DNA of 38,881 nt, taken from Bacteroidia bacterium (GTDB taxonomy: Bacteria; Bacteroidota; Bacteroidia; AKYH767-A; OLB10). Each line of letters opens with the position of its first letter. Within the stretch, counting starts at the first letter, position 1. Positions 1-38,881 of this stretch are shown piece by piece. The position numbers were made by a program, and so were the translations under genes. The stretch covers positions 1 to 38,881 of the forward strand of contig JAGOJO010000015.1 of NCBI GenBank assembly GCA_017995075.1, in the 5' to 3' direction. The notes beneath the pieces were generated by a model that saw nothing but the letters and a program-made list of their open reading frames with translations, was not told the DNA's origin and searched no databases.

Positions 1-320
1 CCCCCCCACCCCAGATCACCGCGGACACAGCACGGCAGAGGTAATCTGCTCGCGCTTCGACTCTACAAGAGCGTTTGCCTTGGGTTTCCCCCCCACCGCA
101 GATCACCGAGGACGCAACGCGGCCGAGGTAATCTGCTCGCTTTCCTACTCTACAAGATGGTTTGCCTTGGGTTTCCCCCCCCACCCCAGATCACCGAGGA
201 CGCAACGCGGCCGAGGTAATCTGCTCGCTTTCCTACTCTACAAGATGGTTTGCCTTGGGTTTCCCCCCCACCTCAGATCACCGAGGACGCAACGCGGCCG
301 AGGTAATCTGCTCGCGTAAA
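1..320. repeat. Tandem array of an 87-88 bp GC-rich unit (four copies, runs off the left edge)
   Basis: The landmark GATCACCG recurs at 14, 101, 189 and 276, giving spacings of 87, 88 and 87 bp. Each unit has a GC-rich core bounded by imperfect inverted arms, CAGATCACC on the left and GGTAATCTG on the right, followed by a linker that contains TTGCCTTGGGTT and a run of 7-8 C. The single arm mismatch becomes a G-U pair if the minus strand is transcribed. Copy 1 is diverged in its core, while copies 2-4 are nearly identical. The last copy loses the linker after about 315. Open frames across the array exist only because the unit lacks stops. I do not recognise the family; it resembles intergenic palindromic repeat elements. 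Confidence 0.85.
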
Positions 321-457
321 GAGTATATTCAGGACTACCATTCAAGCTCGCTTGAAAATGGGCAAAAAAGCAAAATCCCTAGCACCAACGGTGGGGTTGC
401 CTTGGGTTACGTTTTACCGGAAATAAATCCGCGATCAGCCGCAAGGCGAATCCGCGA

Positions 458-488
458 TTCCGCAGTTTTTAGTTAAAAACCTGCGGAA
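458..488. repeat. Long hairpin, possible bidirectional terminator
   Basis: The arm TTCCGCAG (458-465) pairs with CTGCGGAA (481-488). Inside it TTTTTA (466-471) pairs with TAAAAA (474-479), leaving a 2-nt loop and one bulged C at 480. The structure is a 14-bp interrupted stem. The T and A runs are inside the stem rather than after it, so intrinsic termination is uncertain. It marks the boundary between the repeat block and the leader of the next gene. Confidence 0.6.
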
Positions 489-661
489 CCGCTTTATCTG
501 TGTTCCCTCCTGCATTTTCAACCCTCTCACAGGAATTTCTACCTATTTTCCCAAGCTACCCCCCTTAACGGGGATGCTTTCCACAAAAATTTACCCATTT
601 TTCACCGCTGTTGGGGGCAAAATGCATGAGGTTAAGCTAAAAAATTGTTATTTCTTTACAC

Positions 662-677
662 CGTGATTAGGATCACA
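662..677. promoter_or_regulatory. CRP-like palindrome upstream of the T9SS subtilase gene
   Basis: The site reads CGTGATTAGGATCACA. It matches the classical CRP/FNR-family pattern TGTGA-N6-TCACA at every defined position except the first. It lies 71 bp before the ATG at 748 and 70 bp before an in-frame TTG at 732's codon start (730 is the TTG). An adenylate cyclase is encoded later in the window, which makes a cAMP-responsive regulator conceivable. That this genome has a CRP homologue recognising the pattern is inference. Confidence 0.35.
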
Positions 678-747
678 ATGATTATTATCATAAATTGCGC
701 TAATTGAATAAGTTAAGTACAAATCTACATTGAAAAAAACCAATACC

Positions 748-3700
748 ATGCAACAACTTAAAAAACTGCTATTTACAGCATTTTTATGCTTAATCGTGTT
801 CCACGCACGATCGCAGCAGAGCATCAGTAATTATGTGCTCTTCAACGGAAATGGCACTGTTCCCGGAGCTACCTCTTCGGTTCCATCTGCACCGGGTTAT
901 GCCGTGCAGTTGTCTTCATCCACAACGATCAACGGAAACGGATTCATCGGTAGTTCCAGTCTCATTAAATCGACCGGTAATTCAGTGATTCGTGCCGGAC
1001 TATATTCGAAAGGAAAAATCATCCTTTCAAACAGCAATACGGTGATTGGAAATATGTCGGCAGAAAACTCCGGTACTCAAACCGGAAACGGAATTCAAAC
1101 AGGATCCTCTGCTCAGATTACCGGAAACATCAATGCAAATGGTAACATCACTATTGGTGGTGGATCCGTAAATGGTTCGGTGACTCGTGTTGCAGGTTCT
1201 TCCTATAGTGGTCCGGTACCGACTGGTGGAAATATTATCGGCACTCCAAATCTACCTGGACTTCCGGCATTGCCAACTCCTGTTGTATTTCCGGCTGCAG
1301 GAAATACCAACATCACCAGCACACAAACCCTTTCTCCCGGGAATTATAAAAACATGACTTTGACCGGTAATAAAACAATTACATTCAATGGTCCGGGAAC
1401 GTATGTATTTACCTCTATCAACAACACCGGAAGTTGCAATACATTTAAATTTAATTTTCAGAACAGCACTACCGGAGTATTTAAAATTTATATTCACGGA
1501 AATGCGAACCTTGGAAAATCAGGTTCTACGATGATCAACGGTGGTAGTGCTTCAAGGATTTTCTACGAGACGCATGGAACAAGTACCAATGCATTTACAA
1601 TTGCGAACGGTTCTACAAATGCGCCTTCACGTCTCGATGGAAACGTTTACGCACCTTATGGAGCAATCAATATCGGATCTGGAACAGGTTGCACTTCTTT
1701 ATCAGGTTCATTGTGGAGTGGTACACAAGTTATCCTTTGCAGTGGAGTTACGTTGAACTATGTTGCACCTGCTGCACAATGTACTACACCTACCGCCGAT
1801 GCAGGACTTGATAAAGTATTGAATTGCACCAGCACGACTGTTACCTTAAACGGTTCATCCAATACGGCTGGTGTTACCTATAGCTGGGCAGGACCTGGTA
1901 TCGTATCAGGAGCAAATGCTGCAAATGCAGTTGTAAATACCATCGGCACTTATACCCTTACCGTAAACAACAACGGTTGTACAGCGACTGATCAGGTGAT
2001 CGTAACTCAAAACACGACTGCACCAAATGCAAATGCGGGTTCATCTGCTACACTTACCTGTACATCATCGTCTGTAGCACTCAATGCGACATCTACAACG
2101 AGTGGTGCCACTTTTGCATGGAGTGGTCCCGGCATTGTTTCTAATCCTAACTCTGCATCGATCACTGCAAATGCTGCAGGCTCTTATTCTGTCGTTGTTA
2201 CGGATCCATCAAACGGATGTACTTCCAGCGCACAAACTTCTGTAAATACAAACTACAATGTTCCATCCGCAGAAGCTGGTCCGGGAAATGCCCTTACTTG
2301 TTCAATTCTTGAAGTAACATTACAAGGATCTTCTTCCAACAGCGGCGACCTCTTCTCATGGAGCGGACCCGGTATTGTATCAGGAGGCAACACTGCTAAT
2401 CCGGTGATCAATGTTATCGGAACATATTATGTAACCGTAACTGACCCAAACAGCGGCTGTACATCAACCGACTCTACTGTGATTGAAGAAGGACCATGTA
2501 TTCTTCCATATTACACACCATGTCCCGGCGGAAAATACAGTGGAACACTCGGCTGTGAGTTAAGTTCATTATTCACCAACTACGTTGTAGGTTCTGACAC
2601 TGTAAACGATGTATACTTCTTCGCAGGAGATAGTGTTTATATTGAAATCATCACAAACGAAGGTCAAACACAAAACGTATTCAACCTTGTTTACAACACT
2701 CCTGGTTATGGATTAACGGATACAATTCCAAACGGACTGAATCCATTAATCATCACCGGTAAATACCCGATTGCGAATCTTGGGAACTTAGCTATCGCAC
2801 CAGCGGTAAGTATGATCAACTATGTTCGTCCGGTTTACCCTGCTATTAACAGCGTAGGTGTAGCGGTTACACAAGGTGATACAGCACAGTTTACACATCA
2901 GGTACGTGAAGCCTTCCAGGTAGATGGTGACGGAGTAAAGGTTTGTGTATTGTCTGATAGCTATAACACCATCATCAACGATCCGGCCGGAACCGATATT
3001 GTTAACGGTGATTTACCTGGAACAGGAAATCCGGATGGAAATACTACACCAGTAGATATCATCAAAGAATTCCCTTACGGACAACGCAGTGATGAAGGTC
3101 GTGCCATGTTACAGATTGTACATGATGTTGCGCCTGGAGCATCGCTTGGTTTCCGTACAGGAGCAATCAGTGAAGGAGATATGGCTGCAGGAATTATCGA
3201 ATGCGCACAAAATGGCTGCGACGTAATTGCTGACGACATCACCTGGCTCACTTCTCCATTCTTCCAGGATGGCGTAGTAGCGAAAGCGGTAGATTCTGTT
3301 TCTTCGATGGGCGTATCTTACGTTGTAGCTGCCGGAAACTTCGGATCAAAATCTTATGAAGGCGTTTACACACCAACTGCTGCTCCATTAGGTTTATCAG
3401 GTACTGCACATAGTTTCGGTGGTACTAATGATAATATGCTGAGCGTAACGTTAGCACCGGGGAATTACACCATCGTATTACAATGGCAGGATTCCATTTA
3501 TTCACTTGGTCAAACATTAACCGGTACACTCACCGACTACGACATCTATCTTACCAACCAATACGGAACACAGTATTTCGGATTCAACCGTAACAACCTT
3601 GGCGGAGATCCGATTGAAGTACTTCCCTTCATTGTACCGGGCACCAATCCAGTACAAGCGAACATTACGATTGTACGCGCCGCAGGATCCATCAACTCAA

Positions 3701-6700
3701 ATATTAAACTGATTGTGTTCCGCGGAGAACTTTCATTCAATGAATACACCAGTGGATCATCTACAATCGTTGGACAATCCAATGCAGCATCAGCACTTAC
3801 TGTTGGAGCTGTCAACTATTTCAACACACCTGCTTATGGAGTTAATCCTCCGGTAGTACAGAACTTCTCCTCACGTGGAGGTAGTACCGTAAACAACACT
3901 ATCCGCAACAAACCGGATCTTATTGCACCAAACGGTGGTAACACAACCGTACAATTAGGCGGACCAAACGTGGATGGTGATTTATTCCCGAACTTCTTCG
4001 GAACATCTGCTGCTGCACCACATGCTGCCGGAACAGCTGCCTTGTTGATCAGTGCAAAACAGAAATTCTATGGAGCTGATATCACACCTGGTGACCTTCG
4101 TTCATTGATGAACAGTACTGCAACAGAAATGGATGCTCCGGGATTTGATTTCAATACCGGTAACGGATATATCAATCCTTATGGTTCCATGTTGACCTTT
4201 GCTGCTCCAACACCATTAGCCGAGGAGCTTGCATGGGACACAACCATCGTACCGGGAACTGTAGTATTTAATGCAGGAGTAAACGGGGAATATTTCACCA
4301 CACAATCTGTGATCATCTTCAACGGTGATACATTGCCTACTACCTTCATCAGTTCCACACAGATTTCGGCTACGTTCCCAACCTTCTTTGGAAACTATCC
4401 GATCTATATCTACACACCTCCAATCGTTCCTTTCCTGAATGATGGTGGAACGTCTGATACACTTTACTTCTTCAATCCGGTAAAGAAAGATATCCAGATT
4501 GTAGCTGATAACAAGACCAAACGTTATGGCGAAGTATTACCAGCGTTTACAGCTTCAATCTATGTAGATGGTGTGCCGTTGGCTAACTCGGGACTCACCT
4601 ATAACGATCTCGGATTAACACCGATTACCTTTAGCAGTTCTGCTACAACACTCAGCAATGCAGGTATTTATTTCATCAGCCCTTCAGCGTCTGTGGTAGA
4701 TACTGGTTACAACACCTTCTTCAATTATGAATTTGTTAATGGATTACTTACCATTGAAAAACTTCCATTGACAATTATTCCACGCGATACAACCATCATC
4801 TACGGAGATAAAATTGAAATTACCGATTTCATCTATCAGTACGATAACTCATCAATTGATGCGAACGACCAGGCGAACTTCCTGACCAATCTCGAAAGTG
4901 CACACCAACAAAACATTGCCGACGCCCTTGCACTCGTAAATGCACGAGCTCTGGTAAATGGACGTGCATTGGTGAATGCAGACCTCGCCAATTTAAGCGC
5001 ATTAGTAAGTGCCCGTGCATTAGTAAATGCCAGAGCATTGGTTAACGCCCGCGCATTGGTAAACGGAACAACTTCCATCGACACCACCTTATTGGTAGAT
5101 GTGGCCACAGCCTCTGTATTTAATTACCAGGACGATTCTTCTACAGCGCCATTGGTGAACGCACGTGCATTGGTAAATGCCAGAGCACTGGTGAATGCCC
5201 GCGCACTGGTGAACGGAACCGCAGTTGTTAATGCCCGAGCATTGGTGAACGGATCCTCGGTTGTCAACAGCGACAATGTAGGATCTGGCAGCAGCAGTAA
5301 TCAGAATGTTGCTGTTATTATCGATGAAGATGATGCAAATGCTCCAGCTAACGACACATTATATCAGTTTGTAGGTATCAACATGATTACCGGAACATAT
5401 GCAGGTACACATGCTATCGTACCGGCAGCGTTGATGTCGAACAACTTCGAAATCAGCTACGGTCTTGGAACGCTGACTATTCTGCCTGCAACACTTACCA
5501 TCAGCGCAGACAGTATCAGCAGTACATATGGACAACCTGTACCATTCACTTATGATGTAGATGGATTACAGTTTGATGATAGTCTTGCAGGAATCACTAC
5601 CGGACCAATCGGCTTCACTCTTACTGATGCCAACAACAATGTGGTACCTGTACCAGCACCAGCAGGTAACTTTACTATTACACCTTCCGGAATCAATTTG
5701 ATCCAACCATCTGATTATGTATTGCAAGTTGAATCAGGATTATTCCAGAATGCTAAAGCCAACCTGTATGTATCAGTAAATGATACAAGCCGTGTATACG
5801 GTGATCCGAATCCGGTATTCACCTTCAGCTACAGTGGATTTGTAAATGGAGATGACGAAGGAGATATAGTTCCTCCTACTGCATCTACTACTGCAACTCT
5901 CACCTCCTGTATTGGCACATATCCGATCACTTTAAGTGGTGGAAGTGCTATTAACTACAACCTTATATTCGACAATGGCGTACTTACCGTAAATAAAGCA
6001 ACACTGATTGTTCAAGCAGATACGAAGTTCATGTTCAAAGGAGGAAGTATCCCTACCAGAACGTCAACAATCACCGGCTGGAAGAACAATGATCAGAATA
6101 CAATTACTTCCGGGCCAAAATATACCGTACCATCAAGTTGCAATCTTACGGCAGGTGTATATCCGATTACAGTTTGTTGCCTAAACTTCCCTAACAAAAA
6201 CAGCTATAACATCGTATATCAGTCTGGATTGCTATATGTTAATCCAAAAGGATATGGAGCAAAGAAAATCACTCTTGCACTCAGTTGTATTGACACGCTT
6301 ATAAATGATCCATCCGGATTGCCATATGTCGCACACTTCACCTACTGCAACGCAAACACAACAGCGGTTTATATTCCGGTAGGCTCAAGCAACTCGGTAA
6401 GTTCATCAGGTGCTTACAATGGAGTTCAACCGATTGTATTCACACCTGGAATTGGAAACTACGACGTAAAATTCAGCGGACAACCAATTACATGGAGTGT
6501 AAAATCGTATCAGGGAAATACACTTAGTACAGTAACTATCAGCGCTTCATCATCATCTACTAAATGTTCTGGATATAACACCCGTTTGGGAGAGGAAATC
6601 ACTACACCGATCGTTAGTGCTTATCCAAATCCGGTACATGATCTTCTCCGCATTTCAATTGCTGAAGATGGTGGAGAAGTTGAAAACCTGAGTATAACTG

Positions 6701-6846
6701 ACATGTTAGGAAAATCAGTACAGCTTCCAATGACCATTGAAAAAAACAATACACTTCTCGACTGCTCTTCGCTTCAGCAAGGAGTTTATCTACTGCGGGT
6801 AACGTTTGCAGATCATGACGAAGTAGTTCGTATTGTGAAAGAATAA
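748..6846 (+). CDS. Giant secreted subtilase-like protein with Ig/PKD-like, MBG and T9SS sorting domains
   Basis: This 2032-residue protein starts with a signal peptide (cut near ARS-QQ). An in-frame TTG at 730 would add six residues; I prefer the ATG. Residues about 25-345 are a Gly/Asn/Ser/Thr-rich beta-helix-like region I cannot name. Three PKD/Ig-like repeats with SWxGPGIVS motifs follow (about 350-585). A peptidase S8-like domain spans about 725-1130: Asp737 in VLSDSY, Glu783 in DEGRAM where His is usual, oxyanion Asn864 in AAGN and Ser1087 in GTSAAAP. From about 1246 come several MBG domains, one interrupted by Ala-Leu-Val-Asn-Ala-Arg repeats (1395-1502). Residues about 1952-2032 form a T9SS type A sorting domain (AYPNPV). 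The likely role is a cell-surface or released protease or adhesin. Substrate is unknown. Confidence 0.9.
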   Translation: MQQLKKLLFTAFLCLIVFHARSQQSISNYVLFNGNGTVPGATSSVPSAPGYAVQLSSSTTINGNGFIGSSSLIKSTGNSVIRAGLYSKGKIILSNSNTVIGNMSAENSGTQTGNGIQTGSSAQITGNINANGNITIGGGSVNGSVTRVAGSSYSGPVPTGGNIIGTPNLPGLPALPTPVVFPAAGNTNITSTQTLSPGNYKNMTLTGNKTITFNGPGTYVFTSINNTGSCNTFKFNFQNSTTGVFKIYIHGNANLGKSGSTMINGGSASRIFYETHGTSTNAFTIANGSTNAPSRLDGNVYAPYGAINIGSGTGCTSLSGSLWSGTQVILCSGVTLNYVAPAAQCTTPTADAGLDKVLNCTSTTVTLNGSSNTAGVTYSWAGPGIVSGANAANAVVNTIGTYTLTVNNNGCTATDQVIVTQNTTAPNANAGSSATLTCTSSSVALNATSTTSGATFAWSGPGIVSNPNSASITANAAGSYSVVVTDPSNGCTSSAQTSVNTNYNVPSAEAGPGNALTCSILEVTLQGSSSNSGDLFSWSGPGIVSGGNTANPVINVIGTYYVTVTDPNSGCTSTDSTVIEEGPCILPYYTPCPGGKYSGTLGCELSSLFTNYVVGSDTVNDVYFFAGDSVYIEIITNEGQTQNVFNLVYNTPGYGLTDTIPNGLNPLIITGKYPIANLGNLAIAPAVSMINYVRPVYPAINSVGVAVTQGDTAQFTHQVREAFQVDGDGVKVCVLSDSYNTIINDPAGTDIVNGDLPGTGNPDGNTTPVDIIKEFPYGQRSDEGRAMLQIVHDVAPGASLGFRTGAISEGDMAAGIIECAQNGCDVIADDITWLTSPFFQDGVVAKAVDSVSSMGVSYVVAAGNFGSKSYEGVYTPTAAPLGLSGTAHSFGGTNDNMLSVTLAPGNYTIVLQWQDSIYSLGQTLTGTLTDYDIYLTNQYGTQYFGFNRNNLGGDPIEVLPFIVPGTNPVQANITIVRAAGSINSNIKLIVFRGELSFNEYTSGSSTIVGQSNAASALTVGAVNYFNTPAYGVNPPVVQNFSSRGGSTVNNTIRNKPDLIAPNGGNTTVQLGGPNVDGDLFPNFFGTSAAAPHAAGTAALLISAKQKFYGADITPGDLRSLMNSTATEMDAPGFDFNTGNGYINPYGSMLTFAAPTPLAEELAWDTTIVPGTVVFNAGVNGEYFTTQSVIIFNGDTLPTTFISSTQISATFPTFFGNYPIYIYTPPIVPFLNDGGTSDTLYFFNPVKKDIQIVADNKTKRYGEVLPAFTASIYVDGVPLANSGLTYNDLGLTPITFSSSATTLSNAGIYFISPSASVVDTGYNTFFNYEFVNGLLTIEKLPLTIIPRDTTIIYGDKIEITDFIYQYDNSSIDANDQANFLTNLESAHQQNIADALALVNARALVNGRALVNADLANLSALVSARALVNARALVNARALVNGTTSIDTTLLVDVATASVFNYQDDSSTAPLVNARALVNARALVNARALVNGTAVVNARALVNGSSVVNSDNVGSGSSSNQNVAVIIDEDDANAPANDTLYQFVGINMITGTYAGTHAIVPAALMSNNFEISYGLGTLTILPATLTISADSISSTYGQPVPFTYDVDGLQFDDSLAGITTGPIGFTLTDANNNVVPVPAPAGNFTITPSGINLIQPSDYVLQVESGLFQNAKANLYVSVNDTSRVYGDPNPVFTFSYSGFVNGDDEGDIVPPTASTTATLTSCIGTYPITLSGGSAINYNLIFDNGVLTVNKATLIVQADTKFMFKGGSIPTRTSTITGWKNNDQNTITSGPKYTVPSSCNLTAGVYPITVCCLNFPNKNSYNIVYQSGLLYVNPKGYGAKKITLALSCIDTLINDPSGLPYVAHFTYCNANTTAVYIPVGSSNSVSSSGAYNGVQPIVFTPGIGNYDVKFSGQPITWSVKSYQGNTLSTVTISASSSSTKCSGYNTRLGEEITTPIVSAYPNPVHDLLRISIAEDGGEVENLSITDMLGKSVQLPMTIEKNNTLLDCSSLQQGVYLLRVTFADHDEVVRIVKE
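4930..5253 (+). repeat. Hexapeptide (ALVNAR-type) repeat array inside an MBG domain
   Basis: Two blocks, 4930-5067 (residues 1395-1440) and 5149-5253 (residues 1468-1502), repeat an 18-bp unit encoding Ala-Leu-Val-Asn-Ala/Gly-Arg. They are separated by a non-repetitive Asp/Thr-rich spacer. Leu, Val, Asn and Arg codons vary between units (TTA/TTG/CTG, GTA/GTG/GTT, AAT/AAC, CGT/CGC/CGA/AGA). Peptide conservation with codon drift suggests selection on the protein. Many units also contain a DNA palindrome such as GCATT-GGTG-AATGC (4966-4979), so the antisense strand reads a similar Thr-Asn-Ala-Arg-Ala-Leu repeat. Confidence 0.9.
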
Positions 6847-6857
6847 TTTGAAAGCAA

Positions 6858-6898
6858 TCCATAAAAAAAGCCGGCTAGTTGCCGGCTTTTTTTATGGA
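6858..6898. terminator. Perfect bidirectional intrinsic terminator
   Basis: An 18-bp perfect stem pairs 6858-6875 with 6881-6898 around the loop TAGTT. The GC core GCCGGC is flanked by A7 on the left and T7 on the right, so a U-tract follows the core on either strand. It lies 12 bp after the subtilase stop and 10 bp before the end of the convergent Ig-repeat gene, and should terminate both. Confidence 0.95.
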
Positions 6899-6908
6899 TA
6901 AATGTTAT

Positions 6909-9524
6909 CTAGCGAAGAATAACTATACGTGCATTAAACACAGACGACCGGTCTTCAATCCGAACGAAGTAGATGCCTTCGGGATAACCGGTAAAGTCCA
7001 TCATACCGGAATTCCAATCAGTTACATTAATTAATCTGTTGCCCTGAGCATCAAATACTGACATCACAGCTTCCGGTGTCCATTTTCCGTTGTTTACAAA
7101 CTTCACTATACCACTTGACGGATTTGGAAATACTTCCACCAAATCGGAGGATATTTCGTTTAATCCAATACATAAATCCACAACAACATTGGAAGCAGCA
7201 AAATTTGAACAACCGTTTGTATCCGTATATATATAGGTGATCTGATAACTGCCTACCGTTGTTAGCGTCATACTATTCCCACTAACTCCAGTACCGGAAT
7301 AAACTCCACCAGTTGGACTTGCAGGTGTAAGTGTAATTTGACCTTGCGAAAGACAAACAGTATCCTGCAATTCTACATACGTTACAACCGGCAATGGAAA
7401 CTCTACAATTGACAATCCAACATCTGCTGAATCGGCACAACCATTCGTATTTGTTTTCACCATATTATAAATACCGGGCAAACCTGCTAAAAAGGTATTG
7501 GTTGTGCCACCACTAATGGCAACTCCATTAAGATACCATTGTGATGATCCGCCACTGGATCCCGTTAAGGTCACCGTGCTTCCGGTACAATAGCCCGTTC
7601 CTCCGGTTAATGTTACCACCGGAGAATTTAATACTACCAGTTCAATACCTGCTGCTGAAGAATCAAAACAACCATTAGAATTCGTTTTAATCATATTATA
7701 AATTCCAGCCTGACTCGCATACAATGAAGCTGTAGTTGCTCCGGAAACCGGTGAACCATTAAAATACCATTGTGAAGTGCCACCTGAACTACCGGTAAGC
7801 AATGTACTGTCGCCCGAACAAATAGTATCATTCCCCATCAATGTTACAACCGGAAGATTATTCACTACTAGTTCAATACCGACAGCCGATGAATCAGCAC
7901 AACCATTGGCATTTGTTTTAATCATATTATACACTCCTGCCTGACTTGCCAGATACGTTGAGCTCGTCGCTCCCGAAATCGCTACACCATTGAAATACCA
8001 TTGTGATGTTCCACCAGAAGAGCCTGTCAACAGCGTATTATCACCTGCACAGATCGTATCAAGTCCGGACAACACTACAATCGGCAATGGGTTTATTGTC
8101 ACTGAAACGGTATCCGTACCAACGCATGAGTTTGTATCAGTAACTACCACCCAATAATCGCCGGTTGTTGTAACAGTAATCGCCTGTGTGCTTTCAGACG
8201 TATTCCACAGATAAGATGAGCCGGAGTTTTGTGCATCTAACAGGAACGTGGCACATACGGTGGTATCCGGACCCAGATCAACTACCGGAGCTACACCAGC
8301 TACCAGCACTAATCCAATACTCGCAGAATCACCGCAACCATTCAGATTCGTTTTCACCATATTGTAATTCCCGGGAACTGAAGCCCAAAGTTGAGGTGTA
8401 GTAGCTCCTGAAATAGCAACACCATCCAGATACCATTGGCTTGTTCCGCCACTGCTACCTGTAAGGAGAACGGAATCATTCGGACAAATAACGGTATTGC
8501 CACTCAGTGCAACGGAAGGAATATTATTCACCTGAATAGTTGTTGACCAATAAACAGAAGGGCTGCAATAACCCGTATACAGACTTGCAGTAATTGTATA
8601 AGCACCTGGAGCAGCATAAGTGTGAGACGCACCTGATGAAACCACTGTATCAACGGAACCATCACCCCAATTATAAATTACAGAATAAAGATTCACTGCA
8701 TCAGCAGCAACAATGACCTGATCAATTCCGGCACAAACAGTATCCGTATTTGCGGCGAAAGATGGTGGCATAACCAAACCGCGAAGATCATCAGGATTAA
8801 TGCTAAACTGTGCACTATAGTTACCCAATGTATCCACATAATTAAAAGAGCTCTGAATATTGGATATTAAAAACTTATCAGGACCAACATACATCGCTCC
8901 AAAAGTTTCACCAGTTGCTCCTCCTGTCGAGATCGGAATGATAGTATAAGGTGCAGCATTTGCAAATTTTTCATACACCACAGTGCCGTTCCCTGACCAA
9001 TGATAAAACATATCATGTACCGGGTCATAACAAATAATCTCTCCATCTGCTCCATTTCCAAATGGTGTCAATAAAGTTTTTGCTGCTGTCGCCTTGTCAA
9101 TGCTATAGAAAGTTTCCGGAACGGTGGCACCATTTCCAGTTACTCCAAATAATTGTCCGGTGCGATCAAAAATAATACTCGAGAAATTATCACCAAGGTT
9201 ACCGACTTGCGTACATACACCGGTCTCCAACTGAATTGTTCCCAACACCCTGCCCGTTACACCAGATACTTTCATGATTACGTACGTTTGTCCACCACAT
9301 GGATCGAAGGCCATCCCGGTTATTCCTGTAATGGTAAAGCCTGCAAGTGAAGGTGCTACTCTGTTTACAACCTGCAAAGTAGTTGTATCAATCGACCAAA
9401 GCGAATCCTGAAACGGACTTGCTCCCCAGAGGTATGATACCGGAGGATAGGTTTGCGCCTTGACTGAATTTATTCCTGATAGAAGGAATAAGAAGAGCAT
9501 AAATTTTTGTAGATAGGTTTTCAT
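6909..9524 (-). CDS. Secreted Ig-like repeat protein with T9SS sorting domain
   Basis: This 871-residue protein begins with a signal peptide (cut near VKA-Q). Residues about 25-255 have beta-propeller-like character with repeated aromatic and Gly motifs. A PKD-like domain (YNWGDGS, then SHTYAAPGAYTIT) covers about 265-330. After it come four Ig-like units carrying LLTGSSGG-SQWY and GCxDSA motifs, with one diverged unit inserted after the first. The C-terminus (VEVFPNPSSG through the last residue) is a T9SS type A sorting domain, so the protein is expected on the outer surface or in the medium. It lies convergent to the subtilase gene and shares its terminator. A structural or adhesive role is likely; no catalytic motif is visible. 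Confidence 0.85.
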   Translation of the reverse strand: MKTYLQKFMLFLFLLSGINSVKAQTYPPVSYLWGASPFQDSLWSIDTTTLQVVNRVAPSLAGFTITGITGMAFDPCGGQTYVIMKVSGVTGRVLGTIQLETGVCTQVGNLGDNFSSIIFDRTGQLFGVTGNGATVPETFYSIDKATAAKTLLTPFGNGADGEIICYDPVHDMFYHWSGNGTVVYEKFANAAPYTIIPISTGGATGETFGAMYVGPDKFLISNIQSSFNYVDTLGNYSAQFSINPDDLRGLVMPPSFAANTDTVCAGIDQVIVAADAVNLYSVIYNWGDGSVDTVVSSGASHTYAAPGAYTITASLYTGYCSPSVYWSTTIQVNNIPSVALSGNTVICPNDSVLLTGSSGGTSQWYLDGVAISGATTPQLWASVPGNYNMVKTNLNGCGDSASIGLVLVAGVAPVVDLGPDTTVCATFLLDAQNSGSSYLWNTSESTQAITVTTTGDYWVVVTDTNSCVGTDTVSVTINPLPIVVLSGLDTICAGDNTLLTGSSGGTSQWYFNGVAISGATSSTYLASQAGVYNMIKTNANGCADSSAVGIELVVNNLPVVTLMGNDTICSGDSTLLTGSSGGTSQWYFNGSPVSGATTASLYASQAGIYNMIKTNSNGCFDSSAAGIELVVLNSPVVTLTGGTGYCTGSTVTLTGSSGGSSQWYLNGVAISGGTTNTFLAGLPGIYNMVKTNTNGCADSADVGLSIVEFPLPVVTYVELQDTVCLSQGQITLTPASPTGGVYSGTGVSGNSMTLTTVGSYQITYIYTDTNGCSNFAASNVVVDLCIGLNEISSDLVEVFPNPSSGIVKFVNNGKWTPEAVMSVFDAQGNRLINVTDWNSGMMDFTGYPEGIYFVRIEDRSSVFNARIVILR
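7400..8530 (-). repeat. Intragenic repeats encoding Ig-like units (231-bp period)
   Basis: On the plus strand the landmark ACCATT (antisense of the Gln-Trp-Tyr codons) lies at 7535, 7766, 7997 and 8432. The first three are spaced exactly 231 bp, or 77 codons; the fourth is displaced by the diverged unit. The high nucleotide similarity between units indicates fairly recent duplication within the gene. Confidence 0.85.
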
Positions 9525-9546
9525 ATGGTTAGGATTAAATCGATGG

Positions 9547-9577
9547 TGAATGTACCCAGGAAGTCTCCGGTTGTCAA
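9547..9577 (-). promoter_or_regulatory. Weak candidate promoter of the Ig-repeat gene
   Basis: Read on the minus strand, TTGAC (9577-9573) is followed after 18 nt by TACATTCA (9554-9547), a partial match to the Bacteroidota -7 box TAnnTTTG. The start codon is 23 bp further on. The match is imperfect. Confidence 0.25.
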
Positions 9578-9637
9578 TAAGAAATCCAATCTGGTCAGTT
9601 AAACTTATTAACAGCAGTACTATTCAGAAGAAATAGT

Positions 9638-10072
9638 TCAAAAAATAAATGGGACGATACGATAACTACGAAGCTGATAATGGCAATAGTTTTCAAACTT
9701 TTCTGCCAACATCTGCTCTTCAAAAAACAATTTTACCACCAGCGTGATGAGGAGCATAATGTATACCATATACTCTTCAAATACAACCCAGTGATTTAAG
9801 CCAGCACAAAACAATAAAACTGCACTATACATCGGATGTCGAATAATTTTATACGGACCTTCAGTTATTAAAACAGCATTTTCAGATGGATCAGGCAGTA
9901 TACGGAGTTTGCTTCTACGCATCACCCATAGCGACCAAATACCCAGCAATACTCCGGCAACAATTAATAATCCTGATATCAGGGAAACATCCCTCCAACT
10001 GAACCTGACAATAAAAAAGCCAATGCAGCTAAACTGCAGTAAGACCAATATCCATCCGAAGAATCTTTTCAC
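9638..10072 (-). CDS. Small membrane methyltransferase of the isoprenylcysteine carboxyl methyltransferase/PEMT-like family
   Basis: This 144-residue protein has four or five predicted membrane segments. It carries the family signature GPYKIIRHPMYS (about 72-83), and Glu118-Glu119 before the AEKFENYCHYQ stretch, which bind S-adenosylmethionine in ICMT-like enzymes. Bacterial members methylate lipids or other membrane substrates; the substrate cannot be told here. The start is GTG at 10072. The sequence AAGGAG at the very end of the upstream gene serves as its ribosome binding site. The gene follows the beta-propeller T9SS gene after 7 bp and is probably translated from the same mRNA. Confidence 0.75.
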   Translation of the reverse strand: MKRFFGWILVLLQFSCIGFFIVRFSWRDVSLISGLLIVAGVLLGIWSLWVMRRSKLRILPDPSENAVLITEGPYKIIRHPMYSAVLLFCAGLNHWVVFEEYMVYIMLLITLVVKLFFEEQMLAEKFENYCHYQLRSYRIVPFIF

Positions 10073-10079
10073 AACTTAA

Positions 10080-11645
10080 CTACTCCTTAATAAAAGAAGT
10101 TGAGTAGATTTCCGACTCACCATAAACTTTTAAGAAATAATAACCTTGCTTCATACTCAAACTTAATTGAACATCTCCGGCACTTAGCTCTCCACGATTA
10201 ACAAGTCGACCATCACAGGAGAGTATTTCATAACGAAAACTTCCAACCGGCAATCCAAACAACTGTAAATATTCCTTTGCAGGAACCGGTCCGGCAACAA
10301 GCCTAGTCTTCGGATTTGCAGTCGATAGTCCAACAGAACCCGTTGTAAACTTCCATGTAGAAATATTGGTATTATTGGCAATAGAATCATAAACCGTAGC
10401 ATTGATGATCACTTCATTCAATCCGGACTGCAAGATGCTCACCTCTCCATAGCCGGGAATATCATAAAAAAGATGACCTCCGGTTTGTACTCCTGCTGCA
10501 TCAATTCTTGTTAGTTGAAAACGGTCAACAGTCGGAGCGATTTCATAGGTAAGCAACACAGACAGTGTTCCGTTTGCATCCATCCTTTGTACAAGGGCTA
10601 CATCATTCTGACTACCCTGAGTAAAACAGGTTGTTGAAAACAGTGAGTCACCTGTCAGACATGAAATACCCCGAACTTTTACAGCTGAAGGAGTATAATT
10701 CGAATTGGCATATTCAGTATAAACCGCATATAAAACGGTATCATGAATACTGATTCCTACCGGTGTAGAATTATAGCCCGCATTAAAATTCTTATCCCAG
10801 ATTACCTGCATCGATGTATCTGCACAAACAATTCCAAATTGACTACCGGCAGGAGCAGAATATGATCGAGCATCAACAATATAAATTTTATCGTCGCGAA
10901 ATAACACATCTGAAATCTGATCCCCATTATACATATTCAGGTTAACTGCAGAAATCAATGTGCCGGAGGTATCCAACTTCATCAAAGAAGCATGTGAAGG
11001 GGATCCAGTCGGACCGGTCATACAAGTAAGATAAATATGATTTTCATAAAACGAAAGTCCGGTCCCCTGCTGTGTGCCGGTATAAACTGCCGACCATAAC
11101 TGCTGCCCCGAAGGACTATACTTTAACAATCTTCCCTTTATAGAACCAGAGGAAGTATAGCCTGTAAAGTAATAGTTATTAGCATCGTCAACACAAACAG
11201 CAAAACCCTGATCATAGGTTGCATTGGTACCATCAATCGTATCCATCCACATAAATCCACCGATACTACTGTATTTCATCACCAGGATATCATTCTTATT
11301 AGAGACGTTAAAATATTCACCACACAGTATTAAATCACCATTTTGATCAAGCACTGCATCATTTATTTTCTCACTCTTACCCGATGGTCCGGCATAAAAA
11401 GTACGCCAAAGTTCATTCCCCATTGCATCGTACTTTACAATAACCAAATCGGAGGAGTTAAAACCCCATGGTCGCATCGTTCCGATCGTATAGACATAAC
11501 CGTTAGGATCATTTACAGAAATTTCTGCGTTCTCATTTCCGGATGCCCCATCATCAATGATACTTTGCCAGGCCAGATTCAGTTGCGCTGACAGGTTAAA
11601 CGGAGAAGCGAAACAAATGATAAATGCAATAAAATACTTTTTCAT
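10080..11645 (-). CDS. Secreted beta-propeller protein with T9SS sorting domain
   Basis: This 521-residue protein has a signal peptide (MKKYFIAFIICF through LSA-Q). Residues about 25-430 contain repeated blades of the SBBP/delta-60 type, with motifs such as DLVIVKYDAMGNELW and DILVMKYSSIGGFMW, each followed by an exposed Asp/Asn-Gly turn. The C-terminal 80 or so residues (VAGPVPAKEYLQL through SFIKE) are a diverged T9SS type A sorting domain. It is expected on the cell surface or released. No enzymatic motif is visible. It is the first gene of a probable two-gene unit with the small methyltransferase. Confidence 0.8.
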   Translation of the reverse strand: MKKYFIAFIICFASPFNLSAQLNLAWQSIIDDGASGNENAEISVNDPNGYVYTIGTMRPWGFNSSDLVIVKYDAMGNELWRTFYAGPSGKSEKINDAVLDQNGDLILCGEYFNVSNKNDILVMKYSSIGGFMWMDTIDGTNATYDQGFAVCVDDANNYYFTGYTSSGSIKGRLLKYSPSGQQLWSAVYTGTQQGTGLSFYENHIYLTCMTGPTGSPSHASLMKLDTSGTLISAVNLNMYNGDQISDVLFRDDKIYIVDARSYSAPAGSQFGIVCADTSMQVIWDKNFNAGYNSTPVGISIHDTVLYAVYTEYANSNYTPSAVKVRGISCLTGDSLFSTTCFTQGSQNDVALVQRMDANGTLSVLLTYEIAPTVDRFQLTRIDAAGVQTGGHLFYDIPGYGEVSILQSGLNEVIINATVYDSIANNTNISTWKFTTGSVGLSTANPKTRLVAGPVPAKEYLQLFGLPVGSFRYEILSCDGRLVNRGELSAGDVQLSLSMKQGYYFLKVYGESEIYSTSFIKE

Positions 11646-11956
11646 CGGTAATTAATTGGAAATTAAAGGTAACAAAAATCCATCATATGAACATGCCGAC
11701 CGGTTCGTTGTTGCCCGGGAAAACCAGACCCGGTAAATAATCACCACATAAACCAAGCAGGCCTTAAATTTGCACATAATATTGTTTTTCAATTACTTCA
11801 AGCAAATATGAGTGCCTAAACAAAGTATAGCTTACTGTCAAAAAGATAACTAATGTTCTATTTTCCGGAACTATCCGAAAGCTAATTTTGAGGTGACCAT
11901 ATGATAAATAATCTATCTTTAACCATTCTGCATCAAACCCTGCAGAAGGAACTCAA
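11646..11956. other. Divergent intergenic region
   Basis: This region separates the beta-propeller gene (minus) from the adenylate cyclase gene (plus). It holds a good plus-strand promoter candidate near its right end and a 7-of-8 minus-strand -7 match (GATTTTTG, 11680-11673). A weak hairpin, CCGGG at 11715-11719 and CCCGG at 11729-11733, is also present. No small gene is evident. Confidence 0.6.
11861..11890 (+). promoter_or_regulatory. Bacteroidota-type promoter of the adenylate cyclase gene
   Basis: TAATTTTG at 11883-11890 is a perfect match to the -7 consensus TAnnTTTG. A TTTT that can serve as the -33 element lies 18 nt upstream at 11861-11864. Transcription would begin near 11894, giving a leader of roughly 60 nt before the ATG at 11957. 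Confidence 0.5.
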
Positions 11957-13873
11957 TTGATGAAACGGGCACTAACGATTTTTTCGGTGGTAATGCTTCA
12001 GGCATCCCTGTTGTTTGCACAAAGCACCATGGACAGCTTGCAGCGTCTGTTAAAGAAAGCGGATGAAGACACCAACAAAGTGAACATTCTGCTGGAGTTA
12101 AGCAAAGCCAATTTCAGCGATGCACCTGACCAGGCGATTAAATATGCCGAAGAATCCAAAGCACTTTCACTTCGACTCAACTGGCAGAAAGGAGTAGCAC
12201 TTTCCTTAAAAAACATCGGACGTTCTTACTACACCAAAGGCGATTACGTACAGACACTTGATTACTGGAATCAATCTATTGCTGTATTTGATTCCATTGG
12301 TGACAAAGCCGGAGTAGCAAATCTGCTGAGTAACCTTGGAGCAGTATTTTTCAACCAGGGTGATGATGCAAGTGCGCTTGATTACTACCTGAAATCGTTG
12401 AAACAAGCAGAAGAGATTGAAGACACACTCCGTATTGTTACCACCTGTATTAATATCGGAGCTGTATATTTCAATAAAAAAGCCACACACTCCAAAGCCA
12501 AAGAATTTTATTTACGCGCATTGCCATTGAGTGAGAAGATCAACGATCTGGATGCCATTGGTACGGTGACTGTAAATCTGGGAGAGATCTATCTCGAGAA
12601 TAATAGTCTGGACACAGCGTTATTCTACTTCGAAAAATCGTTGAAAGCTTATGAAGGGTCTGAAAACTTGCCCTACACACTGATCAACATCGGGAAAGTA
12701 TACCGCAAGCAGGCGCAATACGACAAAGCCATCGACTTTCAACAGCGGGCCTATGACTACGCCAAAGGTCTCGATTCAAAGAATGACATGGCACTTGCTT
12801 TAATTGCCCTTGCAGAAACGTATGCTGAAAAAGGAGAATATAAAGTTGCTCTTGAAAAATTCCATGAAGCTGAAGTAATTTCAAAGGAAATCGGCGCAGA
12901 CTATCAGCTGAAAGATGCCTATCAGGGACTATCATCAGCTTATGCACGTATCAAGGATTACAACAATGCTTACAGGTATCAGGCATTGTTGCTTAATATT
13001 AAAGATACACTTTACAACCTCGATATTGAGAAGAAACTGGGTACACTCCAATTCAGTTTCGAAATCGACAAAAAGGAATCAAAAATCAGCCTCCTCACCA
13101 AGGACAAAGAAATCCAGGAGCAGGAAATCAAGCGACAGAAACTTGTCCGCAATAGTTTCATTGGAGGATTTGCAATAGTTCTCCTATTCGCAGCTGTATT
13201 CCTCAAACAGAAGAACCGGATTTCCAAAGAGAAGAAACGCAGCGAAGAGTTGCTTCTTAACATCTTACCGGAAGAAACAGCAGAGGAATTAAAAGCAACC
13301 GGAACAGCTAAAGCAAAAAGTTTTGATATGGTATCGGTAATGTTCACCGATTTCAAAAACTTCACACAGGCCAGTGAATTATTATCTGCTGAAGAACTTG
13401 TAGCAGAGATTAATCTATGCTACAGCGAATTCGACAAAATTGTCACCCGATACGGCCTGGAAAAAATAAAAACGATTGGCGATAGCTATATGTGTGCCGG
13501 TGGACTTCCTGTCACCAACACCACACATCCTGTTGATATCATCAAAGCAGGACTTGAAATGCAACAATGGATTCAGGATCATAAAGTATACCGGACAGAA
13601 CGAAATCTTCCGTTTTTTGAATTACGTCTGGGAATACATACCGGGCCAGTAGTTGCCGGTATCGTTGGAATTAAAAAATTCGCTTACGATATCTGGGGCG
13701 ATACTGTAAATACAGCGTCAAGAATGGAAAGCAGCGGAGCCATTGGAAAAGTAAACATCAGCGGCACCACATATGATATTGTAAAAGATCATTTTGAATG
13801 TACCCACCGTGGAAAAATCGAAGCTAAAAACAAAGGACAAATTGATATGTACTTTGTAGAACGAGCAGTTTAA
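11957..13873 (+). CDS. TPR-transmembrane class III adenylate cyclase
   Basis: This 638-residue protein makes cAMP from ATP. It has a signal peptide (to about 21), six or seven TPR repeats (about 55-345), a coiled coil (about 350-398), one membrane helix (about 400-416) and a class III cyclase domain (about 455-635). Metal-binding Asp465 (FTDF) and Asp509 (TIGDSY), ATP-selecting Lys505 and Asp578 (YDIW), and transition-state Asn585 and Arg589 are all present, so it should be active and ATP-specific. The TPRs would sit in the periplasm and the cyclase in the cytoplasm. It has its own promoter. Its stop is only 5 bp from that of the convergent LytTR regulator gene. Confidence 0.9.
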   Translation: MMKRALTIFSVVMLQASLLFAQSTMDSLQRLLKKADEDTNKVNILLELSKANFSDAPDQAIKYAEESKALSLRLNWQKGVALSLKNIGRSYYTKGDYVQTLDYWNQSIAVFDSIGDKAGVANLLSNLGAVFFNQGDDASALDYYLKSLKQAEEIEDTLRIVTTCINIGAVYFNKKATHSKAKEFYLRALPLSEKINDLDAIGTVTVNLGEIYLENNSLDTALFYFEKSLKAYEGSENLPYTLINIGKVYRKQAQYDKAIDFQQRAYDYAKGLDSKNDMALALIALAETYAEKGEYKVALEKFHEAEVISKEIGADYQLKDAYQGLSSAYARIKDYNNAYRYQALLLNIKDTLYNLDIEKKLGTLQFSFEIDKKESKISLLTKDKEIQEQEIKRQKLVRNSFIGGFAIVLLFAAVFLKQKNRISKEKKRSEELLLNILPEETAEELKATGTAKAKSFDMVSVMFTDFKNFTQASELLSAEELVAEINLCYSEFDKIVTRYGLEKIKTIGDSYMCAGGLPVTNTTHPVDIIKAGLEMQQWIQDHKVYRTERNLPFFELRLGIHTGPVVAGIVGIKKFAYDIWGDTVNTASRMESSGAIGKVNISGTTYDIVKDHFECTHRGKIEAKNKGQIDMYFVERAV

Positions 13874-13878
13874 TGCTT

Positions 13879-14631
13879 CTAGAGTTTCGAAAATAATTCC
13901 ATCAGTCCATCTTTTCGTTGACGCGCCACCGTTATATTTGATTTGTCGCTCATAATCAGATATCCTCCACCATCTTTTGCAAATCGGACAATATGGTTCA
14001 GGTTAACCAGATGAGATTGATGCACTCTGTAAAACGGGTAATTCGTCAGCGACTCTTCCACTTGCTTCAGTGTTTTCGTGATTAATATTTTCTCACCCTT
14101 CGCCAAATGAACGAAAGTATAATTGCTGTCACTTTCACAACGCACAATCTGATCCACGTCAATAAATGACAATCCATCACCGGTTGGTAAAGCGATTTTC
14201 TTTCCAGCATCCATGTATTGCCGAAAAGTAGAAATCAATGCATCCATCCGATCCACCGAATGATCTTTCAGCCGCAAAGCAGCCTTGTTCACCGCGCTCG
14301 TCAAATCAGCTTTTTCAATTGGTTTCAAAAGATAATCCACAGCATTCTCCTTAAAAGCCTGCACGGCAAACTGATTATAAGCCGTCACAAAAATCACTTC
14401 GAACTGCACCGGTTTCAAACGCGACAATAACTCAAATGCATTCATCCCCGGCATTTCGATATCCATAAAAACCAAATCGGGTTTCAACGCTGCAATTCTT
14501 TCTAAAGCCAGCTGAGCGCTGTTGCATTGGGTCAACACTTCCACTTGCTCTTTACAATATGTTTCCAGTTGCCAGTGCAGAATATCTGTACAGGACACCT
14601 CATCATCTACTAAAATCGTCTTTAACATCAT
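13879..14631 (-). CDS. LytTR-family response regulator
   Basis: This 250-residue protein has an N-terminal receiver domain (about 3-120) with acidic Asp10-Asp11, phosphoacceptor Asp57 (FMDIEMPG), a VTAY switch Thr and LLKP Lys. A C-terminal LytTR DNA-binding domain (about 145-245) carries the RVHQSHLVNL motif. It starts 2 bp after the stop of the LytS-type kinase gene and is surely its partner. Tandem ATG codons (14631, 14628) leave the exact start open by one residue. The target genes are not evident from the sequence. Confidence 0.9.
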   Translation of the reverse strand: MMLKTILVDDEVSCTDILHWQLETYCKEQVEVLTQCNSAQLALERIAALKPDLVFMDIEMPGMNAFELLSRLKPVQFEVIFVTAYNQFAVQAFKENAVDYLLKPIEKADLTSAVNKAALRLKDHSVDRMDALISTFRQYMDAGKKIALPTGDGLSFIDVDQIVRCESDSNYTFVHLAKGEKILITKTLKQVEESLTNYPFYRVHQSHLVNLNHIVRFAKDGGGYLIMSDKSNITVARQRKDGLMELFSKL

Positions 14632-14633
14632 TC

Positions 14634-16826
14634 TTATGCAGCCTTATTGAAGTTTAATAACAATTCCACTCTGGTGCCTGCGGGCTGTTGCTGATCATCA
14701 AACAAATCTACGATAGCCATCCGGTTATCCTCTCCTTCAAGCAACTGAATCCGATCGCGGGTAATTTGTGTGCCAAATGATTTTCTGGAACCATGTGTCA
14801 CACTTCTTAACTCAGCAGCTCTTGCACGACCTACTCCATTATCCTCAATCACACATCGCAATTTCTGAACACCCTCTTTGGTAATCCTCACCGAAACCGT
14901 ACCCTTACCGTCCTTATTCAACAAGCCATGCCAAATTGAATTCTCCACATACGGCTGGAAGATAAGCGGAGGAATTCCTGTTCCGGATAAATCAATCTGC
15001 GGATCAACCTCCAGAACAAAATCAAATTTATGATCAAAACGCAACATCTCCAGTTCGACATATAGTCTCAGCGCTTCCAATTCATTTGAAAGAGGGACTG
15101 ATGATGTCTTTGAATTTTCAAGAATCAACCGCATCAGCTTCGAAAACTTCACCAGATAATCACTGGCCGTTTCTTTATCACTGCGAATAATATAACGGTT
15201 GATAGAGTTCAGTGCATTAAAAATAAAGTGCGGATTCATCTGTGCACGCAAAGCTTCAATTTTCATTTCACTCAGCTGATGCATCAGCTTATGCTTTTCA
15301 TTATCCATTTTTCGCTGCTGACTCATCCGGAACTGATAGAAAAATAATAACAGCAATAATATAATTACTACCGAAACAATTAATATCCATCTTTTCTCAA
15401 TCACCTGACGATCGAGCTCCACTTGTTTCAGCGATTGGTTCTGACGCAACAATTCCATTTGTTGTTGCTGACTATTGCTTTCGAGCTGTTTCTTTTCCAG
15501 TGCATCCTCTTGCTCCTTCAGCTTTAACAACTGAATAATTTTTTCTTTCTCCAGCAAGGCAATTTGTGCTTCCTTCACCCGGGCATCCTGCAGATTTCCT
15601 GCTATCAACGCATTCTTTCTTTCGAGTGTAAGTTGCGCTATTTTTTTATCCGCAAGAAGTTGCCGGATTTCATTTTCCTTCTTCGCCGACTCATACTTCT
15701 CCTTCATATCGTCCAGCGTTTTCATCCGTTGAATATTATCAAGCGAATCAGTCAGTAAATAATAACTTACAAAGTTCCGATATGCCTTTGCTGAGTCACC
15801 AAACAACTCGTAAAAATCCTTCAACACTCTATAACCTTCCTTCAATCTGCCCGGCTCTTTTAATTCCTTTGCAATCGACATTCCCTTATCAATTAACTGG
15901 AAGCCCTCGTCTTTATCCCCCTTTATTCCTTTCAACAATCCATAATTCATCAAGGCACGTGAATACCAAGTCCGGAAATTACTTTTCTCTCCCATCTCCA
16001 CTGCCTGATGCAAATATACTTCTGCTGAATCAAGGTTCTTTAGATCCATATACAATGATCCGAGAGATGTTGAAACTGTAATTTGACGCAATAAAATCTG
16101 ATTTCTCCGATCATGAAACAAGGCCTTTTTATAGTAAAAGATAGAAGAATCATACTGTAAAATATCGTAATAAATATCGGCTATCCTCGAGTAAGAGCTA
16201 CCATAAGCCGGACTATCATTGATCATTTCTCTGATCGACTGAGCTCTACGAATGTACTCAAGACCATCCTTATGTTTCTTCAAACTACGCCGATAAACAT
16301 TACCAATATTTTCGAGAGTAGAGGCAAGTGCTTTATAATTTTTATACCTCTCATTGATCTCCGCTGCAACAAGATACTTTTCCAGTGCTCTCTCCGGAAA
16401 TCCCATCCGATCATAGGCAATTGCCATATTATTGAATCCCGCCTGCATAGCCATTGTATCCCCATATAACAGGTAATATTGATTCGCCTTTTCAAAACAT
16501 TTCAGCGCCGAATCATAGTCGCTTGTATTAAGAAAATTATTTCCAACACTATTCTCAGAACGACCCGCATTATTGTAGAGATTCGACTTCAAGGCCACCT
16601 CCACTCCCCAACGACCATAATACCTTCCTGAATCAGTATCCACATTTCGAAAATAAAAACTGATATCTGCCATGGCTCTGGAGCGCAAACTATCTCCATA
16701 ATTTCCGTGAATAATATTCAGCAGCGAATCCTTAAAAATATTCGATTGACCGGAGACTCTTGTCAAACAAAAAAGCAGGAGCAATCCGGAAAGTAGAATA
16801 CCATTAAATTTCCTGGACTGACCCAT
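14634..16826 (-). CDS. TPR-containing LytS-type sensor histidine kinase
   Basis: This 730-residue protein has a signal peptide (to about 27) and a periplasmic TPR array (about 70-360). A long Gln/Glu/Lys-rich coiled coil (about 370-478) leads into one membrane helix (about 480-498). A His_kinase domain of the LytS/YehU type follows, with phosphoacceptor His533 in NPHFIFNALNS, then an ATPase domain with an N-box-like QPYVENSIWHG and DNGVG. It phosphorylates the response regulator encoded immediately downstream. Its architecture (periplasmic TPRs, one membrane helix, cytoplasmic output) matches the neighbouring adenylate cyclase, suggesting related inputs. Confidence 0.9.
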   Translation of the reverse strand: MGQSRKFNGILLSGLLLLFCLTRVSGQSNIFKDSLLNIIHGNYGDSLRSRAMADISFYFRNVDTDSGRYYGRWGVEVALKSNLYNNAGRSENSVGNNFLNTSDYDSALKCFEKANQYYLLYGDTMAMQAGFNNMAIAYDRMGFPERALEKYLVAAEINERYKNYKALASTLENIGNVYRRSLKKHKDGLEYIRRAQSIREMINDSPAYGSSYSRIADIYYDILQYDSSIFYYKKALFHDRRNQILLRQITVSTSLGSLYMDLKNLDSAEVYLHQAVEMGEKSNFRTWYSRALMNYGLLKGIKGDKDEGFQLIDKGMSIAKELKEPGRLKEGYRVLKDFYELFGDSAKAYRNFVSYYLLTDSLDNIQRMKTLDDMKEKYESAKKENEIRQLLADKKIAQLTLERKNALIAGNLQDARVKEAQIALLEKEKIIQLLKLKEQEDALEKKQLESNSQQQQMELLRQNQSLKQVELDRQVIEKRWILIVSVVIILLLLLFFYQFRMSQQRKMDNEKHKLMHQLSEMKIEALRAQMNPHFIFNALNSINRYIIRSDKETASDYLVKFSKLMRLILENSKTSSVPLSNELEALRLYVELEMLRFDHKFDFVLEVDPQIDLSGTGIPPLIFQPYVENSIWHGLLNKDGKGTVSVRITKEGVQKLRCVIEDNGVGRARAAELRSVTHGSRKSFGTQITRDRIQLLEGEDNRMAIVDLFDDQQQPAGTRVELLLNFNKAA

Positions 16827-17148
16827 ATATTTATTCAGACTTTAAACTCGAATCCGGTGAAAGTACCATATTGCAGAGCAATTTAGAAATGATTTTTATT
16901 ATTTGGAAGAAATACTGAGCAACGGGTCAAAATACCAAGAATCAGAAGGCCCGAAAGTCACCCAACCGCCTGATTCAAATCAAACGATGAGCAACCGAAA
17001 AAAAGCCTTACTCCCTCCGCACTCCTCAATCGCCTGTTTATCAGTAAAATATATAACGGGCTGATTTTTTCACTCTCATCAGACTTCCCCAGATTCTTTT
17101 AACGATTGAAACTCAGTAAACCGATTTCCGACTAAATTTGACGCTCAT
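16827..17148. other. Divergent intergenic region between the kinase and nuo operons
   Basis: The region holds the nuoA promoter at its right end. TGAGCAAC occurs as a direct repeat at 16916-16923 and 16988-16995. A weak inverted repeat, CTGAT (17061-17065) and ATCAG (17078-17082), is also seen. No perfect -7 box was found for the kinase gene on the minus strand. I see no gene here. Confidence 0.6.
17133..17140 (+). promoter_or_regulatory. -7 promoter box of the nuo operon, nearly leaderless
   Basis: TAAATTTG is a perfect match to the Bacteroidota -7 consensus. A TTG at 17106-17108 could be the -33 element, though its 24-nt spacing is on the long side. The box ends only 8 bp before the nuoA ATG, so the predicted mRNA would have a leader of a few nucleotides. 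Confidence 0.5.
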
Positions 17149-17499
17149 ATGGGTCCTATCTCCTTACTGATTCTCACCCTGGCTGCCATTGCATTTTCGG
17201 CAGGCGGGATTCTGGTGTCGAAACTCTTTGTGAAAGGGTCGACCAATCCACGAAAAGGTGAACCGTACGAATGCGGTATTCCAACTATTGGCCAAACCTG
17301 GATGCAATTTCAGGTAGGGTATTATTTATTTGCTCTCGTATTCCTTATTTTCGATGTAGAGCTTGTATTCCTCTATCCCTGGGCAACAGTAGTGAGGGAA
17401 ATCGGATGGATGGCATTTGTCGACATTCTGATTTTCTTCTTTATTCTCTTCCTTGGATTCCTTTATGCACATAAGAAAGGCGCATTGAAATGGATGTAA
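17149..17499 (+). CDS. nuoA: NADH:quinone oxidoreductase subunit A
   Basis: This 116-residue membrane subunit of complex I has three helices. It shows the conserved YECGIP loop between helices 1 and 2, the [15 protein letters not shown] segment that lines the quinone-entry region, and a third helix before [10 protein letters not shown]. NuoA sits at the junction between the membrane arm and the NuoBCD hydrophilic arm. It is the first gene of an 11-gene nuo run, and its last 10 bp overlap the start of nuoB. Confidence 0.97.
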
Positions 17500-18026
17500 A
17501 AAAAGAAAATGTTCAATTCCCCGGATCGGTACATGAGGTGCCGGGCGGAGGAATTATGCTGAGTACACTTGATGACGTGATTAACTGGGCACGCTCCAAT
17601 TCACTCTGGCCTCTCACGTTCGCCACCAGTTGTTGTGGAATTGAAATGATGTCGGTTGCCGGAGCAAAATACGATTTCTCCCGCTTCGGTTTTGAAGTAG
17701 CGAGAGCAACACCGCGGCAGGCAGATGTGATCATTATCGCCGGCACAATCGTGAATAAAATGGCTCCCGTTCTGAAAAGGTTGTACGATCAAATGGCAGA
17801 TCCCAAGTATGTAGTCGCAATGGGAGCCTGCGCTATCAGTGGCGGACCATTCTTTTACAATACTTATTCAGTAGTAAAAGGAGCTGATCACGTAATACCC
17901 GTTGATGTATATATCCCCGGATGTCCACCAAGGCCCGAAGCACTTTTGCATGCATTGATGGCATTGCAGGAAAAAATTCGCAGCGGAATGACCCGTGAAC
18001 AGATCCGTGAAGAAAAACCACAATAA
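17490..18026 (+). CDS. nuoB: NADH:quinone oxidoreductase subunit B
   Basis: This 178-residue subunit holds the terminal 4Fe-4S cluster N2, which passes electrons to quinone. The four ligands are the adjacent Cys48-Cys49 (TSCCGIE), Cys114 (GACA) and Cys145 (PGCPPRPE). The start overlaps nuoA by 10 bp, implying translational coupling. The C-terminus ([10 protein letters not shown]) runs on to about 10 bp before nuoC. Confidence 0.97.
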
Positions 18027-18036
18027 GGTTCAGGCC

Positions 18037-18492
18037 ATGACAAACGAAGAACTGAAAGAAAAAGTAATTGCCCGCTGGCCTGAGATTGCCATAGAGGAAG
18101 GAACCGAATGGCTCACCCTTAGTTGCGGTCCAGATAATTTCAAAGAGATGGCATTGCAGTTACGTAACGACGGTGCATTGCAGTTTGACTATCTCTTCTG
18201 CATGACTGCTGTTGACTGGAAGACACATTTCAGCATGGTTTATCACTTTACCTCCACTATCCACCGGACTCCACTGGTTATAAAAGTGAAACTTGATAAA
18301 AATGATCCGGCGGTAGATTCAGTAAGTGATATCTGGCGAACTGCGGAGATGCATGAACGTGAGGCCTACGATCTCATGGGAATTTCCTTCACCGGACATC
18401 CTGACTTACGACGATTGTTTATGTCGCTTGATCATGTTGGGTACCCTCTCCGGAAAGATTATGAAGATGCAGTTAACATGATTAAACTCTGA
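18037..18492 (+). CDS. nuoC: NADH:quinone oxidoreductase subunit C
   Basis: This 151-residue peripheral subunit packs on NuoD and NuoB. The conserved segment HEREAYDLMGISFTGHPDLRR and the C-terminal GYPLRKDYE are diagnostic. I chose ATG 18037, 10 bp after the nuoB stop and preceded by AAGG, over an upstream GTG at 17995 that would overlap nuoB by 32 bp and adds non-conserved residues. It is encoded separately from nuoD, with no C-D fusion. Confidence 0.93.
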   Translation: MTNEELKEKVIARWPEIAIEEGTEWLTLSCGPDNFKEMALQLRNDGALQFDYLFCMTAVDWKTHFSMVYHFTSTIHRTPLVIKVKLDKNDPAVDSVSDIWRTAEMHEREAYDLMGISFTGHPDLRRLFMSLDHVGYPLRKDYEDAVNMIKL

Positions 18493-18494
18493 TT

Positions 18495-19610
18495 ATGCTC
18501 GAAGAAATTGGAACAAACGATCAGGGTGATATGATCATCAATGTCGGGCCGCAGCACCCATCTACACATGGAGTATTGCACCTGATTATCACACTCAATG
18601 GGGAAACAGTAAAAAAAGTAGAACCTCATCTGGGATATATCCATCGTTCAATAGAGAAAATGTGCGAGAGCCTCAGCTACCGACAGTTCATCTATGTAAC
18701 GAGCCGGATGGATTATCTGTCATCACATATCAACAATCATGCTTGTTCATTATGTGTGGAAAAGGGCTTACAGCTGGAGATTCCACCAAGGGCACAGGTG
18801 ATTCGTGTATTGATGGATGAGCTGACCAGACTGGCATCACATCAGCTATGGTGGGGAGCACTTGCAATGGACTTAGGAGCATTTACTCCCTTCTTCTATG
18901 CTTTCAGGGAGAGAGAAATGATCAACGAAATCATGGAAGAGACCTGCGGAGCACGTTTAACCATGAATTATATAGTGCCCGGCGGAGTTATGTTCGACCT
19001 CCATCCGGATTTTGTACGCAAGGTGAAAGAGTTCCTTGCTTTATTCAAATCAAAAATTCACGAGTATGACGAACTTGTAACCGGCAATGTGATCTTTCAA
19101 AGCCGTACGCAAGGTGTAGGAGTTATCTCAAAAGAAGATGCCATTTCGTTTGGGTGTACCGGTCCAACCGGCAGAGGAAGCGGATTCAGTTGTGATGTCC
19201 GCAAGCATTACCCTTATGAGATTTACCAGCAGCTGCAATTCGATGAAGTACTGGAAACAGGCGGAGATTCATGGTCGAGGTATAAGGTGCGAGTTGGAGA
19301 GATGATTCAAAGTATGCGCATCATCGAACAACTCATCGACAATATTCCTGAAGGAGAAATTCAGGCGAAGACAAAAGCTGTATTGAAATTACCCAAAGGC
19401 GATTTTTACTCACGCGTAGAAACCGCCAGAGGAGAATTAGGAGTATACATCGTCAGTGAAGGTGGCACTACTCCTTATCGTATCAAATTCCGTTCACCCG
19501 GGTTCTCGAACCTCAGCGCGCTCGACCACATGGTACGCGGCGGAAAATTAGGAGATCTGATGGCTACCATGGGCACTCTTGACCTGGTAATTCCGGACAT
19601 CGACCGATAA
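18495..19610 (+). CDS. nuoD: NADH:quinone oxidoreductase subunit D
   Basis: This 371-residue 49-kDa subunit forms the quinone site together with NuoB. The N-terminal GPQHPSTHG loop carries the His that contacts the quinone head group, followed by LGYIHRSIEK and the GGDSWSRYKVR segment. The C-terminal MGTLDLVIPDIDR is typical of the family. It starts 2 bp after nuoC. The next gene is nuoH after 54 bp; nuoE, nuoF and nuoG, which lie here in 14-subunit operons, are absent. Confidence 0.97.
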   Translation: MLEEIGTNDQGDMIINVGPQHPSTHGVLHLIITLNGETVKKVEPHLGYIHRSIEKMCESLSYRQFIYVTSRMDYLSSHINNHACSLCVEKGLQLEIPPRAQVIRVLMDELTRLASHQLWWGALAMDLGAFTPFFYAFREREMINEIMEETCGARLTMNYIVPGGVMFDLHPDFVRKVKEFLALFKSKIHEYDELVTGNVIFQSRTQGVGVISKEDAISFGCTGPTGRGSGFSCDVRKHYPYEIYQQLQFDEVLETGGDSWSRYKVRVGEMIQSMRIIEQLIDNIPEGEIQAKTKAVLKLPKGDFYSRVETARGELGVYIVSEGGTTPYRIKFRSPGFSNLSALDHMVRGGKLGDLMATMGTLDLVIPDIDR

Positions 19611-19664
19611 ATAAAACCGGAAATTGAAAGTACACATTCAGAAAAGTATTGAAAGAAGAATAGT

Positions 19665-20741
19665 ATGATAAGTCTTGAAGGAATTACCATCGCATTGCAA
19701 GGCTGGTTGAAGGACCTCCTCGGAGAAACCTGGGCGTTTGTAGCAGTCTGCGTACTCGTTGGAATCGCCGCCATCACCCTGTTTGCGGTACTTGGACTTG
19801 CATTGGTTTATATGGAACGAAAAGTAGCCGCATTAATGCAGATACGTTTAGGTCCAAACCGTGTCGGACCCAAGGGAATTTTCCAAACCAGTGCTGACAC
19901 TTTAAAGCTGGTAATGAAAGAAGGACTCACACCGGATGGTGCAGATAAGTTCCTCTTCAACCTCGCACCATTCATGGTAATGATTGCTGCCATGCTGATA
20001 CTTGCACCAATTGCATTTGCAAAAAACTTTCAGATTTGGGATTTAAACATTGGAGTACTTTACGTTGCTGCCATTTCATCTGTAGCTGTAATAGGGATAT
20101 TGATGGCCGGCTGGTCGAGTAATAATAAGTACTCATTGCTTGGAGCCATGCGGAGCGCAGCACAAATAGTAAGTTATGAATTATCCGCAGGTCTGGCGAT
20201 TTTATCCATCGTAGTACTATCAGGAAGTTTAAAAGTCAGTGAAATAATTTTATCACAAGCAGATGGATGGTGGATACTCAAAGGACATATACCGGTAATC
20301 ATCGCCTTTGTTGTATTCATCATTGCTGTTACCGCTGAGACCAACCGCGCACCTTTCGATCTTGCAGAAGCAGAATCAGAACTCACCGCAGGATTTCACA
20401 CCGAATATTCAGGGATGAAATTCGCACTCTTCTTCCTCGCAGAATACATCAACATCTTTATCGGATGCGCCATTGGAGCGACGCTATTCCTTGGCGGATG
20501 GATGCCCTTCCACATTGGCAACTGGGAAGCATTTAATACAATAATGGATTACATTCCTTCCTCACTCTGGTTCATTGGCAAAACAGTATTTCTGATCTTC
20601 CTCATCATGTGGTTTCGCTGGACCTTCCCGCGTCTGCGTGTTGATCAGTTATTAAATCTGGAGTGGAAATATCTTCTCCCTATCAGCATGGTAAATCTGC
20701 TGGTGATTACACTGATGGCCATAATGGGCTGGCACTTCTAA
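19665..20741 (+). CDS. nuoH: NADH:quinone oxidoreductase subunit H
   Basis: This 358-residue membrane subunit has about eight helices and connects the quinone cavity to the proton-pumping arm. Conserved motifs include YMERKVAALMQIRLGPNRVG near residue 50 and ETNRAPFDLAEAESEL in the loop that contacts quinone, then GFHTEYSG. The preceding 54-bp spacer has a purine-rich GAAAGAAGAA stretch that may help ribosome binding. Confidence 0.97.
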   Translation: MISLEGITIALQGWLKDLLGETWAFVAVCVLVGIAAITLFAVLGLALVYMERKVAALMQIRLGPNRVGPKGIFQTSADTLKLVMKEGLTPDGADKFLFNLAPFMVMIAAMLILAPIAFAKNFQIWDLNIGVLYVAAISSVAVIGILMAGWSSNNKYSLLGAMRSAAQIVSYELSAGLAILSIVVLSGSLKVSEIILSQADGWWILKGHIPVIIAFVVFIIAVTAETNRAPFDLAEAESELTAGFHTEYSGMKFALFFLAEYINIFIGCAIGATLFLGGWMPFHIGNWEAFNTIMDYIPSSLWFIGKTVFLIFLIMWFRWTFPRLRVDQLLNLEWKYLLPISMVNLLVITLMAIMGWHF

Positions 20742-20759
20742 AAAACGAAATCACGAACG

Positions 20760-21230
20760 ATGTTCCTTAAAGATTATATCACCACCGTATTTCAGACCGT
20801 AAAATCCCTGCTCACCGGGATGCGGTTAACGGGTTATTACTTCACACACAAGAAAGAAATCATCACCCAACAATATCCCGAAGCACGTCCATACATTGCA
20901 GAACGTTTTCGTGGCGAAGTGGTGATGCCCCACAATGAAAGCAACGAACACCGGTGCACCGGATGTACTGCGTGTGAACTGGCCTGCCCTAACGGAACAA
21001 TAAAAATTGTCACTAAAAACGACATCACACCGGAAGGGAAAAAGAAAAAAGCAATTGACACATTTGTATATCGCCTTGAACTTTGCACAATGTGTAACCT
21101 ATGTGTACAGGCCTGTCCTTCCGACGCAATTATAATGTCAAATGCGTTTGAACACAGTGTATACGATCGCAGACAACTTACCAAAGTGCTCAATAAACCG
21201 GGCTCAAAAATCATGGAGGGCGTTGAATAA
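20760..21230 (+). CDS. nuoI: NADH:quinone oxidoreductase subunit I (2x 4Fe-4S)
   Basis: This 156-residue ferredoxin-like subunit carries clusters N6a and N6b. The ligands are Cys66, 69, 72 and 76 (CTGCTACELACP) and Cys109, 112, 115 and 119 (CTMCNLCVQACP). In a 14-subunit enzyme NuoI receives electrons from NuoG. Since no NuoG is encoded here, NuoI may be the entry point for another donor. Its stop overlaps the nuoJ start (TAATG). Confidence 0.96.
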   Translation: MFLKDYITTVFQTVKSLLTGMRLTGYYFTHKKEIITQQYPEARPYIAERFRGEVVMPHNESNEHRCTGCTACELACPNGTIKIVTKNDITPEGKKKKAIDTFVYRLELCTMCNLCVQACPSDAIIMSNAFEHSVYDRRQLTKVLNKPGSKIMEGVE

Positions 21231-21748
21231 TGGAACTACATAACCTGCCATTCTATCTTATTGCCACCTTTATCCTTATTACCGGATTACTAACCGTTAC
21301 AACACGTCGACTTTTCCGTGCCGCTATCTGGTTGTTGTTTTCGCTTATTGGTATCGCAGGACTATACTTCTGGATGGAAGTGGAGTTTGCAGCTGCTGTA
21401 CAAGTGATCGTATATGTTGGTGGCATTGTGGTTCTGATAATCTTCTCGATCTTTCTGACACACCAGGAAGGAATACAGATGTTATTACCTGTACCTAAAC
21501 GAACCTTGTTTGGCGCATTGGCAGCTATCAGCGGAGCTGCGGGACTCATTCACTTAGCCACACATCATCTCTGGTTAAGCCGGTCTTCAGCTGAATTTGA
21601 TCCTGCTGTAAAAAAGATCGGGTATCTTTTAGTCAGTAATTCGCCCGACAGTTATGTACTTCCATTTGAAGTAGTCAGTATACTCCTCCTTGCAGCCATG
21701 ATCGGATGCATTGTTATTGCCATTAAATCCCGACCTGAAGAACAATGA
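21230..21748 (+). CDS. nuoJ: NADH:quinone oxidoreductase subunit J
   Basis: This 172-residue membrane subunit has five helices. The segment AAVQVIVYVGGIVVLIIFSI is the conserved third-helix region with a pi-bulge in characterised complexes. It overlaps nuoI by 1 bp and nuoK by 4 bp (ATGA), so all three are probably translationally coupled. Confidence 0.95.
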   Translation: MELHNLPFYLIATFILITGLLTVTTRRLFRAAIWLLFSLIGIAGLYFWMEVEFAAAVQVIVYVGGIVVLIIFSIFLTHQEGIQMLLPVPKRTLFGALAAISGAAGLIHLATHHLWLSRSSAEFDPAVKKIGYLLVSNSPDSYVLPFEVVSILLLAAMIGCIVIAIKSRPEEQ

Positions 21749-22059
21749 GTACCATACCTATCTCCCATATCATTATCCTCAGCACACTGCTTTTCTTCAT
21801 TGGTGCATTTGGATTCTTCACGCGACGAAATATGATTGCGATGCTCATGAGTCTGGAACTAATGCTCAACAGTGTAAACATCAATTTCATCGCCTTCAAC
21901 AAATACCTGTACCCCGACAATCTCGACGGACTCGTATTCACCATCTTCGTTATTGCCATCGCAGCAGCAGAAGCAGCGGTAGCCATTGCCATCATCATCA
22001 ACCTCTTCCGCAACACGCGATCTATTGATGCCGAACAAGCCAACCAATTGAAAAACTAA
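21745..22059 (+). CDS. nuoK: NADH:quinone oxidoreductase subunit K
   Basis: This 104-residue three-helix subunit resembles MrpC. It shows the conserved MSLELMLNSVNINF helix with its Glu in the membrane and AAAEAAVAIAIIINL with the second membrane Glu; both belong to the proton pathway. It overlaps nuoJ by 4 bp, and nuoL follows after 30 bp. Confidence 0.96.
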   Translation: MSTIPISHIIILSTLLFFIGAFGFFTRRNMIAMLMSLELMLNSVNINFIAFNKYLYPDNLDGLVFTIFVIAIAAAEAAVAIAIIINLFRNTRSIDAEQANQLKN

Positions 22060-22089
22060 CAGCGAACGAAGGAAAAACGCCTCGATCCA

Positions 22090-24036
22090 ATGAACCTACC
22101 ACTCGAATTACTCCTTATACCACTGCTTCCCCTCTTCAGCTTTCTGCTGCTGGGAATTTTTGGCAGAAAACACCTCTCCGCCATTTCAGGAATGATTGGC
22201 ACCACCTCTATGCTGGTGTCAGCGCTACTTTCCATTAAAGCCGCCTGGAACTATTTTACCACAACTACCGGTGATGCCTATACTCAAACCGTCGCGTGGA
22301 AAATGACATGGCTCCCATTCAGTGCTGATGTATCCATCGATATTGGATTTTTACTCGACCCGATTTCAGCCATGATGCTGGTAGTAGTAACTGTTGTATC
22401 ACTTATGGTACACCTCTACAGCTTAGGATATATGAAAGGAGATGAGAGGTTCGCCACTTACTATGCCTTTCTTTCGCTCTTTACTTTCAGCATGCTTGGA
22501 CTGGTCGTCAGCGTCAATCTCTTCCAGATCTATATGTTCTGGGAACTCGTTGGTGTGAGTTCATTCCTCCTCATCGGTTATTATTTCACCAAGCCTAGTG
22601 CTGTTGCAGCCTCTAAAAAAGCATTCATAGTTACCCGTTTTGCAGACCTGGGATTTCTTATTGGAATTCTTGCACTCTCCTACCACGGACAAACCCTCGA
22701 CTTCCCTACGCTAATTCAACGATTAACCACTGTTGATTCACCCTGGCTGAATTCTGCCATCACATCTTCCTTCCTCGGAGCAAGTGCATTGACATGGGGA
22801 TTAATGCTGGTGTTCATAGGTGGAGCAGGTAAAAGCGCCATGTTCCCATTGCATATCTGGTTACCGGATGCGATGGAAGGTCCGACACCAGTTTCTGCAC
22901 TCATTCACGCTGCAACGATGGTAGTAGCCGGTGTATATCTTGTCGCACGTTTATTTCCGGTATTTGCTATTTCCTGTCCGGGCGCACTTGAAATTGTTAT
23001 GTGGACAGGAGCAATATCTGCCATCTTCGCAGCACTCATCGCCTGCACACAAACAGATATAAAAAGAGTACTCGCTTACTCTACCATGTCGCAGATCGGA
23101 TATATGATGTTCGCACTGGGACTTGCCGGATACGGTGGAGAGAATGGTCTTGGATATACAGCATCCATGTTTCATCTTTTTACCCATGCGTTCTTCAAAG
23201 CGTTACTCTTCCTCGGAGCCGGAGCTGTCATCCACATGATTCACAGTAATGAGATGAAAGACATGGGTGGACTTCGCAAAGCCATGCCGGTTACTCACCT
23301 CACGTTTCTTATTGCCTGCCTTGCCATAGCCGGAATACCACCGTTCGCCGGATTCTTCAGTAAAGAAGAAATCCTGACAGCAGCCTGGAACAACAACAAA
23401 ACCATTTATTGGCTGGCCTTGATCACAGCGGGAATTACAGCGTTTTACATGTTCCGTTTATACTTCAATATTTTCTGGTCGAAACCTGCAGTTGCACACC
23501 ATCATGATCACGCCGATGACCATGGACATGGAGAAGGCACCTGGAGCATGAAATTGCCGTTGATCCTGTTAAGTCTGGGAGCAATTGGAGCAGGATTCAT
23601 TCCATTCGGCGAATACGTCAGCAGCGACGGACATCCATTGCACTTACCATTCCATCTGAGCTCCGCCATTCTTCCCATAGGCATCGCCGTTAGTGGAATA
23701 TTGCTTGCCTATAGTTTATACTTTAAGGAAAACGAAAAGCCGGATAAAATTGCAACCTCCCTCAATGGCTTGTACACTTCTGCCTACCGCAAATTCTATA
23801 TTGACGAAGTCTATCTCTTCGTCACCAAAAAAGTAATCTTCCAGCTCATCGGACGACCAGCAGCCTGGATCGATCGTAATATCATAGATGGCAGCATGAA
23901 TGGACTTGCCTCGTTGGTAGCCTGGAAAGCAAACCTCATTAAAAATATACAATCCGGAAAAATCCAGGATTACGCACTTTACTTCTTCGCCGGTGTATTC
24001 GGATTAGTCGTACTTGCCTATTACCTTGCCAACTGA
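22090..24036 (+). CDS. nuoL: NADH:quinone oxidoreductase subunit L
   Basis: This 648-residue antiporter-like subunit has full length for the family, including the C-terminal lateral helix region. Core motifs are FWELVGVSSFLLIGYY (membrane Glu), GGAGKSAMFPLHIWLPDAMEGPTPVSALIHAATMV and SMFHLFTHAFFKALLFLGAG (key Lys and His). An unusual His/Asp-rich cytoplasm- or periplasm-facing loop lies near residues 470-485. It is the distal proton-pumping module of the enzyme. Confidence 0.97.
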   Translation: MNLPLELLLIPLLPLFSFLLLGIFGRKHLSAISGMIGTTSMLVSALLSIKAAWNYFTTTTGDAYTQTVAWKMTWLPFSADVSIDIGFLLDPISAMMLVVVTVVSLMVHLYSLGYMKGDERFATYYAFLSLFTFSMLGLVVSVNLFQIYMFWELVGVSSFLLIGYYFTKPSAVAASKKAFIVTRFADLGFLIGILALSYHGQTLDFPTLIQRLTTVDSPWLNSAITSSFLGASALTWGLMLVFIGGAGKSAMFPLHIWLPDAMEGPTPVSALIHAATMVVAGVYLVARLFPVFAISCPGALEIVMWTGAISAIFAALIACTQTDIKRVLAYSTMSQIGYMMFALGLAGYGGENGLGYTASMFHLFTHAFFKALLFLGAGAVIHMIHSNEMKDMGGLRKAMPVTHLTFLIACLAIAGIPPFAGFFSKEEILTAAWNNNKTIYWLALITAGITAFYMFRLYFNIFWSKPAVAHHHDHADDHGHGEGTWSMKLPLILLSLGAIGAGFIPFGEYVSSDGHPLHLPFHLSSAILPIGIAVSGILLAYSLYFKENEKPDKIATSLNGLYTSAYRKFYIDEVYLFVTKKVIFQLIGRPAAWIDRNIIDGSMNGLASLVAWKANLIKNIQSGKIQDYALYFFAGVFGLVVLAYYLAN

Positions 24037-24043
24037 TTCAACC

Positions 24044-25549
24044 ATGAACTTACAGTTACTCATTATAATTCCACTACTCACTGCAATAGCCACACTCTTC
24101 AGTAAAGAGTTGAAAGTAGTACGATGGATTGCCTTCGCCGGATCAGCGGTTCAATTAATACTCAGCTTTGTATTACTCAATGCATTTACTGCAGAAAGGG
24201 CTTCAGGAAATAATCTTCCAATGCTCTTTTACAGTTCATACGAATGGTTTCCACAATTAGGAATTTCTTACTCCACTGGTGTAGATGGTATTTCTATTGC
24301 TATGATTTTACTCTCCGCCTTTGTTGTACTGGCCGGAGTATTGGTATCATGGAACATGCAAAAGCTCTCGCGTGAGTTCTTCTTTTTACTGCTGCTGTTA
24401 AGTGCCGGTGCATATGGGTTCTTCATATCTCTTGATTTATTCGCTTTATTCTTCTTCCTTGAAATTGCTGTAATACCCAAATTCCTCCTGATTGGTGTTT
24501 GGGGCAGCGGGAAAAAAGAATACAGTGCTATGAAACTTGCACTCATGCTCATGGCCGGATCAGCATTTGTATTTCTCGGATTGCTGGGCATCTATTTCGG
24601 AGGCGCAGACACTGCAGGCAATCACACGTTTGATTTACTTAGTATTGCCAGTCATCCACTTCCTCATGATGTACAAATGCTCTTCTTCCCCATCACCTTC
24701 ATCGGATTTGGAATATTCGGAGCGTTATTTCCATTTCACACATGGGTACCAGACGGACATAGTTCAGCACCAACTGCTGCATCCATGTTCCTGGCCGGTA
24801 TCAGCATGAAATTAGGAGGATACGGTTGTTTACGTGTTGCCACTTACCTGATGCCCGAAGCAGCACATGAATATGCTCCGTATATAATATTACTGTCAGC
24901 AATCGCCATTATTTACGGTGCATTTGCTACGATGATGCAGACAGATCTCAAATACATCAATGCATACTCCTCTGTAAGTCACTGCGGATTTGTATTGCTC
25001 GGGATTGGAATGCTCAATGAAACAGCCATCAACGGAGCGGTCATGCAAATGATTTCTCACGGACTCATGACAGCCCTCTTCTTCGCAGCCATTGGAATGA
25101 TCTACGAACGAACTCATACGCGATTGGTTGCACAGCTTGGAGGATTGCTGAAAGTAATGCCGTTTATCTCCTCCATCTTCGTTATTGCCGGCTTATGCTC
25201 ACTCGGCTTACCCGGATTCAGCGGATTCGTCAGCGAAATGACCATCTTCATGGGATCCTGGCAACATGCTGAAACATCTTACCGCATTGCCACCATTGCC
25301 TCTTGCGCCAGCATCGTAGTAACGGCTGTGTATATACTAAGAGCGGCAGGAAAAACCATTATGGGACCTGTCAGCGACGAACACCATCTACAGCTCAGCG
25401 ACGCCACCTGGCATGAAAAACTTGCGGCCACCTTATTACTCTCCGGAATAGTAATCATAGGCATTGCTCCATTCTGGCTCAACACACTCATCACACCGGG
25501 TGTACAAAGTCTCATGATCAACATCGGACAACCATTACTGATTCCTTAA
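24044..25549 (+). CDS. nuoM: NADH:quinone oxidoreductase subunit M
   Basis: This 501-residue antiporter-like subunit shows FFFLEIAVIPKFLLIGVWG, ALFPFHTWVPDGHSSAPTAASMFLAG and MISHGLMTALFFAAIGM, each with the conserved membrane Glu, Lys or His. I chose ATG 24044, 7 bp after the nuoL stop, over a TTG at 24014 that would overlap nuoL and add ten polar residues before the first helix. Confidence 0.95.
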   Translation: MNLQLLIIIPLLTAIATLFSKELKVVRWIAFAGSAVQLILSFVLLNAFTAERASGNNLPMLFYSSYEWFPQLGISYSTGVDGISIAMILLSAFVVLAGVLVSWNMQKLSREFFFLLLLLSAGAYGFFISLDLFALFFFLEIAVIPKFLLIGVWGSGKKEYSAMKLALMLMAGSAFVFLGLLGIYFGGADTAGNHTFDLLSIASHPLPHDVQMLFFPITFIGFGIFGALFPFHTWVPDGHSSAPTAASMFLAGISMKLGGYGCLRVATYLMPEAAHEYAPYIILLSAIAIIYGAFATMMQTDLKYINAYSSVSHCGFVLLGIGMLNETAINGAVMQMISHGLMTALFFAAIGMIYERTHTRLVAQLGGLLKVMPFISSIFVIAGLCSLGLPGFSGFVSEMTIFMGSWQHAETSYRIATIASCASIVVTAVYILRAAGKTIMGPVSDEHHLQLSDATWHEKLAATLLLSGIVIIGIAPFWLNTLITPGVQSLMINIGQPLLIP

Positions 25550-25558
25550 GACCTGACT

Positions 25559-26971
25559 ATGCTAAGTGAATTTCTCTTATTGATGAAACAGGAATTGCTG
25601 CTCTGCTGCATTCTATTCATCACCCTTATACTCAAAATTGCCGAAAACAAGGACAGCAAAGGTCAATGGGCCAGTATTGTCAATGTAATGCTTGCGCTTA
25701 ACCTGATTGCCGGATTCATCGGAAACACAACCGGTGAACTTTTTAATGGTTTATACCAGGTAAACGATCTCATGATTTTAGAAAAGAACATGCTCAACCT
25801 CGGCTTACTCATCGTATCACTGATGGCGCATCCCTGCATTAAAACACACCGACATTTACCGGAGTTCTATATGCTCATGATCAGTACTATCATCGGTATG
25901 TTCTTTATGATTTCATCCGGACATCTCTTATTATTCTATCTGGGACTCGAGCTTTCAACTATTCCAATGGCAGCACTAGCCAATTTCAACCTCAACAAAA
26001 GCAGTTCATCAGAAGCGGGTATGAAAATGATCTTAAGTTCTGCCTTCAGTTCCGCTTTACTGCTCATGGGTATTTCGCTGATTTATGGAACAACAGGTAG
26101 TTTATCCTTTGACGGAATCAAACCGATGCTCGATGGAAACATGATGCAGATATTTGCATTCATACTTCTTTTTACAGGATTCGCCTTCAAGCTGTCGGTT
26201 GTACCATTTCACTTCTGGACAGCCGATGTTTACGAAGGAGCACCCGTACCGGTAGCAGCGTATCTGAGTGTTGTCAGCAAAGCCGCAGTAGCATTTGTAT
26301 TTGTGAGTGTATTGTACAGTGTATTTGGCGGCATGTATGAACTCTGGTACACCCTGATCTTCCTTACAGCGGTATTAACAATAGGCATCGGAAATTTATT
26401 TGCATTGAGACAAGAAAACATTAAACGATTCCTCGCCTTTTCATCCATTGCACAGGTTGGATTTATTTTAATCGGAATTTCCGGAGGAAGCCAGGAAGGT
26501 TCTGCATCGGTTGTTTACTTCCTGCTCATTTATTTATTCAGCAATTTAGGAGCCTTCAGCGTTGTGAACATAGTTAGTGCATTAAGTGGTAAAGAGAAAA
26601 TTGACGACTATAAAGGACTCTATAAAACGAATCCGGGACTTAGCTGGATACTCACCATTTCCCTGTTCTCTCTTGCCGGCGTACCACCCACTGCAGGATT
26701 CTTTGGAAAACTATTTCTGTTAACCAGTGGTGCAGGTGCAGGCAATTATATTCTCATTGGTTATGCTGCTATCAATATGGTGATCAGCATGTACTACTAT
26801 TTACGCATCGTTAAAGCCATCTTCATGGACGAAAACGAACATCCTGTACCGTCTATCAGTGCAGGCTTTATCCCGGGTATAGCAATGATTATTTGTCTCG
26901 CCGGTATTCTGTTGACCGGGTTTTCCGGAAGCCTCTATACTTACATTCATCAACTCAGCAACGGCATCTAA
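25559..26971 (+). CDS. nuoN: NADH:quinone oxidoreductase subunit N
   Basis: This 470-residue antiporter-like subunit has FYLGLELSTIPMAALANF (membrane Glu), FKLSVVPFHFWTADVYEGAPVPVAAYLSVVSKAA and the later KRFLAFSSIAQVGF segment. It starts 9 bp after nuoM and is the last recognisable complex I gene in the run. The small unknown gene downstream begins 12 bp later. Confidence 0.96.
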   Translation: MLSEFLLLMKQELLLCCILFITLILKIAENKDSKGQWASIVNVMLALNLIAGFIGNTTGELFNGLYQVNDLMILEKNMLNLGLLIVSLMAHPCIKTHRHLPEFYMLMISTIIGMFFMISSGHLLLFYLGLELSTIPMAALANFNLNKSSSSEAGMKMILSSAFSSALLLMGISLIYGTTGSLSFDGIKPMLDGNMMQIFAFILLFTGFAFKLSVVPFHFWTADVYEGAPVPVAAYLSVVSKAAVAFVFVSVLYSVFGGMYELWYTLIFLTAVLTIGIGNLFALRQENIKRFLAFSSIAQVGFILIGISGGSQEGSASVVYFLLIYLFSNLGAFSVVNIVSALSGKEKIDDYKGLYKTNPGLSWILTISLFSLAGVPPTAGFFGKLFLLTSGAGAGNYILIGYAAINMVISMYYYLRIVKAIFMDENEHPVPSISAGFIPGIAMIICLAGILLTGFSGSLYTYIHQLSNGI

Positions 26972-26983
26972 GAAGGATACAAA

Positions 26984-27364
26984 ATGGCCATCAATAAAAA
27001 CCACGAATTCGAAGATTTGGACGGCACTAAATGCTGCATAGTTGAAAAAGCAGTAAGTCGTGAACGTGCTAACTTTTTAAAATCGCTACTTGAAGGAAAT
27101 GGCTACACAGTAGTTGTTAGCGGTATTGTACCCAAAGCAGCTCCTGCTCCAGCTCCTGTAGAAGGAGAAGAGCCGGCACCTCCTGCACCACCGGCTGCAC
27201 CTACCCAATTTACTGTTGGAGTAACCGATATGACCTATAATACGATCAACGCTATCTACGGTAGATTTTTACGAACACGAGATGGAAATGTAGTAACAAT
27301 GGCTTACTGGACAGGAAATGATCCGCAGGCGGAAGATGTACCGTATTTTGAATTCAAGAAATAA
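26984..27364 (+). CDS. Unknown small protein at the end of the nuo operon
   Basis: I do not recognise this 126-residue soluble protein. Residues 1-48 form an alpha/beta-looking segment with ANFLKSLLEGNGYTVVVSG, faintly like DUF2007-type putative signal-transducing domains (a weak analogy only). Residues about 50-75 are a Pro/Ala/Glu linker. Residues 76-126 form a second small domain ending YFEFKK. It has no signal peptide or membrane helix. It begins 12 bp after nuoN behind a clear AGAAGGA ribosome binding site, unusual for this phylum, so strong co-translation with the complex I genes is likely. Confidence 0.75.
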   Translation: MAINKNHEFEDLDGTKCCIVEKAVSRERANFLKSLLEGNGYTVVVSGIVPKAAPAPAPVEGEEPAPPAPPAAPTQFTVGVTDMTYNTINAIYGRFLRTRDGNVVTMAYWTGNDPQAEDVPYFEFKK

Positions 27365-27374
27365 AATTTTCTGA

Positions 27375-27395
27375 TTGACCCTACTAGCAGGTCAA
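27375..27395. terminator. Hairpin between convergent genes, weak terminator candidate
   Basis: TTGACC (27375-27380) pairs with GGTCAA (27390-27395) around a 9-nt loop. It lies between the end of the nuo operon and the end of the minus-strand gene at 27405. There is no proper U-tract on either side, so termination efficiency is doubtful. Confidence 0.3.
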
Positions 27396-27404
27396 CACAA
27401 CGGA

Positions 27405-27824
27405 CTAACGTATCATCACACCCTTCTTCCCAAGAAATGGAATCGGAGTAAAGTATTTTTCGGAGATCGACTCCGGCAGGAAAATGTATTTTTTATCGAA
27501 TATCTCACGATCAATATAAAAACTGAGCCAGTATTCATTATTCAATCCGAATACATTCTCCTGAATAGGCTCGATCAGCATAAAACTCAAAGGGGCCATG
27601 GTACCGAGATAATGGCGTAGGGTAGATGTCTTTACATCTTCACCCTTAAATACTCCATATCCTTTGCTGGCAACAATGACGTTTTCAATTGGATCCGGCT
27701 TTAGGTTTAAAATATATACCTCCCAGAGTGTTTCCTCTGAATGATCATCCTCCTTCACTTTGTCCTTTGGTACAATAGCAATGGCGATATCCTCAACTGT
27801 AACCCGATGAATGTCTCTCAGCAT
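27405..27824 (-). CDS. Unrecognised conserved-looking 139-residue protein
   Basis: This is a cytoplasmic-looking beta-rich protein with no signal peptide, membrane helix or known motif. It opens with MLRDIHRVTVEDIAIAIVPK, has an acidic Lys/Glu/Asp segment (about 20-32), and ends in PIPFLGKKGVMIR. A perfect -7 promoter box lies 44 bp upstream on the minus strand. The coding character (steady codon use, no stop interruptions, dedicated promoter) supports a real gene. Function is unknown, and its place opposite the nuo operon gives no firm hint. Confidence 0.8.
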   Translation of the reverse strand: MLRDIHRVTVEDIAIAIVPKDKVKEDDHSEETLWEVYILNLKPDPIENVIVASKGYGVFKGEDVKTSTLRHYLGTMAPLSFMLIEPIQENVFGLNNEYWLSFYIDREIFDKKYIFLPESISEKYFTPIPFLGKKGVMIR

Positions 27825-27867
27825 GTTTTTCTCTTAACTCTTAAACGTATTTTCAGAAGTGTTGTTG

Positions 27868-27875
27868 CAAATATA
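27868..27875 (-). promoter_or_regulatory. -7 promoter box for the 139-residue protein
   Basis: On the minus strand the sequence reads TATATTTG, a perfect TAnnTTTG match. Predicted transcription starts near 27863, leaving a leader of roughly 40 nt. A palindrome, GGAACGTTCC, lies just upstream at 27895-27904, around the -33 position, and could be part of the promoter or an operator. Confidence 0.5.
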
Positions 27876-27983
27876 GTTCCAAATCGAAGACATCGGAACG
27901 TTCCATTTCTTAAAACTGCCTTATGGTTCTTACAAAAATATTACATAGAGGCAATACCCTGATTCTTCCCGCTTTAATACAGG

Positions 27984-30431
27984 CTAGAAGCTAATATTTG
28001 TACTGAATTTTACTACAATGTTATCCTCCGCAGAAGTTCCCGCATATGGGCCGTAACGATAGAATACACCCAAACCAATTCCTGAAAATGCGGACTTCAT
28101 CAGTTGATCAATAACCAATCCGGATTCGAAAAATCCTTCCTTCGCTTGCCGACCTATAATTGTGTGCGAAGCAGGATTCTCGAGGTCACCCCAACACATA
28201 TTCTGAACAACACTCAACAATGGCCGGAATTTCCCGGATTTGAATAACAAGTCCTTGAAGGAATGACGAAGATGAACCTGAACGAAACGACTATGAATAA
28301 ACTCGTTGGTTCGCATCGTTTCGAATGTATATGGTGCTGCTAATCCAAGATAACGATCGTGATCATATGAATTAGTATTTGTTCCTTGTGCATTATAATT
28401 CATGTGAGCCGGTAGATTATTCGGGATCCAGCCACCGGTTACACGAACAGTAAAGTCTCCAGTCAATGCCATTCGAAAAGTTTTTTCCATCTCAGCATCT
28501 AACCGTTGGAAGGATGAACGTTCATTAGAAATATCAGTCTGGCCCATCGTATATCTAAGAAAGAACAATGGCCACCTACTTCCAAGACTCACCTCACGAT
28601 CTCCCATAAGAGCAAGTTTTTCTCCTGGAGCCCATCGCAGACCAACACCTGCTTCATAAAAACTGAAATCACGAACCAGAACGCTTATTTGTTCACTTTT
28701 AGGAACCATAAACCGATAATCGGATACGGTTGAAACAGTTTGATAGTTTGCAAAAAGCAACGATGATAGATTTCCAATGAGTCGCCCATTCAGACGCAAC
28801 TCCATTTTTTCAACTTCGTCCATTGCACTGATAAAGATCGGATAAAAATTATTGGACAATAATCCATTTTTCCGCAAGGAAATTATATTCCCACCGGTTT
28901 CTTTTACATCCTGCTCATAACTAAACTGAATCCATGCATTTCGTTTACGATACAAATGGAACAACAGATCACCACCGTATTTATGCCCCCGATCTTTGAA
29001 TCCATAAGCATAATATCCACCCAATGAAAAAACCCTGGATAAGAAATCATTCGTATGTAAACCGGCACCTAATCGCAAGCCCTCAAAATCGTTTGCACGA
29101 ATAAATCTGTCAATATCCCAACTAACCTTTCCCATTGGTATTTTACCTGTAGCAAGAATATTTATGATCTTCAATTTTTGCTCAAAATTCTCGGCCTTTC
29201 CAACACTATCAAGATAAGCATAGGTTGAAGCTTCCTTTACATCGAGTGAATGCTGACGATACGTATTCCAGAGTGAATCCGGAACATCAGCTGCTTTAGG
29301 ATCCATCCTTAAAGTTACAGGACCAAAACTGCCTCTCTTCAATTGAGCATTCAATTCCAAATCCCGAATATACGAACGACTTACACCTACAATATTGACT
29401 CCATTCACTGACATATTCGGAAAAGAGAGGAAAGAATTTAATTGTTCGGGAAACCATGTTGTATTATACCTTGCATATTGTTGTTGAATTTTTATCTGTA
29501 CACTACTACCGGTATCTGCAGGAGAAGCAATAATATTCTGAACGGCCCATCCATTTGAATTAATTGTTAGAGATCCCTTGAGGCCATTAAAATTCTTTCC
29601 CTTACGTGGATGGAAGGAAATAGTATATAAAGTATCTGCTCCGATTAAAGTACTATCTTCCAGATGAAAAAAGTATCTGGAAACTGCAGATCCGGATATT
29701 GGGCTCAGGTAAGAAATATCCAGAACCATTAAATTATCCTCATAAACAGAAAAAGATTGTAGCTGTGTCCCCAACAAGGCAAATGGAGCAGCTTTAAATC
29801 CTGAAACACGAGAAGCAAGAATTACCTCCTCATCTTTGCCCGGAGGAAGATGACGTCGTTGAGTAGCACTCTCCATCATGAACAAATGTTTCTCCTTAAA
29901 AAATGCTCTCATTTTTATAGATGTCGAATCCAGCGAATTGGCAGCCGACGACGCTTCCAATTCAGTTGAATCCGGATCGCCCATGATGATAAGTTTATTA
30001 TAGCTATTATAAATAAATGCGACAGACTTTTCAGGATTATTTTTATCCTTCCATCGAATCACTTTCCGCATAATTCTTTCAGCAGGATTTTCACCGGCAG
30101 TAATTATTGCAGACTTCAATTCACGAACAAGAGGTGTCAAACGGACTTCCCATAGAGAAGAACCATTCCACACTAATTTCTCCGCATTAAAACCAACATA
30201 TGAAAAATTTACGAGCGATTCTTTACCGGACAGATCGAGTGAAAAATAGCCATCTATATCCGTGAAAGTACCATTTTGTGTTCCGTCTTGCATTACAGTA
30301 ACAAACGCCAGTGGCTCAGAGGTGATGGAGTTAAAAATCCGACCTTTTACTTTATTCTGTGCAAACCCGGAAAAATGAAAAACAACGGAGATAAGAATCG
30401 ATAATAGGGTATATTTAGTAACCGCTTTCAT
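27984..30431 (-). CDS. DUF5686/carboxypeptidase-regulatory-like outer-membrane beta-barrel protein
   Basis: This 815-residue protein has a signal peptide (cut near GFA-Q). A carboxypeptidase-regulatory-like beta-sandwich follows (about 27-115: VKGRIFNSITSEPLAFVTV, then GTFTDIDGYFSLDL), as at the front of TonB-dependent SusC-like proteins. Next comes the DUF5686 region with its ENPAERIMRKVI...NNP motif. The C-terminal half has alternating aromatic/polar strands ending in Phe (KFSTNISF), typical of an outer-membrane barrel. No plug domain is evident. Substrate and role of DUF5686 proteins are not established. It may be cotranscribed with the 203-residue gene 74 bp upstream. Confidence 0.85.
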   Translation of the reverse strand: MKAVTKYTLLSILISVVFHFSGFAQNKVKGRIFNSITSEPLAFVTVMQDGTQNGTFTDIDGYFSLDLSGKESLVNFSYVGFNAEKLVWNGSSLWEVRLTPLVRELKSAIITAGENPAERIMRKVIRWKDKNNPEKSVAFIYNSYNKLIIMGDPDSTELEASSAANSLDSTSIKMRAFFKEKHLFMMESATQRRHLPPGKDEEVILASRVSGFKAAPFALLGTQLQSFSVYEDNLMVLDISYLSPISGSAVSRYFFHLEDSTLIGADTLYTISFHPRKGKNFNGLKGSLTINSNGWAVQNIIASPADTGSSVQIKIQQQYARYNTTWFPEQLNSFLSFPNMSVNGVNIVGVSRSYIRDLELNAQLKRGSFGPVTLRMDPKAADVPDSLWNTYRQHSLDVKEASTYAYLDSVGKAENFEQKLKIINILATGKIPMGKVSWDIDRFIRANDFEGLRLGAGLHTNDFLSRVFSLGGYYAYGFKDRGHKYGGDLLFHLYRKRNAWIQFSYEQDVKETGGNIISLRKNGLLSNNFYPIFISAMDEVEKMELRLNGRLIGNLSSLLFANYQTVSTVSDYRFMVPKSEQISVLVRDFSFYEAGVGLRWAPGEKLALMGDREVSLGSRWPLFFLRYTMGQTDISNERSSFQRLDAEMEKTFRMALTGDFTVRVTGGWIPNNLPAHMNYNAQGTNTNSYDHDRYLGLAAPYTFETMRTNEFIHSRFVQVHLRHSFKDLLFKSGKFRPLLSVVQNMCWGDLENPASHTIIGRQAKEGFFESGLVIDQLMKSAFSGIGLGVFYRYGPYAGTSAEDNIVVKFSTNISF

Positions 30432-30505
30432 ATTTCTACAATTAACGCTGTTTTCTTCTTTAACAAGAGAATATCCAATTCGTTTGGTTCATCAGAAATT
30501 ATTCT

Positions 30506-31117
30506 TCACTTCCATAGACCCCATAATGATTTCCAGCCTGATTTTTTTTGCTTTTCAATAAATTCAGCCTGCTCTTTTCGAACAAGATCAAAATGCGCGC
30601 GAAGGGGAAGATTTATTTTGGTGGATGCCATTACCCATTCATCTTCCGAATACTGTGAGAATTCATGAAAAAGTTGTAAAAACTGACGTACTTCCATTTC
30701 CACATCTTTAACATCGCCGAAAGTTTTGCTTTTAGCCAACTGGAGCTTATCATCTAAACCGGAAATGATATATTTTTCTTCAGTAGAAAGCGGAGAGTGT
30801 CGCGCCAGCCAATCGAGCACCTGGGTCACTTTCTCTAAACGAAGACTACCAACTTCCAAATGCCGGTATAAATTACCCATAACAATGCGCGCTGATACCA
30901 AAGGCTTTGTATACCCCACTTTTTGATCTAACAAGGTGATTAAATCGTTGACATTTCTACTCTCAGATAAAGAAAGTTCAGACAGCCATGCTGATTGTTC
31001 AGTTGAATTTTTCAATTCATTGTCGGCCCATAGAATCATATCCTCCCTGCATGGTAGTCCGTTTATCAACGAAATGCGAAAAACGTCAGCAATCAGAATC
31101 AATGATTTTTTCTCCAA
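30506..31117 (-). CDS. Unrecognised 203-residue helical protein
   Basis: This soluble, helix-rich protein has no recognised domain, signal peptide or membrane segment. A Trp/Lys-rich tail (KKSGWKSLWGLWK) could contact a membrane. The start is uncertain: TTG 31117 comes directly after an in-frame TGA, another in-frame TTG lies at 31102, and the first ATG is 31039. The gene sits between the PLP enzyme and the DUF5686 barrel gene, all on the minus strand. I saw no perfect -7 box upstream. Its length and clean frame argue for a real gene, but I cannot assign a function. Confidence 0.65.
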   Translation of the reverse strand: MEKKSLILIADVFRISLINGLPCREDMILWADNELKNSTEQSAWLSELSLSESRNVNDLITLLDQKVGYTKPLVSARIVMGNLYRHLEVGSLRLEKVTQVLDWLARHSPLSTEEKYIISGLDDKLQLAKSKTFGDVKDVEMEVRQFLQLFHEFSQYSEDEWVMASTKINLPLRAHFDLVRKEQAEFIEKQKKSGWKSLWGLWK

Positions 31118-31257
31118 TCAGTTTAATTGCGTTGTCGGGACGGCTATTCAGACAGGGGCAGCATTCCCGGGTGAAACCAGTTCCAATAATAGGAAATTAT
31201 TTTCATACCGGAAATAGCAAAAAGGATCAGAAAAAATTAAACGGAATGCAGAGGCTA

Positions 31258-32508
31258 TCAGACTTTATCCAGCGCCTGTTGTATGTCATAAATGATATCT
31301 TCAAAATGCTCCACACCTACCGATAACCTGATCATCCTTTCGGTGATATTCAACTCTTTCCTTAAACTCTCCTCTACGTCGGCGTGTGTCATTGTTGCAG
31401 GGTGCTCTGCCAGGCTTTCCGTACTTCCGAGACTTACTGCAAGTTTGATCATCTTCAACGAATCAAGAAACCTAAATGCCTCTGCTTCGGAATGCAACAC
31501 ATCGAAGGATATCATTCCACCGTTCGAAAGGCATTGCCTCTGACGTACTGCGAATTGTTCACCATCTGCCTCCGTGAGATTCCCGGGGAAATATACTCTT
31601 CCGATTTTAGGATGTGCATTAAGAAATTCAGCTACCTTGTTTGCATTAAAAGCCTGAATATCCATTCGTGCCTTTAAAGTTTCCAGGCTTCGCATCAACA
31701 ACCAGCCTGTATTCGGGCTTGCCATGTTACCCAGAAAAGTACGTAATCCCCTAACTCGATGCATCATCTCATGGGAACCTAATACAGCTCCTGCGATTAC
31801 ATCACTATGCCCTCCGATATACTTTGTAGCCGAATACAGAACTATATCTGCTCCGTGTTTCAAGGGGTGCTGCCATAAGGGTCCCATATAGGTATTGTCT
31901 ACCACGAGAGGAACTAATTTAGAATCCGAAGAAAAGTATTCAGCTATACTCTTTGATGCACGGATATCAATCAAATCATTTGTTGGATTAGCAGGTGTTT
32001 CAATATATACTAGAGCCAGATCATTGGCATGACCGGATGCATTCACCATTTCAATAATTTTCTCCTTTGTATCTCCTACTTTAAACGAAACAACATGAAT
32101 ACCGAACTTCGGAAGTATTTTCCGAATGAAATGGTCAGTACCTCCATACAGCGGATTACTAGTCAACAAAACATCTCCAGGCTTCAAATACTCGAGCAAA
32201 ACGGTAGTAATGGCAGCCATCCCACTCTCGAAAACGGCGCATTCTTCCGCTTGATCCCAAAGTGTCAGACGGTTCTCCAAAATCTCAAGATCAGGATTAT
32301 TCAGCCGACTATAAATCAAACCCAACTTTTCATGTTTTCGTTGTGCCCGCAGACCATAAGCTACTTCAAAGAAATCTTTTCCAGCTTGTGCATTTTTAAA
32401 TACAAAGGTAGATGTCTGAAAAATTGGACATTTAATTGCTCCTTCTGATAATCCAGGTTTATAACCATAAGACATCATCAGACTTTCCGGTTTCATTTTA
32501 TGTTCCAT
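31258..32508 (-). CDS. PLP-dependent Cys/Met-metabolism enzyme (cystathionine gamma-synthase/lyase family)
   Basis: This 416-residue fold-type I enzyme carries the PLP Lys229 in YSATKYIGGHSD, Asp204 (VVDNTYMGPLWQHPL) for the pyridine nitrogen, YSRLNNPDLEILE for phosphate binding and the C-terminal SLGSTESLAEHPATMTH. Family members are cystathionine gamma-synthase, cystathionine gamma-lyase, methionine gamma-lyase and O-acetylhomoserine sulfhydrylase. Canonical methionine gamma-lyases have Cys after the active-site Tyr-Gly; here it is NPLYGGT, so that assignment is not favoured. It has its own promoter and an inverted repeat in its leader. The reduced-sulfur operon lies directly upstream, a thematic link by inference. 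Confidence 0.88.
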   Translation of the reverse strand: MEHKMKPESLMMSYGYKPGLSEGAIKCPIFQTSTFVFKNAQAGKDFFEVAYGLRAQRKHEKLGLIYSRLNNPDLEILENRLTLWDQAEECAVFESGMAAITTVLLEYLKPGDVLLTSNPLYGGTDHFIRKILPKFGIHVVSFKVGDTKEKIIEMVNASGHANDLALVYIETPANPTNDLIDIRASKSIAEYFSSDSKLVPLVVDNTYMGPLWQHPLKHGADIVLYSATKYIGGHSDVIAGAVLGSHEMMHRVRGLRTFLGNMASPNTGWLLMRSLETLKARMDIQAFNANKVAEFLNAHPKIGRVYFPGNLTEADGEQFAVRQRQCLSNGGMISFDVLHSEAEAFRFLDSLKMIKLAVSLGSTESLAEHPATMTHADVEESLRKELNITERMIRLSVGVEHFEDIIYDIQQALDKV

Positions 32509-32530
32509 ATTTCATCTGTTAAAGTAGTCT

Positions 32531-32548
32531 AATTCCAGAGTTGGAATT
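32531..32548. promoter_or_regulatory. Inverted repeat in the leader of the PLP-enzyme gene
   Basis: AATTCCA-GAGT-TGGAATT is a perfect 7-bp inverted repeat with a 4-nt spacer. It begins within a few bases of the predicted transcription start and ends 22 bp before the ATG at 32508. It could be a repressor operator or a 5' mRNA hairpin. Confidence 0.45.
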
Positions 32549-32556
32549 ATCCTTTA

Positions 32557-32564
32557 CAAATCTA
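32557..32564 (-). promoter_or_regulatory. -7 promoter box for the PLP-enzyme gene
   Basis: The minus strand reads TAGATTTG, a perfect TAnnTTTG match, with a TTTC about 20 nt further upstream as a possible -33 element. Transcription would start near 32552, giving a leader of about 45 nt that includes the inverted repeat. Confidence 0.5.
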
Positions 32565-32647
32565 CAGGTCTTCCCTTGAAATATGACTGAGAAAGATCAT
32601 GTTAAATATGATTCTATCACAATCACGAAAAAACAAGACAAACCGGA

Positions 32648-32827
32648 TTACTTCTTCCGAAACATATCACCCAGCAATGCACCCATCATAGCACCATAAA
32701 GTGTACTATTTAATGGTCTTGAAGTTATCATGCATGTTCCGGAAGCACAACCTACTTTTAACCAGTAAAGATATCCTGCTATAGCTCCCAGCAACAAACC
32801 AACAAATAAAAATTTATACTTCATCAT
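32648..32827 (-). CDS. DUF6132 family small membrane protein
   Basis: This 59-residue protein has an N-terminal membrane helix (KFLFVGLLLGAIAGYLYWL). The conserved GCASGTCMITSRPLNSTLYGAMMGALLG segment has two Cys, the DUF6132 hallmark. I chose the ATG at 32827, 4 bp after the porin stop, over a TTG at 32848 that would overlap it; the next codon is also ATG. It is the last gene of the five-gene sulfur-related operon. Function is unknown; the paired Cys could bind metal or sulfur (inference). Confidence 0.8.
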   Translation of the reverse strand: MMKYKFLFVGLLLGAIAGYLYWLKVGCASGTCMITSRPLNSTLYGAMMGALLGDMFRKK

Positions 32828-32831
32828 TTTC

Positions 32832-34217
32832 TTAGAATGTGTAATCAATCACCAGATTCCAGTTAAACATATTGACTTTATTAAACACATATTTATACTC
32901 TCCATATGTTTTTCCAACGCGTTTTTTATACGCAACCAACCAGAAAGCCTGCAATCCTTTCAATTTACCAGCAAATGCATAACGCACTTCAGCATTTACC
33001 TGAGCAAAAGAAGGCATTCCATATTTGTTGTGTTTAAAATCCTTCACATCCGGCATATCGAAATAACCTGCAGCAAGAGAAGGTTTCCACTTTCCGTTTT
33101 TACTTTTGCCAGACCATTTAGCAACCATTGCCTTTACACCTGCTGCACCCTCAGTTCTCTCACGGGGCATGAATGTATAAAATGGTTCACGCCCCCACTC
33201 ACGCGGCATCAGGAAACGATCATCCTTACTGAACTGCGTGTAATTCAAAGTCCATTCGGATTTACCATCGGACAATCCCAGTCGTGTACTAAACACATAA
33301 CTTTGGCTTCCCTTTCTGATATAAGCACGAGCCGGGTCGGGATGTCCACCATTCGCTATTGCATCCTGACGAATAATCATTACTCCAGCCAACACTTTCT
33401 TCGAACCTTTCAACTTCAGCGAGATATCGGATTGCAGCATAGCAGTGTTAAACACATTTTCAGCAAACTGATTCCACACCTGAATTTTTACATTTTCGGA
33501 TGTACGCACTGTTAGACCTGCCAGTGCAGTGCCAATTGATTGTACATTCCCTGCGTAGTCCGATTTTTTTCCTTCCTCATTCACTCCGCCGGCATACACA
33601 CCATATGAATCCTCCATTCTATACCAATCAATCGTTGATCTGGGAGAAATCTTCCAAAGCCAGCCACCCTCCAATTTAATATTGGCCAATTGATTTACTT
33701 CTGCCCAAACACCTTCCTCGATAGTGCCTCTCATGCGACCGTCTTGTCTGTTTATAAACGGAGTATTGATCTCAAAGCGTCCAAGTTCAATTTTCGACTT
33801 ACCATAGTTATATCGAATGAATAAATCTTCGAGGCGATCCAGGTCCATTTTATTATCCGGACGGTTTATATCAAACAAACCAATTTCGTAACGATTCATT
33901 CCCTTCGAAAGCGGATCTGCCAACCCTAAATCTGATGACACCAGATTAAATATGAAGAATCCAGTAAAGCCCGCCTGAAACCCATGAAACTTAGGCGTTT
34001 CATAACTCAAGCCCGCACCAAAAGCCAGTGCATAGGCGTCCTTCAATCGGACATCGTTATCAGTAGCCATGAAAAAACTGCGAAGATGAGCCTTAAAAAC
34101 TCCCTTCGACACAGCGGAAGATTCACTACTATCTGTAACCTGCGAAAATGATGGCCGAATTATTAACCCATTCAACAATAAGAACAGTATTAGAATCCTG
34201 CCTTTAAATATGTCCAT
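32832..34217 (-). CDS. OprD-like outer-membrane porin
   Basis: This 461-residue protein has a signal peptide (cut near SFS-Q) followed by RSFFMATDN and many amphipathic strands with aromatic ends, finishing in NLVIDYTF with a C-terminal Phe. The pattern LKDAYALAFGAGLSYETPKFHGFQAG fits OprD-type porins, which admit small organic acids and amino acids. Its ATG overlaps the DsrE-like gene by 28 bp, within a coupled operon. It may admit the substrate of the periplasmic sulfur enzymes encoded upstream (inference). Confidence 0.75.
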   Translation of the reverse strand: MDIFKGRILILFLLLNGLIIRPSFSQVTDSSESSAVSKGVFKAHLRSFFMATDNDVRLKDAYALAFGAGLSYETPKFHGFQAGFTGFFIFNLVSSDLGLADPLSKGMNRYEIGLFDINRPDNKMDLDRLEDLFIRYNYGKSKIELGRFEINTPFINRQDGRMRGTIEEGVWAEVNQLANIKLEGGWLWKISPRSTIDWYRMEDSYGVYAGGVNEEGKKSDYAGNVQSIGTALAGLTVRTSENVKIQVWNQFAENVFNTAMLQSDISLKLKGSKKVLAGVMIIRQDAIANGGHPDPARAYIRKGSQSYVFSTRLGLSDGKSEWTLNYTQFSKDDRFLMPREWGREPFYTFMPRERTEGAAGVKAMVAKWSGKSKNGKWKPSLAAGYFDMPDVKDFKHNKYGMPSFAQVNAEVRYAFAGKLKGLQAFWLVAYKKRVGKTYGEYKYVFNKVNMFNWNLVIDYTF

Positions 34218-34606
34218 CCCTGTTCTTGTTTTGTAATCACCTCCACCAATCCGAACTTCACAAATTCAAGTCCGGCTAACAGCTGATCTTTCGCAATTGC
34301 TTTTTGCTTCAATGTATTTTCACATATCACGAAATGAATTCCGGCAGCCTTTAATTTTTGAATAGCTTCCGTCTGCGTTGCCTTCTCTGTCATAAAACAC
34401 TCCACTCCCGGACCATGTGCCAACACTTCGATCACCACACTATCACCCCAGGCTTCTTTTAAAGCGGTCAGTTGATTCATTAACCCTTTATGTGCAGCCG
34501 GATCATTTTGTGTTAATTGCATAATCACTTTATGCTTCGGATCAGATTGTGCGGAGACAAATCCTGCTGATAATATCAACAGGAAGAGAAAGACGATTTT
34601 TTTCAT
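34190..34606 (-). CDS. Periplasmic DsrE-like protein
   Basis: This 138-residue protein has a signal peptide (cut near VSA-Q) and a DsrE/DsrF-like fold: KVIMQLTQND, VVIEVLAHGPGVECFM, then GIHFVICENTLKQK and GLVEVITKQEQGWTYLKAGF. Cys70 and Cys95 are candidates for sulfane-sulfur handling. Cytoplasmic DsrE proteins relay sulfur; the signal peptide puts this one in the periplasm with the SoxB- and TsdA-like enzymes. It overlaps the cytochrome gene by 4 bp (ATGA). Confidence 0.85.
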   Translation of the reverse strand: MKKIVFLFLLILSAGFVSAQSDPKHKVIMQLTQNDPAAHKGLMNQLTALKEAWGDSVVIEVLAHGPGVECFMTEKATQTEAIQKLKAAGIHFVICENTLKQKAIAKDQLLAGLEFVKFGLVEVITKQEQGWTYLKAGF

Positions 34607-35706
34607 GATGGTTTATTTACAGATTTCTTCTTTTCTTCTTCTGCCTTCTTTTTACGGGCATCTATTCCCTTTTTAATTTCAGCGAAAGGACCGAACTTAT
34701 GTTGTTTTTCAGAGAAAGAATCACCGAACGGTCCGAACGGATGATCAAAAGGTTTCTTTGTATAATCCGGCCAGTCTTTCGAAAGATCCTTCTTCGGACG
34801 AGGTTGTGAATTCACAAAAGCAGCAAGATCCCAGGCTTCCTCGTCAGAGAGCTGAGGGTTTTCACTGGAGGCACCTAGCGGCATATTCGCCTTCACATAT
34901 CCGGCAAAACGGCTCAGGCGAAATAGTCCGGCACCGTGATTATAACTATTATCGCCCCATAAAGGAGGATAAGTATATGCGGTCGCATCCGCATTCGGTA
35001 ATCCCTCACCGTTAGCTCCGTGACAAGACTTACACTTCAGTTCGAAAACCACCTTTCCTTTTTCAGGATCAGCAGCACGATCGAGGAACGGTAATTCCAC
35101 AAGACCAACACCTTTCGGCGACTCTCCCTTCGGCACATCTTTACCAAGCCATTTGATATACGCCACAATCGCCTTCATCTCCTTACTATCAACAGCAGGA
35201 GCAACACCATTCAGGCTACGCTCAAAACAATCACTCACCCTTTTCTCAATCGACTCTTCAGAGCCTGAACGCGCCCTGAATTTCGGATAGGTAGAAGCCA
35301 CCGCGCTATAGTTATTACCAAAAGGTTTAGTTCCTGCATCGAGATGACAGTTCTGACAATTCATGCCATTACTCAAATGCCCTACTGAGCCTTTAGGACC
35401 AAGAAAAAGGGAAGTATTCGCAATAAGTTCACGACCATACTTTACCTCAGCCGGAACGGCATCATCCATCACCGGAGCATTCCAAAAATCCGCTTTCTTC
35501 TCCACCTTGACAGTCGCTGTATTTTTGTCTGCACTCTCTGCCGGTTTATCTGAAAAAAACTTCATTTCATTCAGATCGGTCATAGTATACAACAGCACCA
35601 CCACAATCATCGCCACAAACAACGTAACAACAATCACAAGTGACCGAACCGCTTTCTGCAGTGCATCGTGCAGATCCTTCTGTGGAAGATTATTATCTGA
35701 ACTCAT
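34603..35706 (-). CDS. TsdA-like membrane-anchored dihaem cytochrome c
   Basis: This 367-residue protein has a membrane anchor (about 20-40) and two haem c sites, Cys117-Cys120-His121 (CQNCH) and Cys225-Cys228-His229 (CKSCH). Between them, YPKFRARSGSEESIEKRVSDCFERSLNG closely follows thiosulfate dehydrogenase TsdA, in which the Cys (here Cys160) is the distal ligand of the catalytic haem. Met275 may ligate the second haem. TsdA interconverts thiosulfate and tetrathionate. The Lys/Pro-rich C-terminal tail is extra. Its start overlaps the SoxB-like gene by 14 bp. A related activity on another thiol or sulfane substrate is possible. Confidence 0.82.
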   Translation of the reverse strand: MSSDNNLPQKDLHDALQKAVRSLVIVVTLFVAMIVVVLLYTMTDLNEMKFFSDKPAESADKNTATVKVEKKADFWNAPVMDDAVPAEVKYGRELIANTSLFLGPKGSVGHLSNGMNCQNCHLDAGTKPFGNNYSAVASTYPKFRARSGSEESIEKRVSDCFERSLNGVAPAVDSKEMKAIVAYIKWLGKDVPKGESPKGVGLVELPFLDRAADPEKGKVVFELKCKSCHGANGEGLPNADATAYTYPPLWGDNSYNHGAGLFRLSRFAGYVKANMPLGASSENPQLSDEEAWDLAAFVNSQPRPKKDLSKDWPDYTKKPFDHPFGPFGDSFSEKQHKFGPFAEIKKGIDARKKKAEEEKKKSVNKPS

Positions 35707-37414
35707 AAGTAGTACCTTGTAATTGAGTTAATAATGTTGCTGGAAAATCGGTAGCAATAGCACGACCTTCCAGTTTAGGAGCGACAGTTTTTTTCGCCGC
35801 CAGGTATTCCTCAATCACACTATGCATCAGCAATCCGGTACGCATTGGTGACTTCACTTTCTCCATCCGACAAATTGTATCATCCGGATCTCCCTCTCTC
35901 TCACAAGCAACAATCCGATACTCTTTCAGCTTATCCAGTGGCTTACCTTTTATCACAACCGAGTTCACCCGCTTTCCAAATTCATTGTTAATGGTAAAAT
36001 TCACCTGCATACCGGCATACCGCACAAACCATCCACCGAAACGCTTCGAAGGATCCTTCGCAAACGCATTCTGCAATTCTTTCTCCAGCCAATCGAGAAT
36101 TTGCTGACCGGTCACTACTCCCATTTTCGCCTCACTATTCACCGGAAGCATATTCCACAAAAACTCCTTCGTTATCGCCACCTTTCCCGAAGAAGCCTCC
36201 ACATTCAATGGTTGACAAAAACGGAAACCGTTACTCAAAGCAACATCCGGTTTAAACTTCCACATGATCGCATCCGTCAATAAATTATCCATCGGTGTTT
36301 CCAACACAAAATACCTAACCAGAGGAGTAGACGAATAACCGATTACCTTCTTCAACTCCTCATCAAAAGGACGAGCAGCAGTATGAATCATTTCCACCAA
36401 CTCCGGATCCGGAGGATAGATTTCAGGATCTACATCCAATAAATCGTATTGATAATTTTTTAGTTTTCCATCGGCCACTTCCAATTCGAGTTTACCCAGG
36501 AAAGAACCAAAAGCACCGCACTCCACCACCTTTGTATACTTACACTCAATAGGCACACGAACTCTTTCATGCGTATCGGCACCCAAAATAAAATCGACAC
36601 CCGTACACACCGGATTATTTGCCAGACCTACCTGCTGAGCAAGTCCCATATGAGTTACCAGCATCACCAGATGACAAGCTTCATACTCGCGCAGGTACTT
36701 CACATACTTTGCGACAGTTTTATCTGCATGATCGAAACGAATTCCCTCACTATAAGCCGGCGACTGCCGTTTTGGAATCAGGTGATCAGTATATCCGATG
36801 AAACCAATTTTTACGCCACCAACAATTTTAATCCAGTAAGGCTGATAGATTAAATCACCATTGTATTCATCATTGGAATTATGCCACATATTTGCGCAAA
36901 TTTTCGCCGCAGAGCTATGTCCAAGATCATACAACATCTTCTTCTTCTTATACACCACCTCCCAGTTTCCCGGAAGAAGCAAATCATAATTGAAAGCGTT
37001 CAGCAATGGAATCAGCGCCTCCCCTTCAGTCAAGGAAGCAACAGCATGACCATGATAATAGTCTCCGCCATCGATTAAAAGAGTTTGCTCAGGAGCTTTC
37101 CGACGAAAACTCTCCACCATTGTTTTTAAAACCGCCAATCCCCCGCGCTTTTTATAAACCGCCTTTCCATTCTCCCAAAAGAACTCATCGTGCGTATGCA
37201 ATTGCGCATGAATATCGGAAGTATATAGCAGGGTCACTTTTCCATTTCCCAAGGGTAAGGAAGGTGAGAGAGGTTCAGGATCGGTATTAACCACCGGAGC
37301 AGAAATTGCGCTTTGCAGAGGAGCCAAACCGGCCGCCATTCCCAGCAACGCAGAACGCTTCAGGAAATCACGTCGGGAAGACGCGGTAACAACTTCATTT
37401 ATTTTCTTCTTCAT
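35693..37414 (-). CDS. SoxB-like thiosulfohydrolase / 5'-nucleotidase-family metallohydrolase
   Basis: This 573-residue protein has a Tat signal (SRRDFLKRSALLGMAAG, about 13-29), so it is exported folded. The dimetal core shows Asp67 and His69 (SDIHAQL), Asp118 (DGGDYYHG), Asn150 (GNWE), a HMGLAQQ His and GADTHER. The GNWE and HMGLAQQVGLA forms are those of SoxB, which hydrolyses the sulfone from SoxYZ-bound S-sulfocysteine; nucleotidases usually have GNHE. The C-terminal domain (about 355-560) fits the 5'-nucleotidase C-terminal fold. It is the first gene of the operon with its own promoter. No SoxYZ is in the window, so the substrate is uncertain. Confidence 0.85.
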   Translation of the reverse strand: MKKKINEVVTASSRRDFLKRSALLGMAAGLAPLQSAISAPVVNTDPEPLSPSLPLGNGKVTLLYTSDIHAQLHTHDEFFWENGKAVYKKRGGLAVLKTMVESFRRKAPEQTLLIDGGDYYHGHAVASLTEGEALIPLLNAFNYDLLLPGNWEVVYKKKKMLYDLGHSSAAKICANMWHNSNDEYNGDLIYQPYWIKIVGGVKIGFIGYTDHLIPKRQSPAYSEGIRFDHADKTVAKYVKYLREYEACHLVMLVTHMGLAQQVGLANNPVCTGVDFILGADTHERVRVPIECKYTKVVECGAFGSFLGKLELEVADGKLKNYQYDLLDVDPEIYPPDPELVEMIHTAARPFDEELKKVIGYSSTPLVRYFVLETPMDNLLTDAIMWKFKPDVALSNGFRFCQPLNVEASSGKVAITKEFLWNMLPVNSEAKMGVVTGQQILDWLEKELQNAFAKDPSKRFGGWFVRYAGMQVNFTINNEFGKRVNSVVIKGKPLDKLKEYRIVACEREGDPDDTICRMEKVKSPMRTGLLMHSVIEEYLAAKKTVAPKLEGRAIATDFPATLLTQLQGTTYEFR

Positions 37415-37514
37415 AGTTCAGGTTTCAAGACAGTACTTTGCTGATAAAACTACTAAATTCTTTGCTTTTCCCATCTGCCTCACCTAACAGATTCCCCCGG
37501 ATTTAACCGGCATA

Positions 37515-37522
37515 CAAAATTA
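37515..37522 (-). promoter_or_regulatory. -7 promoter box of the sulfur operon
   Basis: The minus strand reads TAATTTTG, a perfect TAnnTTTG match, with a TTG 24 nt upstream (37549-37547) as a loose -33 candidate. Transcription would start near 37510, leaving a leader of about 95 nt before the SoxB-like gene. Confidence 0.45.
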
Positions 37523-37638
37523 GAACCCCAATAGGCGCATTCTTAGCAACTTTTGTTACATCCATCGATGAAACTCCTGAACATATTTTTACAAACGCTT
37601 ATTAACGGTTAACGTGACCGGTATCCATCATGAAGCAA

Positions 37639-37646
37639 TATATTTG
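37639..37646 (+). promoter_or_regulatory. -7 promoter box that fixes the exonuclease start
   Basis: TATATTTG is a perfect -7 match and lies 16 bp before the ATG at 37662. It falls inside the extension that would be coded if translation began at the GTG at 37614, which argues for the ATG. Confidence 0.5.
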
Positions 37647-37661
37647 CAAAAACAAACAACT

Positions 37662-38399
37662 ATGTTACAACAACTCCCTTTAGAAAACATCCTTTGCCTC
37701 GACATTGAAACTGTACCACAGTATCCTGATTTTGATTCAACGCCTGAAGAATTACGCAAGCTTTGGCTCCGGAAAGCCTCCAACCTGAAAAAAAGCGAAG
37801 ATGAAACGGAAGAAGGCATCTACTCCCGAGCAGGCATTTATGCAGAATTCGGAAAAATCATCTGCATCAGCACCGGGTTTTTAGTGATCAAAGACGGACA
37901 GCGAAGTTTCCGGTTAAAATCATTTTATGGCGATGATGAAAAAGAACTATTAACGGAGTTTGGAGCGCTATTACAACAGATCCATGATACACGACAGAAA
38001 GGCGGAAAACAGAGCATGGTACTCTGTGGACACAATGCCAAGGAATTTGATTTTCCCTACATCAGCCGACGTATGATCATTCACGGAATAGCCTTACCAC
38101 CACAACTCGATCTCTTCGGAAAAAAGCCCTGGGAAGTACCTCATATTGACACCATGGAGCTTTGGAAATTTGGGGACTATAAAAGCTTCACTCCACTCAA
38201 TCTACTAGCCTATATATTGGGGATACCAAGTCCGAAAGACGATATTGACGGATCACAGGTAGGAAATGTATACTGGCAGGAAAAGAATCTGGAGAGGATA
38301 GTTACCTATTGTCAGAAGGATGTAGTTACCGTTATGCAGATATTACTTCGACTAAAAAACGAATCATTACTCCAGACGGAAGAAGTAATAATACCCTGA
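37662..38399 (+). CDS. PolB-type 3'-5' exonuclease (predicted DEDDy nuclease)
   Basis: This 245-residue protein resembles the exonuclease domain of family B DNA polymerases standing alone. It keeps the DEDDy signature: Asp14 and Glu16 (CLDIETV), Asp130 (GHNAKEFDFPYISRR) and Tyr216-Asp220 (YCQKDVVTVMQI). It should remove 3' nucleotides from DNA in repair or primer maturation. I chose ATG 37662 because a perfect -7 promoter box lies inside the longer GTG-started frame (37614) and the added residues look non-conserved. It is divergent from the sulfur operon. Confidence 0.88.
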   Translation: MLQQLPLENILCLDIETVPQYPDFDSTPEELRKLWLRKASNLKKSEDETEEGIYSRAGIYAEFGKIICISTGFLVIKDGQRSFRLKSFYGDDEKELLTEFGALLQQIHDTRQKGGKQSMVLCGHNAKEFDFPYISRRMIIHGIALPPQLDLFGKKPWEVPHIDTMELWKFGDYKSFTPLNLLAYILGIPSPKDDIDGSQVGNVYWQEKNLERIVTYCQKDVVTVMQILLRLKNESLLQTEEVIIP

Positions 38400-38497
38400 T
38401 TCACCCAATGAAAATGCCCATTCATCACTAAAACAATGCTTTTTTTGCATATTAAAATGTAATTTCTTTCCTTAGTAGGTGGAAATACCGTCACTGG

Positions 38498-38505
38498 TAA
38501 TTCTG
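38498..38505 (+). promoter_or_regulatory. Weak -7 candidate before the last gene
   Basis: TAATTCTG matches TAnnTTTG at 7 of 8 positions, with TTAG 22 nt upstream. It would give a leader of about 20 nt before the ATG at 38533. Confidence 0.3.
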
Positions 38506-38532
38506 GTCTACACCCTAACCAAAACCTACACC

Positions 38533-38881
38533 ATGAAAAAACTTTTACTTCTATCCTTGCTCTTATTCAGGGCTTTCATTGCCACATCTCAAATAATCCA
38601 GACACCCACACAAAGGGATTATTGCACCCTTCAAGCGGTTTCCTTCTCTTACACTAACCCACCACCCACCGGAAGCCACTACGAATGGATGTATGAAGAC
38701 TATACGATGGGCTGGAGCTTAAACGGACCAAACAATACCACCCAATTTATACTACCATCCTTCCAGATTTACACCGGTACGATAGGCGGTGTATGCATGG
38801 TAAGGCTATTAACTATTGATGATCTGACAGGGCAAATCATTTATTCAGATAGCCGAGCAATAGTTTCCAGCAAACCAGTAT
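38533..38881 (+). CDS. Secreted protein, N-terminal part only (cut by the window edge)
   Basis: The frame is open from ATG 38533 to the end, 116 codons. It begins with a signal peptide (MKKLLLLSLLLFRAFIATS-Q). The following residues (YCTLQAVSFSYTNPPPTGSHYEWMYED and on) have the Tyr/Trp-rich beta pattern of the Ig/PKD-like surface proteins of this phylum. Given the other T9SS substrates nearby, a sorting domain in the missing C-terminus is plausible but unseen. Confidence 0.7.
   Translation, partial: MKKLLLLSLLLFRAFIATSQIIQTPTQRDYCTLQAVSFSYTNPPPTGSHYEWMYEDYTMGWSLNGPNNTTQFILPSFQIYTGTIGGVCMVRLLTIDDLTGQIIYSDSRAIVSSKPV

Follow-up and report, generated by a model that had tools for sequence, protein, structure and literature searches.

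A conserved SoxYZ-free sulfur module in Bacteroidota with a proposed role in thiosulfate oxidation via tetrathionate

What would a bacterium do with an exported SoxB-like hydrolase and a TsdA-type cytochrome when no SoxYZ carrier is encoded beside them? The question is raised by five minus-strand genes at positions 32648–37414 of the window, by which we mean the whole stretch of DNA analyzed here (38,881 nucleotides; contig JAGOJO010000015.1 of the Bacteroidia bacterium assembly GCA_017995075.1). Specifically, a SoxB-like metallo-hydrolase (35693–37414, 573 aa) bearing the Tat signal SRRDFLK and a 5_nucleotid_C domain is followed by a TsdA-type dihaem cytochrome c (34603–35706, 367 aa), an exported DsrE-family protein (34190–34606, 138 aa), an OprD-like outer-membrane porin (32832–34217, 461 aa) and a small DUF6132 membrane protein (32648–32827, 59 aa). 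The first four genes overlap in succession (14, 4 and 28 bp), a 4-bp gap precedes the fifth, and on the basis of this tight packing the five form, by layout, one transcription unit. An earlier, sequence-only reading of this DNA had assigned the genes these places, this strand and these family names; all five are present as described, and domain, model and structure searches agree with the assignments.

The same reading had placed a promoter candidate ahead of the operon, which did not hold up, as consensus scans stayed at chance level. The upstream region contains 19 sigma-70-like sites versus 16.1 +/- 3.6 in shuffled sequences, and thus no excess; the full Bacteroidetes promoter pattern TTTG-N19-21-TANNTTTG was not found upstream of the soxB-like gene, and the Bacteroidetes -7 box TAATTTTG was not enriched. 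One possible copy of this box (37515–37522, minus strand), about 100 bp upstream of the soxB-like gene, is weak and at the level expected by chance. No Rfam element was detected in 30000–38881. With respect to the downstream boundary, a cystathionine/methionine gamma-lyase-like gene (31258–32508) was excluded from the set, as it lies 139 bp off and occurs near the hydrolase in only 2 of 80 related loci.

The smaller members of the operon were assigned through Pfam, with the DsrE protein matching PF02635 (E 1e-7), the porin PF03573 (E 2e-9) and the DUF6132 protein PF19628 (E 5e-7, over the cut-off); the DsrE protein and the porin are both predicted to carry sec-type signals. The cytochrome contains SoxA-TsdA_cyt-c and Cytochrom_C domains together with a single predicted N-terminal membrane anchor, and its best solved relative in the PDB is TsdA (4wqc, E 2e-46), with no SoxA among its PDB matches. 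Both CxxCH haem sites are kept in 74/74 relatives. Moreover, Cys160, within the motif DCFERSLNG, is invariant in the alignment of relatives and aligns with the cysteine that in TsdA is the axial ligand of haem 1. Taken together, these observations place the cytochrome with TsdA rather than outside it.

To what extent the genes belong together was assessed in a scan of species genomes, in which 413 sequences came up as candidate hydrolase relatives. The best 80 of these were examined together with as much as 10 kb of flanking sequence per side, and essentially all are labelled Bacteroidota or are uncultured bacteria grouping with them; in 43 loci the flanks reach 8 kb or more in both directions, and these are referred to here as full-flank loci. 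TsdA lies near the hydrolase in 42/43 full-flank loci, a CstB-like MBL-rhodanese and TauE in 37/43 each, the two halves of a split YeeE/YedE in 30/43 and 28/43, rhodanese in 26/43, OprD in 24/43, DsrE in 23/43, a CRP-type regulator in 21/43 and an SQR-like gene in 6/43. The names of these neighbor families are backed by Pfam searches on representatives, and the best solved relatives of the MBL-rhodanese, matched from end to end, are 3tp9 and 3r2u, the latter of which we take to be staphylococcal CstB. DUF6132 is found near the hydrolase in just 6/80 related loci (2/43 full-flank loci), which makes it an occasional partner. Because this gene combination is found again and again across Bacteroidota, the set is more than a chance grouping, and these near-constant sulfur-gene partners bear out the proposal of a reduced-sulfur module. 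Consistent with this, TsdA was present in 11/11 genomes with the hydrolase versus 7/89 without it (Fisher 2e-10, computed over 100 relatives whose kinship makes them not independent).

Several of the recurrent partners are missing from the operon itself and are found elsewhere in the window genome. A run on contig C116 reads CRP–TauE–MBL-rhodanese–UspA–YeeEa–YeeEb–MBL-rhodanese–rhodanese–SQR, and its genes are mostly 56–74% identical to those of the conserved set (45% for UspA). In relatives such as L021, L025 and L050 both halves form a single gene run. The window operon therefore holds only half of a conserved sulfur module, the half destined for the periplasm and outer membrane, and there is strong evidence that the two halves are one module split in the window genome, although this is an 80%-complete metagenome-assembled genome in 176 contigs with the halves on different contigs.

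The absence of SoxYZ, on which the sequence-only reading depended, extends beyond the window. No SoxY was found in the window genome or in 40 hydrolase-bearing genomes, and no SoxZ in the window genome or nine relatives. SoxY was detected in 36/296 genomes of the phylum, and SoxZ in both control genomes of the phylum, indicating that these searches work in Bacteroidota. Neither of the outcomes that the sequence-only reading had named as refuting it, a usual soxYZ pathway elsewhere in the genome or a phylogeny with the hydrolase among nucleotidases and the cytochrome outside TsdA, was observed.

We assign a probability of roughly 60% to the reading that the operon is half of a SoxYZ-independent module for thiosulfate oxidation via tetrathionate. 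From the observed gene content, its conservation and co-occurrence, the half on C116, the absence of SoxYZ, and the clade and fold of the hydrolase, we infer the following reactions and their order. The OprD-like porin would let the anion through the outer membrane, and membrane-anchored TsdA would convert two thiosulfate to tetrathionate, passing electrons to the respiratory chain. From tetrathionate, or from a sulfane sulfonate derived from it, the exported SoxB-like hydrolase could then release a terminal sulfonate as sulfate. Leftover sulfane sulfur would be caught by exported DsrE and rhodaneses and brought in through the split YeeE/YedE channel, after which the CstB-like persulfide dioxygenase–rhodaneses may oxidize it to sulfite, with TauE serving in sulfite export.

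The same neighborhood could instead be taken to describe a module that mainly reduces or detoxifies, in which TsdA reduces tetrathionate, the dioxygenase, rhodanese and TauE dispose of sulfane sulfur, and no energy is gained from oxidizing thiosulfate. Such a role is in keeping with the CstB-type enzymes of staphylococci, which act as sulfide-stress proteins, and with the SQR-like gene beside the C116 half. Some TsdA enzymes are also described as bifunctional (PMC7608252). Nonetheless, we regard this alternative as unlikely, as the near-constant pairing of TsdA with a dedicated SoxB-like enzyme (42/43 loci) suits oxidation better, and an O2-dependent dioxygenase paired with a sulfite exporter likewise suggests oxidation.

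A second issue is the part played by the exported DsrE protein, which had been proposed as a periplasmic carrier in place of SoxYZ. A profile for exported DsrE was run on the 20 full-flank genomes without a local copy and recovered one elsewhere in the genome in 13/20 (E < 1e-30), so that, local and distant copies together, 36/43 full-flank hydrolase genomes contain it. It was found in 0/30 near-complete genomes lacking both the hydrolase and TsdA, and in 3/7 genomes that have TsdA and lack the hydrolase. This co-distribution (36/43 versus 0/30) indicates that DsrE belongs to the system. However, the profile search found no exported DsrE in six genomes with both the hydrolase and TsdA, which are 92–99% complete and two of which are of the window's genus; DsrE is thus an accessory rather than an obligatory carrier. 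In its strict form the carrier claim is left unsupported by these six genomes, each at least 92% complete, and DsrE is better described as a frequent sulfane handler than as a required stand-in for SoxYZ. Persulfide carriage would fit its invariant Cys95.

A related possibility is covalent carriage proper, in which TsdA, a SoxA homologue, or a similar step would load thiosulfate on Cys95 of DsrE, and the SoxB-like enzyme would hydrolyze DsrE-S-S-SO3 much as SoxB hydrolyzes SoxY-S-S-SO3. The invariant cysteine, the distribution of exported DsrE across hydrolase genomes and the absence of SoxYZ are all compatible with this scheme. It is nevertheless quite improbable in our estimation, given the six DsrE-free genomes and the three in which DsrE accompanies TsdA without the hydrolase. 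The SoxY motif, moreover, is a GG-Cys-GG swinging arm, and the DsrE sequence has no such element.

The reading of the operon as half of a thiosulfate oxidation module also depends on the nature of the hydrolase, which had been open to reassignment among the nucleotidases. The protein contains a 5_nucleotid_C domain (Pfam, E 5e-19), scores above the cut-off of a Tat-signal model, and matches the thiosulfohydrolase SoxB model TIGR04486 with 259 bits (E 5e-77), which falls far short of the curated cut-off of 550 and far exceeds its score with all nucleotidase models. In phylogenetic trees it falls in a fully supported Bacteroidota clade (100/100) outside the canonical SoxB clade. Canonical SoxB, a clade of 'short' SoxB-like proteins and the window clade are together split from UshA-type nucleotidases at 100/98–99; a sister relationship of the window and short clades received weak support in two tree builds (81/61 and 52/34) and was not relied on. 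Where nucleotidases read GNHE, with the catalytic His, all 79/79 full-length members of the window clade read GNWE, and Trp at this position is common to SoxB (HWE) and all SoxB-likes. The SNGFRF loop of the window clade is also SoxB-like, and the nucleotidase loop differs.

An AlphaFold model of the hydrolase (pLDDT 84, pTM 0.83) gave Thermus thermophilus SoxB (2wdc/4uwq) as its first structural matches, with E from 9e-42 to 8e-40 versus 2e-38 for the best nucleotidase, a gap small enough that the fold by itself would not decide. That the protein is an exported 5'-nucleotidase or phosphatase that neighbors tsdA by accident, as its 5_nucleotid_C domain and shared fold superfamily might suggest, is highly improbable in view of its nearly invariant sulfur-gene neighbors, and a nucleotidase identity was rejected on motif, tree and model scores.

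Within the SoxB-like group, the window clade differs at positions presumed, from known family structures, to bind metal. It reads G-[AGN]-D-T-H-E at the position of SoxB GHTHD, and Asn150 and Asp280 occupy two presumed metal-site His positions of SoxB and are invariant in 40 aligned sequences. Identity to canonical SoxB is 26–27%, and at most 30% to any SoxB-like protein found outside the clade. This low identity and the altered metal-site residues suggest that the substrate may differ. A bolder extension, which we put forward only tentatively and consider doubtful, is that the Bacteroidota clade could be a thiosulfonate hydrolase of a new kind, with a distinct set of metal-site residues (Asn/Asp for the His of SoxB) and with either free polythionate or a sulfane sulfonate loaded by TsdA on DsrE as its substrate, such that a DsrE/TsdA relay would replace SoxYZ/SoxAX in part of the phylum.

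Part of the significance of the module lies in its mobility and scale. The Runella plasmid pRUNSL04 contains much or all of it, and a Hymenobacter NBH84 plasmid much or all of the set with a short-type hydrolase, so that a single replicon can hold much or all of the module. Pontibacter Paks1 has the hydrolase and TsdA along with two paralogues. Alphaproteobacterial plasmids carry short-type hydrolases with YeeE/YedE, TauE and MBL-fold genes, and on a Bradyrhizobium plasmid the short-type hydrolase is followed by two cytochromes, one with a SoxA-TsdA domain. Surveys keyed to SoxYZ or to SoxB above the model cut-off would score module-bearing Bacteroidota as non-oxidizers, and the species-genome scan gave 413 candidate hydrolase relatives. 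Cultured carriers in Daejeonella, Flavihumibacter, Lacihabitans and Runella open SoxYZ-free thiosulfate oxidation to direct testing.

Compared with the canonical Sox pathway (SoxXAYZBCD), the module shares a Tat-exported hydrolase of the SoxB fold in which Trp, as in the HWE motif, takes the place of the nucleotidase His. The differences are the absence of SoxYZ, a hydrolase only 26–27% identical to SoxB and below its model cut-off, and the exchange of metal-site His residues (HWE to NWE, and GHTH to G-[AGN]-D-T-H). The cytochrome shares with Allochromatium vinosum TsdA (4wqc) two CxxCH haems, the DCFERSLNG Cys ligand and a matching catalytic region, and differs in its membrane-anchored N-terminus, its C-terminal tail and its near-constant SoxB-like partner in the surveyed loci. 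The short SoxB-likes (Novosphingobium pSA3, Bradyrhizobium pBbPL7HG1 and the Hymenobacter plasmid) likewise stand near YeeE/YedE, TauE, MBL-fold, DsrE or TsdA-type cytochrome genes. They are, however, about 480 aa long and 29–30% identical to the window hydrolase, have HTHN and HW[ED] motifs, and begin right at the catalytic domain, with neither the annotated nor the called start giving an export signal.

The closest parallel is found in the marine bacterium Erythrobacter flavus 21-3, with its TsdA–SoxB–SdoA/B pathway (Zhang et al. 2020, PMC7608252; 2022, PMC9426585). In this strain, which is without Sox carriers, deletion of tsdA halts thiosulfate use, deletion of soxB leaves tetrathionate with zero-valent sulfur absent from the medium, and the sulfur is oxidized by a dioxygenase with rhodanese; the support for tetrathionate hydrolysis by SoxB comes from mutants and stoichiometry (PMC7608252). 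The same source, applying a 40% identity rule, includes Bacteroidetes in its list of genomes in which homologues of tsdA and soxB occur, and as the window clade reaches at most 30%, it probably falls outside that 2020 list. TsdA with SoxB and no other Sox genes has likewise been proposed in a sediment survey (PMC12345210), and YeeE-like SoxT proteins of Hyphomicrobium have been linked to sulfur import or signaling (PMC11582611).

The idea of a SoxYZ-free TsdA/SoxB route is thus not new, given the E. flavus scheme and its mention of Bacteroidetes, and the description of the locus as uncharacterized stands only in part: such a pathway has been demonstrated genetically in E. flavus and predicted for Bacteroidetes (PMC7608252), while our search of the open-access literature found no paper on this Bacteroidota gene set. 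Likened by gene content, the window genome has the components of the E. flavus-type pathway, namely tsdA and a soxB-like gene, no soxYZ, and an MBL-rhodanese. The two systems share TsdA and a SoxB-like protein in one cluster, the lack of SoxYZ, SoxAX and SoxCD, and an MBL sulfur dioxygenase with rhodanese; the Bacteroidota module adds a recurrent OprD porin, exported DsrE, split YeeE/YedE, TauE and CRP. Overall, the Bacteroidota module is a real, conserved variant of a known pathway, with an activity predicted from its genes.

Among the relatives of the window's Tat-exported 573-aa SoxB-like hydrolase, a second clade of short SoxB-like proteins (~480 aa) is encoded at loci L109 (9995-11437), L110 (9989-11434), L113 (8052-9488) and L058 (ORF L058_18), with YeeE/YedE, TauE or TsdA as neighbours. 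No export signal was found in this clade, as judged at the annotated or called start, and a cytoplasmic location for a SoxB-like enzyme would be unexpected. A haloarchaeal relative carrying a GNWD motif (L131, 2932-4716, Halorussus halophilus plasmid) is adjoined by TauE and an MBL-fold gene, which hints at a similar gene set in Archaea.

Within the window, the operon ends 139 bp before a cystathionine gamma-synthase/methionine gamma-lyase family gene (31258-32508, minus strand; NF005455, score above cut-off), which is nearby in only 2 of 80 related loci (best 80 of 413 relatives). A plus-strand Complex I operon (17490-27364) contains NuoD-, NuoL-, NuoM- and NuoN-like genes by Pfam, and none of its ORFs is of NuoEFG size. 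In a same-genus genome, YeeE, SoxB-like and TsdA genes lie ~300 bp from a nuo-like run. The gene at 11957-13873 (plus strand) encodes a TPR protein that also has a class III adenylate/guanylate cyclase domain; adjoining it, at 13879-16826, are genes for a histidine kinase with TPRs and a LytTR regulator.

On Pontibacter akesuensis plasmid Paks1, which also bears conjugation genes, TsdA is clustered with three paralogues of the nucleotidase family (L137, 3601-10530); the Erythrobacter flavus cluster likewise contains three SoxB-like genes.
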